Under the pieces are notes generated by a model. It searched no databases. It worked only from the letters and a program-made list of their open reading frames with translations, and was not told the DNA's origin. A stretch of 64,000 nt of DNA, from NCBI RefSeq assembly GCF_014836885.1, contig NZ_JACSPY010000006.1, forward strand, positions 1 through 64,000, read 5' to 3'. Position numbers and translations under genes: made by a program. Shown here piece after piece: positions 1-64,000 of this stretch. Each line of letters opens with the position of its first letter. Position 1 is the first letter of the stretch. The DNA is from Brevibacterium gallinarum (GTDB lineage: Bacteria > Actinomycetota > Actinomycetes > Actinomycetales > Brevibacteriaceae).

Positions 1-201
1 GGGTCAGGGTGCGTGTCGTTACCCACCTCGATACCGGGGGTCTTCTCTGACCTCAAATCCCGTTCACAACCTCCCGAGGAACTACACCTAGAGGCAGTCG
101 TAGCCATGAGCCGTCTCGCGCAGTTGCGCGATGCAGTCGATCGACTGGAGTCGATCGGGGGTTGTGGACCGGCTCACACGCAGTCTATCGAGAGGCTGTG
201 C

Positions 202-3200
202 CTAGTCTGCAGGAGAGAACAGCTCGCGGACATCGTCGGCAGTCAGCACCGTGCTGAAAGCGCGTCCGTCATCCATGAGGGTGTCGAAGAGCCGGGCCTT
301 CTTCTGCTGCAGGGCCAGCACCTTCTCCTCGATAGTGCCGGCAGCGACGAGCCGGTAGACCATGACATTCTTCGTCTGCCCGATCCGGTGCGTGCGGTCG
401 ATCGCCTGCGCCTCGGCGGCGGGATTCCACCAGGGGTCGAGGAGGAAGACGTAGTCCGCTTCGGTCAGCGTGAGCCCGAACCCGCCGGCCTTGAGGCTGA
501 TGAGGAACACCGGGGCGGTGCCGGAGCGGAAACCGTCGATGACCTCGCTGCGGTTGCGTGTGCTGCCGTCGAGATAGGCGTAGTCGATGCCAGCGGTATC
601 GAGGCGCTCGGCGACGAGTCGCAGACACGAGGTGAACTGGGAGAAGACGATGATCCGGTGCCCTTCGCTCAGCACCTCATCGAGGCCGGAGAACAGCGCT
701 TCGAGCTTGCTGGAGGGCACATCGGCGTATTCATCACTGACGATCTGGGGTGACAGCGCGAGCATCCGCAGGAGGGTGAGCGACCGGAAAACCGTCATCC
801 GGTGCTTGTCGAGATCGCCGACCATGCCGAGGACCTTCTTGCGTTCTCTCTGAAGCACCAGGTCATAGAGCTTCTTGTGCTTGGGTTCGAGAGGCACGTG
901 CAGTTCGTGCTCCTGCTTCGCCGGCAGCTCTGCGGCGACGAGGTCCTTCGTGCGCCTGAGCATGAACGGCCGCACCCGCCGACGGAGCCGCTCCAGGCGA
1001 GCCTGCCGTCCGACATTGAGCCGCTCCTGCACCGCCGCATCGTCGTCCGCAGAAGTGAGGACGCCGGACTCTGCAGTAAGCGCAGCGCCCTTCTCAATCG
1101 GCTTGACGTACTCCTCTTTGAACTTCACCGGTGAGGCGAACAGGCCCGGTGCTGTCAGGGAGAGCAGCGACCACAGATCCGTCAGCGAATTCTCCATCGG
1201 CGTACCGGTGATCGCGAGCGTGAACGGGGAGCGGACTTCCCGGGCGACGCGGTAGGTCTTGGCGGTCTGGTTCTTGACGAACTGTGCCTCATCGAGGACG
1301 AAACCGCCCCACGGCAGTGCGGTGAATTCCTCGCCGTTGATGCGGAAGATCGTGTACGAGGTCAGCACGACATCGGCTTCGGCAATCGCCTCGGCGACCG
1401 GCTGCTTGCGTTTGTGCGTCGTCGTATCGAGCACTGCCACCTTCAGGTCCGGGGTGAAGCGGGCGGCCTCAGCCTGCCACACCGACACCACCGATGACGG
1501 GGCAACGACGAGGAACGGCGGCATCGTCTCACCGGCCTCCGCGGCTCGCGCGCGAGCGTGAGTGATGAGGGTCAGAGTCTGCAGCGTCTTGCCCAGGCCC
1601 ATATCGTCGGCGAGGATCCCGCCGAGGCTGTGCTCCCACAGGAACGCCAGCCACCGGAACCCATCGAGCTGGTAGCCGCGCAGCTCGGCACGCACCCCAG
1701 CCGGCACCTCGGGCGCGGGAAGCTCCTCCAGCGAACCGAGCCGGCCGATCGACTCCCGCCACTCACGCGCGGGGACCGCCTCATCGGCGAGTTCGACGAG
1801 CTCATCCCAGATCGAGACCTGGTGGCGGCTGATCTTCGAGCGCTCAGGCTCCCACTCGCCGAGTGCCTCGGCCTCCTGCAGCAGTTCGCGCAGCCTGTCG
1901 AAGGCCGGATGGTCGAGGGAGAAGAACGTGTTGTCGACAAGCTGCAGATGCGACTTGTGCTGGGCGAGGGCGGCGAACAGGGGAGCGAATGGGATCCTCT
2001 TGCCCTCGATCGTGACTTCGAAGGCGAGGTTGAACCAGTCGCGGTCGTCGGTCGCCTCAGTCGTCACCCGCACCTGCGGGGGCGCGGTGAGCTCGGTGTA
2101 GTCGACGCGCTCGCCGCTGATCTCAACGACGACCTCGGGATGGTCCTCGAGTCGCGGCAGCGCCCGGACTGCGAACTGGGCAGCGTCGATTCCGATCAAA
2201 TGTTCCTCATCGACGGTGGCGGCCGTCGGCCAGATCCGCCGGATCTCCTCGAGTACGGCGCGCTCGAGGTCCGGCTCCCGGTGGTGCCAGCGATTGTGCG
2301 CGAGCGGAAGGCGGCGTTTGGGGCCGTAGTACTCCCACGACCAGGTCAGCAGCAGGGATTGCTTGGGCTCGAACTCAACCTCCACGTGCAGGCGCGGGTC
2401 CCGGAACTCCGGCAGCTCGGCCGAGGCATCGTGGCTGGTGAGCGTGGCCAGCCCCCGCAGTTCGGGGAGGAACTCGGTGAAGAACACCTCGGCGTCGTGA
2501 TCGGGGACGCTGAGCGTCGTGCGGGAGGCGAGCATCTCACCGAGCGGTTCGGAGACTGGGGTGGATGTTTCGGCCAGGGTCAGGCGGAGGGTGTTGCCCG
2601 GCAGTCGGTCGATGAAGGCGATGGCGTTCTCCCCAACGCGGAACACGTGGTCGGGGACGGTACCGGCGAAGTCGATGAGGGCGGTGAAGGCGTAGCCGCC
2701 GGGCTGGCGTACGACGTCGACGATGACGTCGGCGGTCTCGGTCGTCTTCTCCGTTCCCGAGGCGGTGGTGAGGGTGAGTGGGGAATGGGAGCTGACGACC
2801 CGCACTTCGGAGACGACGCCGTGGCCGGTCAGCTCGATGCCGGTGTCCTGAGCGCGGGCGAGCAGCAGCCAGACGAGGGAGGGGTCGAAGGCAGAGAATA
2901 CGGCGGTGTCGGGGTCGCTGCCGTAGGTGTAGCTGCGGGTGGTGTTCTGAGCGTGCAGTTGGCTGAGTACCGCGGTGTGGTCGCGGCGGATACCGGGCGG
3001 ATCGGCGAGGCCGCGGGTGAAGTTGCGCCAGCCGAGCCCGCCTTTGATCCAGTTGTTCCGAGCACCGCGGCGCAGCGGTCGCAGGGTGACGCTGAGGCTG
3101 CCGAGGTCGATACCGGAGAGGTTGACGACATCGGCGCTGGCGAGTGGGCTGCGGTGGCGACCGTGGAACCAGCGGCTGGTGGTGGTCCGCTCGATGTCGA

Positions 3201-3678
3201 AGCCGATCGCCAGCAGTGTGTCCTCGGGGCGTGCTGTGTGTGCGCGCCGGCGGACCTGCAGCTCTGTCAGCATGGCACGCCAGTCGTCGGGACGTTGTGG
3301 AGAGGCGGCGCGTGACGGCACTACATGTTCAAGGCCCGTGCGCGGGCTTGCGGTGTCGTCGCTGTCGCCGTAATCGGCGATGGAGTAAAGGACGGCGCCG
3401 ACGTGCTTGCACTCGTAGCCGACAGGGCAGCTGCAGTCGCTGCTGGCCGGCTCGAAGCAGTTCGGCTCGCTCAGCGCAGCTTCGGTCAGCCAGATCCGGA
3501 CCCGGTAGATGTTCGAACCGCTGCCGACGACCTCCCCGCTGAGAGTCGAATGCTCGGCATCCCAGCTCACACGGCGCACGCGCTGGTCTTCGGCATAGTC
3601 TCGACCGCGCTCAGCCATGACATCGGTGAGGTACTCATCGACATCAGGAGCGAGAATGCGCGGCAGCTTCGAGATCAC
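202..3678 (-). CDS. SWIM zinc-finger SNF2-family DEAD/DEAH helicase
   Basis: An ATP-dependent DNA translocase of the bacterial SNF2 family, about 1158 residues. A SWIM finger lies near residues 80-92 (CSC...CKH, the CxCxnCxH pattern). The C-terminal half carries the helicase core: motif I LADDMGLGKT with its Lys near residue 697, motif II DEAQ near 796, then GGFGLTL, LLDPWWNPA and THRIGQ of motifs V and VI. This domain order is usual for actinobacterial SWIM/SNF2 proteins, whose partners and exact role are unknown. I chose the GTG at 3678. The longer reading from 3753 would begin inside a strong hairpin (3734-3779) that looks like a terminator, and its extra N-terminus is low-complexity. No clear Shine-Dalgarno sequence precedes the GTG. 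The gene is not in an obvious operon. Confidence 0.93.
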   Translation of the reverse strand: MISKLPRILAPDVDEYLTDVMAERGRDYAEDQRVRRVSWDAEHSTLSGEVVGSGSNIYRVRIWLTEAALSEPNCFEPASSDCSCPVGYECKHVGAVLYSIADYGDSDDTASPRTGLEHVVPSRAASPQRPDDWRAMLTELQVRRRAHTARPEDTLLAIGFDIERTTTSRWFHGRHRSPLASADVVNLSGIDLGSLSVTLRPLRRGARNNWIKGGLGWRNFTRGLADPPGIRRDHTAVLSQLHAQNTTRSYTYGSDPDTAVFSAFDPSLVWLLLARAQDTGIELTGHGVVSEVRVVSSHSPLTLTTASGTEKTTETADVIVDVVRQPGGYAFTALIDFAGTVPDHVFRVGENAIAFIDRLPGNTLRLTLAETSTPVSEPLGEMLASRTTLSVPDHDAEVFFTEFLPELRGLATLTSHDASAELPEFRDPRLHVEVEFEPKQSLLLTWSWEYYGPKRRLPLAHNRWHHREPDLERAVLEEIRRIWPTAATVDEEHLIGIDAAQFAVRALPRLEDHPEVVVEISGERVDYTELTAPPQVRVTTEATDDRDWFNLAFEVTIEGKRIPFAPLFAALAQHKSHLQLVDNTFFSLDHPAFDRLRELLQEAEALGEWEPERSKISRHQVSIWDELVELADEAVPAREWRESIGRLGSLEELPAPEVPAGVRAELRGYQLDGFRWLAFLWEHSLGGILADDMGLGKTLQTLTLITHARARAAEAGETMPPFLVVAPSSVVSVWQAEAARFTPDLKVAVLDTTTHKRKQPVAEAIAEADVVLTSYTIFRINGEEFTALPWGGFVLDEAQFVKNQTAKTYRVAREVRSPFTLAITGTPMENSLTDLWSLLSLTAPGLFASPVKFKEEYVKPIEKGAALTAESGVLTSADDDAAVQERLNVGRQARLERLRRRVRPFMLRRTKDLVAAELPAKQEHELHVPLEPKHKKLYDLVLQRERKKVLGMVGDLDKHRMTVFRSLTLLRMLALSPQIVSDEYADVPSSKLEALFSGLDEVLSEGHRIIVFSQFTSCLRLVAERLDTAGIDYAYLDGSTRNRSEVIDGFRSGTAPVFLISLKAGGFGLTLTEADYVFLLDPWWNPAAEAQAIDRTHRIGQTKNVMVYRLVAAGTIEEKVLALQQKKARLFDTLMDDGRAFSTVLTADDVRELFSPAD

Positions 3679-3733
3679 GGAACCATCGTGCCACGAGGCG
3701 CAGACATCACCGTGCGACAGCAGTCGAACTGTG

Positions 3734-3779
3734 GACAGCCCTGTCGTTCGCACACGTGGTGTGGAACGACAGGGCTGTC
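3734..3779. terminator. Strong hairpin between the 73-aa gene and the helicase
   Basis: A perfect 16-bp inverted repeat, GACAGCCCTGTCGTTC at 3734-3749 with its complement at 3764-3779. The loop can add five more pairs (CACAC/GTGTG). It starts 14 bp after the stop of the small gene at 3793-4014 and so fits a terminator for it. There is no good U-tract. Confidence 0.7.
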
Positions 3780-3792
3780 GCGGTTGAGGTGA

Positions 3793-4014
3793 TCAGATGA
3801 TCGGGCGGTGGATCGACAGGGCTCGCAGCTGGGCGGCGTGGCGTTCGCGTTCCACCTGATCGCTGACCTTGCGTTGCAGGATTGCTGCGCGGTGCAGTTC
3901 GACGTGGCTGGGTGCTGGGCGGGGTTTCGGCTTGCGACGGGCCCACCGCAGCACCGAAACGGCAGCGAAGATGACCCACCGGCGGTGTATCGGATATGCA
4001 TGAGCAAATGACAT
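3793..4014 (-). CDS. Small basic hypothetical protein (73 aa)
   Basis: I do not recognise a family. The product has one short hydrophobic stretch (WVIFAAVSVLRW, residues 13-24) followed by a very basic segment (ARRKPKPRP) and a helix-prone C-terminus rich in Gln, Glu and Arg. That could be a small membrane-associated or nucleic-acid-binding protein. AAGGA lies 7 nt before the ATG, which makes it a credible gene although it is short. It ends just before the hairpin at 3734-3779. A 30-codon ORF with a strong ribosome site lies upstream on the same strand and may be its leader. Confidence 0.6.
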   Translation of the reverse strand: MSFAHAYPIHRRWVIFAAVSVLRWARRKPKPRPAPSHVELHRAAILQRKVSDQVERERHAAQLRALSIHRPII

Positions 4015-4266
4015 GAGAAAGTCCTTGGATGACCATTTCGGGCAGGGCGAATAGCCTGCCGTCGAAAACGGAAGTGATGAAAAGAAAGGGAGTCGGCGCG
4101 TTTCAGGAAGACAGCAGTGAATGGCAATTCATGGCATTCGATCATCCATTGATCTGTGTTCTCAATGGTGACGAAGTCGATGAATGACAGATCTGCGACG
4201 ATGCGTGCGGAACGGTTTCCGCAGGTCGTCGGAAGGTGGTGCTCGCTGTGTGCCTGGCGCCGAGTT

Positions 4267-4359
4267 CTACGCGGAGAAGCGAGGCGGGACGCGGCGGCTG
4301 CCCGCCGGGTTGCCGCGATCGGCAGCTCCCGTGGCCGTGAGCGTGGTGAAGATCATCAT
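4267..4359 (-). CDS. Possible 30-codon leader peptide or micro-protein
   Basis: Starts ATG ATG ATC directly behind a near-perfect ribosome site (AAAGGAGG, 8-9 nt before the first ATG) and stops at TAG after 30 codons. The product begins MMIFTTLTATGAAD and ends RRVPPRFSA; it matches no family I know. The strength of the ribosome site is the main argument that it is translated. It sits about 250 bp upstream of the 73-aa gene on the same strand, so it could be a regulatory leader. It could equally be a free-standing micro-protein. Confidence 0.4.
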   Translation of the reverse strand: MMIFTTLTATGAADRGNPAGSRRVPPRFSA

Positions 4360-4732
4360 CGTGCCCGCCTCCTTTCAATTCATTCAGGCGATGTCATAAG
4401 CGACAGCGAATGATGTGGAATCTGTCTGCCGGTCGCATCAGAATGATGTCAAAGAGCAGAAGAAGATTCTGCGACAACGGTAACACGGATCTCTGAGTTT
4501 GCACACCTGGATTCGAGATTTCTTGAATTGCTCGCCCATGCTCGGTTCAGCGTGATTGATCGCTTGCGGTTTCAGGCGGCTGAAGAAGCTGCCGTCTCTT
4601 CAGGTGAGAACACTCGCGGGGTTTACCGGAACTGCCGTACGGTGATCGAACAGTGATGCGCATCACAATAAGTGCCGAGTCAGGCGCACGAATCGGATGA
4701 GCACGGCAATGCGGTCGTGGGAAAGCAGCGGG
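4360..4732. other. 373-bp intergenic region with divergent signals
   Basis: No gene seen. On the minus strand there is a TTGACA hexamer (complement of 4448-4453) and a GCAGAA-N5-TTCTGC palindrome, upstream of the 30-codon ORF. On the plus strand the only clear structure is the palindrome at 4653-4666. A/T content rises around 4370-4560, as in a promoter zone. Confidence 0.4.
4653..4666. promoter_or_regulatory. 14-bp perfect palindrome upstream of the D-aminoacylase operon
   Basis: GTGATGCGCATCAC reads the same on both strands and lies 67 bp before the first gene of the D-aminoacylase/peptide-transport operon. It has the form of a dimeric repressor site. No regulator gene is adjacent, so the cognate protein is unknown. 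Confidence 0.4.
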
Positions 4733-6313
4733 ATGTTCGACATCAGGATCGTAGGCGGCATGGTTGTCGACGGGACAGGAGCACCGGCCGAACCCGGTGA
4801 CCTCGGTATCAAAGACGGAAAGATCGCCGCCGTAGCTGCACCCGGCGCCATCCCTGCAGAGAGCGCGGCCGAGACGGTGGATGCCTCCAACCGGATTGTC
4901 ACACCTGGCTTCATCGACCTGCACAACCACGCGGACTTCACAATTCACGGTTGCCCGGAAGCGCCGTCGCAGATCAGCCAAGGCGTGACGACGCTGCTGC
5001 TGGGCAACTGCGGATCCTCCCCGTTCCCAGCTCCCAACCTCGATGAGGTGCGGCGCACGTGGGGTCACCTCAGCCCGGTCTTCGCGACTCAAGCGACCGA
5101 TGCCGCCGGGTTCCTCGCCGCCACCGCTGCGCTTCCACTTGAGATCAACACCGCGTTCCAGGTCGGGTTCTCAGCTCTGCGTCGAATGGCGATGGGCAAT
5201 GCCTCCAGACCTGCCTCTGCCGACGAGCGGCAGCACATGATCGATGGCGTCCGCACCGCCGCCGATGCCGGCGTCCGAGGATTCTCCACCGGCCTCATCT
5301 ACGCCCCGGGTGCCTATGCGCAGCCTGACGAAGTAGCGGAGATTGTTGCAGCAGCAGCCGAATGCGACCTGCTGTACTCCACCCATATGCGGGACGAGGC
5401 CGACCGCGTGCTCGACTCTGTCCGCGAATCGATCACCGCCGTCGCCGACGCAGGCGGGCGGCTGCAGATCTCCCACCTCAAGGCCACCGACCGCCACAAC
5501 TACGGCCTCGTGCCCGAAGCGCTGGCCCTCATCGAGCAGGCGCACGCCTCCGGCGTCGACGTGACCGCTGACGTCTACCCGTACACGGCCTCAAGCACGA
5601 CCCTGACGTCGCTCCTGCCTGACTGGTCGCTCGAAGACGGGCGCAATGGTCTGCCGAACCGGTTGGCCGATCAGGAGCAGCGAGCCCGCATCCGCGCGGC
5701 TCTGGCAGGCACCATCGACGGACGCTCCGGCGCTGAAGCCGTCGTCATCGCCGCCGTCAGTCCCGACGGCCCCGGTGGATACGAGTGGGTCGTAGGCAAG
5801 AGCCTGGCCGAGATCGGCGAGCAGGACGGGTGCGATCCAGCCGAAGCCGCCCTGCGCATGCTCGCCGCCCACGCCGGAGCCGTCGGAATCATCCACCATT
5901 CGATGTCCGAAGACGACGTCCGCGCTGCCCTTGCCCACCCGCTGGTGGCCGTCGCCTCCGACGGCCACCAGCTCGCCGCGGAAGGGCCCGGCCGACCCCA
6001 CCCGCGCAGCTTCGGAACGTTCACGCGAGTGCTCGGCCACTATGTGCGCGATATCGGTCTGCTCGGCATCGAAGAGGCGGTCCGCAAGATGACGTCCCTG
6101 CCGGCCTCCCGGATGAAGCTCGACGACCGAGGGGTCCTTGCACAGGGTAAGGCTGCCGACATCGCGGTCATCGACCTCGATGCCGTCGCTGACCGCTCCA
6201 CCTTCGACGACCCATGGCAGCTCTCCACGGGTGTCGATGACGTCATCGTCGGCGGCAAGTTCGCTTCCCGGAATGGTCGACTCGTGCGCGGCCAGGGTGG
6301 GAGTGTGCTGTGA
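4733..6313 (+). CDS. N-acyl-D-amino-acid deacylase (D-aminoacylase family amidohydrolase)
   Basis: A metal-dependent amidohydrolase, 526 aa, expected to hydrolyse N-acyl-D-amino acids. The fold's ligands are visible: HNH at residues 64-66 after PGFIDL, Cys93 in LLGNCGSSPFP, His218 in YSTHMRDEAD, His248 in LQISHLKA and a late Asp in VASDGHQ, followed by the family signature PHPRSFGTF. Cys93, His218 and His248 match the spacing of the zinc ligands of characterised D-aminoacylases. Start: the ATG at 4733 has GGGAAAG upstream; the ATG at 4697 adds 12 residues with no homology-like character. It is first in an operon with a dipeptide-type ABC transporter and a second deacylase. The true acyl and amino-acid preference cannot be read from sequence. 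Confidence 0.9.
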   Translation: MFDIRIVGGMVVDGTGAPAEPGDLGIKDGKIAAVAAPGAIPAESAAETVDASNRIVTPGFIDLHNHADFTIHGCPEAPSQISQGVTTLLLGNCGSSPFPAPNLDEVRRTWGHLSPVFATQATDAAGFLAATAALPLEINTAFQVGFSALRRMAMGNASRPASADERQHMIDGVRTAADAGVRGFSTGLIYAPGAYAQPDEVAEIVAAAAECDLLYSTHMRDEADRVLDSVRESITAVADAGGRLQISHLKATDRHNYGLVPEALALIEQAHASGVDVTADVYPYTASSTTLTSLLPDWSLEDGRNGLPNRLADQEQRARIRAALAGTIDGRSGAEAVVIAAVSPDGPGGYEWVVGKSLAEIGEQDGCDPAEAALRMLAAHAGAVGIIHHSMSEDDVRAALAHPLVAVASDGHQLAAEGPGRPHPRSFGTFTRVLGHYVRDIGLLGIEEAVRKMTSLPASRMKLDDRGVLAQGKAADIAVIDLDAVADRSTFDDPWQLSTGVDDVIVGGKFASRNGRLVRGQGGSVL

Positions 6314-6413
6314 TAACGACGCGGCAACGAAACCGCGCAGCGGTTGCCCCACCTGCGACGACAATGCCAGTATGTGATCTACTTCACTCGACTGATCCCC
6401 TCGGAGTCGCGAC

Positions 6414-7358
6414 ATGCTGAGCTATATCGTCAAGCGCATCCTCGCGCTCATCCCCGTGCTCGCCGTCGTTGCGATCGTCGTCTTCTCCCTCGTTCATCTC
6501 ACCCCCGGTGACCCGGCCTCGGTGATGCTCGGACCCAACGCCACCTCCGACCAGGTCGAAGCGCTGCGCTCCGAGATGGGGCTCGACCGACCGCTCGTCG
6601 TGCAGTTCTTCGCGTGGCTCGGCGGCGCGCTGACCGGTGACCTCGGGTACTCCCACTTCATGGGAGCAGCCGTGACGTCAGTCCTGATGGAGCACCTCGG
6701 GCCGACGCTGTCGCTCGCGATCCTCGCCGAGGTCGTCGCGCTCATCATCGCCATTCCCGCCGGCATTATCGCCGCACGCCGACGCGGCACAGCTGTCGAC
6801 CAGGGTTTCATGGCCTTCTCACTGCTCGGCATCTCCGTACCCAGCTTCCTGCTCGGCCTCTTCCTCATGCTCATCTTCGCCGGCTGGCTCGGCTGGCTGC
6901 CGGTCGCCGGTTACCGCGGCCTGGAAGAAGGGCTCGGCACCCATCTGCGCTATCTCATCCTCCCGGCGCTCGCCCTCGGAGCGATGCAGGCCGCACTGAC
7001 AGCCCGCATGACGCGCTCATCGATGCTCGACGTGTTCCGCGCCGGATACATGAAGACGGCTCTGGCCAAAGGCGTGTCCGAACGCAGCCGCGTGTACAAA
7101 CACGGGCTGAAGAACGCCTCGTTCCCCATCCTCACCGTCGTCGGCCAGTCGATCGGCACCCTCATCGCCGGTGCCGCCGTCGTCGAAACGGTCTTCAACA
7201 TCCCGGGCATCGGACAGCTCATCGTCAATTCGGTCGAACGCCGAGACTTCATGGTCATCCAGGGAGTCGTACTCATGATCACGGTGTCCTACATGCTCAT
7301 CAACCTGCTCGTAGACATCCTCTACGGCTTCCTCGACCCACGGGTGCGACTGTCATGA
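6414..7358 (+). CDS. dppB: Peptide ABC transporter permease, DppB/OppB type
   Basis: Inner-membrane permease of a dipeptide/oligopeptide importer, 314 aa. It has the usual six hydrophobic segments, an N-terminal helix (IVKRILALIPVLAVVAIVVF) and the cytoplasmic EAA-type loop around SERSRVYKHGLKNA that contacts the ATPases, followed by the ETVFNIPGIG motif typical of DppB. CGGAG lies 7 nt before the ATG. The gene follows the first deacylase by 100 bp and overlaps dppC by 4 nt (ATGA), so the two are translationally coupled. The transporter presumably imports the substrate of the flanking deacylases. Confidence 0.93.
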   Translation: MLSYIVKRILALIPVLAVVAIVVFSLVHLTPGDPASVMLGPNATSDQVEALRSEMGLDRPLVVQFFAWLGGALTGDLGYSHFMGAAVTSVLMEHLGPTLSLAILAEVVALIIAIPAGIIAARRRGTAVDQGFMAFSLLGISVPSFLLGLFLMLIFAGWLGWLPVAGYRGLEEGLGTHLRYLILPALALGAMQAALTARMTRSSMLDVFRAGYMKTALAKGVSERSRVYKHGLKNASFPILTVVGQSIGTLIAGAAVVETVFNIPGIGQLIVNSVERRDFMVIQGVVLMITVSYMLINLLVDILYGFLDPRVRLS

Positions 7359-8353
7359 CGAAACCAGCCCACACCACACCACAGCACCCCGAACCCGAGG
7401 CGGGCCTCACCCGCGAGACCACCGGCACCTCGGGACCGGCCGGAGGATCCTCCGCAGCGCAGCCCGGTTCGACCGTCGGCCTCGAGCGCTTGAGCATGCG
7501 GCAGCTGGTCTTCCGCAGGGTGACGAGCAACGGCCTCATCATGACCGGCGGCATCATCGTCGTCATCATCGTGCTGCTGACGACGTTCGGCCCGATGGTC
7601 ATCTCCCGCGGTCCCCTGGAGCTCAACATCCAGGACCGACTGCAGGGCCCCAGCGGCGACTACCTTCTCGGCACCGACAACTACGGCCGGGATCTGCTCT
7701 CGCGCGTGCTGCACGGAGCGCGGGTCTCGCTGTTCGTCGGCTTCGCCGTCGCGATCCTCTCCACCGTCATCGGCTACATCATCGGCATGTACTCGGCCTA
7801 CTTCCGGTGGGCCGACGCGATCCTCATGCGGATCTGCGACGGCTTCATGGCCTTCCCCGCCATCCTGCTGGCTATCGCGCTCATGGCCGTGCTCGGTGCG
7901 AAGACCTCGAATGTCGTCATCGCGCTGACAGTCGTCTTCACGCCCTACGTCGCGCGCGTCGTACGCTCGTCCGCTCTGGTGGTCAAGGAGCAGACCTTCG
8001 TCGAAGCGCTGCGCGCCCAGGGCGCCTCATCGAACCGCATCATCTGGCTCAACATGGCGCCCAATGTCGTCTCCCCGGCGATCATCCAGGCAACCTTCAT
8101 CTTCGCTGACTCGATCATCACCGAGGCCGCTTTGTCCTTCCTCGGCGCCGGAGTGCCGCCACCAGCACCGTCGTGGGGCAACATCCTGCTCGACGGCAAG
8201 ACCCTGATCTTCAACAACCCGTGGATGACGATCGTGCCCGGTGCGGCCATCATCCTCACCGTGCTCGGCATCAACCTCCTCGGCGACGGCCTGCGCGACC
8301 TCTTCGACCCGCACACCGGCAAAGCCGTGCGGAAAGGCGGTGGACGGAAATGA
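7355..8353 (+). CDS. dppC: Peptide ABC transporter permease, DppC/OppC type
   Basis: Second permease subunit, 332 aa, partner of DppB. A Pro/Thr/Gly-rich N-terminal tail of about 45 residues precedes the first membrane helix (LIMTGGIIVVIIVLLTTFG). The DppC signature LLGTDNYGRDLLSR is present near residues 107-120, with the EAA loop around RAQGASSNRIIW and the FLGAGVPPPAPSWG segment towards the C-terminus. It overlaps dppB upstream and dppD downstream by 4 nt each. Confidence 0.93.
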   Translation: MTKPAHTTPQHPEPEAGLTRETTGTSGPAGGSSAAQPGSTVGLERLSMRQLVFRRVTSNGLIMTGGIIVVIIVLLTTFGPMVISRGPLELNIQDRLQGPSGDYLLGTDNYGRDLLSRVLHGARVSLFVGFAVAILSTVIGYIIGMYSAYFRWADAILMRICDGFMAFPAILLAIALMAVLGAKTSNVVIALTVVFTPYVARVVRSSALVVKEQTFVEALRAQGASSNRIIWLNMAPNVVSPAIIQATFIFADSIITEAALSFLGAGVPPPAPSWGNILLDGKTLIFNNPWMTIVPGAAIILTVLGINLLGDGLRDLFDPHTGKAVRKGGGRK

Positions 8354-9459
8354 CGACGACAGTCGAACCGAACGGTGCCCACGGCGCCACCGATCCCGAG
8401 GCGCCGGCCCGCGTGATCACGGTCAGCGGGCTGACGACACGGCTGGCGACCGAGCAGGGCGATGTGACTGCTGTCGAGGACATCGACTTCCACGTCGACG
8501 CCGGCGAGGTGCTCGGGATCGTCGGCGAGTCAGGCTGCGGGAAGTCCGTGACCGCAGAGTCCGTCATGCGTCTGCTCGATGAGAAGACCGCTGACTACTC
8601 CGGCACCGTCGAATTCGACGGCACAGATCTCCTGTCCGTCAGCGAGAGCCGGATGCGGCAGTACCGCGGCGGCCGCATCTCGATGATCTTCCAGGATCCG
8701 ATGAGCTCGCTCAACCCCGTCTTCACCGTCGGCCAGCAGCTCATCGAGACGATCCTCATCCACCAGCCGATGTCGAAGGAGGCTGCGAAGCAGCATGCCA
8801 TCGATGCCCTCGAACAGACCGGCATCGCCGACCCGCACGCACGGATCAACGACTACCCCCATCAGCTCTCCGGAGGCATGCGCCAGCGCGTCATGATCGC
8901 CATGGCGCTCATCTGCGAACCGGCGCTGCTCATCGCCGACGAGCCGACGACGGCCCTCGATGTCACCACTCAGGCTCAGATCCTGCGGCTCATCGACGAT
9001 CTGCGCCGGGCGCACGACATGGCCACCATCCTCATCACCCACGACCTCGGAGTCGTGGCAGAGGTCTGCGACCGCGTGATGGTGATGTACCTGGGAGAAG
9101 CTGTGGAAGCCGGACCGGTCCGCGACATCCTCGACAACCCCCAGCACCCTTATACGCGCGGGCTGCTGGCTTCGACGCCGGGAGTGGACACCGATCGCAC
9201 GCAGCCGCTGCCGACCATTCCCGGACGCGTGCCGACTCTCTACGACGTTCCAGCCGGATGCCGGTTCGCTGCACGCTGCCCTTTCGCGGAGGACGCCTGC
9301 CGGGAGAACCGACAGCAGCTGACGGAGATCGCCGCTGGCCGGTCGGTGCGCTGCTGGAAGGCAGTCGACGGTCTCATCGACGCCGAGGCGGGCGCGCCGA
9401 ACGACGGTGAGAGCGCGCCGCCAACGGGAGACCACAGAGCAGAAGGAGGCGAACGATGA
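8350..9459 (+). CDS. dppD: Peptide ABC transporter ATPase, DppD/OppD type
   Basis: ATP-binding subunit, 369 aa. Walker A is GESGCGKS, the ABC signature is LSGGMRQR, Walker B is [12 protein letters not shown] and the switch His is in LITHDLG. The C-terminal oligopeptide-transporter domain has the conserved cysteines [14 protein letters not shown] and a fourth Cys in RSVRCWKA. These correspond to the cysteine cluster of DppD-type ATPases, reported in some family members to hold an iron-sulfur cluster. The ATG at 8350 overlaps the dppC stop (ATGA). The N-terminus is about 20 residues longer than usual and Ala/Pro-rich. Confidence 0.93.
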
Positions 9460-10313
9460 CCGAGAACGCGCCAGTGCTCGAAGCGCGTGAGCTGACGAAG
9501 ACCTTCACGCTGCGCAATGCGATCGGCTTCAAAACGTCAGAAGTCCATGCCGTCGACGGCGTCAGCTTCTCCATTCAGCCCGGAGAGACCTACGGCCTCG
9601 TGGGCGAATCCGGATGCGGCAAGTCCACAACGGGCCGGATGCTGCAGGCGCTCATCGAACCGACATCGGGGGACATCGTGTTCCACGGTCAGCCGATCAG
9701 CGAGTTCAGCCGCGCCGAACAGCAGTCCTACCGCTCGAAGGTCCAGATGATCTTCCAGGACCCGAACTCATCGCTCAACCCGCGCAAGCGCATCGGCTCG
9801 ATCCTCAACGAGACGCTTGTCATCCAGGGGATCCGCGACAAGGCCGAACGCCGCAAGCGCATCGTCTCGGCAATCGAGGAGGTCGGCTTCGGTGAAGAGC
9901 ACCTGGTGCGCTACCCGCATGAGTTCTCCGGCGGCCAGCGGCAGCGCATCGGCATCGCCCGCGCACTTGTGACGCACCCGGAGGTGATCCTCTGCGATGA
10001 AGCCGTCTCCGCTCTCGACGTGTCGATCCAGGCGCAGATCCTCAACCTGCTCAACCGGATCCAGGAGGAGCACGGCCTCAGCTACCTGTTCATCTCACAC
10101 GACCTGTCCGTCGTCCGCTACGTCGCTGACCGGATCGGAGTGATGTGCAAGGGCAAACTCGTCGAAGAAGCCCCGGTCGACGAGCTCTTCGCACATCCGA
10201 AGGACGAATACACGAAGAAGCTGCTCGACTCGATCCCGCACGCCCATCCGCGCGCAGCAGCTGCGGCAGCAACCGCCTCGGGCGCGACCGCAGGCGAGGG
10301 AGGAACGCGATGA
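9456..10313 (+). CDS. dppF: Peptide ABC transporter ATPase, DppF/OppF type (short C-terminus)
   Basis: Second ATPase, 285 aa, with Walker [10 protein letters not shown], signature FSGGQRQR, Walker [13 protein letters not shown] and switch His in LFISHDLS. It is shorter than most OppF proteins (about 320 aa). The cysteine-containing C-terminal domain present in DppD is missing, replaced by a low-complexity tail ([19 protein letters not shown]) that contains a copy of the TASG-encoding repeat described in the findings. It overlaps dppD and the receptor gene by 4 nt on each side. The receptor gene follows directly. Confidence 0.92.
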
Positions 10314-11866
10314 GCACGCACCGACCACGCCTCATGCGTGTTCTGGCGATAGCCGCCACCGCAGCTGTGCTGGCTGTCAGCGGCTGCGGAGCCAAACCGA
10401 GCGACCCGACGTCGGAATTCCACTACGCGCTCAACGCCCAGCCACCGCTGCTCGACCCGCTGCTGAGCACCGCGACGGCAACCGCAGAGGTGGCCCGCCT
10501 GATGTTCGAGCCGCTGCTGACGCAGGATGCCGACTTCCAGGTGCAGCCGCACATCGCCGAATCCTGGGAGGAATCCGGCGACGGGAAGACCACCACCTTC
10601 ACCATTCGGGAGGGGCTCACGTTCCACAACGGCGATCCGGTGACGACCGAGGACGTCCAAGCAAGCCTCGACCGGTGGATGGAGATCTCAGGCGTCGGCC
10701 AGCAGTTCTTCGAAGGAGCCGACGTCGAAGTCGTCTCAGACCGCGAAGTTGCCGTGCACACGCCCGAGAAGATGTACACGCTGCTGTACTTCCTCTCCGA
10801 CCCAGGCCAGATGACCGCGATCATGCCGAAGAAGATCCTCGACGAAACTCCGGCGGAGGGTCTGACCGAGTTCGTCGGAACCGGGCCATTCGTGTTCGAC
10901 ACATGGCGAACGGACCAGTACATCCAGCTGCACAAATTCGAGGACTATCAGTCCCCAGAAGGGGAGTCGAGCGGACTAGCGGGGCATCGAGAAGCCAAGA
11001 CCGACACGCTCATCATCGATCTCGTGACTGACTCCTCCACCCGGTTGGCCGGCCTGCAGACCGGCGAATACGACGCTGCGGCCGGCATCCCGTTCGACAA
11101 CTCCGGACTGCTCGAAAAGGACACGACCCTGCAGTCCATCATCGGTGAGAACGGCTTCAACGGCGTCGCCTTCAACAAGAAAGCCGGCATCATGGCCGAC
11201 AACACGATGCGCAACGCTGTGGCGGCCGCTCTCAACCACGAGGACATCCAGCTCGCGGCATTCGCCGCCGAGGAGTTCTACGACGTCAACGGAGCCATCA
11301 GTCTGCCCGGACAGCAGTTCTACACCGAAGCAGGCCTCGAGCTCTTCAACCAGCAGGACCCGGACCTGGCGAAGAAGCTGATGGAGGAAGCCGGATACAA
11401 CGGCGAGCCGGTTCGCATCCTCACGTCTCGTGAGTACGAAGACCACTACAACTCGGCCGTCGTCGTCGAAGAGAATCTCAAGAAGGCAGGCTTCAACACG
11501 CAGATGGTCGTCGTCGACTGGGCGACGCTGCTGAGCATGCGCGCTGACGAGAACGCCTTCGAGCTCTTCACCACCGGGTGGTCGGTCAACGCCGTACCGG
11601 TCACACAGGTGTTCCTGCTCGGATCGTGGCCCGGCTGGACTGATGACGATGAGCTGAGCGAAGCCATGAACGACCTGACGTTCGCCGCCGACGACGAGGC
11701 GGCAGCTGAAGCCAACGACCGGCTCCAGACCCGGGTCTACGAATACCGGCCGATCATCAAATACGGCAACAAGCGCACCATCGTCGGCGCCTCGGTCGAT
11801 GCCGAAGGAGTGCAGTTCGTCCCCGGTGCCGGCATCGTGCTCTGGAACGCCCATATGACCAAATGA
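10310..11866 (+). CDS. Peptide-binding lipoprotein of the ABC transporter (SBP family 5)
   Basis: Extracellular substrate receptor, 518 aa. The N-terminus is a lipoprotein signal: basic [10 protein letters not shown], a hydrophobic core, and the lipobox AVSGC with lipidated Cys near residue 27. The mature part has the family-5 pattern, for example the FTIREGLTFHNGDPVT segment near residue 95 where solutes of the DppA/OppA class begin to be bound. The ATG at 10310 overlaps the dppF stop; longer in-frame readings run through dppF and are not credible. Being last of the transporter genes and just before the second deacylase, it probably sets the specificity of the system. The ligand cannot be named from sequence. 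Confidence 0.92.
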   Translation: MSTHRPRLMRVLAIAATAAVLAVSGCGAKPSDPTSEFHYALNAQPPLLDPLLSTATATAEVARLMFEPLLTQDADFQVQPHIAESWEESGDGKTTTFTIREGLTFHNGDPVTTEDVQASLDRWMEISGVGQQFFEGADVEVVSDREVAVHTPEKMYTLLYFLSDPGQMTAIMPKKILDETPAEGLTEFVGTGPFVFDTWRTDQYIQLHKFEDYQSPEGESSGLAGHREAKTDTLIIDLVTDSSTRLAGLQTGEYDAAAGIPFDNSGLLEKDTTLQSIIGENGFNGVAFNKKAGIMADNTMRNAVAAALNHEDIQLAAFAAEEFYDVNGAISLPGQQFYTEAGLELFNQQDPDLAKKLMEEAGYNGEPVRILTSREYEDHYNSAVVVEENLKKAGFNTQMVVVDWATLLSMRADENAFELFTTGWSVNAVPVTQVFLLGSWPGWTDDDELSEAMNDLTFAADDEAAAEANDRLQTRVYEYRPIIKYGNKRTIVGASVDAEGVQFVPGAGIVLWNAHMTK

Positions 11867-11919
11867 CCTGACGCGCCGGTGAATCGCCGGCCGGCAGCCA
11901 GAGGAGGAACGGACAGGGA

Positions 11920-13515
11920 ATGGCGCAGTCAACCGTGCTCAGCGGAGCCACCGTCTACGACGGCACAGGAGGCGCTGGCCAGCTGTTGGATCTGCTCATC
12001 ACCGGTGACAAAATCACTGCGATCTCACCGTCTGGGCGCTTCCGTGGAATGACGCACTCTGCCCGCACGATCGACGTGACGGGGCTGTGCATTGCGCCGG
12101 GGTTCATCGATGTGCACAGCCATTCCGACAGCTCCCCGCTCATCGACCTGGACGACACCTCGAAGATCCTCCAGGGCGTCACCACCGAGGTCAACGGCAA
12201 CTGCGGCTTCGGGCTCGCCCCGATCAACCCGGCCTTCGTCGATGACTTCACTACCCTGGCCCAGCGCATCTTCCCGCCGCTCGACTTCGACTGGCAGAGT
12301 CTCGATGAGCTCCACAAGCGGGCTGCAGACTCAGGATTCATCACCAACTTCGCCTTTCTCGCCGGTCACAACACGCTGCGGGTCGCCGCCATGGGATCCG
12401 ACGAGCGCGCACCGACGCCAGCTGAGATGACGGTGATGAAAGACCAGCTCTACCGCGCGCTCGAAAGCGGTGCGGCCGGCCTCACGACTGGACTCATCTA
12501 TCCACCGGGAATCTTCAGCACCACCGCAGAGATCACCGAACTCGCCTCCGTCATGCCATCAACAGCCGTATACGCCAGTCATATGCGCAACGAATCGTCC
12601 CGCGTCCGCGAGAGCATTGAGGAGACGGTGAGCGTCGCCTCGCAAGCCGGTGTGCGCTGCCACGTCTCCCACCTCAAGGTTGCCGGCCGACGCCTGTGGG
12701 GGCAGATGGGCGACATCATCGAAACCCTCGACAGCCATCGCGCCACAGGACTCAATGTCACCCACGATGTCTACCCCTACACCGCCTCCTCGACGATGCT
12801 GACAGCTGTGCTTCCGCCATGGGCCCACGACGGCGGGGCGCCCGCCCTGCTACAACGGCTTGCCTCACCGAGTGAGCGTACCCGGATGGCACACGATATC
12901 GCCGAACCATCCGGAAGCTTCGAAAGCCATGTGCGCTCGACGGGCTGGGAGCACATCGTCATCGCCAGCACTGGCAGCCACCGATATGAGGGCCTGTCGT
13001 TAGCGGCGCTCGCAGCCCAACAGGACAAACATCCTCTCGATGCTGTCGCCGACCTGCTCATCGACGAACAGCTCAAGGCGACGATGATCATCCACGGCAT
13101 CGGCGAGGAAGACGTGCAGACAGCGCTGCGCAGCCCGTACACCGCCATCGGCTCCGACGGCCTGCCGGTGGGAACAGGTGGCAAACCGCATCCGCGAGGC
13201 TATGGAACCTTCGCGCGCATGCTCGACGTCTACGTGCGCCGCGAGAAGCTGATGAGCATCGAAGAGGCGATCCGGCGGATGACCTCGCTGGCCGCAGACA
13301 TCTTCTCCCTGCCTGACCGCGGCCGAATCACAGCGGGCAGCTGTGCCGACCTCGTCATCTTCGACGCCGAGGGCCTCAAGGACCACGCGACCTTCGACGA
13401 CCCGATGCGCTCGCCGTCGGGAATCCATTCTGTATGGGTCAGCGGCGAACAGGTGGTGAGAGATGGCACCTACCTCGGACGGCGGAATGGAACCATGCTC
13501 AGAGCCCGACACTGA
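11920..13515 (+). CDS. Second N-acyl-D-amino-acid deacylase paralogue
   Basis: D-aminoacylase-family amidohydrolase, 531 aa, paralogous to the enzyme at 4733-6313. It keeps HSHSD after CIAPGFIDV, NGNCGFGLAP, ASHMRNESS, CHVSHLKV, SDGLPVGTGG and PHPRGYGTF. It differs in the pocket-forming loops: GFGLAP replaces GSSPFP, and a longer insert follows. The two copies therefore probably handle different acyl groups or side chains. AGGAGG lies upstream of the ATG. It is the last gene of the operon. Two diverged deacylases in one operon with a peptide importer argue that uptake of N-acyl or D-residue peptides is the purpose of the locus. Confidence 0.9.
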   Translation: MAQSTVLSGATVYDGTGGAGQLLDLLITGDKITAISPSGRFRGMTHSARTIDVTGLCIAPGFIDVHSHSDSSPLIDLDDTSKILQGVTTEVNGNCGFGLAPINPAFVDDFTTLAQRIFPPLDFDWQSLDELHKRAADSGFITNFAFLAGHNTLRVAAMGSDERAPTPAEMTVMKDQLYRALESGAAGLTTGLIYPPGIFSTTAEITELASVMPSTAVYASHMRNESSRVRESIEETVSVASQAGVRCHVSHLKVAGRRLWGQMGDIIETLDSHRATGLNVTHDVYPYTASSTMLTAVLPPWAHDGGAPALLQRLASPSERTRMAHDIAEPSGSFESHVRSTGWEHIVIASTGSHRYEGLSLAALAAQQDKHPLDAVADLLIDEQLKATMIIHGIGEEDVQTALRSPYTAIGSDGLPVGTGGKPHPRGYGTFARMLDVYVRREKLMSIEEAIRRMTSLAADIFSLPDRGRITAGSCADLVIFDAEGLKDHATFDDPMRSPSGIHSVWVSGEQVVRDGTYLGRRNGTMLRARH

Positions 13516-13571
13516 GGCCGGGAGAACATGATCTCAAAATCCAGATCGAACTCAGCTGATCTGAATTTCTC

Positions 13572-13589
13572 GATCATGCTGGTATGATC
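13572..13589. promoter_or_regulatory. HipB-type operator overlapping a -10 element
   Basis: GATCAT-N6-ATGATC is a perfect 6-bp-arm palindrome in front of hipBA. TATGAT at 13583-13588 inside it is a good -10 hexamer, so a bound dimer would block the promoter. GATC occurs six times between about 13530 and 13602, suggesting several binding positions. HipB autoregulation is well established for the family; the exact site is inferred. Confidence 0.55.
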
Positions 13590-13630
13590 TGGTTTATCTG
13601 ATCAATTCGCTGCGACAGCCGGAGGTGCCC

Positions 13631-13873
13631 ATGGACCGCTGGTCGAGGATCATCGCCCCAGAGGACCTGGGGGAGACGATCCAAGCTGCGCGGATGGACC
13701 GCGGCTGGTCCCAGCGAGACCTCGCCCGGATCTCAGGTATCGCGCAGAGTGCCATCTCCGATATGGAATCCGGAAAGCACACCCTCTACGCCGAACGGCT
13801 ATTCACCCTGCTGGAGGAGTGCGGCGTCACCCTGCGTGCAGAATGGACGATCGACGATGCGCCTGGCAGTTGA
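13631..13873 (+). CDS. hipB: HipB-like antitoxin and repressor (XRE helix-turn-helix)
   Basis: 80-aa DNA-binding protein with an XRE-type helix-turn-helix, roughly residues 12-65: GETIQAARMDRGWSQRDLAR followed by ISGIAQSAISDMESG. It should bind and neutralise the HipA kinase and repress its own operon. I start at the ATG at 13631. GGAGG at 13621-13625 is 5 nt upstream, and the GTG at 13625 would start inside that ribosome site. Its last 17 nt overlap the start of hipA, the usual toxin-antitoxin arrangement. Confidence 0.85.
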   Translation: MDRWSRIIAPEDLGETIQAARMDRGWSQRDLARISGIAQSAISDMESGKHTLYAERLFTLLEECGVTLRAEWTIDDAPGS

Positions 13874-15068
13874 GCTCTACGGTCTCATCGTCGGCCACAT
13901 CGATGCGCAGGGGCCGCAGGACTTCGACTTCACGGCCAGTGCAGAAGCCATCAGCCGCTTCGGCATCAACAGCGATGTGCTCTCAGTCGCCGTCCCGCTG
14001 ACTGATCGACCACCGCGCCACCACGCCGCCAGGCGACGGAACTTCTTCAACGAGCTGCTGCCCGAGGGGGACATCCTGACCTGGATGCTTGAGCGCAGCG
14101 GTCTCCGCAGAGGCGATACGCCGGCATTCCTCGCCCGCTACGGACGAGACATCGCAGGAGCCGTGCAGATCTGGGACGTCGACGACCCGAGTGAACCGCC
14201 GACGCCCGAAAACACTCCGGTCAGCGACCGCGAGATCCGGTCGCTGCTCGAGAGCCCGATGTCCGACCCGCTGGCGAACAGCCGGCGGTCGGGCAGAACC
14301 TCCTTGGCCGGGGTGCAGCCGAAGATCGTCCTGGCGCAGCGAGACGGCCGGTGGCATCGCGTCGCAGGCGGTTATCCCTCAACGCACATCATCAAGCCGA
14401 GCCTCTCGGCGCATCCGACGGTCATCGGCGATGAGGAATACGGCTGGCGCCTGGCCCGCGCCATCGGGTTGGCGGACTACCGAGTCGAGTTGACGGCGTT
14501 CGCAGAGCTGCCAGCGCTCGTCATCGAGCGCTTCGACCGGGACACTCGCGGTGAGCGGCTCCACCAGGAGGACTTCAACCAGGCGCTGGGTGCCGCCGGC
14601 GATGAGAAATACCAGGAGGTCGGCGGAGCGGTGACGCTGAAACGGATCGCCGAAACCGTCCGCCGTCGCTGCCCGAGGCCAGAACTCATCCGGCTGGCCC
14701 GCCAGGTGGTCCTGTGCTGCGCGATCGGGAACCTCGACATGCACGCGAAGAACCTCGGTCTCATGCATCTGCCAGACCAGAAGACGACGCTGGCTCCCGC
14801 CTACGACATGGTGCCGATGGCTCAGCATCGCGATTCCGACGGCCGGCTGGCGCTGACGGTCGACCGGCACTACCGGCTGGCCGACGTCACGCACAGCAGC
14901 CTCGTCAGCGAACTCTCCTCGTGGAAGCTCAGCGATGCCGAACGCATCGTCACCGAGGCACTCGAGGAGATCCGCACAGCTGTCGAGGCGGAGACGCCCG
15001 ATCTCTCAGCCTCGCCTGATCTGCAGGAGCTGATCGGGCAGCGCACTCAGCGGCTGCTTGAGCGCTGA
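13857..15068 (+). CDS. hipA: HipA-like serine/threonine kinase toxin
   Basis: 403-aa HipA-family kinase. In order: an N-terminal domain with RRNFFNELLPEGD and LARYGRDIAGAVQIW, then the core LAGVQPKIVLAQ (glycine-rich loop region), HIIKPSL with the ATP-binding Lys, the hinge ERFDR, the catalytic loop GNLDMHAKNLGL and the metal-binding LAPAYDMVP. Family members phosphorylate glutamyl-tRNA synthetase or other tRNA synthetases and cause growth arrest. All catalytic motifs appear intact, so the toxin is probably active. The start ATG at 13857 overlaps hipB; longer frames run through hipB. It converges with the Panacea gene, 13 bp apart. Confidence 0.88.
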   Translation: MRLAVELYGLIVGHIDAQGPQDFDFTASAEAISRFGINSDVLSVAVPLTDRPPRHHAARRRNFFNELLPEGDILTWMLERSGLRRGDTPAFLARYGRDIAGAVQIWDVDDPSEPPTPENTPVSDREIRSLLESPMSDPLANSRRSGRTSLAGVQPKIVLAQRDGRWHRVAGGYPSTHIIKPSLSAHPTVIGDEEYGWRLARAIGLADYRVELTAFAELPALVIERFDRDTRGERLHQEDFNQALGAAGDEKYQEVGGAVTLKRIAETVRRRCPRPELIRLARQVVLCCAIGNLDMHAKNLGLMHLPDQKTTLAPAYDMVPMAQHRDSDGRLALTVDRHYRLADVTHSSLVSELSSWKLSDAERIVTEALEEIRTAVEAETPDLSASPDLQELIGQRTQRLLER

Positions 15069-15081
15069 CCCTCGGCTCGCC

Positions 15082-15675
15082 TCAGTGCTCGCCGACGAGC
15101 GGATCGCGCAGCACCGGCTCCTGGAAGGCCGCCGTCGCGGCAGGGGACTCGCCACCGCCGCCGAAGGTCGGCTCGCGCATCGCCATCTGGCGGCGCAGCT
15201 CCTTGGCCTTGATGCGCTGCTCGGCTGACTCGACGTCATCCGAGGTGGGCCGCTGCGGCACCCTGGCCGCCGCCTCGGCGCCGGCCGCAGCCCAGGCATC
15301 TGCCTCACGCGTGGCGATCTCGCGCAGCTCACCGAGCGTCAGCGTCCCGCTCGTGCGGCCGCCGACAGCCAGCCGGCCGAGCTCGACGAGCTTGGTGGCC
15401 GGCAGGCGCATGTAGTGGTCGATGATCGCCTCGAACTCCAGCTGCTCGCGCAGGTCGAGGTCGGGACGCCTGGGCATCGCCTGCGGAAATCCGTCATGGG
15501 CAGCGGCCACATAGGGTCCGTATTCGCCGATCGCCGTCTCATCTTCGAACAGCGGCTCCTCATGCCACGCCAGCCACCAGGCCTGCGCGCACACGAGCAG
15601 CAGATCGGCTTGAGTCTTGGTCACACCCGGCTGCAAGAACTTCAGCCAGGCGAGCACTTCACGTGCGGTGCGCAT
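15082..15675 (-). CDS. Panacea (DUF4065-like) domain protein, possible antitoxin
   Basis: 197 aa. Residues about 5-110 resemble the Panacea/DUF4065 domain: KTQADLLLVCAQAWWLAWHE, then PLFEDETAIGEYGPYVAAAH, the hallmark pattern of a leucine-rich helix, Ala-Gln-x-Trp, then a Glu-Tyr-Gly-Pro turn. The C-terminal 80 residues are charged and low-complexity. Panacea proteins are widespread antitoxins that neutralise diverse toxins encoded beside them. Here no toxin gene is co-directional; the only toxin nearby is HipA, convergent 13 bp away. AGGAG lies 7 nt before the ATG. The domain call comes from pattern memory and needs a profile search. Confidence 0.6.
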   Translation of the reverse strand: MRTAREVLAWLKFLQPGVTKTQADLLLVCAQAWWLAWHEEPLFEDETAIGEYGPYVAAAHDGFPQAMPRRPDLDLREQLEFEAIIDHYMRLPATKLVELGRLAVGGRTSGTLTLGELREIATREADAWAAAGAEAAARVPQRPTSDDVESAEQRIKAKELRRQMAMREPTFGGGGESPAATAAFQEPVLRDPLVGEH

Positions 15676-16013
15676 GGCACAGCTCCTCTCGCCGGCGAGC
15701 TCTCCATTGATGTCTCGCCTGGTACCAGCTTAACCGCCCTGACCAGCCCGTTGATCACCGGAGCCGCATTGTGGGCTGTGACTTTCGTCCAAGGTGACCT
15801 GCCGAACGGTGAGCACATCACCGTCATTCAGCGGCTGAGGCTCACTGCAACCTTCGTGCAGGCCTACCCCAAAGGTCCAGTGCCGAATCCATTGACGCCG
15901 GCATCGGGTCTTGCTTCGATGAATATGTGAGCTGTTCGGCCATCCCCTCCACCCCAGCTGAACACAGCACACCCAGCCCACCCCTCGAATGCCCCACCCA
16001 AGGAGAGATCCCC
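15676..16013. other. 338-bp intergenic region
   Basis: No gene supported. It contains a perfect ACGGTGA-GCACA-TCACCGT palindrome at 15806-15824 and a possible promoter for the secreted C39-like gene (TTGACG at 15892-15897, TTCGAT at 15915-15920). The part from 15900 is pyrimidine-rich up to the ribosome site. Confidence 0.35.
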
Positions 16014-16670
16014 ATGCGTCACGCACGCACCATCCCCACCCTCGTCGTCGCCGGCACCCTGGCCGTCGGCAGCCTGCTCGGCACCTCAGCCGCCGTGCTC
16101 CCGGCCGCCAGCTCAGCCCCCGCCTCGGCGGCGGTCGCCACCCAGGCCGAGACCCAGGCCGGTGAGAAGGTCCTCGACTACCGCTGGGAGCAGCAGGACG
16201 ACTACTACAACTGCGGGCCGTTTGCCATGCGGATCGCGCTCTCGGCCTTCGGCCACGACGTCTCGGCCAACGACCTGGCCGCCCAGGCCGGCACGACGAC
16301 CGCCGGCACGAACTTCGGCGCCATCGAGCAGGTGATGAACGCCCGGCTCAACACGACGTTCTACGAGACAAAGTGGATCAGCGAGGAGCCCACCCAGGAG
16401 CAGAAGGACCTGTTCTGGCATGACGTGCAGTATGACATCGACCGCGGCCACCCGGTCATCGTCGACATCATGGCCGGCCCCGGCGCCTCCCCGGACTGGT
16501 ACCCCAAGGACCAGGGCCTCATCTACCACTTCTTCACCGTCGTCGGATACAACGCCGACACCCGCGAAGTGAAGATCGCCGACCCGGCGAACTTCGGCGG
16601 CGTCGGCGAGTACTGGCTGCCGGCCGACCAGGTCGCGCTCATGGCAGGCGGCCGCGGCTACACCGGCTGA
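16014..16670 (+). CDS. Secreted C39-like cysteine peptidase domain protein
   Basis: 218-aa exported protein. A signal peptide is clear: MRHARTIP, a hydrophobic core, then the Ala-rich cleavage region around residue 40. The mature domain has the C39-like catalytic pattern: Cys in DDYYNCGPFAMR, His in LIYHFFTVVGYN and Asp in KIADPANFGG. Related secreted actinobacterial proteins are annotated as peptidase C39-like; substrates are unknown. Without an ATPase or bacteriocin precursor nearby it is not a bacteriocin exporter. AAGGAG precedes the ATG at 16014. It ends before a strong hairpin terminator. Confidence 0.8.
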   Translation: MRHARTIPTLVVAGTLAVGSLLGTSAAVLPAASSAPASAAVATQAETQAGEKVLDYRWEQQDDYYNCGPFAMRIALSAFGHDVSANDLAAQAGTTTAGTNFGAIEQVMNARLNTTFYETKWISEEPTQEQKDLFWHDVQYDIDRGHPVIVDIMAGPGASPDWYPKDQGLIYHFFTVVGYNADTREVKIADPANFGGVGEYWLPADQVALMAGGRGYTG

Positions 16671-16691
16671 CCCCTCTGACACCGCGCCCGA

Positions 16692-16723
16692 GGCGGTGGC
16701 TGGCACCTGTGCCGGCCACCGCC
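16692..16723 (+). terminator. Hairpin terminator after the C39-like gene
   Basis: 14-bp stem with one G-U pair (GGCGGTGGCTGGCA and TGCCGGCCACCGCC), a CCTG loop, then TTT. Its left arm contains a copy of the CGAGGCGGTGG oligomer, here outside any gene. Confidence 0.75.
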
Positions 16724-16741
16724 TTTCGCTATGGTCGGCAC

Positions 16742-16978
16742 ATGGACATCCGGCGCGCGCTCGCACACAGGTGGCGAACCTGGGTGCTGCTCGGCTGCGC
16801 TGCCTGCGTCTACGCGCTGTTCGTCATCCGCCCGTGGACCGAGGAGCCAGCGGCCGGCTGGGAGCTACTCGTGCAGATCGCCGCGGTGCTCACCGCTGGG
16901 CTGGCGCTCTTCGCGCTGTTCGTGCCCGCCGCGCCTCGAGGTATGGCCCGCCGCGAGGAATCCGACCGCGAGCGGTGA
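16742..16978 (+). CDS. Small two-helix membrane protein
   Basis: 78 aa with two predicted membrane segments, about residues 13-29 (VLLGCAACVYALFVI) and 38-60 (LLVQIAAVLTAGLALFALFV), and a charged C-terminus (MARREESDRER). I do not recognise the family. No Shine-Dalgarno sequence is present. TATGGT lies 6 bp before the ATG, so a leaderless transcript is likely. It converges on the Wadjet operon, ending 4 bp from jetD. Confidence 0.7.
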   Translation: MDIRRALAHRWRTWVLLGCAACVYALFVIRPWTEEPAAGWELLVQIAAVLTAGLALFALFVPAAPRGMARREESDRER

Positions 16979-16982
16979 GTGT

Positions 16983-18188
16983 TCAGCTGAGGACGCGTGC
17001 TGCTGTCGTATCGATGGCGGTGAGGACGTAGGACCACTCGATCCGCTCCTGCTCTAAACGCGGGAAGCCGCTGGCGTGCAGCTGCGCCGCCATCTCGCGC
17101 TCACCAGCTGTGAGGGTCTCCAGATGTTCGGGGGCAACACGCAGCGGAGCTGGCTCTGTTCCGGCCAGATGCTGGAAATCGATGAGCGTGCGGCTGTCCA
17201 TGAGCACCGATTCGGTGTGCGGGCAATGGGTGCGGAAGCGATTGAGGATCCCGAAGCCGTGTGTGTCGATGTCTCCCCAGTAGAGGACACGCGAACCGGA
17301 CAGCCACGGCAGCCGGGCAGCCACTGATGCGGAGTAGCCGGGGTTGAACACGGCTACTGCATCTCCCCACCGGCCGTCTGCTGGCAGCGCGAGGAACGAT
17401 GCGAGGTTCTCGGTCACAATGACGAGCTTCGGTCGTACCGGCATCTGGGCGATCTCAGACGCTGGAGCTTCGACATCGCGCAGACCCGCGAACAGTTGCG
17501 GTCGGCCATCGGTGCTGAGGAGCCGCACGCGTATGCGCGGTTCGGCTGTGCGGAAACCGAGATTGCTCTCACTGGTGAGCGAGGTGATGATCGGGGAGAC
17601 GATGCCCCGATGCGTCTCCAGCCATTTCGTGTCGATGCCGACGATCGGCAGCTCGCGGATGAACAGTCCCGAGCGGGGATTCTCCCGCAGCCAGGTGAGA
17701 ACAGCCAGCAGCCGCTGACGGTCGTCGGCGCTGAGTTCGGCAGCGGCGCCGAGGACGCGGCGCAGCACAGGAAGAGGAACCGCGTCCTGAGCCCACTTCG
17801 CGAGCATGTCGGCGGCACTGGTGAGCTGGCACCATTCCGGCAGCTTATCTGCCCAGGCGGCGACCGCCTTGGGTGTGGTGAACCGCAGGCGCACCGGCAG
17901 CCGCTGCCGTCCCCAGGTGCGCCACCGCCGGCGCACCCAGTCGAGGTGCGCATGCTCCGGTAGCTGCGCGCCAGCAGTCTCCCACGCTCGGATCCACGAC
18001 ATCACCGCATCGAGTTTCGCGCTGGTGTGCGGCTCTGCTGGCGGCTTGAGCGGCAGGGAGACGTCGGCTTCTGCCATACCGAGCGCCCACGCCCGCTTGT
18101 GCAGCCGGAACTTCGCAGCCACTGCCTCGCGCGCCTGGTCGGGTGAGACCATGCTGTGCGGCGCGCTGGATCGGCGGCGCGCACTCAC
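16983..18188 (-). CDS. jetD: Wadjet protein JetD (DUF3322-DUF2220, TOPRIM-like nuclease)
   Basis: 401-aa nuclease subunit of the type I Wadjet system. The N-terminal half is the DUF3322-type arm. The C-terminal half is a TOPRIM-like fold with its acidic residues visible: the Glu in VIVTENLASF and the DxD of LYWGDIDTHGFG. In characterised Wadjet systems JetD cuts closed circular DNA extruded by the JetABC SMC motor. I start at the GTG at 18188, which overlaps the jetC stop (GTGA); the frame extends to 18212 without a better start. It is the last gene of the operon. Confidence 0.92.
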   Translation of the reverse strand: MSARRRSSAPHSMVSPDQAREAVAAKFRLHKRAWALGMAEADVSLPLKPPAEPHTSAKLDAVMSWIRAWETAGAQLPEHAHLDWVRRRWRTWGRQRLPVRLRFTTPKAVAAWADKLPEWCQLTSAADMLAKWAQDAVPLPVLRRVLGAAAELSADDRQRLLAVLTWLRENPRSGLFIRELPIVGIDTKWLETHRGIVSPIITSLTSESNLGFRTAEPRIRVRLLSTDGRPQLFAGLRDVEAPASEIAQMPVRPKLVIVTENLASFLALPADGRWGDAVAVFNPGYSASVAARLPWLSGSRVLYWGDIDTHGFGILNRFRTHCPHTESVLMDSRTLIDFQHLAGTEPAPLRVAPEHLETLTAGEREMAAQLHASGFPRLEQERIEWSYVLTAIDTTAARVLS

Positions 18189-21100
18189 GCCGGTTCCCCG
18201 CTCTGCTCCCACTGAAGAGCGGCCAGACGCGAGTCACGGTTGTCGCTGATGTCGATCTTGACGGCCGCGCCCACGTAGTCTTCGAGGATCGGCAGCAGTT
18301 TTTTGGGTGTGGCGAGGATGAGCTGGAAACCGAAGTCTACGAAGGTCTCCAGTGCCATTCGGGCGAAGGTCTCATCGGCCTTGTCGAATGCTTCATCGAG
18401 CATGACGGTGCTGAATTCCGGCAGCTCCTCGGCGGAATCGGTCAGCTGATAGCGCAGGGCAGCGGCCAGGCAGAACACGACGAGCTTTTGACGCTGTCCG
18501 CCGGATAGTCCGGTGGAGGATTCGTAGGCCCGGATCGGCTCGCCGCCCGCATCAGTCTCCACGCCGAGGAAGCTGACGTGCCGACGAGTGTCGAGGCAGG
18601 CGGTGCGCCACCTCCGGTCAGCTGGTTCAGCTGAGCCGAGGCGGCCGATGACCTTCTTGATGAGCGCGAACTTCTCTTCTGCGGCTTCCGGTGTCAGGGA
18701 TGTCATCGCATCGGTGGTGATCTCGCGCAGCTCTGTGAGGAATGTCTGGACTTCCGCGCTGCGGCGCTCCTTCGGTTTGATCGTCAGGTACCTTCCGCGG
18801 TCGAATTGGCTGCCGCTCAGCGACTGGTTCACCTGGTGGATGCGCTCCTTGATTTCGTTGAAGGCGCGGCTGATCTGCGCATTCAGCGTGCCGATATTGC
18901 GGGTGGACTGGGTGCGCAGCATCTCCAGGAAGCGCTTCTCATGTGCGGGCAGCCCGTCGCTGTGCAGAGTAGTGCGCCGCCGACGGTATTCGTCCCGGTC
19001 GCGGATCGAGCGCTCGACGTCAGCGCTGAATGCCGGCCACTGGCTGAGAAAGGAGTGGGCGCGGCGTTCGAAGTCGGCCTCTGCGCGGTGCTGCTGCTTC
19101 TGGACCTCATCACGGACTTCGCGCAGCTGCCGTTCGATGGTGTTCTTCACTGTGGCGATGTCATCGACGCTCAGCCGACGCCGGCGTTCGTAGAACCGGG
19201 AGCGCAGGGTGTCTGTCACAGCCGCGTTGGGTTCGGGCCCACCACCGGCATCCGCTGCCCGGGCAACGGCCTCATCGAGGCGCGTTAGCACGCTTTTGAG
19301 CTCGATCACGTCGGTCTGCGCAGCGTTTTCAGCTTCCCGGGCCGTTTCGCGGGCGGCGGTCGCGGTGCTGACGAGCTCCTGCGCTGCCTGCAGATCGGTG
19401 TTGCCGCGGGTCACCTGCTCGAGGCGCCGTTCGGCGGCAGCGACTGCAGCCTGTGCTGCCCGTGCGTCGAGCTCCGACCACGGCGTATCAGCGAGCTCGT
19501 CGAGGATGCTGCGCCTGGTGGCATCGGCATTGCGCTGGTCGATGGCCCGGATGAGCCGGTCCTTGGTCTCCGCGACTTTCTTCTGCTCGGCGCTGATGGC
19601 TTCGAGCAGCTCCGTGACCTTCTCGACGGTGCTGAAGCCCATCACCCATCGGCTGCGGTCGTCGACCCGTGTGCGGTCGTCCTTTTCGAACCGGTCTCCC
19701 GGCCGTCTCACCTGTCCGGCCCGAGTGAGTCCGCGTTCCGCTTCCGCCAATTCGGCAGACTCATCGACACAGGTGTAGTCGAATCGGGTGGACAGCGTGT
19801 GATGCATCCACGCAGCGAACGGCGAATCACTGCGGACGTCAACCTTGTGCACTAGGGACCGGGAATCGCTGATGGGTGGGGGAGTAGGACTGGAGCTGTG
19901 GACGGCCTGCACGACGATCCGCACTCCGAAATGCATGGAGTCGAGTGTCTGGGCAACCTGCTTGGCGTAACGGAAGTCGACGAGCATCGTGCGTGAGAGT
20001 GAACCGAGCAGCCGTTCGATCGCACCTCGCCAGGTGGCTTCTTCCCCGCGCACTTCCATTAGCTCACCGCAGAACGGCAGTGCCTGATAGCTGAGATTCA
20101 GCTGTTGAGCCAAGAGCTTCCGGGCGTTCAGCAGCGGTCTGTCGAGGTTGGACTTCTCTGCTCTGGCGGCCTCGAGGTCGCTTCTGAGCGCCGCCAGCCG
20201 CTCCGTTGCCTGCCGGTGCCGTTCGGCCGCTTCGTGCTCGGCGGTCTGGATACGGGTGCGCTGAGCTTCCTCAGCTGGGTCGGACCGCTGTTCGAGCAGT
20301 TCGTCGAACTCTTCGGCCGTCTGCGGCAGGGTGGTGACTCCGGCGCGCTGGAGTCGCTGGGCCAGCGAGTTGCGGCGCCGGTCTACGTGGTCCTGGCGTT
20401 GTCTGGCCGCCGTCAGCTGGTCGTCGAGCCGGGCGAGTTCACCGCCGCCGGCCTCCAGCAGCGCAGCATGGGCGAGATCCGCATCGCGGGTTGCCTCCTC
20501 GACATCCGCGCGTGCCTTCCCGAGGGCGGCTTCGGCTGCCGACAGGCGCCGGCGCGCCCTCCTGCGCTCCTGTTCGGCGAGTTCACGTGTCAGAGCACTG
20601 GCCACCTGGTCGAGCCCGGCGAGCAGGGAGCTGATCTCCGTGTTTCGGGCCGTCGCCTCGTCATAGGCGTCTGCGTCAGCGCAGATCTCTTCCAGCGCCT
20701 GCAGCTGCAGGCGTGCGGTGACGACGCTTTCGTGCGCGTCGGACAGCTGCGTGAACTGTTCGATGGCGCGATCGGCGATCGCGAAGGTCGAGGGCTCACC
20801 GAGCATGTACATCCGGAACAGGTCGTCAAGGCTGCCGAGGTTCTTCGCTGCGACCGTGCGGTGGAGCAGGTTCATCGCTGCGTCCGAGGCGATGCCGAGC
20901 GCAGCGCGGTACCGCGACTGGAATACGGAGTGCTTGTCGGTGACGAATGCGGACGTGAAGTCCTTCTTCAGCTTTCGCACCGCCACCGCACCGGTCAGGT
21001 AGCTGCTGAAGTCCGGCAGCACGGCATCGGAGCGGGTGAGGATGCAGATCTCCTTGACGTCACTGGCCGTCATCTGCCCGGCGTTGAGTTTGAAGAGCTT

Positions 21101-21541
21101 GATAAGCAGGACCGGTTCCTCTCCCGGCCGGTCGAAGCGCAGCAGAACGCCGGAGAAGGTCGCGCCGGTGCGCAGGTAGGTGGTGCGGATCTCATCGACG
21201 TCATCAGCCTCGGCTGCACCGTAGGCGCCCCGCATATAGCTGACAATCGTGCGGTCGGAGGAGCGCACGGACTGGTCCTGCGCGGCGGCATTGTAGCGGA
21301 GCTTCACCCGAGGTGTGAGTACAGTGGAGATCGCATCGAGAAGCGAGGACTTGCCGGAGCCCGAATCGCCGGTGAAGACGAGGCCCGAGGGCGGAACATC
21401 GACGGCATGGTGGCCGGAGAAGGTGCCCCAGTTGATCACCTCCAGCCGGCTGAGACGCCATTGGCGGCGTGCCGTCGCTGCCACCGCCGGCACCGGGGCC
21501 GGCGGCTGCTCCGGCATATCGAAGAGCGCATCGCTGCTCAT
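18185..21541 (-). CDS. jetC: Wadjet protein JetC (SMC-like coiled-coil ATPase)
   Basis: 1118-aa SMC/MukB-like motor. Walker A is GDSGSGKS at residues 58-65. Long heptad-rich coiled coils rich in Ala, Glu and Arg run from about 260 to 900 with a hinge region between them. The C-terminal head has the signature TGLSGGQRQK and Walker B in TVMLDEAFDKAD. The protein forms a dimer that extrudes DNA loops and senses small circular DNA. The ATG at 21541 overlaps the jetB stop by 4 nt. All ATPase motifs are intact, so the system looks functional. Confidence 0.93.
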   Translation of the reverse strand: MSSDALFDMPEQPPAPVPAVAATARRQWRLSRLEVINWGTFSGHHAVDVPPSGLVFTGDSGSGKSSLLDAISTVLTPRVKLRYNAAAQDQSVRSSDRTIVSYMRGAYGAAEADDVDEIRTTYLRTGATFSGVLLRFDRPGEEPVLLIKLFKLNAGQMTASDVKEICILTRSDAVLPDFSSYLTGAVAVRKLKKDFTSAFVTDKHSVFQSRYRAALGIASDAAMNLLHRTVAAKNLGSLDDLFRMYMLGEPSTFAIADRAIEQFTQLSDAHESVVTARLQLQALEEICADADAYDEATARNTEISSLLAGLDQVASALTRELAEQERRRARRRLSAAEAALGKARADVEEATRDADLAHAALLEAGGGELARLDDQLTAARQRQDHVDRRRNSLAQRLQRAGVTTLPQTAEEFDELLEQRSDPAEEAQRTRIQTAEHEAAERHRQATERLAALRSDLEAARAEKSNLDRPLLNARKLLAQQLNLSYQALPFCGELMEVRGEEATWRGAIERLLGSLSRTMLVDFRYAKQVAQTLDSMHFGVRIVVQAVHSSSPTPPPISDSRSLVHKVDVRSDSPFAAWMHHTLSTRFDYTCVDESAELAEAERGLTRAGQVRRPGDRFEKDDRTRVDDRSRWVMGFSTVEKVTELLEAISAEQKKVAETKDRLIRAIDQRNADATRRSILDELADTPWSELDARAAQAAVAAAERRLEQVTRGNTDLQAAQELVSTATAARETAREAENAAQTDVIELKSVLTRLDEAVARAADAGGGPEPNAAVTDTLRSRFYERRRRLSVDDIATVKNTIERQLREVRDEVQKQQHRAEADFERRAHSFLSQWPAFSADVERSIRDRDEYRRRRTTLHSDGLPAHEKRFLEMLRTQSTRNIGTLNAQISRAFNEIKERIHQVNQSLSGSQFDRGRYLTIKPKERRSAEVQTFLTELREITTDAMTSLTPEAAEEKFALIKKVIGRLGSAEPADRRWRTACLDTRRHVSFLGVETDAGGEPIRAYESSTGLSGGQRQKLVVFCLAAALRYQLTDSAEELPEFSTVMLDEAFDKADETFARMALETFVDFGFQLILATPKKLLPILEDYVGAAVKIDISDNRDSRLAALQWEQSGEPA

Positions 21542-22236
21542 GACTCATCACCGTCCTCAGCTGCGGCGCCGTCCGGCTGTGACGTGTTTTCGCCGAGGAT
21601 CCGCTGGTACTCTGCGGTCAGGGCATGGATCTGCTCGGAACCGAAGACCAGACGCAGCACCGGTGAGATCTCATAGCGTCCTTCGGTGTGCGTGCCCTGC
21701 AGAATGCCGTACTGGATGAGCTTCTTGAACGAAGCGTTGAAGCGCTTGGCGAACATGACGTCGTCGAGGTCCTGTTTGGCTGCGAACACGCTGAGCGCGT
21801 CTCGCACCTCTTCTTCGCCGATGATTGCCCGCATTCCGCGGTCCACGCGCAGCAGCTCATGACGCAACTGCAGCACGAGAGCGGAGTCCAGCAGCGTCAG
21901 CTGGTGAGTGCGCACTACTGCCGGCGCTTCTGCTTCCGGTGCGCTGACATTGCGCACGAACGCGATCCCGCTCTCCTCATCGACGATGAGGTCTAAGAAC
22001 ATATCAGCCAGTCGCGAGCGCAGCACCGTCTCACCGTTGAGGGTCGCCCGCCACAGCGCCGGGTGGGATTGGCTGGAGACGTAGGGTCCCTGCACGAGCC
22101 GGACGAGTGCGCGCCGGGCATCGGCGCTCAGAGTTCCAGAGTCGTACTCCCATAGCTGGTCCGGGTTCACTTCCGGCTCCCGTGCCGGCGCCTCGGGAAC
22201 GGCAGGTGCGTCACGACTGATATCAGAGCTGGGCAT
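21538..22236 (-). CDS. jetB: Wadjet protein JetB (DUF4194, kite-like subunit)
   Basis: 232-aa DUF4194 protein, the MukE/kite-like subunit that bridges the JetC heads and JetA. Winged-helix-like segments are seen around RRALVRLVQGPYV and LQLRHELLRVDRGMRAI. The ATG at 22236 overlaps the end of jetA by 14 nt. The open frame continues to 22542, but only as an overlap of jetA with biased composition. A Pro/Glu-rich stretch (VPEAPAREPE) near the N-terminus carries a variant of the dispersed GC-rich repeat. Confidence 0.9.
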   Translation of the reverse strand: MPSSDISRDAPAVPEAPAREPEVNPDQLWEYDSGTLSADARRALVRLVQGPYVSSQSHPALWRATLNGETVLRSRLADMFLDLIVDEESGIAFVRNVSAPEAEAPAVVRTHQLTLLDSALVLQLRHELLRVDRGMRAIIGEEEVRDALSVFAAKQDLDDVMFAKRFNASFKKLIQYGILQGTHTEGRYEISPVLRLVFGSEQIHALTAEYQRILGENTSQPDGAAAEDGDES

Positions 22237-23761
22237 GCGTTCCTTCAGGTTTGCGACGGATGCGTCTGAGGGCCGGGATCGGCTCGGTGAAGCGGTAGCA
22301 GAGCGCCTCGGCGCTGCGTTCGGCACCGGAGACCGACACCCAGCGCAGCATCTCATGCTCATCGGGTTCGCTGCTGCCGTAGCGCAGCGCGAGATCCATG
22401 AGTCCGATGACGCTGCCGAGCCCCTGCGTGGCCGGACGGAATCCGAGCACATCGCCGATTCCGATTCCCGGCAGATCCTCCTGGGCAGAAGGCAGCTGAC
22501 CCGCCCGGTGAGCGGACAGCGTGGCGTTGACGTTCTCAGCAAGCTCCTTCATATCGATATCGGCTTCCCTCGCGAGGGAGCGCAGTGCGGCTGCATCGAG
22601 GGTTCCCGTGTTGTGTGACTCGACTTCATCCTCGACGCGAGCCAGAGCCGGATCATGCAGGCGCAAGGAGCCGACGGAGCGCAGCTCGACAGACGGCCGG
22701 GCAATCGCGACGCTCAGTCGTTCGTACACCGGCACCTCGGCGGCGACCTGCACCGCCAAGGACCGTGCGGATCGGATGGCCGCTGCAACACTGCGGTCTT
22801 CGGCGAATTCGCTCGATTGCACGAAACGGCGCAGCGACCGCGTCAGGTTCGTCATGACATCATCGACCTCTGCAGCACGGTCCTGGAGCATCGGGACGAG
22901 CTGGCGCAGGAACGTCACTGTCGCGGGGTCGAGGTGATCGACGAAGTCCCGGCCCAGCAGCTCCGTGATATTCGTTTCGAACTCCAAACCCGCCTCGGTA
23001 TCGACAAGCATCGAAGCGAAGCCGTCGAACGACCGGCCTGCCTCGGATTCAGCGAGATGGTCGACACCGCGCCACACGTCGGACAGCACCGTTCCTCGGT
23101 GGCCGGCTTCCTCCACGAGTTGGGTGCGCAGCGAACGATTGATGCTTTCCAGTTCGGAGCGCACGCGAGCGAAGTCAGTCGGCAGCTCGGAAGCCAGCTG
23201 GGAGATGTCGCGTGCCGATTCGGAAGCAGCCGCCGCGCCAGCCGGCAGCGCCTCTCCTGATCGGACGGCGTCAATCTCAGCGTCGATGCGCTCACGCTCA
23301 GCTTCGAGTGCAGCGACGCGCCGTTCGACATCGGGGTCGGTGTCGCGCACGAGTTGGCGGAGCCGATTCTGGATCGTCGCCAGCCGGGACTGCGTTACCG
23401 AGGTGCGGTCCGAATCGAGCCGGTCGACGAACTGCAGGGCGATGTGCCCAGCTGGAGACAGCTCGAAGGTCTCCTCGCGACTGGTCTCGACGCTGCGGCG
23501 GATGAGGATTCCGTCGCGCCGCCACTGCTCGCAGTAGCTGCGGGCCGTGCCCATCACGGTATGACCCTGATATCTCAGGGCATCGAGGTCGGCATCGATG
23601 AGGTCGAACAGGTCACTGGCAGCCATCCGGATCGTGCTGCCGGTCAGGTGCGTGCGCAGAATCGGAGCGGCGAACCAGACATTGTCGCTGCGTAGGAAAG
23701 ACCAGGTGGGGTCCTCTGCTATCAGGCGGCGGTTCGCCTGCGCCTCTGCCAGCACGCTCAT
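22223..23761 (-). CDS. jetA: Wadjet protein JetA (DUF3375, kleisin-like subunit)
   Basis: 512-aa DUF3375 protein, first gene of the operon and the MukF/kleisin-like component. It begins with a winged-helix region (MSVLAEAQANRRL, WSFLRSDNVWFAAPIL), followed by a coiled middle (EAERERIDAEIDAV) and a helical C-terminus. Two ATGs are possible, 23770 and 23761. I prefer 23761: TACGAT ends 7 bp before it, matching the leaderless pattern elsewhere in this window, and no Shine-Dalgarno sequence precedes either ATG. The gene order jetABCD with overlapping ends is the standard one. Confidence 0.9.
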   Translation of the reverse strand: MSVLAEAQANRRLIAEDPTWSFLRSDNVWFAAPILRTHLTGSTIRMAASDLFDLIDADLDALRYQGHTVMGTARSYCEQWRRDGILIRRSVETSREETFELSPAGHIALQFVDRLDSDRTSVTQSRLATIQNRLRQLVRDTDPDVERRVAALEAERERIDAEIDAVRSGEALPAGAAAASESARDISQLASELPTDFARVRSELESINRSLRTQLVEEAGHRGTVLSDVWRGVDHLAESEAGRSFDGFASMLVDTEAGLEFETNITELLGRDFVDHLDPATVTFLRQLVPMLQDRAAEVDDVMTNLTRSLRRFVQSSEFAEDRSVAAAIRSARSLAVQVAAEVPVYERLSVAIARPSVELRSVGSLRLHDPALARVEDEVESHNTGTLDAAALRSLAREADIDMKELAENVNATLSAHRAGQLPSAQEDLPGIGIGDVLGFRPATQGLGSVIGLMDLALRYGSSEPDEHEMLRWVSVSGAERSAEALCYRFTEPIPALRRIRRKPEGTHAQL

Positions 23762-23834
23762 GGCATCCATCGTAAAGCGATGTCAATCGTGCTGACGGCG
23801 GGAGTGGATTGCCGGTCTTCAGCGCCCGGGCGCA

Positions 23835-24575
23835 TCACCCCTCCAGGTGCTCGAAGGCCCTCCGGTAGAACCACTCGACGTGCGCGGTGACCGCGTCCGC
23901 GGCAGCCTGCGGGTCGCTGCCGGCCACAGCAGCGAGGATCTGCCGGTGCTGTTCCTGCAGGCGCAGCCTGACCTGCGGCCAGTCGGCCAGCAGCCGCACC
24001 CCTTCCTGCACATAGCCGACGGTCGCCTGGCGCAGCGAGCCGAGAATCGTCGTCGTCACCTCATTGCCGCCCAGCGAGGTGATCGTCAGGTGGAACTGCG
24101 CATCGAGTTCGTGGAACGTCTCATCGGGCAGATCGGGGTCATCGAGCGCATCGAGGATCTCAGCGGCACGGGCAAGAGTCTGTCCCGCCTCGGGATCGGA
24201 GGCGACGTCACGCCGGGCGGCAGCGGCAGCGGCGTCGGCTTCGAGCAGCCGGCGCACCGCGACGATGTCGACGACGGGCAGGAAGCTCGACGCCAGGTGC
24301 ATCCGCAGCCCCCAGCCGAGAGCGGCCGAGGGTTCGGAGATGACGATCGCCCCAGCACTCGGGCCTGAACCGACCCCCGAACGCACGAGCCCGAGGGCGT
24401 CGAGGATGCGGATCGCCTCGCGCACGGAGTTGCGGGAGATGCCGAACTCCTCGGCCAGCGCCCGCTCCGAGGGCAACCGGTCGCCGATGCGCAGCTGCCC
24501 TGAGCGCAGCCGGTCTTCGACAGCGTCGAGGATGGCGGCATAGGACTTCGCGGGCGCACGGCGTTCGGGGCTCAT
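23835..24575 (-). CDS. lldR: GntR/FadR-family regulator, LldR-like
   Basis: 246-aa repressor. The N-terminal winged helix, residues 10-75, contains DRLPSERALAEEFGISRNSV; the C-terminal FCD domain (about 95-235) contains the metal-binding His pattern, including FHLTITSLGGN and LQEQHRQILAAV. It lies 10 bp downstream of the lactate permease and opposite lutABC, so it very likely senses lactate and binds TGTGGT-N3-ACCACA at 26355-26369. TAGAAT ends 7 bp before the ATG, so it may also be made from its own leaderless transcript. The open frame extends to 24611, overlapping the permease, without support. Confidence 0.85.
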   Translation of the reverse strand: MSPERRAPAKSYAAILDAVEDRLRSGQLRIGDRLPSERALAEEFGISRNSVREAIRILDALGLVRSGVGSGPSAGAIVISEPSAALGWGLRMHLASSFLPVVDIVAVRRLLEADAAAAAARRDVASDPEAGQTLARAAEILDALDDPDLPDETFHELDAQFHLTITSLGGNEVTTTILGSLRQATVGYVQEGVRLLADWPQVRLRLQEQHRQILAAVAGSDPQAAADAVTAHVEWFYRRAFEHLEG

Positions 24576-24585
24576 CTGATGAATT

Positions 24586-26250
24586 CTACGGAAGCATCCA
24601 CGCGAGCACATTCGACTGCAGGAAGACGAGCGCGCAGATGACGAACAGCAGCCCGATGCTCCACGGGATGACCTTCTTGAAGATCTCGGACTCCTTGCCC
24701 TCCATCTGCACCGCCGTCGCTGCGATCGCCAGGGACTGCGGGGAGATCATCTTGCCCACGACCCCGCCCGAGGTGTTGGCCGCCAGCAGCAGCTTCGGGT
24801 CGATCCCGGCATTGGTCGCCGCAGTGTGCTGCAGGTTGGAGAACAGCGCGTTGGCCGAGGTGTCGGAGCCGGTGACGGCGGTGCCGAGCCAGCCGAGGAT
24901 CGGGGAGAGGAAGGCGAAGATCGCGCCGAGGGAGGCGAGGTAGGCGCCGATCGAGACGGTCTGGCCGGAGAAGTTCATGACATAGGCCAGCGCCAGCACG
25001 GCCGCGATCGTCAGTGCCGCCCACCGCATCCGCCAGGCGCAGGTGCCGATGAGTCCGAGTGCGGCACCCATCCCGAGGCGGTAGCGGTCGTGTTCGCTGA
25101 AGATCGTGTAGATCGCGGCGACGACGAGTCCGGTGATGAGCAGGATGGTGCCCGGTGAGGACAGCCAGGCGAGCTTGTAGGTGGTGGCCGCGACGACCGA
25201 GCCGTCGGCGGTGAGCAGGTGCTCGGACAGTTCCGGCCACGGGATCTCGACGGTGGTGGACGCCAGGGCGGCAGGGACGTCGATGCCGAGCTTCCACATG
25301 TTCGCCACGGCGAAGAAGGCGACGACGAGCAGGTAGGGCAGCAGGGCCATCCACACGCGCACCGGCTTGAGCTCGGCGGCGCTCGCCGGTGCGGTGACGC
25401 CGAGGCGCTCGCGCACCTCGGCGTCATCGCGCGGGGTCCAGACCTTGAGGAACAGCACGGCTGCGCCGAGGGAGGCGAGGCAGGCGACGATGTCGGTCAT
25501 CTCGTAGGAGAAGTGGGTCGCCGACCACCACTGGGCGATGCCGAAGGACAGGCCGATGACGAGCGCTGCCGGCCAGGCGTCCTTGATGCCGCGCAGTCCG
25601 TCGAGGACGAAGAGCAGCACGAAGGGCACGATCCAGGCGACGAACGGGGCCTGCACACCGACGATCGCACCGATCGCCGCCGGGTCCTCACCGGTCAGCG
25701 AGCCTGCGGTGGTGATCGGGATTGCGAGTGCCCCGAAGGCCACCGGTGCGGTGTTGGCGAGCAGGACGGCGATGGCCGCGCGCAGCGGTGCCACTCCGAG
25801 GGCCATGACCATGGTCGCGGTGATGGCGACCGGGGCGCCGAAACCGGCGAGGGCTTCGAGCAGGCCGCCGAAGCAGAAGGCGATGAGGATCGCCTGGATG
25901 CGCAGGTCGCCGCCGCCGATCCGGTCGAAGAGCAGACGCAGGTCCTCGAAGCGGCCGGACGTGACGGTCAGCTCGTAGAACCACAGCGCCATGACGATGA
26001 TCCACACGATCGGGAACAGCCCGAAGGCGGCGCCCTGCGTTGCGGACAGGGCCGCCAGTCCGAGCGGCATGTCGAAGCCGAGCCAGGCTACGAGCAGTGC
26101 TGCGGTCAGGGCGGCCAGCGCCGAGGTGTGGGCGCGGGCTCTGACGCCGAGCAGCATGGCGAAGAAGGTCGCAAGGGGGATGAGGGCGACGAGGGCGGAC
26201 AGGCCCAGCGACCCGCCGACGGCGTCGGTGGCTGCGGTGAAGTTCTCCAC
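24586..26250 (-). CDS. lldP: L-lactate permease (LctP family)
   Basis: 554-aa polytopic membrane protein of the lactate permease family. It begins with a hydrophobic stretch (LSALVALIPLATFFAMLLGV) and has about 13 membrane segments. Family motifs include GFGAPVAITATM, SPILGWLGTAVTGSDTSANA and LLAANTSGGVVGKM. It imports L-lactate by proton symport. Start is the GTG at 26250 with AAGGAG 5-6 nt upstream. It is divergent from lutA and co-directional with the LldR-like gene, so transport and oxidation of lactate are controlled from the shared 26251-26537 interval. Confidence 0.93.
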   Translation of the reverse strand: MENFTAATDAVGGSLGLSALVALIPLATFFAMLLGVRARAHTSALAALTAALLVAWLGFDMPLGLAALSATQGAAFGLFPIVWIIVMALWFYELTVTSGRFEDLRLLFDRIGGGDLRIQAILIAFCFGGLLEALAGFGAPVAITATMVMALGVAPLRAAIAVLLANTAPVAFGALAIPITTAGSLTGEDPAAIGAIVGVQAPFVAWIVPFVLLFVLDGLRGIKDAWPAALVIGLSFGIAQWWSATHFSYEMTDIVACLASLGAAVLFLKVWTPRDDAEVRERLGVTAPASAAELKPVRVWMALLPYLLVVAFFAVANMWKLGIDVPAALASTTVEIPWPELSEHLLTADGSVVAATTYKLAWLSSPGTILLITGLVVAAIYTIFSEHDRYRLGMGAALGLIGTCAWRMRWAALTIAAVLALAYVMNFSGQTVSIGAYLASLGAIFAFLSPILGWLGTAVTGSDTSANALFSNLQHTAATNAGIDPKLLLAANTSGGVVGKMISPQSLAIAATAVQMEGKESEIFKKVIPWSIGLLFVICALVFLQSNVLAWMLP

Positions 26251-26354
26251 GGGGACTCCTTGAGAGGGGAGGGCGCGCGGTTGCAGGCGCGTGCAGTGAG
26301 GTGCGTTCAGCAGTGAACGTGGTCCATGCCGGTGCTGTGTGCTAGATTACAGCA

Positions 26355-26369
26355 TGTGGTAGGACCACA
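26355..26369. promoter_or_regulatory. LldR-type operator between lldP and lutA
   Basis: TGTGGT-AGG-ACCACA is a perfect palindrome and contains TGGTNNNACCA, the pattern bound by FCD-type GntR regulators. TAGATT at 26343-26348 (plus) and TAATCT (minus, same position) flank it as possible -10 hexamers for the two divergent units. Confidence 0.7.
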
Positions 26370-26537
26370 GCTTACACACGTTCGGGACGAGCACAAATCC
26401 GTGTCAGATCCGAGGCGTACGATGACACACAGCAGCACCTCACCAGAGCCGCTCCGGGCACCGACCTCGCTCCGGAACCGTGCGTGTGCTGCAGCCGAGC
26501 TCCCGCCGGCAGGCGGGACGCCAGAGGGGAGTAGACA

Positions 26538-27473
26538 ATGACATCGGCCACCCGGCCCAGCCCGCCCGGTGCTGCACCGTCAGCCCAGACCCCGACACGG
26601 GCGCAGACCCCAGCACCTGCGCAGGCCGCAACACGGGCGCCGGCCGCAGCACCGGCGCCGGCCGCGCTGCGGATCGCGATCTTCCCCACCTGCATCGTCG
26701 ACGCGATGTATCCGCGGGTCGCCGAGGCAACGGTGCGGATCCTCGAGCGCCTCGGCCACGAGGTCGTATTCCCGCCCCAGCAGACTTGCTGCTCGCAGAT
26801 GCACGTCAACTCCGGCTACTTCGCAGATGCCTACGACATCGTGCGCAACCACGTCGAGGCCTTCTCCGACTACGACTACGACATCGCCGTCGCCCCCTCC
26901 GCCTCGTGTGTCGTGTCCCTGCAGCACCAGCAGCCCGACATCGCCCGCCGCGCCGGCGACCCAGCCTGCGCTGCGGTGGCGGAGGCCATCGCCGGGCGGA
27001 CGTTCGAGCTTTCGAAGCTGCTCATCGACGTCCTCGGCATCACCGATGCCGCCAGCCAGCTCGGCTCCTACTTCCCGCACCGGGTGACCTTCCACTCCAG
27101 CTGCCACGGGCTGCGGCACATGAAGCTCGGCACCCGGCAGTCCGATCTGCTGCGCACCGTCGCCGGCATCGACTACGCCGAACTGCCCGGCCTGGAGGAA
27201 TGTTGCGGCTTCGGCGGCACCTTCTCCTTCAAGAACGCCGGCACCTCCGGGGCGATGGTCGCCGACAAGGTCGCAGCGATCCAGTCCACCGGCGCCTCGA
27301 TCTGCGCCGGCGGTGACGTGTCGTGCCTGATGAACATCGGCGGCGCCGCCCAGAAGCAGAAGACCGGCATCACCACCGTCCACTTCGCCGAGATCCTCGC
27401 GAGCACCCGCGAGAACCCCCTGCAGGTCTCCGGCGACGTCGCCGTCTCCGGTGGCGGAAGGAGCTGCCCATGA
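26538..27473 (+). CDS. lutA: LutA, Fe-S subunit of the L-lactate oxidising complex
   Basis: 311-aa protein with two cysteine-rich CCG domains: QQTCCSQMHVNSGY near residues 75-90 and the pair SSCHGLRHM with GLEECCGFGGTFS near 190-225. These bind the substrate-side cluster of the LutABC complex, which oxidises L-lactate to pyruvate. About 50 N-terminal residues are Ala/Pro/Thr-rich and absent from the Bacillus protein. GGGGAG precedes the ATG. lutB starts in the stop codon (ATGA overlap). Confidence 0.93.
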   Translation: MTSATRPSPPGAAPSAQTPTRAQTPAPAQAATRAPAAAPAPAALRIAIFPTCIVDAMYPRVAEATVRILERLGHEVVFPPQQTCCSQMHVNSGYFADAYDIVRNHVEAFSDYDYDIAVAPSASCVVSLQHQQPDIARRAGDPACAAVAEAIAGRTFELSKLLIDVLGITDAASQLGSYFPHRVTFHSSCHGLRHMKLGTRQSDLLRTVAGIDYAELPGLEECCGFGGTFSFKNAGTSGAMVADKVAAIQSTGASICAGGDVSCLMNIGGAAQKQKTGITTVHFAEILASTRENPLQVSGDVAVSGGGRSCP

Positions 27474-29347
27474 CCACCACTCGCCCCACCACCGTCAGCC
27501 TCGGCATGCCCACCGTCCGCCACGGCCGCGGCAACCTCTTCGCAGAGGAACCCTTCACCTCGGGCGCGGCCCGCGACCTGGAGAACGCGACCCTGCGCGG
27601 CAACCTCAACTTCGCGATGCACAAGATCCGCGGCAAGCGCGCCGCCGTGGTCAGCGAAATGCCCGACTGGCAGCAGCTGCGCGCCGCCGGATCGGCGATC
27701 AAGCAGAACGTGCTGGCCAACCTGCCGGAACTCCTCGAGCAGTTCGAGGCCTCTTTCACCGCTGCCGGCGGCCACGTCCACTGGGCCCGCGACGCCGATG
27801 AGGCCAATGCGATCGCCCTGCGCCTCATTCAGGAGCAGGGGGTCAGCGAGGTCAACAAGATCAAGTCGATGGCCACCCAGGAGACCGGCCTCAACGAATT
27901 CCTCGAAGACCACGGCATCACCGCCGTTGAGACCGACCTGGCCGAGGAGATCGTCCAGCTCGGCGGCGACAAACCCTCCCACATCGTCGTGCCGGCCATC
28001 CACCGCAACCGCGACGAGGTCCGCGACATCTTCCTGCGCGAGATCGACGGCGTGCGCCCGGACCTGACATCCGAACCCGCCGATCTGGCCGAAGCCTCCC
28101 GCCAGCGGCTGCGCGCGAAGTTCTTCGACAACCGGGTCGCCGTCTCCGGGGCGAACTTCGGGATCGCTGAGACCGGCACGCTCACGATCGTCGAATCCGA
28201 AGGCAACGGCCGCATGTGCCTGACCCTGCCGGAGACCCTCATCACCTTCATGGGAATTGAGAAGGTGCTGCCGCGCTTCGCCGACCTGGAGGTCTTCCTC
28301 CAGCTGCTGCCGCGCTCCTCGACCGGTGAGCGGATGAACCCCTACACCTCTCTGTGGACCGGCGTCACCCCCGGCGACGGCCCGCAGAACCTCCACGTCA
28401 TCCTCATCGACAACGGCCGCACCGCCACACTGGCCGATGAGGTCGGACGCCAGGCCCTGCACTGCATCCGCTGCTCGGCCTGCCTCAATGTCTGCCCCGT
28501 CTTCGAACGAGCCGGCGGCCACGCCTACGGCTCGGTCTACCCGGGACCGATCGGCGCGATCCTGTCCCCGCAGATGACCGGCATCGAGGCCGCGGCGAAC
28601 AACTCGCTGCCCTACGCCTCGTCCCTGTGCGGGGCCTGCTACGAGGTCTGCCCGGTCAAGATCAACATCCCCGACGTGCTCATCCACCTGCGCGGCGCTG
28701 ACGTCGAGGCCCGCCACAGCGCACGCAGCACCGCGCCCGAGGCGGTGGACGAGACACCTGCCACCGGCACCTCTGCTTCCGGCGCCTCCCGGCGCGCCCG
28801 CCTGAGCGCGGCCGCCCGCACCGGGGCTGCGCGCATCGTCGGTGCGGTGACGCGCCGGGTGCCCGATCAGATGGATGCGCTCATGGCTGCCGCCAAGACC
28901 GCCTTCGCCAAGCCCAGGCTGCTGAGCATCGGTGAACGGGGCTTGCCGCTGGGCAGGATCCTCGGCGGCAGGGACGGGAAGATCTCCTTACTGCCCGGCC
29001 TCATCGGCGGCTGGACCCAACACCGGATCATCGACGCGCCCCCGGCGCAGTCCTTCCGCCACTGGTGGAAGCGCAACCGCCCGAGCACACCGGTGCGCCG
29101 CACCCCTGAACAGCGGGCCAATATCGCAGCCCTCATCGAAGCCAACCGCGGAAGGGCCGCCGAACTGCATGAGCGCTTCGCCGCCCCAGCCGATGACTAC
29201 ACCTGGCTCATGGCCGCCGAACGGGCGGCCATCCAGCAGCACGACGCGACCGGCGATACTGTGGCCGACTATGCCCGCGGCACCGAGACCTCGGCGACCA
29301 CCGCCTCGGGCGCGGCCGACGAACCGATGAAAGGCGAGAGAGCATGA
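27470..29347 (+). CDS. lutB: LutB, Fe-S protein of lactate oxidation with a long C-terminal extension
   Basis: 625 aa. Residues 1-400 are the LutB core. The two 4Fe-4S motifs begin at Cys332 (CIRCSACLNVCP) and Cys387 (CGACYEVCP). The Bacillus protein ends about 470. Here a Thr/Ala/Ser-rich linker near 425-450, then about 175 residues, follow the core. The extension contains two copies of the CGAGGCGGTGG oligomer (28733-28748 as APEAV; 29298-29313 reverse as TTASG). Overlaps with lutA and lutC are 4 nt each. The function of the extension is not evident. Confidence 0.92.
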   Translation: MTTTRPTTVSLGMPTVRHGRGNLFAEEPFTSGAARDLENATLRGNLNFAMHKIRGKRAAVVSEMPDWQQLRAAGSAIKQNVLANLPELLEQFEASFTAAGGHVHWARDADEANAIALRLIQEQGVSEVNKIKSMATQETGLNEFLEDHGITAVETDLAEEIVQLGGDKPSHIVVPAIHRNRDEVRDIFLREIDGVRPDLTSEPADLAEASRQRLRAKFFDNRVAVSGANFGIAETGTLTIVESEGNGRMCLTLPETLITFMGIEKVLPRFADLEVFLQLLPRSSTGERMNPYTSLWTGVTPGDGPQNLHVILIDNGRTATLADEVGRQALHCIRCSACLNVCPVFERAGGHAYGSVYPGPIGAILSPQMTGIEAAANNSLPYASSLCGACYEVCPVKINIPDVLIHLRGADVEARHSARSTAPEAVDETPATGTSASGASRRARLSAAARTGAARIVGAVTRRVPDQMDALMAAAKTAFAKPRLLSIGERGLPLGRILGGRDGKISLLPGLIGGWTQHRIIDAPPAQSFRHWWKRNRPSTPVRRTPEQRANIAALIEANRGRAAELHERFAAPADDYTWLMAAERAAIQQHDATGDTVADYARGTETSATTASGAADEPMKGERA

Positions 29348-29985
29348 GTGAGCAGACCACCTCGGCGAAGGCCGAGATCCTCGCCCGCATCCGTTCGGCG
29401 CTGACCGACAACCCGCAGCCGGCCACGCCCGTGCGCGACTACCGGCAGCACAGCAGCGCCGATGCGCAGACGGTGCGCGAGATGTTCATCGACCGGATCG
29501 TCGACTACAAGGCCCGCGCCTTCACCGAGACCAGCGAGACGGTCGCCGGGCGGATCGCCGAACTCCTCGGCGAAAGCGGCCGTTTCGTCGTGCCCGAGGG
29601 CTTCCCGGCCGACTGGCTGCCCCGCGACGGCTCTGCCGGCGAGCGGATCGTCGACACAGCCGAGGCGCCGCTCAGTCACGCCGAGCTCGACCAACTTGAT
29701 GCGGTCGTGACCTCCTCGACCGTCTCGTGCGCGGAGACCGGAACCGTGTTCCTCAACGCCGGCCCCGCCGAGGGCAGGCGCGCGATCAGCCTCATCCCCG
29801 ACCACCACATCTGCGTGGTGCCGGCCGAGTCGATCGTCGAGCTCGTTCCCGAGGCGCTCGCTCGCGTCGATCACGGGCAACCTGTGACGATGTTCTCCGG
29901 GCCGTCGGCGACCTCGGATATCGAACTTCAGCGCGTCGAGGGCGTCCACGGCCCGCGGAACGTCGACATCATCATCCTCGACTGA
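29344..29985 (+). CDS. lutC: LutC, lactate utilisation protein C
   Basis: 213-aa LutC-type protein (LUD domain). It ends VEGVHGPRNVDIIILD, the typical conserved C-terminus, after MFSGPSATSDIELQRVEG. It completes the lutABC operon. The last 177 bp (29809-29985) have a diverged second copy at 31946-32122, on the far side of the leucine-rich-repeat gene. Confidence 0.93.
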   Translation: MSEQTTSAKAEILARIRSALTDNPQPATPVRDYRQHSSADAQTVREMFIDRIVDYKARAFTETSETVAGRIAELLGESGRFVVPEGFPADWLPRDGSAGERIVDTAEAPLSHAELDQLDAVVTSSTVSCAETGTVFLNAGPAEGRRAISLIPDHHICVVPAESIVELVPEALARVDHGQPVTMFSGPSATSDIELQRVEGVHGPRNVDIIILD

Positions 29986-30357
29986 GGCCTATGCGATACA
30001 ACTCGGATGGGGCCCTGCCGGGACGCAGTCGACGCCGGGTCTGCAGGCGTGACGGATGCGGCGGTGACGAGAAGTCTGCTGACCGGGAGGCATGAGCTTT
30101 GCGACTCGAAGGTATGAGTTCTCCGGAAAGTCGGAAAAGATGCGCTGGCGTCATCGGATCGCGTGGCGTGATTGAGGGGAGGCGCATGCAGTTTGTCGGG
30201 CCGTAGCTGTTCGGGCTGCTCTCCGTTAACCGCCCACGCATTCTTAGAGGAGGCGCAGCATTGAAGCGGGTTGCCAGTGGTGGTACGCTCGGACACTGAG
30301 TGTCAGGCGAGCGTTGACTTTGCGCCGCCTTAGAGCTTCTACAGTGAGGGATGTCCA
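29986..30357. other. 372-bp intergenic region before the LRR surface protein
   Basis: No supported gene. It shows a GACAC-TGA-GTGTC palindrome at 30292-30304 and a promoter, TTGACT at 30314-30319 and TTCTAC at 30337-30342 (17-bp spacing), serving the LRR gene at 30358. The DNA is less GC-biased than the lut genes. Confidence 0.5.
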
Positions 30358-31797
30358 ATGTCTCGTCTCAAGTTGAGTATCCGGCGGGCTGGTGCCGTGT
30401 TGCTGTCCGTTGGGTTGATTTCCGGAGTTTCGGCAGCCCCTGCGACGGCAGCCTCTGTGATCTCCGATCCGCAACTTCAAGCTTGTATCAATAAAACACT
30501 CGGCGGGAACCGCGAGCCTGACGCTGAGATCACGTCAGAAGATCTGGCGAAGGTGACGAAACTCGATTGCCAAAAAATGGGCATTCAGTCACTTGACGGA
30601 ATGGACCACGCCACTAACCTGCGGCAGGCAACCTTCACTGACAACGACATCACACACTTTGATCAGCTGACCTCACTCGCATCGCTTCAGTTGCTGAACC
30701 TTGACGGCAACCGGATTTCAGCCATCCCGTCGGACGTCTCTGGAATGACCGGTCTGACGTTTCTGGGTCTGCACCGGGAACCGAAAAAGGGGCCAGAGAC
30801 GATCACGACACTTGAGCCACTCCGAAAGCTCAATAAGCTATCCTTCCTCAACATCGAGTTTCAGCAGGTGAAGGACTTGTCGCCATTGCTGAGCTCGAAG
30901 GATACGATGACGACCATCTATGCCAGCAGTGTTCCACTGCAGTCCTTCGAACCAGTGGCGCAGATGCCGAATCTGCAACGGTTGTGGGCGTCCGGACCAG
31001 CCGGCACGAGCGAAGCGCTAGACCTGACCCCGATCGACGGCTTGCAGAATCTCGACCAGTTGTTTCTCAACAATCGTGCGCTGACAGCAGACGACATCGC
31101 GAAGCTCACTGACCTGCCCAAGCTTTCGTACCTGCGCCTCTACGACAATCACATCAGTGACATCACGCCCATCGAACAGTTCAACAGCCAGGATCCCTAC
31201 AAGCTTCAGGCCCATCGCCAAACTTTGACGCACGCACCTGGAGTTGTTGGAACCCCGGTGAACTTTGAGACCGTCGATTTTGAGAAGAAGATTCTCGATG
31301 TCACAAAAGTGACGGACACGAGCGGCAGCGACGCGGGAGCTGTAGCGACGGTCGATGGATCTACTGTTACTTTCAGCGAGCCGGGCACATACCGCGTGCA
31401 TTTCGATGCCGGACGCTCGCCATGGGCACCCAAGGCGCGGGCCTTCAGCGGCTTCTGGACGATTGATATCTCTGCGAAGCCTGAGCCGAGCCCGACACCG
31501 ACCGAAGAGCCGAGCCCGACACCGACCGACGAGCCAAGCCCGACACCGACCGATGAGCCGAGCCCGACACCGACCGACGAGCCAAGCCCGACACCGACCG
31601 ACGAGCCAAGCCCGACACCGACCGACGAGCCAAGCCCGACACCGACCGACGAGCCGACCGAGCGTCCAGGCGACGACGGCGGCAAGAAGCGTAGGCTGCC
31701 TAGGACTGGTCTTGACGCATGGCAGACAGTCGGTCTCGCCGCAGTGTTCATCATCGTAGGTGCCGCTGGAGTGACAATCGCTCGGCGACGAAGCTGA
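30358..31797 (+). CDS. LPRTG-anchored leucine-rich-repeat surface protein (internalin-like)
   Basis: 479 aa. Signal peptide (RRAGAVLLSVGLISGVSA, cut near residue 30). Residues about 60-270 hold internalin-type leucine-rich repeats (LQLLNLDGNRISAIPSDVSG, LSYLRLYDNHISDITPIEQF). A beta-sandwich-like region follows (TFSEPGTYRVHFDAG), then seven EPSPTPTD units, KKRRLPRTG, a hydrophobic helix and ARRRS: a sortase substrate. It is a wall-anchored adhesion-type protein; its ligand is unknown. GAGGG precedes the ATG. Codon use is less GC-rich than in neighbours, and it lies between lutC and a lutC 3'-end copy, so it was probably acquired. Confidence 0.88.
   Translation: MSRLKLSIRRAGAVLLSVGLISGVSAAPATAASVISDPQLQACINKTLGGNREPDAEITSEDLAKVTKLDCQKMGIQSLDGMDHATNLRQATFTDNDITHFDQLTSLASLQLLNLDGNRISAIPSDVSGMTGLTFLGLHREPKKGPETITTLEPLRKLNKLSFLNIEFQQVKDLSPLLSSKDTMTTIYASSVPLQSFEPVAQMPNLQRLWASGPAGTSEALDLTPIDGLQNLDQLFLNNRALTADDIAKLTDLPKLSYLRLYDNHISDITPIEQFNSQDPYKLQAHRQTLTHAPGVVGTPVNFETVDFEKKILDVTKVTDTSGSDAGAVATVDGSTVTFSEPGTYRVHFDAGRSPWAPKARAFSGFWTIDISAKPEPSPTPTEEPSPTPTDEPSPTPTDEPSPTPTDEPSPTPTDEPSPTPTDEPSPTPTDEPTERPGDDGGKKRRLPRTGLDAWQTVGLAAVFIIVGAAGVTIARRRS
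31483..31650 (+). repeat. Seven 24-bp repeats encoding EPSPTPT(D/E)
   Basis: Near-identical 24-bp units encode the Pro/Thr wall-spanning stalk of the LRR protein. High identity between copies suggests recent expansion; copy number may vary between strains. Confidence 0.85.
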
Positions 31798-31872
31798 CCC
31801 ATCGTAGTCTTTCGATGCTGAGATCCTGCGCATGACCACCGCCCGATTGAGCTAGCGCAGTTGCATGGCCAG

Positions 31873-31911
31873 CGCAGTGCACGCATCTGGAATCGTGACG
31901 CGTGCACTGCG
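31873..31911. terminator. 12-bp perfect hairpin after the LRR gene
   Basis: CGCAGTGCACGC at 31873-31884 pairs with GCGTGCACTGCG at 31900-31911, followed by TTGGA. It begins 76 bp after the LRR stop codon and is probably its terminator. No U-tract is present. Confidence 0.5.
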
Positions 31912-31945
31912 TTGGACTGTCATTACCGCGCCAGCGCGCGAGAGT

Positions 31946-32122
31946 ATCTGCATCGTCCCGGCGGATTCGATCGTTGAGATCGTTCCCGAGGCTCTGGCTC
32001 GGGTCGATCATGCGCGGCCGGTGACGATGTTCTCTGGGCCGTCGGCGACCTCGGATATCGAACTCCAGCGCGTCGAAGGCGTCTACGGCCTGCGGCAGGT
32101 CGACATCATCATCCTCGACTGA
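31946..32122 (+). pseudogene. Duplicated, diverged 3' end of lutC
   Basis: These 177 bp align without gaps to 29809-29985, the end of lutC. They encode ICIVPADSIVEIVPEALARV... ending VDIIILD and the same stop position, with mostly third-position differences. There is no start codon of its own that makes sense and no LUD catalytic region, so it is a gene fragment. It marks the right edge of the segment that carries the LRR gene. Confidence 0.85.
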
Positions 32123-32132
32123 GTCTCAGGAC

Positions 32133-32290
32133 TCAGAGCCGGTGTTCGTCTCCGGTTGAGATGAACCAGATGAACGCGGCGATGATGAGCATGACGCCGC
32201 AGTTGAACGCCCACGCCTTCACATGCTTCGTGCGCAGCGCCTCAGTTGCCGTACCCGAGGTGCGGGCCGCGTGAGCGATTCGGTCGCGCT
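32133..32290 (-). pseudogene. C-terminal remnant of a small membrane protein paralogue
   Basis: The minus-strand reading that ends at 32133 gives RTKHVKAWAFNCGVMLIIAA then FIWFISTGDEHRL. It is clearly homologous to the WAFNCGTMIIAAAGIWFVSLGGD segment of the gene at 32359-32640, but truncated. No usable start codon exists in this frame before an upstream stop. It is a decayed tandem copy. Confidence 0.6.
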
Positions 32291-32358
32291 GGTGGCTGCG
32301 AGCGGTATCATCGGGGTCTCTGTGCTCCGCAGCGATCTGATCCCATTGCCGGGTCGTC

Positions 32359-32640
32359 TCACTGTGGCGGGTGAGTCGATCTGCGTCGGTCTTTTCGGTA
32401 AGCGAGGTACGAGAAGACCCCCTGGATGGGCACGGCGAATGCGAGGAAGATCAGTGCATTGAGCACTGCGGGCCTGTCGCCGCCGAGCGAGACGAACCAG
32501 ATGCCTGCTGCGGCGATGATCATGGTGCCGCAGTTGAATGCCCACTCCCTGAGATGCTTGGACTGTGCCTGCCGGACAGCCTGTGGTTCAGGTCCTTTTT
32601 CCGCAGAGGGTCTTGCTTCTGCAGAGCTGTCTACACGCAC
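32359..32640 (-). CDS. Small membrane protein of unknown function (93 aa)
   Basis: A charged N-terminal third, then two membrane segments (CGTMIIAAAGIWFVSLGG and LNALIFLAFAVPIQGVFSYL) and a basic tail (YRKDRRRSTHPP). I do not recognise the family. The start is a GTG at 32640 with only a weak ribosome site. It overlaps the upstream 59-codon ORF by 10 nt and is followed by a degenerate copy of itself at 32133-32290, so this is a small duplicated locus under decay. Confidence 0.55.
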   Translation of the reverse strand: MRVDSSAEARPSAEKGPEPQAVRQAQSKHLREWAFNCGTMIIAAAGIWFVSLGGDRPAVLNALIFLAFAVPIQGVFSYLAYRKDRRRSTHPPQ

Positions 32641-32810
32641 GTGATCTTCTCAATGGCGTCGGCGCCAGCGGTGCCGGTGGTCCTCAATGTCCTCTTCTTC
32701 GAAGAGCACACGCCCGTACCGCTGTCAGAGCAGGACACGATGGTGCTCAGCGCCGCTGCTCGAAAGACGTCGTGAGAGGTGTTCCCTGGCGGTTGGAGGG
32801 TGAGCTTCAT
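32631..32810 (-). CDS. Hypothetical 59-aa protein
   Basis: Begins MKLTLQPPGNTSHDVFRAAA behind AAGGTGG, 5-6 nt from the ATG, which is the reason I keep it. The product is Ser/Thr-rich with three Cys and no clear domain. It overlaps the next gene's GTG start by 10 nt, suggesting coupling. No recognised function; it could be a non-coding segment. Confidence 0.35.
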   Translation of the reverse strand: MKLTLQPPGNTSHDVFRAAALSTIVSCSDSGTGVCSSKKRTLRTTGTAGADAIEKITCV

Positions 32811-33011
32811 CGCCCCACCTTTCGCTGGTGGAGCTGGCACGGGAGTGGTGTGAGACACGTTACTGGACAGTTGAAATGTCAGCGTCTTGGCAGTTGCATT
32901 CGGAGAATACTCTCGGGTTGTGTTGAGATTTGACTAGGAGGAAGGGTGCCGCTGCTCGGTCGGCGGGCAGGGCGCGCGGGTGTGTGGTTCGCTTGCATAT
33001 GATGTCTCCCT

Positions 33012-33031
33012 GTCCGAGATTCCGGACAGAT
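33012..33031. promoter_or_regulatory. Operator-like palindrome upstream of hutU
   Basis: CTGTCCG-N6-CGGACAG, just downstream of a TATGAT hexamer at 32998-33003, so a bound protein would block initiation. The core TCCGAGATTCCGGA (33015-33028) matches 12 of 14 bases of TCCGAAATACCGGA upstream of hutI. The likely ligand is the IclR-family regulator at 52357-53103. Confidence 0.6.
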
Positions 33032-33141
33032 CGTGCTTCGGCTCACTTTCGGCTGCGCACGCCTGCGCGCAGACTGGGAGCAGAACCATTCCCATCCCAC
33101 GTGCCTGATCGCAGGCGCAGCCGAGAGCCGAAGGAAGACGC

Positions 33142-34908
33142 ATGACGACGTCACACGCATCCGAAACCCCAGACACCGCAGCTGCGAAGGAAGCAGCCGC
33201 GAAGCAGACGTTCACCCGCCATGACCCCGAACGCGTCGTGCGCGCTCCGCGCGGCACCGAGATCACCGCCAAGACCTGGTCGACCGAAGCCGCCAAGCGG
33301 ATGCTGATGAACAACCTCGACCCCGAGGTCGCCGAACGTCCCGAAGACCTCGTCGTCTACGGCGGCACCGGCCGTGCCGCCCGCTCATGGGAGGCCTTCG
33401 ACGCGATCGTCAAGACTCTCGACGACCTCGAAGCCGATGAGACCCTCCTCGTCCAGTCCGGCAAGCCGGTCGGTGTGCTGCGCACCCACGAATGGGCCCC
33501 GCGGGTGCTCATCGCCAACTCCAACCTCGTCGGCGACTGGGCCAACTGGGAGCACTTCCGCCACCTCGAAGCTGAAGGCCTCATGATGTACGGCCAGATG
33601 ACTGCCGGCTCCTGGATCTACATCGCCACCCAGGGCATCCTGCAGGGTACCTACGAGACCTTCGCCGCCGTCGCCCGCAAGCGCTTCAACGGAACCCTGG
33701 CCGGCACGCTGACCCTCACCGCCGGCTGCGGCGGCATGGGCGGTGCCCAGCCGCTGTCGGTCACCCTCAACGGCGGCGCCTGCCTCATCATCGACGTCGA
33801 CAAGTCCCGCCTCGACCGCCGCCAGTCCAAGCGCTACCTCGACGAGGTCGAGACAGACCTCGAGGTCGCTCTCGAGAAGGTGCTCAAGGCGAAAGAAGAG
33901 AAGCGCGCGCTGTCCGTCGGCCTCGTCGGCAATGCCGCAGACATCGTCCCCGAGCTGCTCGCTCGCGACGTGCCCGTCGACATCGTCACCGACCAGACCT
34001 CGGCTCACGATCCGCTGTCCTACCTGCCGCTGGGTGTCAGCCTCGAGGACTGGCAGGCCGAAGCTGATGAGGATCCGGAGAAGTTCACGCTGCGGGCTGA
34101 GGAGTCGATGGCCAAGCACGTCGCTGCGATGGTCGGCTTCCAGGACAAGGGCGCTGAGGTCTTCGACTACGGCAACTCGATCCGCGACGAGGCCCGCAAG
34201 GCCGGCTACGATCGCGCCTTTGAGTTCCCCGGCTTCGTCCCGGCCTACATCCGCCCGCTGTTCTGCGAGGGCATGGGGCCCTTCCGCTGGGTCGCGCTCT
34301 CCGGTGACCCGCAGGACATCAAGGTCACCGACCAGGCGCTCAAGGAGCTTTTCCCCGAGAACGAGTCGCTGCATCGCTGGCTCGACGCTGCCGAGGAGTA
34401 CGTCGAGTTCGAGGGCCTGCCCGCCCGCATCTGCTGGCTGGGCTACAAGGAGCGCCACCAGGCCGGTGTGCTCTTCAACAAGCTCGTTGCCGAGGGCAAG
34501 GTCTCCGCCCCGATCGTCATCGGCCGAGACCACCTCGACTCCGGCTCCGTCGCCTCGCCCTACCGCGAGACCGAGGGCATGCTCGACGGCACCGATGCGG
34601 TCGCCGACTGGCCGCTGCTCAACGCCCTGGTCAACACCTCCTCGGGCGCGACCTGGGTGTCGCTGCATCACGGCGGCGGTGTGGGCATGGGCCGTTCGAT
34701 CCACGCCGGTCAGGTCTCGGTCGCCGATGGCACCGAGCTGGCGGAGCAGAAGCTCACCCGCCTGCTCACCAACGACCCGGGCATGGGCGTCATCCGCCAT
34801 GTCGACGCCGGCTACGACCGCGCCGTCGAGGTCGCCAAGGAGCGCCACATGCGCATCCCGATGAACCCGGAGCTCGACAAGCGCGACGAGGAGTCCGCTT
34901 CGAACTGA
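33142..34908 (+). CDS. hutU: Urocanate hydratase
   Basis: 588-aa urocanase, converting urocanate to imidazolonepropionate with tightly bound NAD+. Visible motifs include [32 protein letters not shown] (NAD-binding, near residues 193-210), [14 protein letters not shown] and [16 protein letters not shown] near the C-terminus. GAAGGAAG precedes the ATG. The rest of the hut pathway lies 12 kb downstream (46887-53103). It is followed by a strong terminator. Confidence 0.96.
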
Positions 34909-34947
34909 CACCGCCGAGGCGCACACCGACGCCTCTGGAGAGAAGTT

Positions 34948-34996
34948 TGTAGAGCCATTCATATTCTGCGGACCTGCAGATATGAATGGCTCTACA
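34948..34996 (+). terminator. Rho-independent terminator after hutU
   Basis: A 17-bp perfect stem (TGTAGAGCCATTCATAT and complement), one bulged T, a further CTGC/GCAG pairing, then CATTTTTC. It is the strongest terminator in the window. Confidence 0.9.
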
Positions 34997-35080
34997 CATT
35001 TTTCAGCATACTTTTTCAGCATGCCGCTCATCCGGCGCCGGCCGGATGGAGCTCGCGCGGCGGGCGGCATCACTCTAGGT

Positions 35081-35202
35081 TCAGTGTAGAAACTGATGTC
35101 GTCACTGTATGTAAGTGACGCCGTCAGTGTAGATTTATCTCTCGTCACTCTATAAAGTGAGGCGATCAGTGTAGAAAAGTGACGACAACTCACCTACACT
35201 GA
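35081..35202. promoter_or_regulatory. Tandem operator array upstream of the AlbA/ATPase regulator
   Basis: TCAGTGTAGA occurs at 35081, 35124 and 35166 (period 43 and 42 bp), each of the first two followed by a GTCACT...AAGTGA palindrome. The inverted form CTACACTGA ends the array at 35202. The last TACACT (35195-35200) lies 6 bp before the GTG start at 35207 and could be the -10 element of a leaderless transcript. A dimeric regulator, most simply the downstream gene product, would bind here. Confidence 0.65.
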
Positions 35203-35206
35203 TGCT

Positions 35207-36940
35207 GTGAGTGATGAAGAGGTTGCGGCGATCGTCGAACGACTCCGCCAGCAGGGGTCGGACGATGGTCGTGTTGAGGTGAAGGCGGCGAGTGGTGGTC
35301 TGCCGAAATCGCTGTGGCAGTCGGTATCTGCATTCGCCAATACTCGGGGTGGCGTCGTGATCCTGGGGCTTAGCGAAGCTGACAACTTCACGCCCGCAGA
35401 GGGCTTTGAAGCTCAGAAGATCCTTGATGCGGTCGAATCGGGCTTGGGCACCAGCGCAGGGCAGCAGCCTCAAGTCGAGCCGGTGCCTCGCTACGACGTC
35501 GACATCTGCACAGTTGACGGGGCGGCGGTGGTGCTGCTCGAGATTGCATCGCTTGACCCGCAGCTCGACGCTAAGGGCCCATGTTTCGAGACGCGCAAGA
35601 GCATCTCCGCTGGCAGCTACAAGCGCGTAGCCGATAAGGACAAACACTTGTCGGCATACGAGATTCATGAGCTGCAGCAGAAATGGACGCGTCGCGGTAT
35701 CGACCACCAGCCTGTGCCCGGAACCGCGATAGATGATCTCAACCCCGAGATCATTCAGTCGACCTTTCGGTCTCTGGAGCGAAGCCGATCACGGGCGTTG
35801 GACGGTGTGGAGGACCTGCGCAGCCGGCTGCGGCGAATCAAAGCTGTAACCTCGGACGGCACGCCTACGTTTGCGGGTTACCTCACTTTCGGTTTCTTCC
35901 CGCAAGAGGAGTTCCCGCAGCTGACTATCGATGTCGCCGTACATCCAACGAGGGAGAAGGGGAGTTCGACTGCCCTCCGATTCCTTGACAGACACGTGTG
36001 TGACGGGCCCATTCCCTACGCTGTCGGTGACGCTGTGGCTCGGGTGCTGGCGAATCTTCGGACTATGCGGGTGGTGTCCGGCGTGGGTGCCGACGACGTG
36101 CCCGAGATCCCCGAAGAGGTTCTGCGCGAAGCAATAACCAATGCGGTCATGCACCGCGACTACAGCGAGTACGTCACCGGACGGCAGGTTGCCGTCGACA
36201 TCTTCCCGGATCGAGTTGAGATCACCAATCCTGGAGGTCTGTGGGGTGATCGTACTGAGTTGAATCTGGGTGACGGTCAGTCAGCGTCGCGAAATGAAGT
36301 GCTCAGCCAGCTGCTGCGGGTCACTCCTCGTGGAGAAGGCGAAGGACCCATCGCCGAGAACCAGGGAAGCGGAATCCCCCGTATGCGTTTTGAAATGCTG
36401 CAGAACGGGCTCCCTGTGCCGGTGTACGAGGCGACCCTCGACTCGGTGAAAGTGACGTTGCAGCGGCATGGTCTGCTCTCGCCGGAGACGCGGGACTGGC
36501 TCGATTCGATTCCTGGCGCAGATCGCACCAAAGAGGAGAACCTTGTGCTTGCTCTCATCCGCCACTCCGACGCAATCTCGGTTGACGGAATTCGGCAAGT
36601 GCTCGATATCGATTCTGACCGAGCGCGGTCAATCCTCGGTACTCTGCAAGGCGATGGGCTCATCACAGGGTTGGGTGATGGCCCCTACGAGCTGGCTGAA
36701 CTGTCTCCCGAACACAGGCATGCGCGCAGGCAACTGAGCACCGCGGAGCAGGAGATCATCGATGTGCTCGACACGTCGACCTCAAAGTCGATTCGTGAAA
36801 TCTCGGCTGAGTTGGAGAAACCGGTGAACTCGCTCCGACCGTTGCTGCGCACACTATCTGAAGAAGGAGTCATTGTGCCGACGGCGCCGCCCACCTCAAA
36901 GCTGCGTGCCTACCTGCTCCCTGCTGAACCCGACAGCTGA
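35207..36940 (+). CDS. Schlafen AlbA-domain / ATPase-like transcriptional regulator
   Basis: 577 aa. The N-terminal 130 residues form a Schlafen AlbA_2-type domain (VEVKAASGGLPKSLWQSVSA, FANTRGGVVILGL). A GHKL-like ATP-binding region follows (LREAITNAVMHRDYSEY, VDIFPDRVEITNPGG, ENQGSGIPRMRFEM) and a C-terminal winged-helix region (SKSIREISAELEKPVNSLRP). This layout matches COG2865-type predicted regulators. The start is the GTG at 35207; no ribosome site exists, and a TACACT hexamer 6 bp upstream suggests a leaderless mRNA. The operator array immediately upstream points to autoregulation. The signal it senses is unknown. Confidence 0.8.
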   Translation: MSDEEVAAIVERLRQQGSDDGRVEVKAASGGLPKSLWQSVSAFANTRGGVVILGLSEADNFTPAEGFEAQKILDAVESGLGTSAGQQPQVEPVPRYDVDICTVDGAAVVLLEIASLDPQLDAKGPCFETRKSISAGSYKRVADKDKHLSAYEIHELQQKWTRRGIDHQPVPGTAIDDLNPEIIQSTFRSLERSRSRALDGVEDLRSRLRRIKAVTSDGTPTFAGYLTFGFFPQEEFPQLTIDVAVHPTREKGSSTALRFLDRHVCDGPIPYAVGDAVARVLANLRTMRVVSGVGADDVPEIPEEVLREAITNAVMHRDYSEYVTGRQVAVDIFPDRVEITNPGGLWGDRTELNLGDGQSASRNEVLSQLLRVTPRGEGEGPIAENQGSGIPRMRFEMLQNGLPVPVYEATLDSVKVTLQRHGLLSPETRDWLDSIPGADRTKEENLVLALIRHSDAISVDGIRQVLDIDSDRARSILGTLQGDGLITGLGDGPYELAELSPEHRHARRQLSTAEQEIIDVLDTSTSKSIREISAELEKPVNSLRPLLRTLSEEGVIVPTAPPTSKLRAYLLPAEPDS

Positions 36941-36949
36941 GCCGCTTCC

Positions 36950-37352
36950 TCAGGCGCCAGATGCCCGCACATAGTGGATGCCATTGATGAGGAGGTCTTC
37001 CGCGATTCCGTCATCGAGGTCGATGATGACATGACCGAACTCCGCTGCTTCCTCCCGGTGCCCGAACGTTATCTTCACGCGGGCCGGTGACAGCCGCTCA
37101 GTCGCCAGCGGCTGATAGAAGCTCGTCTCCCCGCCCCAGATGGGCAGATCGAGAGGAGAGAGCAGACCGAGGATCGGCGGGCTGGCAGGAAACGGCCGGT
37201 CCTCCTCGTGATGCTCTTCGCCGTCGCTGCGGAGAGTGAAGCAGCGACGCGACCGGGCTGTGCCGCGCGTACTTCGCGTACAGCGGCGCGGCCTCGTCGG
37301 CGCGCTGCAGTGAGGCGAGGATATCGAGAAGATCGCGAGCATGAACGGGCAT
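36950..37352 (-). pseudogene. Frameshifted small hypothetical gene
   Basis: An ATG at 37352 with GGAG 8-9 nt upstream opens MPVHARDLLDILASLQRADE; the frame is lost around 37235-37250. Reading resumes in another frame as FTLRSDGEEHHEEDRPF and continues to KITFGHREEAAEFGHVIIDL and NGIHYVRASGA. The span is 403 bp, one more than a multiple of three, so one inserted base would explain it. I do not recognise the family. It could be a recent pseudogene or a sequencing error. Confidence 0.6.
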
Positions 37353-37444
37353 CCGGGATGCTCCGCAGCGGGGACGACGCACCGTAACTCGGCGGCGCTC
37401 ACAGCAGACTCACCGGAGCAGAGCCGACGATCCGAAAAGTTACT

Positions 37445-37487
37445 AAAGCTGTTCATGGTTTCAGACGCGCGAACCATGAACAGCTTT
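37445..37487. other. 16-bp perfect hairpin between divergent genes
   Basis: AAAGCTGTTCATGGTT at 37445-37460 and its exact complement at 37472-37487, extendable outward (AGTTA/TAACT) to about 37439-37493. It lies between the broken gene at 36950-37352 and the dehydrogenase at 37583, which diverge. It therefore does not follow a visible gene and could be an operator, an orphan terminator or an RNA structure. Confidence 0.5.
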
Positions 37488-37582
37488 GCTAACTTTCCCC
37501 GCACGCCCGCGCCCCCCCACCTGCGGAAAGCCGACGTGCCGGTACGGAGCGCACCTGCAGGTCGAGCGCGTACATTGGGACC

Positions 37583-38557
37583 ATGGCCTGGGAATTCTGG
37601 ATCGAAGAGGCACGCTGCGGCCGCTGGCGCGAGGTCGAGGAACCGCACGCCGCCGGTAATCAGCTGCGGGTGCGCACCACCGCCTCGGCGATCTCCCGCG
37701 GCACCGAACGCCTCGTGTGGGAAGGCCGGGTCCCCGACTCCGTCGCGGGCCTCATGGCCGCCCCCGCCCAGCGCGGCACCTTCCCCTTCCCCGTCTCCTA
37801 CGGGTATCTGGCCGTCGGCACCATCGACGAGGGCTCAGCCGACCAGCTCGGCCAGCGCGTCTTCGGGCTGCTGCCGCACCACACCCACCACATTGTCGGC
37901 CCGGCTGACATCCACCCCGTGCCCGAGGCGGTGCCCACCTCGCGTGCGCTGCTCGCCGGGGCGGCCGAGACCGGAATCAATATCCTGTGGCAGGCCCCGC
38001 CGCGCTTCGGCGACCGCGTGGCCATCATCGGCGCCGGCATGATCGGGACCTCCACCGCGCTGCTGGCCGACCGGATGGGACTTGACCGCCTGGAGGTCAT
38101 CGACACCGACGCCGCACGCCGTGACATGCTCACCAGTCTCGGCCTGACCACCGCGACCCCAGATGAGGCCAGCGGCGACTGCGACATCGTCATCCACACC
38201 TCGGGAGCGGAAGCCGGCCTGACCACCGCGCTGGCCCTCACCGGCGACGACGGCACCGTCGTCGAAGCCTCCTGGTACGGCACCGACGCCCCGCGCGTGC
38301 CGCTGGGCGCGGACTTCCATGCCCGCCGCCTGTCGATCATCGCCAGTCAGGTCGGGCAGGTCGCCGCCGGCCAGCGCGCCCGCCGCACCCGCGCACAGCG
38401 GCTCGCCCAGGCGCTTGAGGCCCTGCATGACGAGCGCTTCGATTCCCTCATCACCGGTTCCACCGACTGGTCCGAGCTGCCGGTCGTCATGGACCGCGTG
38501 CTCACCGACCCCGCCAGCCTGTGCCACATCGTCGACTACCGAAGCCTGCCCGGCTGA
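37583..38557 (+). CDS. MDR-superfamily (zinc-binding alcohol dehydrogenase-like) oxidoreductase
   Basis: 324-aa medium-chain dehydrogenase/reductase. The N-terminal GroES-like part has TTASAISRGTERLVWEG. The Rossmann nucleotide site is VAIIGAGMIGTSTALLADRM near residues 153-172, with VIDTD at the end of the second strand. The structural four-Cys zinc loop is absent. TACATT ends 6 bp before the ATG and there is no ribosome site, so this first gene of the cluster is probably leaderless. It is followed 10 bp later by the PTPS-like gene. The substrate is unknown; the context suggests oxidation or reduction of a pteridine side chain or a sugar. Confidence 0.85.
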   Translation: MAWEFWIEEARCGRWREVEEPHAAGNQLRVRTTASAISRGTERLVWEGRVPDSVAGLMAAPAQRGTFPFPVSYGYLAVGTIDEGSADQLGQRVFGLLPHHTHHIVGPADIHPVPEAVPTSRALLAGAAETGINILWQAPPRFGDRVAIIGAGMIGTSTALLADRMGLDRLEVIDTDAARRDMLTSLGLTTATPDEASGDCDIVIHTSGAEAGLTTALALTGDDGTVVEASWYGTDAPRVPLGADFHARRLSIIASQVGQVAAGQRARRTRAQRLAQALEALHDERFDSLITGSTDWSELPVVMDRVLTDPASLCHIVDYRSLPG

Positions 38558-38567
38558 GAGGAGAGCC

Positions 38568-38987
38568 ATGTTCCGCCTGAGCATCAACGACCACATCATG
38601 ATCGCCCACAGCCTGCCCGACCCGTTCTTCGGCCCGGCGCAGCACATGCACGGTGCCACACTCGGCGTCGAGGCGCACTTCGAGACCGCCGAACTCGACT
38701 CCCACGGCGTCGTGCTCGACATCGGCCGGGCCGGTGAGATCCTGTCTGCAGCCCTCGACCCGCTGCGGTACGCCAACCTCGACGAGCACCCCGACTTCGC
38801 GGGCAGGATCTCGACGACCGAGGTCATCGCCGCCCACATCGGTTCCCGCCTGCGCGCAGCACTCGCCGACCGGCCCGACATCAGCATCGCCGTGACCCTG
38901 GACGAGAACCCCAACGCGCGGGTCACCTACACCGTCCCGCCGGCACCCACCCTGCATCCGGCCGATCCCGGGCCCCGGCAGGTATGA
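38568..38987 (+). CDS. 6-pyruvoyltetrahydropterin synthase / QueD-like protein
   Basis: 139-aa T-fold protein of the PTPS/QueD family. Zinc-type histidines are seen in IMIAHSL and AQHMHGATLGVEAHFE. The C-terminal LDENPNARVTYT holds the conserved Glu. The Cys normally four residues before the HxH pair is Gly here (GPAQHMH), so the standard Cys-dependent chemistry is unlikely and the product may differ from both pterin and queuosine precursors. GAGAGGAG precedes the ATG. It is coupled to the glycosyltransferase gene (ATGA overlap). Confidence 0.8.
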   Translation: MFRLSINDHIMIAHSLPDPFFGPAQHMHGATLGVEAHFETAELDSHGVVLDIGRAGEILSAALDPLRYANLDEHPDFAGRISTTEVIAAHIGSRLRAALADRPDISIAVTLDENPNARVTYTVPPAPTLHPADPGPRQV

Positions 38988-40822
38988 GCTCCCGGCCGGT
39001 CCACCTCGTCGAACCGGCTCTCGGCCGGGCCTCCGGCGGGGCCCGCTACAACCGTGCTGTCACCGATGCCGCCGCCGGGCAGATCGCCCTGCACGCGGTG
39101 CCCGGGTCCTGGCCCGCACCGACGGCTCATGATGAGGCCCGTGTGCACGCGCTGCTGACCGAGTTGGAGGGCCCGGTGGTCCTCGACGGGCTGCTCGGCT
39201 GCGCCCTCAGCACCCCGCCCGAGCATGACGGCCCGCTGCTGCAGCTCGTCCATCTGCCCCGGGGACGAGGCGGCGGCGAGGCTTTCGCACGTGAGCGCGC
39301 CTGCCTGCATGCCGCCGATGGCATCATCGTCACCAGTCAGCATGCCGCCGGCGAGATCGCCGAGCTCTACGGGCTCGGTGCTGCCGTCGCCCGGCCGGGC
39401 ACCGTGCCGCGTCCGTTCACCGTTCCCGAGGCGGCGGGCACCCGCCTGCTGTGCCTCGCCTCGGTCGAGGAGCGCAAGAACCAGCTGCTGCTCGCCCGAG
39501 CACTGGCCGACGTTACGGAAGTGATGCCGGATGCCGGTCTGCGCTGCGTGTTCGCCGGCCCGATCACCGAACCGGACTACGCCGAGCAGCTGCGCGAAGC
39601 ACTCGCGGGTCTGCCGGCCGGAAGTTGGGAGATCACCGGCGAACTCGACGCATCCGGCGTCGACGCCGCCCTCGCGGCAGCCGATCTGCTCGTGCTGCCC
39701 TCGGTCCATGAGACCTACGGGATGGTCATCACCGAAGCGGCGGCTGCCGGCATTCCCGCCTTCGTCACCGCCGGCACCGGGGCAGAGGAGGCCCTGCAGG
39801 CAGGCCGGGCACTGCCATCGGACCCGGCCGCCTGGGCCGAAGCGCTCAAGAGGTGGCTCGGCGACGAGAACGAGCGCGCCCGACTGCGGGCGGAAGCACA
39901 GCAGGCCCGTGCGGATCTGCCCGGCTGGGAGACGACAGCGGCCGCGCTGCTGGCCGCCGTCGACGCCGCGGCAGAGCGACACAGTGCCGGCCCATCCTCG
40001 CCGGAGCGCGGCGACTGGCTCGACATGCGCATCGCCTATGACAACACCGCCCGCACCGCCTCACTGCCGCTCATCGACGCCGCCCTCGCCGCCCTGCCCG
40101 ACGGCGGCCCGGGCCTGCGGATCTGCGACATCGGCGCGGGCACCGGCAACTCGGCGCTGTGGTTCGATGCAGCTTTCGGCGACCGCGGGGTCACCGAACG
40201 CGACTGGCTGCTCATCGACGACAACCCGACCGCTCTCGCCCAGGCCGCCGCCCGCATCGCTGAGGCCCCCGAACGCCGCGCCGAGACCTGCCGTGCCCCG
40301 ATCGCCGAGCTGCCCCGCCTGCTCGGCGTCGGCCGGCCCGTCGATCTCATCACCGGCAGCGCCGTCCTCGACGTGCTGCGCCCGGCCGATGCCACCGCCC
40401 TCATCGACACCCTGGCCGCCACCGGGGCACCGGGCCTGTTCCTGCTCACCATCACCGGCGACTGGCACCTCGACCCCGTCCACCCGGCCGATGCGCACAT
40501 CGCCGCCGCCTTCGCCGCCCACCAGCAGCGCGAGGGACGCCTCGGCGCCGACGCGGCCGGCCACCTGCAGACAGCCGCTGAAGCCGCCGGCATGACAGTC
40601 CAGACGACAGCGAGCCCGTGGCAGCTGAACGCCGCCGACGACCACGCCTTCCTCACCCGGTTCCTCACCGACCGGATCACCGCCGCCACCGAATACGAAC
40701 CCGCCAGCGCAGATCTCTTCGCCGACTGGCTCAACGATCGCCTGGCAGATGCGAGCCTCACCGTCACCGTCGACCACCGCGACCTGCTCATCCTGCCCAC
40801 CACACCAGGGGAGGAGCGATGA
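38984..40822 (+). CDS. Glycosyltransferase family 4 - SAM methyltransferase fusion
   Basis: 612 aa, two enzymes in one chain. Residues 1-330 are a GT-B glycosyltransferase (LLCLASVEERKNQLLLARAL; LVLPSVHETYGMVITEAAAA with the donor-binding acid). Residues 345-600 are a class I methyltransferase (ICDIGAGTGNSALWFDAAF as motif I, DWLLIDDNPTAL, LITGSAVLDVL). The start overlaps the PTPS-like stop and the end overlaps the flippase-like gene. The fusion implies that sugar transfer and methylation act on the same intermediate. I cannot name donor or acceptor. Confidence 0.85.
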   Translation: MSSRPVHLVEPALGRASGGARYNRAVTDAAAGQIALHAVPGSWPAPTAHDEARVHALLTELEGPVVLDGLLGCALSTPPEHDGPLLQLVHLPRGRGGGEAFARERACLHAADGIIVTSQHAAGEIAELYGLGAAVARPGTVPRPFTVPEAAGTRLLCLASVEERKNQLLLARALADVTEVMPDAGLRCVFAGPITEPDYAEQLREALAGLPAGSWEITGELDASGVDAALAAADLLVLPSVHETYGMVITEAAAAGIPAFVTAGTGAEEALQAGRALPSDPAAWAEALKRWLGDENERARLRAEAQQARADLPGWETTAAALLAAVDAAAERHSAGPSSPERGDWLDMRIAYDNTARTASLPLIDAALAALPDGGPGLRICDIGAGTGNSALWFDAAFGDRGVTERDWLLIDDNPTALAQAAARIAEAPERRAETCRAPIAELPRLLGVGRPVDLITGSAVLDVLRPADATALIDTLAATGAPGLFLLTITGDWHLDPVHPADAHIAAAFAAHQQREGRLGADAAGHLQTAAEAAGMTVQTTASPWQLNAADDHAFLTRFLTDRITAATEYEPASADLFADWLNDRLADASLTVTVDHRDLLILPTTPGEER

Positions 40823-41724
40823 CCCAGGTGCCCGACACCTCGGCGGCGGCCCACGAGACTCGGCAGACCGCGCCACGGCGCGCCCGCAGCTGGGCCAGGC
40901 CGTGGATGCGGGTGCTCGCCGTCGTCGCCAGCGTCGTGCTTCTCGTCATCACCGCCCGGCTCATCGGCACGCAGGCGCTCGCCGCAGGTTTCACCGCGCT
41001 CGGACCGGTGAGCATCCTCGCTGCGCTCGGCCTCGGGGCCATCTCCACCGGCGCGCAGGCGATGCGCTGGCACCTGCTCGCCGGCTCCCGCGGCATCGAA
41101 CTCGGCTACCGGCGGGCGCTGGCCGACTGCTACGCCTCCAGTCTTGCGAACATGGTGCTTCCCGGCGGGCTGGCCGGGGACGCCGTGCGGGCAGCGGTCT
41201 ACCGCGACCGCGGCAGCCGCCGCTGGCTCTCACCGCTCATCGCGATCGGGGCCGAACGACTGAGCGCGACGACGCTGCTCTTCGCTGCCGCCGCGGCCAT
41301 CCTCTTCCAGCACTCGGCATCCGCATTCGCCGCCGGTGCTGCGGCTGCGGCCGTGTCGCTCGCGTGTCTCATCGCCGCGTTCGTGTGCATGCGCGGCATG
41401 CCGGTCCGTCGGCAGCTCATCGTGTGGGCGACCTCTGCGGCCAGCGTGGCGGCACTCGTCGCACTCTTCCTCGTGGCCATGCGCGCGCTGGGCGGCGGGA
41501 TCGAACCGATCGTGGCGATCATCGGGCTGGCGGCGATGAGCCTGCCGGTCGGCGTCGGCGGGTGGGGTGCCCGCGAACTGTCCGTCGGACTGCTCGCCGG
41601 GCCCCTGGCCCTGCAGGCCGAAGCCGCGGTCAGCGCGGCCACCGCCTACGGGCTGCTCGCCACCGTCTCCACCCTGCCGGGGCTGGCCGTGCTGCTGTGG
41701 CACTGGCTGCGCCGGCCGCGCTGA
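40819..41724 (+). CDS. Flippase-like membrane protein (LPG synthase TM / UPF0104 family)
   Basis: 301-aa integral membrane protein with about eight helices and the family pattern ADCYASSLANMVLPGGLAGD followed by VRAAVYRD. Relatives include the membrane half of lysylphosphatidylglycerol synthase and UPF0104 proteins linked to lipid or glycolipid export. In this cluster a role in moving a lipid-linked product across the membrane fits. GGGGAGGAG precedes the ATG at 40819; the stop lies 1 bp from the end of the convergent RibA-like gene. Confidence 0.85.
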   Translation: MTQVPDTSAAAHETRQTAPRRARSWARPWMRVLAVVASVVLLVITARLIGTQALAAGFTALGPVSILAALGLGAISTGAQAMRWHLLAGSRGIELGYRRALADCYASSLANMVLPGGLAGDAVRAAVYRDRGSRRWLSPLIAIGAERLSATTLLFAAAAAILFQHSASAFAAGAAAAAVSLACLIAAFVCMRGMPVRRQLIVWATSAASVAALVALFLVAMRALGGGIEPIVAIIGLAAMSLPVGVGGWGARELSVGLLAGPLALQAEAAVSAATAYGLLATVSTLPGLAVLLWHWLRRPR

Positions 41725-41725
41725 A

Positions 41726-43081
41726 TCAGCTCTCCAGCAGCCCCGAGGTGTTCTGCTGGGCGGTGTGGCTGAGGACGAACTCGGTGCACACATCGGCATC
41801 GAAGAGGTGCCTGCGGAACGGCACCCGCAGCGCCTCGGCCATGACCGGCGAACCGGCAAACCGCAGTCCCGGCACCCCATCGCCGATGAGCACCGGCGCC
41901 AGCGTCAGGAACAGCCGATCGAGGACACCGGCGGCCAGGAAGTCCGAGACCGTCCGGCCGCCGCCTTCGATGAGCACCGCACCCGGGACATGCTCGCGCA
42001 CGACCGCCAGCACCTGAGCAGGTGAGACCGGTTCGTCACCGGTTTCCGGCAGCCGGGCGACGGTGACATGATCTGCCAGGTCAGCCGGCACCTCGGCGGC
42101 GGGACCGACGAGCCACAGCGTCTCCGCTGCCCCATCGGTGAGCACCCGCCGGTCGGCTGGGATCCGGGCGTGCGGGTCGAGCAGCACGCGCACCGGGTTC
42201 TCACCTGCGACCGCGCGCACGGTCAGCTGCGGGTCATCGGCGACGACGGTCTGCGCGCCGACGACGACTGCGGCGACAGCCGCGCGCAGCCGGTGCAGAT
42301 GCGCCCGGTCGGCCTCCCCGGAGACGAATGCGGCATCCCCGCTCCGGGCGGCGATGAACCCGTCGGCGCTCTGTGCGAGCTGGGCGACCACCTCGGCGCC
42401 GGCGGTGATCGCAGCGTAGTCCGGGCCCGAGGTGCCGGTCGCCTGGGCGGCCGCCACCGGCGCCTCGGGCACGGCGCGCGGGCGGTCGTGGTGCATGCGG
42501 CGGCGCTTCGTGTCGAGGTAACCGGCGTTCTCCGGCCGGTCGGCGACCGGCAGCATGCGCCGCTCGGTCACCTCGATGCCGAGATCCTCCAGTGCGGCGG
42601 CTTTCGTCGGATTGCTCGACAGCAGCCGGACGCGGGTGATGCCGAGAGCTTCGAGCATCTGGGCGGCGGCGGTGTAGTCGCGGGCGTCATCGGGCAGCCC
42701 GAGGCGCCGGTTGGCATCGACGGTGTCGAGGCCGGCGTCCTGCAGCTCATAGGCCTCCAGCTTGGGCCCGAGTCCGATGCCGCGGCCCTCATGGCCGCGC
42801 AGGTAGAGCAGCACACCGCAGCCGGCGTCGGCGATCGCGGCCAGCGCCGCCTGCAGCTGGTCGCCGCAGTCGCAGCGATGCGAACCGAGCGCATCGCCGG
42901 TGAGGCACTCGCTGTGCATCCGCACGAGCGGGGCGGTTGCGGCAGACGGGTCGCCGGCGACCATCGCGACGTGCGTGGTGCCGCCGGCGTCGAAGGCGTA
43001 GGTGGTGAACACACCGTGATCGGTGGGCAGCATCGTGCGTGCCCGCTGGTGAAGCGTGGTGCCGGATTCGGAGATGGCCAT
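41726..43081 (-). CDS. GTP cyclohydrolase II - RibD-type reductase fusion
   Basis: 451 aa. Residues 1-210: GTP cyclohydrolase II with the zinc site SECLTGDALGSHRCDCGDQL and YLRGHEGRGIGL; the Tyr in LEAYELQD matches catalytic Tyr105 of E. coli RibA. Residues 235-451: RibD C-terminal (DHFR-like) reductase (VVVGAQTVVADDPQLTVR, VLIEGGGRTVSDFL, LAPVLIGDGVPGL). The deaminase and DHBP synthase domains of riboflavin enzymes are missing, so it should make and perhaps reduce the opened pyrimidine from GTP without committing to riboflavin. Start at 43081: TAGACT ends 7 bp upstream and there is no ribosome site. The open frame runs on to 43708 without support. Confidence 0.88.
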   Translation of the reverse strand: MAISESGTTLHQRARTMLPTDHGVFTTYAFDAGGTTHVAMVAGDPSAATAPLVRMHSECLTGDALGSHRCDCGDQLQAALAAIADAGCGVLLYLRGHEGRGIGLGPKLEAYELQDAGLDTVDANRRLGLPDDARDYTAAAQMLEALGITRVRLLSSNPTKAAALEDLGIEVTERRMLPVADRPENAGYLDTKRRRMHHDRPRAVPEAPVAAAQATGTSGPDYAAITAGAEVVAQLAQSADGFIAARSGDAAFVSGEADRAHLHRLRAAVAAVVVGAQTVVADDPQLTVRAVAGENPVRVLLDPHARIPADRRVLTDGAAETLWLVGPAAEVPADLADHVTVARLPETGDEPVSPAQVLAVVREHVPGAVLIEGGGRTVSDFLAAGVLDRLFLTLAPVLIGDGVPGLRFAGSPVMAEALRVPFRRHLFDADVCTEFVLSHTAQQNTSGLLES

Positions 43082-43091
43082 GGATGACAGT

Positions 43092-43802
43092 CTAGGCCGG
43101 GTTGCCGTCAGCCGGGTCAGCGGCATGGCCGCGTTCGAGGGCGATGATGTCGAGGGCGAAGGAGACAAGGAGGCTTGCCACGGCCGCGATCGCGCACGCC
43201 CACCCGAACGCCGGGACCGCCAGACCCGGTGGGGAGCCGGCGGCCAGCAGCAGCGGGCCCTGGAACGCCGCGACCGTCTTGCGCCGCCACGACGGCGGCA
43301 GCTCGGTATTCCAGGCCGGCCGGATCGCCGCACCTGCCCGGAAAGCGAAGTGCGCCAGCCCGCTGATGAGACACCAGGCGCCGTAGAGCGGCACAAGCCC
43401 GACCGACAACACAAGCACGACGGTCGCGTCGACCCGCTCATCGAATCGAGCGCCGGCTGCGGTCGTCGCGGTCGCCCGGGCGATGAGCCCGTCGACGAGG
43501 TCGAGAGCGAGCATCGGGATCGCGATCGCGACCGCCAGCCACCCGAAACCCGGTCCCGGGTGGACGGCGATGGCGGCGATGACGATGAGCAGCATGGCCA
43601 GCCGCACGCAGGTGACGCAGTCGGCCCAATGCCAGCTGGTGGCCGTTCCCGAGGCGGTGGTCGCCTCACGGCAGGCGAGCACCGGCCAGGCGCCGAGGAT
43701 CCCGGCACCAGCGGCCAGGATGATCGGCACCGGTGAGGCCGCCAGCCACCCGGCCACAGCGAGGCCGGCTGCGAGGATGATGATGACGATGAACCGCTGC
43801 AT
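43092..43802 (-). CDS. CDP-alcohol phosphatidyltransferase
   Basis: 236-aa membrane enzyme of the CDP-alcohol phosphatidyltransferase family. The diagnostic DG-x2-AR-x8-G-x3-D-x3-D motif is complete (LVDGLIARAT... GARFDERVD). It transfers a phosphoalcohol from a CDP-activated donor to an alcohol acceptor. Two hydrophobic helices start the protein. Its ATG overlaps the SRPBCC gene's stop (ATGA). A copy of the palindromic repeat (43645-43667) encodes EATTASG in a loop before the first catalytic helix. The acceptor is presumably made by this cluster. Confidence 0.88.
   Translation of the reverse strand: MQRFIVIIILAAGLAVAGWLAASPVPIILAAGAGILGAWPVLACREATTASGTATSWHWADCVTCVRLAMLLIVIAAIAVHPGPGFGWLAVAIAIPMLALDLVDGLIARATATTAAGARFDERVDATVVLVLSVGLVPLYGAWCLISGLAHFAFRAGAAIRPAWNTELPPSWRRKTVAAFQGPLLLAAGSPPGLAVPAFGWACAIAAVASLLVSFALDIIALERGHAADPADGNPA
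43645..43667. repeat. Copy of the dispersed GC-rich palindromic repeat (in a gene)
   Basis: GTTCCCGAGGCGGTGGTCGC then CTC: GAGGCG-GTGGT-CGCCTC is a perfect hairpin. It is read here on the minus strand as EATTASG inside the phosphatidyltransferase. Confidence 0.6.
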
Positions 43803-44281
43803 CAGCACCCGCCTGAGCCTGTACGAGGGGACAGGAGTTCGCGCAGCCCGCGCTCGCCTGCGGCCATGACATGCCGGTGCGCCCACCCGGCGAGCGGGCT
43901 GCAGGCGTTGACGGCGACCCGGCGCGAGGCCACCGCCCACTCGAAGGTCATCCGGGTGCCCGACACCTCGGGCACGGCACGCCACGTCCCGGTGCCGCAC
44001 AGGTCCCCGCTGACGGCCAGCTCAGCGGCGTGCGGGGCAGCGACGGTCGTGAGGCTCAGCAGGAAGTCGAGGTGGAAGCCCAGCGGGCTGCCGACGATGA
44101 TCCGGGCGCGGGTGCCCGGGGCGATCGTGCCGGTGGCGGCGAAGAGCTGCGCCTCGCGCACGCCGGGCCACCAGCCCGGCCAGCCGTCGACAGCGCACAG
44201 CGCCTGCCAGCACCGATCCGTCTCAGCTGGGATGTGCCACTGTGAGACGAAGCGGTACCGGCGCGGCGCTGTGAGGGTCAT
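43802..44281 (-). CDS. SRPBCC-fold (START/polyketide cyclase-like) protein
   Basis: 159-aa protein with the SRPBCC pattern: an early strand RFVSQWHIPAETDRCWQALC, then DGWPGWWPGV, and a C-terminal helix HRHVMAAGERGLRELL. Such proteins bind hydrophobic ligands or act as cyclases. First gene of the minus-strand half of the cluster. TAGGCT ends 6 bp before the ATG, again without a ribosome site. Confidence 0.8.
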   Translation of the reverse strand: MTLTAPRRYRFVSQWHIPAETDRCWQALCAVDGWPGWWPGVREAQLFAATGTIAPGTRARIIVGSPLGFHLDFLLSLTTVAAPHAAELAVSGDLCGTGTWRAVPEVSGTRMTFEWAVASRRVAVNACSPLAGWAHRHVMAAGERGLRELLSPRTGSGGC

Positions 44282-44313
44282 CGTCCCAGCCTATGCCGGG
44301 ACGCGGGGGCTTC

Positions 44314-45168
44314 TCAGCCGCGGTCGGCGCGGCGGCGCATCGTCACCGCGACGGCAGCCCCGCCGATGACGAGGAGGGCGGCGCCACCGGCTGCCAGTGC
44401 GGTGGTCTCGCTGCCGGTGCGCGGCAGAGTGCCGCTGGCCCGCTTGGCATCATCGGGCTTGTTCGCGCCATCGGAACCGGCCTTGGCGTCATTGGACTTC
44501 TCGTCCTCATCCGCGGCGTCGTCGGCCTGCTTGTCCTCATCGGCCTTCTTGTCGCCAGCGCCGTCGTCGTCCGTGGCGTCGTCTTCGGGTGCCGGGGTCT
44601 CCTCCGGTGCGTCGGTCTCATCCTCACCCGGTGCGTCCTCGTCCTTCTCGGAGTCATCGCCCTCGTCCTCGGACAGGAACTCCTCTGGGATCGGCAGCGA
44701 CTCGGTGGTGAAGCCGGTGAAGGCCTCCTCCTGGCCCTTGAAGCCGCGGAAGTGCACCTGCTGCGGATCGGTCTTGCCGGCGGCGAGCTCGGAATCGACG
44801 ATGCGCACCTGCATCGTGCACGTGATCGTGCGGCCGGGTTCCAGGCCGGGGAAGATCCAATCGCAGGCCAGCCACATCTCCTGGCCCTCGTCGTCGATGT
44901 AGCTCTCGTCCTTGTCGTTGAAGGCGCGCAGCGTGCCGTCGGCGGGCACGTCGCCGGAGTTCGTCACGTCGAAGCGGTACTCCTCGACCAGACCGTAGGT
45001 CGAGTCGTCCTTGATGGTCTGGGACTTCAGCTTGAACGTCAGCTCGCGCTTCTGCTCCTGCTCCGGGCCCGAGGTGTCGACCGGGGTGGCGGCGTGGGCT
45101 GCGGCGGTGCCGACGAACGGGGCTGCGGTGACGGCGCCGGCCACCAGCAGTGCGGGGATCTTCTTCAT
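44314..45168 (-). CDS. LPRTG-anchored acidic surface protein
   Basis: 284 aa. Signal peptide MKKIPALLVAGAVTAAPFVG, cut near residue 27. Residues 30-150 look like an Ig-like beta domain (VEEYRFDVTNSGDVPADGTL) with a Cys pair (ACDWIFP, ITCTMQV). A long Asp/Glu/Lys stalk (about 170-245) precedes TLPRTG, a hydrophobic helix and RRRADRG. A sortase would anchor it to the wall. Ligand unknown. The 5' region holds a copy of the palindromic repeat. AAGGAC is 14 nt from the ATG, further than ideal. Confidence 0.85.
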   Translation of the reverse strand: MKKIPALLVAGAVTAAPFVGTAAAHAATPVDTSGPEQEQKRELTFKLKSQTIKDDSTYGLVEEYRFDVTNSGDVPADGTLRAFNDKDESYIDDEGQEMWLACDWIFPGLEPGRTITCTMQVRIVDSELAAGKTDPQQVHFRGFKGQEEAFTGFTTESLPIPEEFLSEDEGDDSEKDEDAPGEDETDAPEETPAPEDDATDDDGAGDKKADEDKQADDAADEDEKSNDAKAGSDGANKPDDAKRASGTLPRTGSETTALAAGGAALLVIGGAAVAVTMRRRADRG

Positions 45169-45195
45169 GATGATGTGGGTGTGTCCTTACTGTTG

Positions 45196-45218
45196 TGTTC
45201 CCGAGGCGGCGGTCGCCT
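45196..45218. repeat. Intergenic copy of the dispersed palindromic repeat
   Basis: GTTCCCGAGGCGGCGGTCGC then CTC, with GAGGCG-GCGGT-CGCCTC as a perfect hairpin. It differs by one base from the copy at 43645-43667 but lies outside any gene, 28 bp upstream of an LPRTG protein. Confidence 0.6.
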
Positions 45219-45439
45219 CTGCGGGTGTGGTGATGGGTGGGCGCTACGCCCGATACCACATCTTTCTCCGCATCTGATCAGTAGACAAAGTCATATGGAT
45301 GCATGTGCGCGAATTTCCGGCTGTTTATGTGAATTGGCATGGAATCGGTGCTAGCGTCGCACGTGACCGGCGTCACGCTGGTGCACCTGTTTCGGGCGTG
45401 GCGCTCCTCATCTGAGTCGCGCGACGATCGGAGACTGCG

Positions 45440-46660
45440 GTGACGACGCTGAAATCCTCATTCACAACCCTTGGTGCAGTGCTCCTGGCTGTGCTCATGG
45501 CGATGATGCCCAGTCCCGCACTGGCAGAGCCGGGTGTCGCCAACTCCGAGGTCACCTACTCCGCCGACGGTCAGACGTTCACAGAGGTCGAGCCCGACGG
45601 GCCCGTGCCGCGCAGCAATGACGGCGTCATCGTCAGGCCGGGCGGCAGGCCCAACACAAAGATCACATTCATCCGGCACTCGACGACGAACGTGCAGAAT
45701 CTCGATGTCGTCATCGCCGTGCGCGATCTCGCTGAACTCACGGCCTCGCGTGGGAACCCGAGCGATTTCCTCATCACGATCGTCGTCGACGGTGTCGAAT
45801 CCGAGGAGTACCGGTTCGGCGACCTCTTCGCTGACGGTGAGCCGTACGACGGCGATCCGAAGGTGCGCCGCGTCGGTCCGGCGATCGAGCTGACTGGTGA
45901 CGTCGGCGAGGTCCACGAGGTGAAGATTCTGCATCGCCTGCCCTTTGAGAGCGGCAACGAGTCGCAGCGAGCAGTGTTCCTGCACAACCTCGCAGTCATC
46001 CCGGAGGCGCCGAGTCCGTCGCCGACCCCGACTGAGACGGAAACGCCTTCGCCCACTCCGACCGCAACGGACACTCCGTCACCCGCGCCCACTGACACGG
46101 AAACGCCGTCGCCGAGCCCGACGGCAACTGAAACCGAGACCCCGTCCCCATCGCCAACGGCAACAGAGACTGAGACGCCGTCCCCGTCACCGACCGCAAC
46201 TGAAACTGAAACTCCGTCACCGTCACCGACTGTGACGGAGACTCCATCACCGACTCCGACAGACACCGAGACTCCATCACCGTCGCCGACGGACACTGAT
46301 ACTCCTTCGCCATCACCGACCGAAACGGAGACCCCGTCGCCGAGCCCGTCGGTGACAGAGACTGATACTCCGTCACCATCCCCCACGGACACGGAGACTC
46401 CTTCGCCGACGCCGACGCAGACCGAGGTTCCGACTCCGACGGCCACTGCCACGGAGTCCGATGTGCCCCGGCCGACCGGCGAGCCGACGGATCAGCCGGG
46501 CCCGCCGCGCGATGACGACCGGCCCGGCCCACCGCGCGACGATGACCGGAAGCCACTGCCGCGCACCGGTTCCGATGTCGCCCTCGGTTTGGGTCTCGGG
46601 ATCGCGCTCGTCGGCATCGGCACCGCCGCAGCACTGGCCGGGCGCCGCCGCCGAGCCTGA
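45440..46660 (+). CDS. LPRTG-anchored protein with long Pro-Ser-Thr stalk
   Basis: 406 aa. Signal peptide (GAVLLAVLMAMMPSPALA, cut near 29), one beta-rich domain of about 150 residues (VIVRPGGRPNTKITFIRHST, ITIVVDGVESEEYRFGDL), then about 140 residues of PSPTPT/TETETPSP repeats, PLPRTG, a hydrophobic helix and GRRRRA. A sortase substrate in which the repeats span the wall. Start is a GTG at 45440 with GGAG 7 nt upstream. Divergent from the LPRTG gene at 44314-45168. Binding partner unknown. A 14-bp hairpin terminator follows. Confidence 0.86.
   Translation: MTTLKSSFTTLGAVLLAVLMAMMPSPALAEPGVANSEVTYSADGQTFTEVEPDGPVPRSNDGVIVRPGGRPNTKITFIRHSTTNVQNLDVVIAVRDLAELTASRGNPSDFLITIVVDGVESEEYRFGDLFADGEPYDGDPKVRRVGPAIELTGDVGEVHEVKILHRLPFESGNESQRAVFLHNLAVIPEAPSPSPTPTETETPSPTPTATDTPSPAPTDTETPSPSPTATETETPSPSPTATETETPSPSPTATETETPSPSPTVTETPSPTPTDTETPSPSPTDTDTPSPSPTETETPSPSPSVTETDTPSPSPTDTETPSPTPTQTEVPTPTATATESDVPRPTGEPTDQPGPPRDDDRPGPPRDDDRKPLPRTGSDVALGLGLGIALVGIGTAAALAGRRRRA
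46015..46450 (+). repeat. Pro/Ser/Thr/Glu repeat region of the LPRTG protein
   Basis: Imperfect 18-36 bp units encoding PSPSPTATETETP variants. They share codons but differ at third positions, so the array is older than the one at 31483-31650. Confidence 0.75.
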
Positions 46661-46687
46661 ACCGCCAGACCCTGACGTGGCCCTGAA

Positions 46688-46722
46688 GCGCTGGGCCCCG
46701 GAGATCCACCGGGGCCCAGCGC
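46688..46722 (+). terminator. 14-bp hairpin terminator before hutI
   Basis: GCGCTGGGCCCCGG pairs perfectly with CCGGGGCCCAGCGC around a 7-nt loop, 28 bp after the LPRTG stop codon. Confidence 0.8.
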
Positions 46723-46734
46723 CTGGTTCCCGAA

Positions 46735-46748
46735 TCCGAAATACCGGA
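46735..46748. promoter_or_regulatory. Operator-like site upstream of hutI
   Basis: TCCGAAATACCGGA, 12 of 14 matches to the core of the palindrome before hutU. GATAAT at 46750-46755 next to it could be the -10 element. Likely target of the operon's IclR-type regulator. Confidence 0.55.
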
Positions 46749-46886
46749 CGATAATGGAGTGAGTCCGGTGCCTGGAAACCTCTCGCGGTGGCACTCTGGA
46801 GACGACTGCCGTGTGCGCGCCATCCACGCGGCCAGACGCCGAACGACCACGGCGATGACGCCGCCGGCCAGCGCAGAAGGGAAACC

Positions 46887-48104
46887 ATGGGCACCATCCT
46901 CGTGACCGACATTTCGGAGCTCGTGACCAACGACCCGTCAGCCGCCACCGCAGACCCAGCCACCACCTCGGCGCCGGAGGGCTACGAACGCCTCGGCGTC
47001 ATCACCGACGCCGCGATGCTCATCGACGGCGACACCGTCAGCTGGGTCGGCCCAGCTGCTGACGCCCCTGCCGGTGACACGACGATCTCCGCCAAGGGCG
47101 GCGCGGTCATCCCCGGCTTCGTCGACAGCCACAACCACCTCGTCTTCGCCGGTGACCGCTCCGCTGAGTTCGCCGCCCGGATGGCCGGCCAGAAGTACTC
47201 CGCCGGCGGCATCGCCACCACGGTCGCCGCAACCCGCGCGGCCAGCGACGCCGAACTCGAAGACAACCTCACGATGCTCATGCGCCAGGCCGAGCACTCC
47301 GGGACCACGACCTTCGAGATCAAGACCGGCTACGGGCTCACGCTTGACGACGAGATCCGCCAGCTCGACATCATCAACCGCCACACCGATGAGTCCACCC
47401 TCATCGCCGCCCACGTCGTCCCGCCGGAGTACAAGGACGACCCCGAGGGCTACGTCGATCTCGTCATCGATGAGATCATCCCGGCCGCCGCCGGCAAAGC
47501 GAAGTGGATCGACGTGTTCTGCGAAGAGGGCGCCTTCACCGAAGACCAGACCGCCCGCATCCTCGACGCCGGCGTCGCCGCCGGCATGCGCCCGCGCCTG
47601 CACGCCAACCAGCTCACCGCAGGCGGGGCGCTGCAACTGGCCGCCGCACACAGCTGCGCCTCGGCCGATCACGCGACCTTCGCCTCGGACGCGGACCTTG
47701 CCGCCCTCGCTGAGGCCGGCACCGTGGCCACCCTGCTGCCCGGCGTCGAGTTCTCCACCCGCCAGCCCTACCCCGACGCCCGCCGCTTCCACGCCGCCGG
47801 CGTCACCGTCGCCATCGCCAGTGACTGCAACCCCGGCTCGTGCTTCACCAGCTCGATCCCCTTCTGCATCGCCCTGGCCGTGCGCGACATGCACTTCACC
47901 GTCGAACAGGCCGTCTGGTCGGCCACCGCCGGCGGCGCCGCCGCACTCGAACGCTCCGACATCGGCCGGCTGAGCCCCGGCGCCCGCGCCGACTTCTCCA
48001 TCCTCACCGCCCCCAGCTACCGGCACCTGGCCTACCGGCCCGGCGTCAACCTCATCGCCGAAGTCCACCGCGCCGGCCGCCCGATCGCCGTCAACCCATC
48101 CTGA
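46887..48104 (+). CDS. hutI: Imidazolonepropionase
   Basis: 405-aa amidohydrolase opening imidazolonepropionate to N-formimino-L-glutamate. Metal site HNH in [16 protein letters not shown], substrate Lys/Tyr region [10 protein letters not shown], His in [12 protein letters not shown], and the late SDCNPGSC motif. AGAAGGGAA lies before the ATG at 46887; the open frame starts earlier (46788) without a ribosome site. First gene of the hutIH-M20-hutF-iclR operon. Confidence 0.95.
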
Positions 48105-48115
48105 AAGGCACCCAC

Positions 48116-49705
48116 ATGACTGCTTCTGTCGCCCTCGAACCCAATGCGCTGACCTTCGCCGACGTCGTCGCTGTCGCCCGCCATGACGCGCAGGTCACCG
48201 TGCCCGAGGCGGTGGCTGAGACCGTGGCCGCCAACCGTGCCGCAGTCGAGGCGCTGGCCGAGGCGCCGCGCCCGGTCTACGGTGTCTCCACCGGTTTCGG
48301 TGCGCTCGCCCAGCGCCACATCGCCCACGATCTGCGCGCGCAGCTGCAGAAGTCCCTCATCCGCTCGCACGCCGCTGGCGTCGGCACCCCGGTCGAACGC
48401 GAGGTCGTGCGCGCGCTCATGCTGCTGCGTGCCCGCACCCTGGCCACCGGTCGCACCGGTGTGCGCCTGGAGACCCTCCAGACCTACGTCGCGATCCTCA
48501 ACGCCGGCATCACCCCGGTCGTCTACGAATACGGGTCGCTGGGCTGCTCGGGTGACCTCGCGCCCCTGTCGGCCTGCGCACTGGTGGCAATGGGTGAAGG
48601 CGAGGTCCACGGACCCGACGGCACCACCGCCTCGGCCGCGGACGCCCTCGCCGAAGCCGGCATCGAACCGCTCGAACTCGCCGAGAAGGAGGGCCTGGCG
48701 CTCGTCAACGGCACCGACGGGATGCTCGGCATGCTCATCCTCGCCCTGCACGACATCGAGAACCTGCTCACGACCGCAGACCTGACCGCCGCGATGAGCG
48801 TTGAAGCGCAGCTGGGCACCGACCGGGTGTTCATGCCCGATCTGCACGAGCCGCTGCGCCCCCACCCCGGCCAGGCCGCCTCGGCAGCGAACATGCTCAC
48901 TGCGCTTGAGGGCTCGCCGATCGTCGCCAGCCACCGCGACTCGACCCACCTCGTCCAGGACGCCTACTCGCTGCGCTGCACCCCGCAGGTCACCGGTGCC
49001 GCTCGCGATGCCGCCGCCTACGCCGCCCAGGTCGCCGCCCGTGAACTGCGCTCAGCCATCGACAACCCCGTCGTGCTGCCTGACGGTTCGGTGTCCTCGA
49101 ACGGCAACTTCCACGGCGCACCGCTGGCCCACGCGCTCGACTTCCTCGCCATCGCCGTCGCCGATGCCGCCAACATCGCCGAACGCCGCACCGACCGGAT
49201 GATGGACGTCGCCCGCAACGAGGGCCTGCCGCCCTTCCTCGCCGACGACGCCGGTGTCGACTCCGGGCTCATGATCGCCCACTACACGCAGGCCGCCCTC
49301 GTCTCCGAGCTCAAGCGCCTGGCCACCCCTGCCAGCGTCGACTCGATCCCCTCATCTGCCATGCAGGAGGATCACGTCTCGATGGGCTGGTCGGCCGCCC
49401 GGAAGCTGCGCACCGCGGTGACGAACTTCGCCTCCGTGCTCGGCATCGAACTCTACGCCGCCGCCCGTGCCACCGACCTGCGCGAGGCCGACCCGGCCGC
49501 CGTCACCGGCGCGGTCATCAGCCTGCTGCGCCAGACCGTCCCCGGCCCCGGCCCGGACCGGTTCCTCTCACCGGAGCTCGCCGATGCGATCGAGCTCGTC
49601 GCCTCCGGCCAGGTCAGCGCCGCCGCCGAGGCGGTGGCCGGCCTGACGCATACCCTCACCGACACCGATGGCACCGTGCTGAATGGACGGAGTGAACAGT
49701 CATGA
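48116..49705 (+). CDS. hutH: Histidine ammonia-lyase
   Basis: 529 aa, removes ammonia from histidine to give urocanate. The prosthetic MIO group forms from the tripeptide in GSLGCSGDLAPLSA; here it is Cys-Ser-Gly rather than the commoner Ala-Ser-Gly, a variant I recall from other actinobacteria. Other motifs are GVSTGFGALAQ near residue 59 and QEDHVSMGW near 418. A weak AAAGG precedes the ATG at 48116, 11 bp after hutI. The CGAGGCGGTGG oligomer occurs three times (48200, 48624, 49625). The end overlaps the M20 gene (ATGA). Confidence 0.95.
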   Translation: MTASVALEPNALTFADVVAVARHDAQVTVPEAVAETVAANRAAVEALAEAPRPVYGVSTGFGALAQRHIAHDLRAQLQKSLIRSHAAGVGTPVEREVVRALMLLRARTLATGRTGVRLETLQTYVAILNAGITPVVYEYGSLGCSGDLAPLSACALVAMGEGEVHGPDGTTASAADALAEAGIEPLELAEKEGLALVNGTDGMLGMLILALHDIENLLTTADLTAAMSVEAQLGTDRVFMPDLHEPLRPHPGQAASAANMLTALEGSPIVASHRDSTHLVQDAYSLRCTPQVTGAARDAAAYAAQVAARELRSAIDNPVVLPDGSVSSNGNFHGAPLAHALDFLAIAVADAANIAERRTDRMMDVARNEGLPPFLADDAGVDSGLMIAHYTQAALVSELKRLATPASVDSIPSSAMQEDHVSMGWSAARKLRTAVTNFASVLGIELYAAARATDLREADPAAVTGAVISLLRQTVPGPGPDRFLSPELADAIELVASGQVSAAAEAVAGLTHTLTDTDGTVLNGRSEQS

Positions 49706-50967
49706 CCGACGTCACCGGCCTCATGGGCCAGATCGAATCGATCGGCACCGACCCGCGGGGGCCCGGTTACCTGCGGCCGGGCTACTCGCCGATCGAACGC
49801 GAGCTGCGCGACTGGTTCACAGCCGAAGCCGAGCGCCGCAGCCTCGATGTCGAGATCGACGCCAACGGCATCGTCTGGGCCTGGGCGACCGCCCCGGGTG
49901 AGAACGCCGTCGTCACCGGCTCGCATCTGGATTCGGTGCCCGGCGGCGGCCAGTTCGACGGCCCGCTCGGCGTCGCCTCGGCGCTGGCCGCCTACGACGA
50001 ACTCAAGGCCCGCGGCACCTTCGACCGGCCCACCCGGCCGTTCGCCCTCGCGGTGTTCCCCGAAGAGGAGGGCTCCCGCTTCGGGCTCGCCTGCCTCGGA
50101 TCCCGGCTGCTGACCGGCGCCGTCGCCGCCGATGATGCCCTGGCGCTGACCGACCAGAACGGCGACACGCTGGCTGACATCGTCACCCGCTACGACCTCG
50201 ACCCGCAGCGCATGGGCGCCGACCGGGACCGCGTCGCCCAGATCGGCTCGTTCATCGAACTGCACGTCGAACAGGGCGTCGGCCTCATCAACACCGACCA
50301 GCCGGTGGCGATCGGCTCCTCGATCGTCGGCCACGGCCGCTGGCACTTCCGCTTCACCGGCCAGGGCAACCACGCCGGCACCACCCCGATGGCCCACCGC
50401 GCCGACCCCGTCGCCGCCGCCAGCCGCCTCATCGGCGACATCCCGGCACTGGCCGACGGCTTCGACGAGGCCGTCGCAACCGTCGGACGCACCTCCATCC
50501 ACCCCGGCGGCACGAACGTCATCGCCTCGGCGATGGACTTCTGGCTCGACATCCGCCATGACTCCGACGACGTCGTCTCCGAAGTCCTCGACGCCATCAC
50601 CACCCGCGGCAAGGAGCGTGCCGCCGAGGCCGCCGGCCCCGGTGCGCGGGAGAACGGCGTCGAGGTCGGCCTCGACGTCAGCCGCGAATCCTACTCACCG
50701 ACGACGTACTTCCACCGCGAACTCAACGACCGGCTGCGCGCCGTCCTGCCAGATGCGCCGCTGCTGCCGACCGGCGCCGGCCACGACGCCGGCATCCTCG
50801 CCGCACACGTGCCCTCGGCGATGCTGTTCGTGCGCAACCCCACCGGCGTCTCCCACGCCCCGGAGGAAGCCTGCGAAGACGACGATGCCCGCGCCGGTGC
50901 CCAGGCACTGGCCGATGTGCTCGCCGCCGAACTCCTCCACGGCCTCGACACCGGCACGGCGTCATGA
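49702..50967 (+). CDS. M20-family amidohydrolase (AllC/hydantoinase-carbamoylase type)
   Basis: 421-aa metallopeptidase-fold hydrolase. Metal ligands are visible: TGSHLDSVPGGGQFDGPLG (His and bridging Asp), PEEEGSRFG, ELHVEQG, and GAGHDAG near the C-terminus. Relatives hydrolyse allantoate or N-carbamoyl amino acids. Sitting between hutH and hutF in an overlapping operon that lacks hutG, it most likely removes the formyl group from N-formyl-L-glutamate, the product of HutF. That substrate is inference from position. Confidence 0.85.
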   Translation: MTDVTGLMGQIESIGTDPRGPGYLRPGYSPIERELRDWFTAEAERRSLDVEIDANGIVWAWATAPGENAVVTGSHLDSVPGGGQFDGPLGVASALAAYDELKARGTFDRPTRPFALAVFPEEEGSRFGLACLGSRLLTGAVAADDALALTDQNGDTLADIVTRYDLDPQRMGADRDRVAQIGSFIELHVEQGVGLINTDQPVAIGSSIVGHGRWHFRFTGQGNHAGTTPMAHRADPVAAASRLIGDIPALADGFDEAVATVGRTSIHPGGTNVIASAMDFWLDIRHDSDDVVSEVLDAITTRGKERAAEAAGPGARENGVEVGLDVSRESYSPTTYFHRELNDRLRAVLPDAPLLPTGAGHDAGILAAHVPSAMLFVRNPTGVSHAPEEACEDDDARAGAQALADVLAAELLHGLDTGTAS

Positions 50968-52355
50968 CCCGCTCGCTGCACTTCGAAGCCGCCTGGCTGG
51001 CACCTGGCCGGTACGCCCGCGACGTGCGGGTCAGCATCGACGACACCGGCATCATCACCGCCATCGAGGAGGGTGCCGACCCTGGCGCGGCTGCCGGACC
51101 CGAGGTGAACCAGAAGCTGGCAGGGTTCGCGATCCCCGGCGCCGTCAACGCCCATTCGCATGCCTTCCACCGGCTGCTGCGCGGCCGCACCCACGGCGAC
51201 GGTGGAACCTTCTGGACGTGGCGCGAGGTGATGTACCGGGTGGCCGGCCAGCTCGACCCGGAGAACTACTACCGGGCCGCGCGTGCCATCTACGCCGAGA
51301 TGGTCACCGCCGGCTATACGGCAGTCGGCGAGTTCCACTACGTCCACTACGCCCCCGGCGGCACACCCTATGCCGAGCCGCACGCCATGGAGCGCGCACT
51401 CGCCCAGGCCGCCTGTGATGCCGGGATCCGGCTCGTCCTCCTCGACACCTGCTACCTCACCGGTGCGATCGGCGAGGAGCTCGGTGCCGAGCAGCAGCGC
51501 TTCGGCGACGGCACGATCGACGGCTACCTGCAGCGCCACACCGCCCTGGCTGAGACCCTGGCCGCCGACTTCCCCGCCCATGTCACCGGCGGGGTGACCC
51601 TCGGTGCTGCGATCCACTCGGTGCGCGCTGTGCCCGCCGCAGCCCTGCCGGCCTTCACCGCACTCGACGGCCCGCTGCACGTCCACCTGTCCGAACAGCC
51701 GGCCGAGAACGACGCCTGCCGGATGGCCTACGGGAAGACCCCCACGCAGCTGCTCGCCGACGCCGGGGTTGTGACCGACCGGCTCTCAGCCGTTCACGCC
51801 ACCCACCTGACCGATGCGGACATCGAGCTGCTCGGCCAGGCCGCCTCCACGATCGTCATGTGTCCGACAACCGAAGCCGATCTGGCAGACGGCATCGGCC
51901 CAGCCCGCGCACTCGCCGACGCCGGCGCGGTCATCAGCCTCGGCTCCGACCAGCACGTCACCCTCGATCCGCTGCTGGAACTGCGCGGCCTCGAAGCCGG
52001 TGAACGGCTCGGCTCCGGTCAGCGCGGCCGCTTCAGCCCCGCCGAACTGCTCGCCGCACTCACCTCCGGCGGCAGCCGGTCCCTGCACTTAGGCGACTCG
52101 AACGCCGCGGCCACCACCGCCTCGGGCGCGGGCCTGGCCACAGGCCAGCCGGCCGACATCGCCGTCATCGCCGCCGACACCCCGCGCACCTACGGATCCG
52201 CAGGCGAGCAGATCATGCTCGCAGGCACCGCCGCCGATGTCACCCACGTGTTCTCCGCCGGCCGGCTCGTCGCAGAGCACGGCGTGCACGCAAGCCTCGG
52301 GCCGGTCGGTGAGCTCTACCGGGAGGCCTACCGGGCCTTCGACTTCGGGGACTGA
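50964..52355 (+). CDS. hutF: Formimidoylglutamate deiminase
   Basis: 463-aa amidohydrolase converting N-formimino-glutamate to N-formyl-glutamate and ammonia. Metal motif NAHSHAFHRLLRG, then EFHYVHYAPGG, HVHLSEQPAEN, HATHLTDAD and SLGSDQHVTLDPL, all in the expected order. Near the C-terminus, between SLHLGDSNAA and GLATGQPADI, a copy of the repeat encodes TTASGAG. It overlaps the M20 gene by 4 nt. Confidence 0.93.
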   Translation: MTRSLHFEAAWLAPGRYARDVRVSIDDTGIITAIEEGADPGAAAGPEVNQKLAGFAIPGAVNAHSHAFHRLLRGRTHGDGGTFWTWREVMYRVAGQLDPENYYRAARAIYAEMVTAGYTAVGEFHYVHYAPGGTPYAEPHAMERALAQAACDAGIRLVLLDTCYLTGAIGEELGAEQQRFGDGTIDGYLQRHTALAETLAADFPAHVTGGVTLGAAIHSVRAVPAAALPAFTALDGPLHVHLSEQPAENDACRMAYGKTPTQLLADAGVVTDRLSAVHATHLTDADIELLGQAASTIVMCPTTEADLADGIGPARALADAGAVISLGSDQHVTLDPLLELRGLEAGERLGSGQRGRFSPAELLAALTSGGSRSLHLGDSNAAATTASGAGLATGQPADIAVIAADTPRTYGSAGEQIMLAGTAADVTHVFSAGRLVAEHGVHASLGPVGELYREAYRAFDFGD

Positions 52356-52356
52356 G

Positions 52357-53103
52357 ATGGCCGAAGTCCCAGCCCTGCGCCGCGCGGTCGCAATCCTGCG
52401 CGCGCTGGCCGGATCGAACCGGCCGGTCACCGCAGGTGCGATGGCGCGCTCGCTGTCGATCCCGCGCTCGTCGATCTACGAGATCCTCTCGGTGCTCGAA
52501 GAGCTCGGGCTGGTGACGAAGACCGGCGGCGGGTACATGCTCGGCGCCGGCGTGTCCGAACTCGGCAGCGCCTATGTGCGGGCCAATCCGCTGCAGCGGC
52601 TGTCGGCCCCGATCGTGCGCCAGCTGGCCGAGGCGACCCGCGGGACTGCGCAGCTGGCGGTGCTGCGCGGCTGGGAGACCGTCTACGTGCTCAAGGAGCA
52701 GTCGGTCGAATCCGTGGCCGTCATCACCGCCACCGGCGTGCGGATGCCGGCCTACCTGACCGCCACCGGCCGGGCGATCATGTCCGCGCTGCCCAAACGC
52801 GATGTGCTCGCGCTGCTGAGCGGCGAGGACGTCTTCGTCTCCCGCACCGGTGCCGGGCCCACCTCGATGCGGCAGCTGCTCGGCCAGCTCGCCCAGACCC
52901 GCCAGCAGGGCTTTGCGCTCGAACGCGGGGAGATCACCCCGGGCGTGTGCACGATCGCCGCGCCGGTATTCGATGTGCTCGACCGGCCGGTCGCCGGCGT
53001 CGGGGTCAGCATCCCGGATGATGAGCAGAGCGATGCGCGGTTACGCGAGGTCACCGACCGTGTCAAGGCCGCAGCCGATACGATCACCTCACGGCTGCGC
53101 TGA
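52357..53103 (+). CDS. IclR-family regulator of the hut operon
   Basis: 248-aa protein. Winged helix at residues 5-65 (RRAVAILRALAGSNRPVTAG, SIPRSSIYEILSVLEELGLV), effector domain 75-248 (YLTATGRAIMSALPK, GVCTIAAPVFDV). The ATG overlaps the hutF stop region, so it is translated with the operon. It is the obvious candidate to bind the palindromes before hutU (33012) and hutI (46735), probably with urocanate or another intermediate as inducer; that is inference. Confidence 0.85.
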   Translation: MAEVPALRRAVAILRALAGSNRPVTAGAMARSLSIPRSSIYEILSVLEELGLVTKTGGGYMLGAGVSELGSAYVRANPLQRLSAPIVRQLAEATRGTAQLAVLRGWETVYVLKEQSVESVAVITATGVRMPAYLTATGRAIMSALPKRDVLALLSGEDVFVSRTGAGPTSMRQLLGQLAQTRQQGFALERGEITPGVCTIAAPVFDVLDRPVAGVGVSIPDDEQSDARLREVTDRVKAAADTITSRLR

Positions 53104-53347
53104 CACGCCGACTGCAGGGCCGGCGTCACCTGCTGACCAGGGCGGACGCGTGTTCATTCCGATTCTCGGTTGGCCTAAGGTGGCGTTGGCGAACCGTGTG
53201 AAGACGCTCAGAGACCCCGCTTCCGGGTGGAGCTGACAGCAGGCGCGTGCTTAGCGTGTGAGACGTCGGACACCCCGGGCCGCGAACCCGGGTTCCCCAG
53301 TTCGGCGCGCACAGCTGATCCCCCACCCCTCAAGGAGCTGTTTCCCG
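53104..53347. other. Structured leader upstream of the peptidase gene
   Basis: 244 bp without a gene, GC-rich and self-complementary in several places (for example CCCGGG-N7-CCCGGG at about 53275-53295). In other actinobacteria wall hydrolases are often preceded by a c-di-AMP riboswitch. I could not match its consensus and only note that the leader is long and structured. Confidence 0.25.
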
Positions 53348-54223
53348 ATGCGAGCTCATGCAGCACGCACCCACCGCACACCCATCGCCGCTGCAGCTGG
53401 CACCGCCGCAGCCGTGCTCCTCGGAGCCGGACTCGCCGCGACCGCCTCGCAGCCGGCAACGGCCGCCACCACCGTCGACATGGAGAAGGTCGTGCTGGCA
53501 GCCCAGCTCGACCCCGCCAAGAACGGCACCGACCCGACCGACGGGGCCGCCGCCTCGGTCAAGGCCGTCGAACAGGCGCTCGCCGATGCCAAGCACCTCG
53601 ACGCCAAGCACGTCGACGGGCACTTCGGCTCGGCGACCGTCACCGCCTACTCCGCCTGGCAGAAGTCCCAGGGCGCCTCCGGGGAGGCCGCCAACGGGCT
53701 GCCCGGCACCGGCACTATGAAGAAGCTCGGTGAGAAGGGCGGATTCGCCGTCACGAACACCATCGACCTCGGCAAGCGCACCACCGTCGACGGGCAGACG
53801 CTCAACCAGCGCACCGCCGACATGCTGGCCGAAGCCGAGAAGATCTCCGGCGTCGACCTGCACCTGACCCAGGGCTCCTACGAGGCCGACGGCGCCGACG
53901 CGTCCGCCGGCACGCATGACGGCGGGGGTGCGCTCGACGCCGCGACGAAGAACCTGTCGACAGACGACCGCGCCAAGGCCGTCACGGCGCTGCGCCAGGT
54001 CGGCTTCGCCGCCTGGGACCGCACCGGCGTCGGCACCTTCGACCCGCACATCCACGCCGTCGCGATCTCCGACACCGACCTCGACTCCTCGGTGTGGAAG
54101 AAGGACCGCAACCGGCAGATCTTCGACTACTACAACGGTATGGACGGGCTGACCAAGCACGGCCCGGACAACGGACCGAACGTCGCCAAGCAGACCTGGG
54201 AGGAGTACCAGCGCAGCAGCTGA
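53348..54223 (+). CDS. Secreted peptidoglycan-binding / DD-carboxypeptidase-like protein
   Basis: 291 aa. Signal peptide with Ala-rich core (AAAGTAAAVLLGAGLAATAS), cut near 41. Residues 55-120 form a peptidoglycan-binding fold (HVDGHFGSATVTAYSAWQKS). Residues 135-280 resemble M15-type DD-peptidases, with a His and Asp in AGTHDGGGALD and a HIHAV zinc motif. Acts outside the cell on wall peptides. AAGGAG precedes the ATG. Directly followed by an M23 peptidase. Confidence 0.82.
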   Translation: MRAHAARTHRTPIAAAAGTAAAVLLGAGLAATASQPATAATTVDMEKVVLAAQLDPAKNGTDPTDGAAASVKAVEQALADAKHLDAKHVDGHFGSATVTAYSAWQKSQGASGEAANGLPGTGTMKKLGEKGGFAVTNTIDLGKRTTVDGQTLNQRTADMLAEAEKISGVDLHLTQGSYEADGADASAGTHDGGGALDAATKNLSTDDRAKAVTALRQVGFAAWDRTGVGTFDPHIHAVAISDTDLDSSVWKKDRNRQIFDYYNGMDGLTKHGPDNGPNVAKQTWEEYQRSS

Positions 54224-54270
54224 CCAGCACGCACCCCGACACCGAACTCTGATCTCGAAGGAGACACCTG

Positions 54271-54876
54271 ATGAATCCCCGCACCCAGCACACCCGCATC
54301 CCGCTGACCCGCCGCCTCGCGCTCGGCACCGGCGCACTCGCCGCTGCCGCCGCCATGTTCGGCGGCTTGGCCCCAGCCGCGCAGGCAGCCCCGGACGCCG
54401 CGCCCGAGGCGGTGGCCGCCGGACCGAGCTTCCAGGTCCCGTTCCCCTGCGGCGAGTCGTGGACGGCCGCGACGTGGAAGGGACACAACCCGGCCAAGTC
54501 GGTCGACTTCCAGCACAGCCCGGCCGAGGGCTGGAAGGTGTTCGCCTCCGCCAAGGGCACCGTGAGCAAGGTCCGCGATCTGGGCAACACCTCGTACGGC
54601 AAGTACATCGAGATCGACCACGGCAACGGCTGGAAGACCCTGTACGCGCACCTGAAGTCCTTCGAGGTCTCCGAAGGCGACACCGTCGATGCGAAGACGT
54701 TCATCGGCCGCGTTGGCAACACCGGCGGCTCGCAGGGCGCCCACCTGCACTACGAGCAGAAGCACAACGGCGCTGTGCAGGAGTCGAACTTCGCCAGCGG
54801 CAAGCCGATCTACCCATACGGCAAGAAGAGCCTCGAGCGCACCGACCAGTGCCCCTCGGACCCCGGCCAGCAGTGA
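54271..54876 (+). CDS. Secreted M23-family metallopeptidase
   Basis: 201 aa. The N-terminus has a twin-arginine-like signal (LTRRLALGTGALAAAAAMF), so Tat export is possible. The M23 domain has GHNPAKSVDFQ (first His and Asp) and the HLHYEQ zinc motif, with TLYAHLK between. It cuts peptidoglycan cross-bridges. CGAGGCGGTGG at 54400-54415 encodes PEAVA between signal and domain. AAGGAG lies before the ATG. It shares its orientation and probably a transcript with the peptidase upstream. Confidence 0.85.
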   Translation: MNPRTQHTRIPLTRRLALGTGALAAAAAMFGGLAPAAQAAPDAAPEAVAAGPSFQVPFPCGESWTAATWKGHNPAKSVDFQHSPAEGWKVFASAKGTVSKVRDLGNTSYGKYIEIDHGNGWKTLYAHLKSFEVSEGDTVDAKTFIGRVGNTGGSQGAHLHYEQKHNGAVQESNFASGKPIYPYGKKSLERTDQCPSDPGQQ

Positions 54877-54894
54877 CCGCTGCTGAATCCGCGT

Positions 54895-54924
54895 CAGCGC
54901 CCCGGCTGCGAAGCCGGGGCGCTG
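54895..54924 (+). terminator. 13-bp hairpin after the M23 peptidase
   Basis: CAGCGCCCCGGCT pairs perfectly with AGCCGGGGCGCTG around a GCGA tetraloop. No U-tract. Confidence 0.7.
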
Positions 54925-55031
54925 TCCGCTGTGCGGGCGCAGAAGTATCGCCCCGGCCTGCGCGCATTGCCGGACAGGTGCCGGCTCGATAGCGTGACAG
55001 ATACCACCCCCACCAGCTCACAAGGAGAGCC

Positions 55032-55847
55032 ATGAGCACGCAGCGCACCGTCGTCATCACCGGATCAGCCTCAGGAATCGGAGCCGCGACAGCGCAGCTG
55101 GCGCGCGAGCAGGGGGACCGGGTCATCGGCGTCGATCTGCGCGATGCCGATGTCATCGCGGATCTCAGCACGCCGGAGGGCCGGACCCAGGCTGCCGAAC
55201 AGGCGGTCGCGGCAGCTGACGGACGCATCGACGCCGTCATCGCCTGCGCCGGCATCGCCGCACCGATTCCCAAGACGCTGTCGATCAACTACTTCGGCGT
55301 CGTCGAACTCCTCCAAGCCCTCCGCCCGACCCTGGCGGAATCCGCAGCGCCGCGCGTCGTCGCGGTCAGCTCGATGGCCTCGCTGCAGCCAGCGCCTGCC
55401 GAGCTCGTCGAGGCGCTGCTCGCCGGCGACGAGGCGCTCGCCCTCGAACGGGCCGAGGCCTACACCAGCCAGGATCAGCAGACCGCCTACGCCGTCTACC
55501 CGGCATCGAAGCGCGCCCTGTCGCGGTGGCTGCGCCGCGCCTCTGTCACCGACGAGTGGGCAGGGGCCGGGATCCCGCTCAACGCGGTGGCGCCCGGAAC
55601 CGTGCTCACCCCGATGACGAAGGAGCTGCTGGCCACCGAGGAGAGCCGCGCGTTCGTCGACCAGTCTGTGCCGATGCCGCTGAACTACCATCAGCCGCCG
55701 GAGTCGGTGGCCACCCTGCTGCTGTTCCTCGCCAGCCCCGCGACGACCCACACGACCGGGCAGACGGTCTACTGCGACGGCGGTGCCGATGCGGTGCTGC
55801 GCGGTGATGACATCTGGTCGTGGAACGACCCGCAGTCCCAGCGCTGA
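55032..55847 (+). CDS. Short-chain dehydrogenase/reductase
   Basis: 271-aa SDR. Cofactor motif VVITGSASGIGAAT near residues 7-20, acidic VDLRDAD, NYFGV in the active-site region, and the catalytic Tyr-x3-Lys in YAVYPASKRALSRW. The short gap after the Asp-containing strand and the overall layout resemble 3-alpha-hydroxysteroid dehydrogenase/carbonyl reductases, but substrate is unknown. AAGGAG precedes the ATG. It is convergent with moeA. Confidence 0.88.
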   Translation: MSTQRTVVITGSASGIGAATAQLAREQGDRVIGVDLRDADVIADLSTPEGRTQAAEQAVAAADGRIDAVIACAGIAAPIPKTLSINYFGVVELLQALRPTLAESAAPRVVAVSSMASLQPAPAELVEALLAGDEALALERAEAYTSQDQQTAYAVYPASKRALSRWLRRASVTDEWAGAGIPLNAVAPGTVLTPMTKELLATEESRAFVDQSVPMPLNYHQPPESVATLLLFLASPATTHTTGQTVYCDGGADAVLRGDDIWSWNDPQSQR

Positions 55848-55866
55848 GGGCAGCGAAGCCGAACCC

Positions 55867-57099
55867 TCACCGCTGCGGCCACGGCAGGTCGAGCACCTGA
55901 GCCTGCTCGCCGGCGCACAGACCCGCAGTCGGCACGGTGAGGAACCCGTCAGCCTCGGTGAGTCCGCGCAGCATGTTCGACCCGCGGGCATCGCAGGGCT
56001 CCCAACGGCCGCCGTCACGCTGGCGGGCCGGCATGAGTGTGCTCACGCGCACCGGCCGCACCTCGACGGCAGCCTCCACCGAACGCGCCGGGCGCAGCGG
56101 GCTGCCGAGCATCCCGCACAGCAGCGGTTCGACGACGACGCGCATCGCCGTCATCGCCGCCAGCGGATTGCCCGGCAGCCCGACATGCCAGGCCCCCGGG
56201 TGCCCACCGAGCTGCGCGAACGTCGTCGGATGTCCTGGCCGCATCGCCAGCTCCGGGAACAGCAGCTCACTGGCCAAGCGTGCTGACTCCCGCCTGACGT
56301 GGTCGGCATCCGAATGTCCGGTCCCGCCGGTGGTGAGCACGACATCCGCGGCCGCCAGCGCCTCGCGGAGGGCGACCCGGGTCGCCTGCGCATCGTCAGC
56401 GATCCGCCGCACGTCGATCACGTCTCCGCCCAGGCCTGCCACGAGTCCCGGCAGCGCCGGTCCGAAGGTGTCGCGCACCTGCCCGGGTGCTGGCTGACCT
56501 GCGGTGATGACCTCGTCTCCGGTCATCAGCAGCGCCACCCGCGGCCGCCTGCGCACCGGCAGCGCATCGAGTCCGGCAACGGCCGCATAGGCCAGATCGG
56601 CCGGTGAGAGCACCCGCCCGCCTTCCAGCAGCACCTCACCGGCGCGGGTCTCCCGGCCGGCTCGCCGGATGTTGCGCGCCGGCGCCAGATCCGTTGCCGG
56701 GGCATCAGCGCGCAGCCGCAGCCCGGTCTGTCCGGCCGCGTCGGCTCCCATCGCCTCGGCGTGTTCGCAGCGCACGATGCTCGTGGTGCCTGCCGGCACC
56801 GCGCCGCCGGTGAGGATCGGCCGCGCCCACCCAGCCGTCAGCGGACGGGCGCCGGATGCGGCGTGGGCATCCGCTCCCGAGGCGGTGCTCGCCTCGAGCT
56901 GCCAAGGAGGTGGGCCGGACACGGCGAAACCGTCCATCGCCGAGGAGTCGAAATGCGGGATCGCGCGGCCGGCTGTCAGCGTGTGAGCGAGCACCCGGCC
57001 CAGGCACGCAGGCAGCGGCTGCGCTGCGGTCGGCTGGAGTGTCGAGGCACCGGCACTGGCGGCGATGGTGATCGCCTCGGCCCAGTCGGGGTGGGTCAT
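55867..57099 (-). CDS. moeA: Molybdopterin molybdotransferase MoeA (copy 1)
   Basis: 410 aa. MoeA order: HFDSSAMDGFAV near residue 50, PILTGGAVPAGT, VALLMTGDEV, VLTTGGTGHSDADHV and GLPGNPLAAM. It inserts molybdate into adenylylated molybdopterin. One of two moeA genes here; copies often differ in metal or target preference. The ATG at 57099 has GAGAAT 6 bp upstream and no ribosome site. The palindromic repeat at 56874-56898 encodes ASTASG in domain 1. Confidence 0.92.
   Translation of the reverse strand: MTHPDWAEAITIAASAGASTLQPTAAQPLPACLGRVLAHTLTAGRAIPHFDSSAMDGFAVSGPPPWQLEASTASGADAHAASGARPLTAGWARPILTGGAVPAGTTSIVRCEHAEAMGADAAGQTGLRLRADAPATDLAPARNIRRAGRETRAGEVLLEGGRVLSPADLAYAAVAGLDALPVRRRPRVALLMTGDEVITAGQPAPGQVRDTFGPALPGLVAGLGGDVIDVRRIADDAQATRVALREALAAADVVLTTGGTGHSDADHVRRESARLASELLFPELAMRPGHPTTFAQLGGHPGAWHVGLPGNPLAAMTAMRVVVEPLLCGMLGSPLRPARSVEAAVEVRPVRVSTLMPARQRDGGRWEPCDARGSNMLRGLTEADGFLTVPTAGLCAGEQAQVLDLPWPQR
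56874..56898. repeat. Copy of the dispersed palindromic repeat in moeA
   Basis: CTCCCGAGGCGGTGCTCGCC then TCGAG; GAGGCG-GTGCT-CGCCTC forms a perfect hairpin. Confidence 0.55.
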
Positions 57100-57151
57100 G
57101 GTGTCATTCTCACATGACCCCGGCCGGCCGCACATGATCCCGGCCAGCGCC

Positions 57152-57760
57152 TCAGCCGGGCAGCCCCCATTGTGCCGCCTGCTGCTGCCACTGCTCGACG
57201 GTGCCGCCGTCGGCGTAGAAGTTCAGCTCGTAGGCGATCCTGCCGTCGATCGCCTCACGGATGAGATCGGCGTGCCCGGCGTGCCGGGCGATCTCGGTGA
57301 TGATGTGGTGGATCACCCAGCGGTTGCTGAATGAGTCGACGTCAGGCAGATAGGCCGGGTGCGGATTCGGCACGCGGGCGTCGAGATCGAGCTCGGAGAC
57401 GACCTCGGCGATCTCATCGATGCGCCCGTCGACGATGCCCAGCAGCCGCTGCAGATCCGGCTCAGCCGGCACCTCGGCTCCGGTGTGCATCATCGACAGG
57501 CCGATCTGCGCGCCGATCTGCGGGTACTCGCTGTCGGCGATGAGCGCTGGGGCGCGTCGTGCGGCGGTCAGCCAGCCGTGGATGACCTGCGCGCCGTGGG
57601 CGAGCAGTCCTGCGATCGACAGGCGGCTCGGCAGCGGGGTCGCGCATGCCTGCTCCCAGCTGAGGTTCCATGCGGTGCTGCGCAGCTGGCGTGTCTGCTG
57701 CTGGGCGACGGTGATGAGGGCGTCGCGTTCGTCGGTGACGGAGGGCGTGAAGAAGGGCAT
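57152..57760 (-). CDS. DinB/DUF664-type metal-binding protein
   Basis: 202 aa with the DinB four-helix pattern: His in LLAHGAQVIHGWL, His-His in RWVIHHIITEIARHAGHADL, the triad typical of DinB/YfiT proteins. Relatives are thiol-dependent (mycothiol or bacillithiol) transferases or stress proteins. AAGGAG lies 6 nt before the ATG at 57760. Divergent from the WYL regulator, which probably controls it. Confidence 0.85.
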   Translation of the reverse strand: MPFFTPSVTDERDALITVAQQQTRQLRSTAWNLSWEQACATPLPSRLSIAGLLAHGAQVIHGWLTAARRAPALIADSEYPQIGAQIGLSMMHTGAEVPAEPDLQRLLGIVDGRIDEIAEVVSELDLDARVPNPHPAYLPDVDSFSNRWVIHHIITEIARHAGHADLIREAIDGRIAYELNFYADGGTVEQWQQQAAQWGLPG

Positions 57761-57904
57761 GAGAACTCCTTGTCTCTGACCTGGCCGGAGGGCCGTGCGC
57801 CCCAGGGCTGCGCTGCGGTTGCGGCGGGCCCTGCCGGTCAGGTGGTGCCAGCATGACGCTGGATCCGGACATTTTCTGACCGCATCAGCATTAGGCTTGC
57901 TGGT

Positions 57905-58912
57905 ATGTCCCGGCGGACGGATGAGCACACGCTCGAGCTGCTCGGCCTGCTGGCCAGCGGCCGGGCGCTCACGAGTGCCGAATTGGCCGCTCGGCTACAC
58001 ACGTCTGAGCGTTCGGTCCGCCGTGATATCGCCTATCTGCGCGAGCACGGCTATCGCATCGACGCCGCACGTGGGCCCGGTGGCGGGTACGTCAGTCCTG
58101 GGGGAGTGGTGCTCCCGCCGCTGCAGTACACCGCCGATGAGGCCTTCGCTCTGGCACTGGCGCTGCGCTCACTCACCAGCCTCGGCGTGCACGAACAGGC
58201 CGGGGCTGTCGGCACGGCAGCGGCCAAACTCGCAGCAGTGCTGCCCGGCCCGCTGGCCGCCGAAGTCGACCGGGCCGCAACCGCGATCCACGCGGCTGCC
58301 GGCAATGAGCCTCAGGTGCCGCTGGCCAGGATCGCCGGGCTCGCCCGCGCCATCGCCGCCGGATGCCTCGCCGACATCCGCCACGCCCGAGGCGAGACCA
58401 CCGTGATGCGCCGCGTCGAACCCTATGCACTCGTCGTCTTCGGCAGCCACTGGTACCTCGTCGCCCACCGGCACGACACCGCCCCGGCTGACACCGGGCA
58501 GCCGGTCGACGGCTGGCGGACCTACCGGCTCGACCGCATCACCGAGGTCCATCAGACGACCTTCGGCTTCACTCCGCGCAGCAGTGCACCAGCGGCGACC
58601 GACCCGGTCGCGTTCGTCCGCCAGCAGGTGACGGCCGCGGTCTACGCGGTCATGGTCACCGCAGTCGTCGAGGCGCCTGCTGCCGAGATCTCCGAGAGGT
58701 TTCCGGGCCGGTCCGGCACCGTCGAACCGATCGATGATGCCCGCTGCCGCGTGAGCATCGGCGCCGGCACCGGGAGTCTGCGGTGGCTGCTGCTCCACCT
58801 GCTCAGCCTCGACGTGCCCTTCACCATCACCGACCCGCCGGAAGCCCGCACTGAACTCGCGCAGCTGTCCGATCTGGCCGCAGCCGCAGCCAGAGCTACC
58901 GCCCCACGCTGA
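57905..58912 (+). CDS. WYL-domain transcriptional regulator (YafY-like)
   Basis: 335 aa. DeoR-type helix-turn-helix at residues 8-60 (LLASGRALTSAELAARLHTS, ERSVRRDIAYLREHGY), followed by DAARGPGGGY, a WYL domain (VEPYALVVFGSHWYLVAHRH) and a WCX-like C-terminus. TAGGCT ends 7 bp before the ATG, no ribosome site. Reads away from the DinB-like gene; likely a local repressor or activator whose ligand is unknown. Confidence 0.87.
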   Translation: MSRRTDEHTLELLGLLASGRALTSAELAARLHTSERSVRRDIAYLREHGYRIDAARGPGGGYVSPGGVVLPPLQYTADEAFALALALRSLTSLGVHEQAGAVGTAAAKLAAVLPGPLAAEVDRAATAIHAAAGNEPQVPLARIAGLARAIAAGCLADIRHARGETTVMRRVEPYALVVFGSHWYLVAHRHDTAPADTGQPVDGWRTYRLDRITEVHQTTFGFTPRSSAPAATDPVAFVRQQVTAAVYAVMVTAVVEAPAAEISERFPGRSGTVEPIDDARCRVSIGAGTGSLRWLLLHLLSLDVPFTITDPPEARTELAQLSDLAAAAARATAPR

Positions 58913-58933
58913 AACTCCGCATAGACTCGGCGC

Positions 58934-59218
58934 ATGCTCGGCACCTTCGACTCTCCATCCCCACTCGGCATCGGCCTCGCCATCGTCGTGGGCGTTGGTG
59001 CGGTCGTCATCCACGTCTGTCTCACGCGCCGCAACCCCTGGTGGCTCGGCGCGATCATGCCCGTCGCCTGGGTTCTCGGGGCAGCCGCCATCGCAGCGAC
59101 CCGGAGCACAGCGCTGGCCGACCTGCGCGATGACGCGATCATCGTGGTCATGCTTCTGTTCCTCTGGTGGGTGAACGGCGATGCGCGAGCGCGCCGGCGC
59201 CGGTCTCCGGCAGACTGA
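58934..59218 (+). CDS. Small three-helix membrane protein
   Basis: 94 aa with hydrophobic segments at about 12-29 (IGLAIVVGVGAVVIHVCL), 36-55 (WWLGAIMPVAWVLGAAAIAA) and 69-80 (IIVVMLLFLWWV), then RARRRRS. Function unknown. TAGACT ends 6 bp before the ATG, so probably leaderless and independent of the upstream regulator, which stops 21 bp earlier. Confidence 0.7.
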   Translation: MLGTFDSPSPLGIGLAIVVGVGAVVIHVCLTRRNPWWLGAIMPVAWVLGAAAIAATRSTALADLRDDAIIVVMLLFLWWVNGDARARRRRSPAD

Positions 59219-59239
59219 GACCCGCGTCGGAGCGACGTC

Positions 59240-59412
59240 AGTGCTGGCAGCGGGTATCCTCATCAGGGCGAACCTCACGACTGGTGGGTGGGACGAACAT
59301 CGGGGCGGGCTTCCTCTATCCTGCAGGTTCAGGAATGTGCGCCGTGGCCGTCCTGGTCGCCGCGATCGCCCGCGCCCAGATGGTTCTCCGCCGCCGCAGG
59401 CAACATCCGTGA
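59240..59412 (+). pseudogene. Frameshifted fragment of a paralogue of the 59528 membrane protein
   Basis: Reads LAAGILIRANLTTGG in one frame and GGTNIGAGFLYPAG then CAVAVLVAAIARA in the next. This matches AGAIFLKQNLTGGG, GPNIGAGG and LSCAVAWLISFRSA of the intact gene at 59528-59956. The N-terminal part is missing. A short moaD-end copy follows directly. Confidence 0.55.
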
Positions 59413-59416
59413 CCCC

Positions 59417-59451
59417 TCACCCGCCAGCGAACGGCGGCAGCACATCGACGC
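59417..59451 (-). pseudogene. Duplicated 3' end of moaD
   Basis: On the minus strand these 35 bp encode RVDVLPPFAGG and a stop, matching the last codons of moaD (59907-59941) at 31 of 35 positions. There is no moaD gene upstream of it, so it is a leftover of recombination. Confidence 0.65.
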
Positions 59452-59527
59452 GCGGCCCCATCATGCAGGCGCGTGCAGCTGGAGGGATCTGTCCTACTGT
59501 GAGGGAGACGAAAAACTGGAGCGGAAA

Positions 59528-59956
59528 ATGAACGTGCATTCCCCCATCGCGGCATTCAGTTCCGCCCTCGCAGGTGTGTTCTTCGCCGTGGTCGCAGTCT
59601 CCGCCTGGTGTGATCTCCTGTACGGGAACCCGCTGATTCTCGTGCAGCTGTCTGCGGCGAGTGCCGCCTGGCTGTGCGGCATGATCGCTGTGGTTCGGGC
59701 GCCGATCTCGAAAGAGGGACGGTGGCTGACCGCCATCCTCTTCACACTGGCTGCAGGCCTTCAGTGCACAGCCGGAGCCATCTTCCTCAAACAGAACCTG
59801 ACTGGCGGCGGGCCGAATATCGGCGCTGGTGGAGCCGATCTCATCGGCTCGGTCCTGTGCACTCTCTCCTGTGCTGTTGCGTGGCTGATTTCCTTCCGTT
59901 CAGCAGTCACCCGCCGGCAAACGGCGGCAACACATCGACCCGCTGACCAGGGTTGA
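59528..59956 (+). CDS. Small four-helix membrane protein
   Basis: 142 aa with four hydrophobic segments (AGVFFAVVAVSAWC, AASAAWLCGMIAVV, AILFTLAAGLQCTAGAIF, SVLCTLSCAVAWLISF). Function unknown. GGAG lies before the ATG at 59528. Its last 50 bp overlap the end of moaD on the other strand, so its C-terminus (RRQTAATHRPADQG) is dictated by moaD codons. A broken paralogue lies upstream at 59240-59412. Confidence 0.7.
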   Translation: MNVHSPIAAFSSALAGVFFAVVAVSAWCDLLYGNPLILVQLSAASAAWLCGMIAVVRAPISKEGRWLTAILFTLAAGLQCTAGAIFLKQNLTGGGPNIGAGGADLIGSVLCTLSCAVAWLISFRSAVTRRQTAATHRPADQG

Positions 59957-60221
59957 TGAGCGTTCCCTCGAGCACGACGAACCCGTCGACGAAGCTCGAG
60001 CTCTCCGCCAGCACCGTCTTGAGTGCCGGCTCCCCAGCCGGCGGATCCGGGTGCCGTTCGGCCAGCAGCTCGAAGAGCTGCGCCTCGCTCACCGGCTCAG
60101 CCAGCGGCACCTGCTCCTCGGCGATCCCACCGGCGGCAGCCCGGGCGGCGGCGAAGTACCGGACGGTGACCTCCCAGCCGTCCCCCGCCTCGGGCGCGGT
60201 GTGCTGCTGATCCATCCTCAC
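59907..60221 (-). CDS. moaD: Molybdopterin synthase small subunit MoaD
   Basis: 104-aa ubiquitin-fold sulfur carrier ending in the essential Gly-Gly (DVLPPFAGG). Typical core EVTVRYFAAARAAAG near residue 17. The GTG at 60221 overlaps the moaA stop by 4 nt; the ATG at 60215 is the alternative. An Ala-Pro-Glu-Ala N-terminal insertion derives from the dispersed repeat. The 3' end overlaps the membrane-protein gene. Confidence 0.88.
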   Translation of the reverse strand: MRMDQQHTAPEAGDGWEVTVRYFAAARAAAGGIAEEQVPLAEPVSEAQLFELLAERHPDPPAGEPALKTVLAESSSFVDGFVVLEGTLINPGQRVDVLPPFAGG

Positions 60222-61348
60222 CCTCCGATCGCGCTCATCGAGCGCTCCGGCTGCACGTACTCATCGCTGTCGAGGCCCGGCCGGCCCATCCCGTGGGCGC
60301 GCGGCTTGAGCCACATCGCCTGCCGCCACGCCTGCCCGACGGCGGCGTCATCGGCATCCGAGCGCAGCAGCAGCGAGAGGTCGAACTCCTCATGCGAGAA
60401 CAGGCACGAGCGGATCTTGCCCTCGGCGGTGATGCGGGTGCGCGTGCAGTCACTGCAGAACGGCTCGGTCACCGAGGCGATGATCCCCACCCGGCCCAGT
60501 GGTTCCCCAACCGTGCCCGAGGCGGTGGTTGCGTGCGGGTAGACCCGCCACCGCTGCGCTGGGGCGCCGGCGCGCGGGATGTCGTCGGCGATGAGATCCC
60601 AGTGTGCGCTCAGCTGGGTGCGGATCTCCTCGGCGGTGACCATGTTCGCCCGCGTCCAGCCGTGGTCGCCGTCGAGCGGCATCTGCTCGATGAACCGCAG
60701 CTCCAGCCCGCGGGCGAGTGCGAAGTCGAGCAGCTCTGCGGCCTGGTCGTCGTTGACCCCGCGCATGAGCACCGCGTTGATCTTCGCCGGTGACAGCCCG
60801 GCGGCCTGGGCCGCATCGATGCCGTCGAGCACCTGGGTGAGCCGGTCACGGCGGGCCAGCTTCGCGTAGGTGTCTGCGTCGATCGTGTCGAGGGAGATGT
60901 TGAGCCGCGACAGCCCGGCTTCGGCGAGCTTCGCTGCGCGGGCGGCTAAGCCGATGCCGTTGGTGGTGATGGCGATCGGCAGCGCGGCGTGTTCGGCGCG
61001 GATGCCGGCGATGATCGCCTCCAGGTCGGGCCGGATGAGCGGTTCGCCGCCGGTCAGCCGCAGCTGGGTGACCCCGAGGTCGCGCACGGCGATGCGCACA
61101 AGACGCACCACCTCGGCGGCGGTGAGCAGGCTCTCCTGCGGCATCCAGTTCATGCCCTCAGCAGGCATGCAGTAGGTGCAGCGCAGATTGCATTTGTCTG
61201 TCAGGGACACGCGCAGGTCGGTGCCGGCCCGGCCGAACTGATCGAGCAGCGGCCCGGAGGCAGGGGCATCGGCGGCCCGGCGGGCCAGCGACGCGGCGAC
61301 GCTGCCGGCAGTGGGCCTGACGGTGGGAAGTCCCAGCTCAACAGACAT
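60218..61348 (-). CDS. moaA: GTP 3',8-cyclase MoaA
   Basis: 376-aa radical SAM enzyme that starts molybdenum cofactor synthesis from GTP. N-terminal cluster DKCNLRCTYCMPAEGMNWM, TGGEPLIRPDL, and the C-terminal cluster FCSDCTRTRITAEGKIRSC; it ends GG as required for activity. An insertion YPHATTASGTVGEPLGRVG before the C-terminal cluster contains the repeat at 60513-60530. TAGACT ends 6 bp before the ATG. Confidence 0.95.
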   Translation of the reverse strand: MSVELGLPTVRPTAGSVAASLARRAADAPASGPLLDQFGRAGTDLRVSLTDKCNLRCTYCMPAEGMNWMPQESLLTAAEVVRLVRIAVRDLGVTQLRLTGGEPLIRPDLEAIIAGIRAEHAALPIAITTNGIGLAARAAKLAEAGLSRLNISLDTIDADTYAKLARRDRLTQVLDGIDAAQAAGLSPAKINAVLMRGVNDDQAAELLDFALARGLELRFIEQMPLDGDHGWTRANMVTAEEIRTQLSAHWDLIADDIPRAGAPAQRWRVYPHATTASGTVGEPLGRVGIIASVTEPFCSDCTRTRITAEGKIRSCLFSHEEFDLSLLLRSDADDAAVGQAWRQAMWLKPRAHGMGRPGLDSDEYVQPERSMSAIGG

Positions 61349-61438
61349 GCATCGAGTCTAGCAACGGCGCGTGTGTCTCAGCTGGGAAGGCCCACGGCAT
61401 CCACCGGGCGTGGAGCTTCGGGCACTAGGCTTGAGTCC

Positions 61439-62728
61439 ATGACCACGAGTGCAGACGGCTGGCCGGCGACGGGCGCACGCTCGATCACCGCCCACATCCG
61501 TGCCGTCGCCGAGGCGGTGGCCGCCCAGGCCAGCGCGCGCACCGACGGTGGGGAGCGCGTGCGCACCGAAACCCTGCCGCTGGCGGCAGCCGCCGGCCGG
61601 GTGCTCGCCGCTGATGTCACCGCCAACCGCGACCTGCCCGGTTTCGATAACTCCCAGATGGACGGCTTCGCCGTCTGCGCAGCCGACACGCCTGCCACCC
61701 TGCCGCTGGCTCCGATGATCCCGGCCGGCCACTGGCCCGACCCGCTGCCGGAAGCTCAGGCCGCCCCGATCATGACCGGCGCCCCGATCCCCGCCGGGGC
61801 CGATGCGATCATCCCGATCGAAGACACCGACGCGACGAGCTTCGACGCCGCCGTGAGGGCCGGTCAGATCACCGTGCCCGAGGTGTCAGCTGGGACATTC
61901 GTGCGTCCCATCGGCTCCGACGCCCGCACCGGGGACCTGCTGCTGGCCGCCGGCACGCGGCTGACCGTCCCAGGGCTCGGCACCATCGCCGCACTCGGGC
62001 AGACCGAGGTGGCAGTCCACGCCAGGCCGCGGGCCGTCATCTACACCGGCGGTGACGAAGTGACAGCCCCGGGCACCACCCCGCTGCCCCCGGGCGCACT
62101 GTACGACGCGAACCTCACGATGCTCGCCGCCTGGCTGGACCGCAACGGTGTGGCCGTGGCCGCCTCCCGGCTCATCTCCGACACCGTCGCCGACTTCGCC
62201 GCCGTCCTCGAAGCCGACCTCGCCGCCCACGCCCCCGACCTCATCATCACCTCCGGCGGGATCAGCGCCGGCCGCTACGAAGTCATCCGCCAGGCACTCG
62301 AAGGCTGCGCCGCCTTCGGCTCGGTGACCATGCAGCCCGGCGGCCCGCAGGGACTCGGAACCCACACCTCGGGCGCGGTCATCATCTGCTTCCCCGGCAA
62401 CCCCGTGAGCACCTGGGTGTCAGCCGAGATGTTCCTGCGGCCAGCGCTCGCCGAAGCATACCGGTGCACGTCGGCCCACCGCTGGCAGCCGGCCGCACTG
62501 AGCGAGGACGTCACCCCCTTGGCCCGCCGCGAGCAGATCCGGCGCGGCACCTGGCACACCGACGACACCGGCCACGTCACCGCGGCCGCCTTCTCCGGCA
62601 CCAGCTCCCACCTGCTCGCCGCGGCCGCACAGGCCACCGCACTCATCCGCATCCCCGCTGGTGACGAGGTCGTCCCAGCCGGATCCACCGTCCAGATTCT
62701 GCCGCTTGAGGAGGCCCACGGTGAGTGA
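61439..62728 (+). CDS. moeA: Molybdopterin molybdotransferase MoeA (copy 2)
   Basis: 429 aa with FDNSQMDGFAV, IMTGAPIPAGADAIIPIED, VIYTGGDEV, LIITSGGISAGRYEV and FPGNPVSTW. Slightly diverged from copy 1, and it keeps IPIED and GGISAG, closer to the housekeeping form. TAGGCT ends 7 bp before the ATG at 61439, no ribosome site, and it diverges from moaA. moaC follows with an 8-nt overlap. Confidence 0.93.
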   Translation: MTTSADGWPATGARSITAHIRAVAEAVAAQASARTDGGERVRTETLPLAAAAGRVLAADVTANRDLPGFDNSQMDGFAVCAADTPATLPLAPMIPAGHWPDPLPEAQAAPIMTGAPIPAGADAIIPIEDTDATSFDAAVRAGQITVPEVSAGTFVRPIGSDARTGDLLLAAGTRLTVPGLGTIAALGQTEVAVHARPRAVIYTGGDEVTAPGTTPLPPGALYDANLTMLAAWLDRNGVAVAASRLISDTVADFAAVLEADLAAHAPDLIITSGGISAGRYEVIRQALEGCAAFGSVTMQPGGPQGLGTHTSGAVIICFPGNPVSTWVSAEMFLRPALAEAYRCTSAHRWQPAALSEDVTPLARREQIRRGTWHTDDTGHVTAAAFSGTSSHLLAAAAQATALIRIPAGDEVVPAGSTVQILPLEEAHGE

Positions 62729-63224
62729 GCTCAGCCATGTCCGCGCCGACGGCACCGCCCATATGGTCGACGTGTCGGCTAAGCCGGTGACCGCCCGCAG
62801 CGCCACCGCCGAGGCGGTCGTCACCACCACCGCCGACGTCGTCGAGCAGATCTTCGCCGGCACCGCCCCGAAGGGCGATGTGCTCGCCGTCGCGAGGGTC
62901 GCCGGGATCATGGCGGCGAAGAAGACCCCCGAGCTCGTGCCGCTGTGCCACCCGCTGCCCATCAGCGGGGTCACCGTCGACTTCACCCGGCTGCCGGCCG
63001 GCGTCCACATCCGCACCCGCGTCAAGACCACTGCTGTGACCGGGGTGGAGATGGAGGCGCTGACCGCCGCCTCGGTCGCGGCACTGACCGTCTACGACAT
63101 GATCAAGGCCCTCGACAAGGCCGCCGAGATCACCATCACGCGCGTCGTGACCAAGACCGGCGGCAAGAGCGGCGACTACCACCGCGCAGCTGATGAGGAG
63201 GGGACAGCGTATGAGCAGGGCTGA
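62721..63224 (+). CDS. moaC: Cyclic pyranopterin monophosphate synthase MoaC
   Basis: 167 aa. MoaC pattern: HMVDVSAKPVTARSATAEAV, KGDVLAVARVAGIMAAKKT, LVPLCHPLPISG with the catalytic His, GVEMEALTAASVAALTVYDM and KSGDYHR. Start is the GTG at 62721 with GAGGAGG 7 nt upstream, overlapping moeA. Overlaps the next gene by 14 nt. Confidence 0.95.
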   Translation: MSELSHVRADGTAHMVDVSAKPVTARSATAEAVVTTTADVVEQIFAGTAPKGDVLAVARVAGIMAAKKTPELVPLCHPLPISGVTVDFTRLPAGVHIRTRVKTTAVTGVEMEALTAASVAALTVYDMIKALDKAAEITITRVVTKTGGKSGDYHRAADEEGTAYEQG

Positions 63225-64000
63225 TGCGTTCGCCTTCCAGCCCGGCCGCCGCGTCAAGCGCAAGCCGGACTTCGGGGCCGGTGACTGGGCTGCCGTCATC
63301 GTCGTCTCGACCGCCGCCGCCGAGGGCAGGGCTGCCGATACGACCGGGCCGCTGCTGACCGACTGGCTCACCGGCCACGGCTACCGGGTGCCCGAGCCGA
63401 TCGTCGTCGCCGACGGCGACCCGGTGCGCACCGCACTGCAGCGCCTGCTCGCCGACCTGCCGGCAGGCGAGCGCCCGCGGTTCATCTTCACCACCGGCGG
63501 GACCGGCACCAACAGCGACGACACCACCCCCGAGGCGACGGCTGAGTTCATCGACCGACCGACCCCTGGCATCATGCACGCGCTGTGGGCCTACGGTCTG
63601 CAGAAGCTCGACGAGGCGATGATGAGCCGCGGGAGGGCGGGGCTGTGCGGGCAGACCTTCATCTGCAATCTGCCCGGCTCACCCGGCGGGGTGCGCGACG
63701 GCATCACCGTCCTCGACTCCGTCCTCCACCACCTGCAGGCACAGCTCGCAGACGTCCGCGACCACGACGACTCCCACCGCCACCCACGCCAGCCGGCCCC
63801 CGCCTCGGGACCGGCAACCGGCGTCATCCAGACCTCCATCACCGAGGACCCGCTCGACCCCGACGCCGCCGCGGCGGTGCTGAGCCCGCAGATGGGTGCG
63901 GTCGCGAGCTTCCGCGGGGTCATCCGCAACCACGACTCCGGCCGCGACGACGTCACCGGCCTCGACTACACCGCCCACCCGCAGGCCGGCGAGATCCTCG
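63211..64000 (+). CDS. MoaB-MoaE fusion protein (3' end beyond window)
   Basis: 263 residues visible, then cut by the window edge. Residues 15-180 are a MoaB/MogA adenylyltransferase domain (FIFTTGGTGTNSDDTTPEAT, CNLPGSPGGVRDG). A His/Pro/Ala linker (HDDSHRHPRQPAPASGPATG, with a repeat-related sequence) leads into MoaE, the large subunit of molybdopterin synthase (TSITEDPLDPDAAAAVLS, GAVASFRGVIRNHDSGRDD). The fusion couples two steps of cofactor synthesis. The MoaE active-site Lys residues lie beyond the edge and cannot be checked. The MoaD partner lies 3 kb away on the other strand. Confidence 0.9.
   Translation, partial: MSRADAFAFQPGRRVKRKPDFGAGDWAAVIVVSTAAAEGRAADTTGPLLTDWLTGHGYRVPEPIVVADGDPVRTALQRLLADLPAGERPRFIFTTGGTGTNSDDTTPEATAEFIDRPTPGIMHALWAYGLQKLDEAMMSRGRAGLCGQTFICNLPGSPGGVRDGITVLDSVLHHLQAQLADVRDHDDSHRHPRQPAPASGPATGVIQTSITEDPLDPDAAAAVLSPQMGAVASFRGVIRNHDSGRDDVTGLDYTAHPQAGEIL

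Follow-up and report, generated by a model that had tools for sequence, protein, structure and literature searches.

The window, that is, the whole 64,000-nucleotide stretch of Brevibacterium gallinarum DNA that was analyzed, contains seven tightly packed genes at positions 37583-44281, and the question raised by this locus is what these genes make together. A sequence-only reading had proposed a dedicated cluster that opens GTP and leads to a pteridine- or pyrimidine-linked glycolipid; the seven genes, the families assigned to them, and their arrangement in two converging units, four on the + strand and three on the - strand, were all found in place (Table 1). No assigned product for the cluster was found in the open-licence PMC literature. 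That no product could be traced for genes maintained in both actinobacteria and proteobacteria, and seen in single genomes of further phyla, leaves a real gap.

Gene families at the locus

Within the cluster there are two 4-base overlaps between neighbouring genes and a 1-base overlap at 43802; the ends of the + and - units lie 1 base apart. The RibA-RibD_C frame has an alternative start at 43033. No promoter was found in a scan of the locus, and a terminator scan gave 2 candidates against 1.2 ± 1.3 expected. Curated Pfam cut-offs were passed by PTPS, GT4, LPG_synthase_TM, GTP_cyclohydro2, RibD_C, and CDP-OH_P_transf, whereas the scores of the MDR protein, the methyltransferase, and the SRPBCC-like protein fell below them. 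The MDR and methyltransferase assignments were settled by fold models; that of SRPBCC is still weak.

Table 1. Genes of the B. gallinarum locus, with the evidence or domain limits for each
Gene product	Position	Strand	Evidence or domain limits
MDR-fold dehydrogenase, BchC/HpnZ-like, apparently zinc-free subfamily	37583..38557	+	fold model, invariant residues
PTPS-IV (FGPAQ) T-fold protein, SCO6650 relative	38568..38987	+	Pfam, signature, alignment
GT4 glycosyltransferase-class I SAM methyltransferase fusion	38984..40822	+	GT4 ~38984-39988; methyltransferase ~40007-40822
Membrane protein (TM) with LPG_synthase_TM (flippase-like) domain	40819..41724	+	Pfam
RibA-RibD_C fusion	41726..43081	-	GTP cyclohydrolase II domain 42557-43042; pyrimidine reductase domain 41873-42391
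CDP-alcohol phosphotransferase (CDP-AP)	43092..43802	-	Pfam, complete catalytic motif
SRPBCC-like protein	43802..44281	-	Pfam matches below cut-off; local addition

Inspection of the PTPS polypeptide reveals residues F21, G22, P23, A24, and Q25, which were retained together with H28, G29, and A30 in 23 of 23 chosen rows and which identify the protein as PTPS-IV; membership was judged by the presence of FGPAQ and the absence of CxxxHGH and ExxHGH, a signature taken from PMC5445326. The closest solved PTPS structure was SCO6650 (3d7j; 86 bits), in agreement with the sequence-only reading, which had pointed to that protein. In a profile alignment with three references, among them rat PTPS (1b66), HGH is replaced by HGA and LDHKNLD by LRYANLD, the Asp-His pair of the rat enzyme being Arg-Tyr in the window protein. 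In PTPS, HGH supplies the zinc His ligands and Asp-His is the catalytic pair. The window protein has neither this pair nor a full zinc site, the features by which a catalytic PTPS or QueD was recognized, and keeps one active-site-type glutamate. E113 is invariant in 23 chosen rows and falls on the EtP-motif glutamate of 2g64, and an STTE stretch is shared with rat PTPS; in PTPS these positions have pterin-binding roles.

The RibA domain of the fusion retains all three zinc Cys residues, the switch Tyr, and the Arg when aligned with the E. coli enzyme (Tyr105, Arg128). By these residues it belongs to the type of GTP cyclohydrolase II that forms 2,5-diamino-6-ribosylamino-4(3H)-pyrimidinone 5'-phosphate (DARoPP), a predicted activity that agrees with the GTP-opening start proposed for the pathway. 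The RibD_C domain (PF01872, 117 bits, over cut-off) contains SxDG, TxxxD, and EGG motifs, with invariant columns in 16 chosen rows. Its closest PDB relative is 6p8c, of the reductase type that takes DARoPP as substrate ahead of the deamination step. Besides RibA the fusion contains only RibD_C and has no N-terminal deaminase domain, so that it is not a bifunctional RibD.

In the MDR protein, S38 and Y75 are invariant in 17 chosen rows and are, as placed by eye, at the positions of Cys and His in zinc-type relatives. The fold model had its matches among dehydrogenases of alcohols and polyols (13-19% identity); the protein has an alcohol/polyol-dehydrogenase fold that lacks the usual zinc residues and is apparently zinc-free. 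A fold search with the methyltransferase returned generic class I enzymes only. The CDP-AP motif DxxDGxxAR...GxxxDxxxD is intact and was invariant in 18 of 18 chosen rows. The nearest structures by profile were cholinephosphotransferases (37.7 bits) and, next in kind, PgsA (32.2 bits), so that the donor and acceptor are not fixed by the profile.

Conservation and lineage variation

The recurrence of the gene set was assessed in 80 PTPS-centred loci. Neighbours were MDR in 79, a glycosyltransferase (GT, within 2.5 kb) in 63, RibD_C in 42, a methyltransferase (MT) in 41, CDP-AP in 32, TM in 25, and RibA in 23; 24 weaker PTPS matches of the phylum sample (≤83.6 bits) were left out as presumably of other PTPS types. 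Besides Actinomycetota and Pseudomonadota, where the set recurs, three other phyla contribute one or two loci each; Rhodobacter relatives and a planctomycete keep its core together as actinobacteria do. The cluster is not a chance neighbourhood: the idea of a conserved, dedicated cluster was borne out both by these neighbourhoods and by gene order within the genus, and neighbours that recur in other phyla are not adjacent by accident of one lineage. Two MAG labels look doubtful and were counted as given, namely "Thalassobius" (L027), which has recurring frames in common with Saprospiraceae loci, and "Solirubrobacterales" (L015), whose RibD_C is almost that of a Microbacterium locus (L014).

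Among 57 Brevibacterium genomes, PTPS-IV was found in 20. The order MDR, PTPS, GT, MT, TM, RibA-RibD_C, CDP-AP is identical in 18 of the 19 other cluster loci of the genus, and RibA and RibD_C form one frame in 19 of 19. A reduced cluster in G008 comprises MDR, PTPS, GT, and RibA-RibD_C without MT, TM, or CDP-AP, its CDP-AP lying on another contig. The GT4 and methyltransferase domains form a single frame in two genomes of the genus, that of the window and its sister G019; wherever else in the genus a locus has both, they are separate frames. The SRPBCC-like gene is, within the genus, likewise confined to these two genomes; it was rejected as a core member, being present in 3 of 80 loci and 1 of 19 genus loci, and the seven genes are thus six conserved genes plus one local addition. 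An SRPBCC gene is also present 1 kb from MDR in L189.

Of 19 Brevibacterium loci, 18 had CDP-AP; so did 12 of 14 further loci from the order and class (none in L189 or L202). In five loci (L021, L039, L047, L050, and L076), CDP-AP, an LtaS-like sulfatase-fold protein, and TM are encoded head to tail. A CDP-AP-LtaS-like fusion, read from overlapping frames, was discarded, as none of 21 LtaS-like frames had a CDP-AP match; these are adjoining genes only.

The 25 Arthrobacter-group loci retain MDR (25) and GT (24), with RibD_C in 2 and no RibA, MT, TM, or CDP-AP, and 11 of 15 genomes of this group have no cluster-type CDP-AP anywhere; the lipid step, and perhaps the reduction, therefore lie outside the universal core. 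A hidden dedicated RibA in this group was considered and rejected, since all 13 loci fetched around a strong RibA match placed it in the rib operon. L233, of the same group, has a RibA without rib neighbours.

Streptomyces-type loci comprise CDP-AP, MDR, PTPS, GT, MT, TM, and RibA, and a protein of one of them (L198) matches SCO6650 at 264.6 bits. SCO6655 is said to be a FAPy-forming GTP cyclohydrolase II (Spoonamore, 2006). A Met switch in RibA and a creatininase-family gene occur together in 9 of 9 Streptomyces-type loci, whereas a search of 43 Tyr-type loci gave no creatininase. RibD_C is absent from the vicinity of 8 of the 9 Met-type loci. The creatininase-family protein (PF02633, 214 bits) matched MftE of mycofactocin best in NCBIfam (133.9 bits), with ArfB at 36.6 bits, both below cut-off. 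By analogy it is a likely candidate for a FAPy deformylase, a reaction with a precedent in BrbF (PMC9478397). Given Tyr-switch RibAs that keep the zinc Cys residues on the one hand and a Met-switch RibA with creatininase on the other, both types probably channel DARoPP, which is also an intermediate of riboflavin synthesis, into a pyrimidine branch. A DARoPP common to the two types offers a testable entry point, and would account for the retention in Streptomyces of a cyclohydrolase that reportedly halts at the formyl stage.

Riboflavin supply in the host genomes

The fusion was the sole PF00925 match found in the window genome. A full RibD, together with RibE, RibH, and a RibB without its RibA half, was found on contig C13, and no RibB, RibE, or RibH lies inside the cluster. 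In the sister genome G019, and likewise in Ornithinimicrobium laminariae, the cluster fusion was also the only RibA found. Unless the organism of the window takes up its riboflavin, the cluster RibA must be used for that vitamin as well, a point that the sequence-only reading had not anticipated. This RibA gap in two lineages links a vitamin pathway to the cluster, and would make the cluster RibA essential there.

Elsewhere in the genus, two PF00925 matches were found in 18 genomes, all of them PTPS-IV-positive, and in none of the 37 PTPS-IV-negative genomes (57 genomes; Fisher 6e-13, not corrected for kinship). The second copy, present in 18 of 20 cluster-bearing genomes, was part of the rib operon in all 15 of these 18 for which the locus was fetched, which speaks against riboflavin synthesis as the fusion's sole role. 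In a tree, actinobacterial cluster RibAs separated from housekeeping RibBA, the support being moderate (91/97 and 90/73).

Proposed pathway and comparison with known systems

The reading preferred here, with a probability of roughly 45%, is that the cluster forms a branch off riboflavin synthesis that yields a tailored, glycosylated, methylated and, in many lineages, lipid-attached pyrimidine. The RibA domain would open GTP to DARoPP, and RibD_C would reduce the ribose of DARoPP to the ribityl form, a pyrimidine polyol phosphate. PTPS-IV may bind the pyrimidine and, with the MDR protein, alter its side chain, which is a guess. Glycosylation would fall to GT4 and methylation to the methyltransferase; CDP-AP would couple the phosphorylated polyol with CDP-diacylglycerol, in parallel to the reaction of PgsA on glycerol phosphate, and the membrane protein would move the product. 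The housekeeping RibBA of the window lineage lacks its RibA half, for which reason the cluster RibA would have a second task there, the supply of riboflavin. Counting against this reading, RibA and RibD_C are cluster members in only 23 and 42 of the 80 loci. A bolder version, which we regard as rather unlikely, has a ribityl-diaminopyrimidine made from GTP, glycosylated, anchored through a phosphodiester by a dedicated CDP-AP and, in Gram-negatives, passed on by the LtaS-like enzyme, giving envelope lipids or membrane cofactors of a new class that occurs across several bacterial phyla and has its first step in common with riboflavin; at least two lineages would then have dropped the housekeeping RibA and live from the cluster copy.

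How far the lipid end extends separates the preferred reading from a tentative but quite possible alternative, in which MDR, PTPS-IV, and GT make a soluble glycosylated pyrimidine as the core product, with methylation, lipid attachment, and flipping being lineage-specific. The stripped Arthrobacter-group loci, the scarcity of CDP-AP in those genomes, and the four-gene cluster of G008 are what it would predict, and they weaken the earlier notion of a glycolipid as the universal end product; the retention of CDP-AP in 32 and TM in 25 of 80 loci, and of CDP-AP in nearly all Brevibacterium and order/class loci, is not. A lipid end is thus plausible but not universal. A route through pteridines, with PTPS-IV acting on dihydroneopterin triphosphate or a related pterin to give a glycosylated pterin, would suit the PTPS fold and the E113 and STTE alignments. 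It is disfavoured, and appears improbable, given the HGA and Arg-Tyr substitutions, a cyclohydrolase of type II, and no GTP cyclohydrolase I among recurring neighbours (families in five or more genera); we know of no enzyme of the set that closes the pteridine ring.

The single PF00925 match of the window genome, alongside a RibB lacking its RibA half, could also mean that RibA-RibD_C serves riboflavin only and has unrelated neighbours, but the second copies confined to cluster-bearing genomes and the recurrence of the same neighbours elsewhere make displaced riboflavin genes a very improbable explanation. An F420-related role for PTPS-IV has scarcely better prospects than none. It derives from a review that mentions, as an unpublished finding, a function of PTPS-IV in the F420 synthesis of archaea (PMC5041015), and no F420 gene family, FbiA/B/C-type genes included, was found among neighbours recurring in five or more genera. 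To our knowledge, GT, MT, and CDP-AP have no role in F420 synthesis.

Toxoflavin-type pathways likewise branch off by way of a GTP cyclohydrolase II together with a RibD-like protein; their tailoring genes are different ones and are not known to include a PTPS, GT4, or CDP-AP. The RibA and RibD_C families are those of the riboflavin pathway (RibBA, RibD, ArfB, BrbF), and the creatininase of Met-type clusters parallels BrbF as described in PMC9478397. The cluster differs in having no deaminase domain, RibB, RibH, or RibE, and the earlier judgment that it matches no riboflavin, folate, or queuosine cluster holds. The SCO6650-SCO6655 region of Streptomyces coelicolor is close in its PTPS-IV and in the gene content of Streptomyces-type loci, whereas the window RibA has a Tyr rather than a Met switch, is fused to RibD_C, and has no creatininase among its six companions. 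The 2017 AGeNNT survey grouped 561 sequences of PTPS-IV (FGPAQ) with PF00925 and PF01872 neighbours (PMC5445326); the relevant passage names only these two and calls PF00925 GTP cyclohydrolase I/FolE2. Relative to that passage, the MDR protein, GT, MT, CDP-AP, TM, the creatininase, and the missing housekeeping RibA are new.

Cluster layout and surroundings

Reading frames, starts and Pfam/NCBIfam family scans agreed with the position at which the sequence-only reading had placed a seven-gene cluster. By the same evidence, the plus-strand unit encodes an MDR dehydrogenase, a PTPS protein, a GT4 glycosyltransferase (GT)-methyltransferase (MT) fusion and an LPG_synthase_TM membrane protein (TM). 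The minus-strand unit, in its own reading direction, encodes an SRPBCC protein, a CDP-alcohol phosphotransferase (CDP-AP) and a fusion of GTP cyclohydrolase II (RibA; PF00925) with a pyrimidine reductase domain (RibD_C; PF01872). The stop codons of the two units are separated by 1 base.

The DNA separating the cluster from the gene upstream of it contains a long palindrome with perfect 16-bp arms (RNA fold z −7.0), and a second copy with identical arms and a different loop is present on contig C11. The cluster is bracketed by hutU and putative hutI/hutH genes, and that of the sister genome, G019, is likewise flanked by hutU and hutI. Elsewhere in the genus, hutI/hutH were found near the cluster in L124 and L132, whereas the remaining 16 loci had no such neighbors. 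The protein between hutU and the cluster has no match in the sister locus, L128.

Coordinates of features in the window and in other loci
Location	Position	Feature
Window	33142-34908	Urocanase gene (hutU)
Window	35207-36940	Schlafen/AlbA_2 + HATPase_c_4 protein
Window	37436-37496	Palindrome (arms 37445-37460 and 37472-37487)
Window	37583-44281	Seven-gene cluster
Window	38984	4-base gene overlap
Window	40819	4-base gene overlap
Window	44314-45168	Second anchor-like protein, Gram_pos_anchor slightly under cut-off
Window	45440-46660	Predicted secreted protein, long Pro-Ser-Thr-Glu repeat, LPRTG end
Window	46788-49705	Putative hutI/hutH, named by eye
Window genome, C13 (L120)	2934-5321	RibD, RibE and RibB in one open frame
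G019, C21	16058-16623	RibB match broken across two frames
L039	15534-18630	CDP-AP, LtaS-like sulfatase-fold and TM genes, overlapping, head to tail
L063	13020-13574	Cytochrome b561
L075	6983-8851	MdoH-type glucan glucosyltransferase

Conservation of the neighborhood and RibA copy number

The window PTPS is of the FGPAQ type (PTPS-IV). Scanning a PTPS-IV alignment against named genome contigs gave at least 582 confirmed stretches, the best 80 of which were kept (at least one flank under 9 kb in 21). By label, these best 80 loci comprise 40 Actinomycetota, 36 Pseudomonadota, 2 Bacteroidota, 1 Planctomycetota and 1 Myxococcota. MDR was present in 79 of them and a GT at ≤2.5 kb in 63, rising to 75 when GT-like frames anywhere in the locus are included, together with RibD_C in 42, MT in 41, CDP-AP in 32, TM in 25 and RibA in 23. 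The 25 Arthrobacter-group loci among the best 80 contained MDR (25), GT (24) and RibD_C (2), and none contained RibA, MT, TM or CDP-AP; RibA or RibD_C was found in 42 of the other 55. Query-free clustering of neighboring frames recovered the same families as the targeted count. It also revealed an LtaS-like sulfatase-fold family in 21 loci, none actinobacterial (scanned alone or with a neighboring frame, 4 of 5 members passed the PF00884 cut-off and 1 had no match), an FkbM methyltransferase in 15 loci (1 actinobacterial), and ABC ATPase-like and SDR-like families, named by eye, at median distances of 7-8 kb. Cytochrome b561 recurs near alphaproteobacterial clusters (15 loci, including L063), and an MdoH-type glucan glucosyltransferase adjoins the cluster in some alphaproteobacteria (7 loci, including L075).

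Each of the 57 genus genomes was searched for PF00925 and PTPS-IV. PTPS-IV was present in 20, among them every one of the 18 that have two matches to PF00925 (Fisher p = 6e-13, not corrected for kinship); the remaining two, the window genome and G019, carry one PF00925 each, the cluster copy. The 37 genomes lacking PTPS-IV had one or zero. A search of G024 (2.4 Mb) returned no PF00925, and this member of the genus is possibly a riboflavin auxotroph. The window gene order was repeated in 19 other genus cluster loci, with RibA-RibD_C as a single frame in all 19 and MT, TM and CDP-AP in 18, the exception being L123 (genome G008). Within a 396-genome phylum sample, PTPS-IV was matched strongly, at 129.8 bits or above, in 19 genomes; a further 24 matches were weaker, none of them within the class, and were left out of the count. 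At least two PF00925 matches were found in 18 of the 19 strong-match genomes, all except the window genome, as compared with 11 of 41 other order- and class-level genomes.

RibB-RibA occurred as one frame adjoining RibD and RibE in 20 of 20 fetched housekeeping loci of the genus, drawn from 5 cluster-free genomes and from 15 of the 18 that carry both the cluster and two copies. In the window genome, RibH lies 143 bases beyond the RibD-RibE-RibB frame (∼879 codons), and no RibA is present between RibB and RibH on this contig. Because the assembly, rated 99.98% complete, is in 39 contigs, a RibA copy may be hidden in a gap. One PF00925 was likewise found in Ornithinimicrobium laminariae (L020), within its cluster, alongside a RibB frame of 231 aa. 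The broken RibB match in G019 may be a sequencing error or a real break.

Predicted downstream steps and possible lipid attachment

Beyond RibA, all pathway steps are ones that we infer. The top solved-structure match of RibD_C (80.6 bits) was 6p8c, a reductase acting on 2,5-diamino-6-ribosylamino-4(3H)-pyrimidinone 5'-phosphate (DARoPP) before deamination. Alignment with PTPS structures showed that PTPS-IV lacks one zinc ligand and the Asp-His pair and retains a Glu near the C terminus, aligned with that of 2g64. The MDR model (mean pLDDT 93.6) matched alcohol dehydrogenases, including butanediol, sorbitol, idonate and xylitol dehydrogenases, at 13-19% identity, with Ser and Tyr, placed by eye, where zinc Cys and His are expected. 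GT4 weakly resembled MshA among others, under the NCBIfam cut-off. The CDP-AP catalytic motif was complete in 18 of 18 chosen rows, but the CDP-AP profile was closest to cholinephosphotransferases. A phosphorylated polyol as substrate would fit these traits.

The sequence-only reading had proposed a pteridine- or pyrimidine-linked glycolipid, and attachment of the product to a lipid is plausible. It is favored by the presence of CDP-AP in those 32 of the best 80 loci (from at least 582 stretches), and within the genus in 18 of 19, as well as by the head-to-tail arrangement of CDP-AP, LtaS-like and TM genes in five alphaproteobacterial loci (L039, for example). However, cluster-type CDP-AP is missing from 11 of 15 Arthrobacter-group genomes and unlinked in the other 4, and in G008 it lies on a different contig from the cluster.

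Two RibA types and comparison with known systems

A tree of 73 RibA rows separated actinobacterial housekeeping from cluster copies with moderate support (90/73 and 91/97). RibAs from non-actinobacterial clusters and from L190, L191 and L202 were placed elsewhere, and it therefore seems that RibA was recruited more than once. The three zinc cysteines, switch tyrosine and arginine are intact in cluster RibAs of the window, 19 Brevibacterium loci and 21 loci of other groups; in Rothia (L013), the residue matching E. coli position 126 is Glu instead of aspartate. In 14 further loci, the switch residue was methionine in 9 (Streptomyces-type) and Tyr in 3, and 2 showed no RibA. Spoonamore reportedly found in 2006 that in SCO6655, a Streptomyces coelicolor GTP cyclohydrolase II, this Met causes the reaction to halt at the formyl compound FAPy.

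A creatininase-family gene (PF02633) adjoins RibA in exactly the nine Met-type loci (one-sequence search; Pfam on 2 of 9) and in none of the 43 Tyr-type loci searched (19 Brevibacterium, 21 others and 3 of the further loci). The nine Met-type RibAs form a single clade (support 100/100), and the Met switch and creatininase thus represent one evolutionary event, not nine. No RibD_C was nearby in eight of these nine loci. Because the top NCBIfam match of the creatininase-family protein, mycofactocin MftE, is under the cut-off and ArfB scores 36.6 bits, its role as a FAPy deformylase is one that we only infer.

No product of the cluster was found in the open-licence literature. In the portions available, SCO6655 appears just as a riboflavin-metabolism table entry (PMC2853524), a review assigns PTPS-IV to archaeal F420, as unpublished (PMC5041015), and the AGeNNT paper already names PF00925 and PF01872 as PTPS-IV neighbors (PMC5445326). 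The simplest reading is that both RibA types, one with Tyr and the other with Met and a creatininase-family protein, would yield DARoPP. BrbF of Sinorhizobium and Brucella, annotated as a creatininase, converts FAPy to DARoPP by deformylation (PMC9478397).
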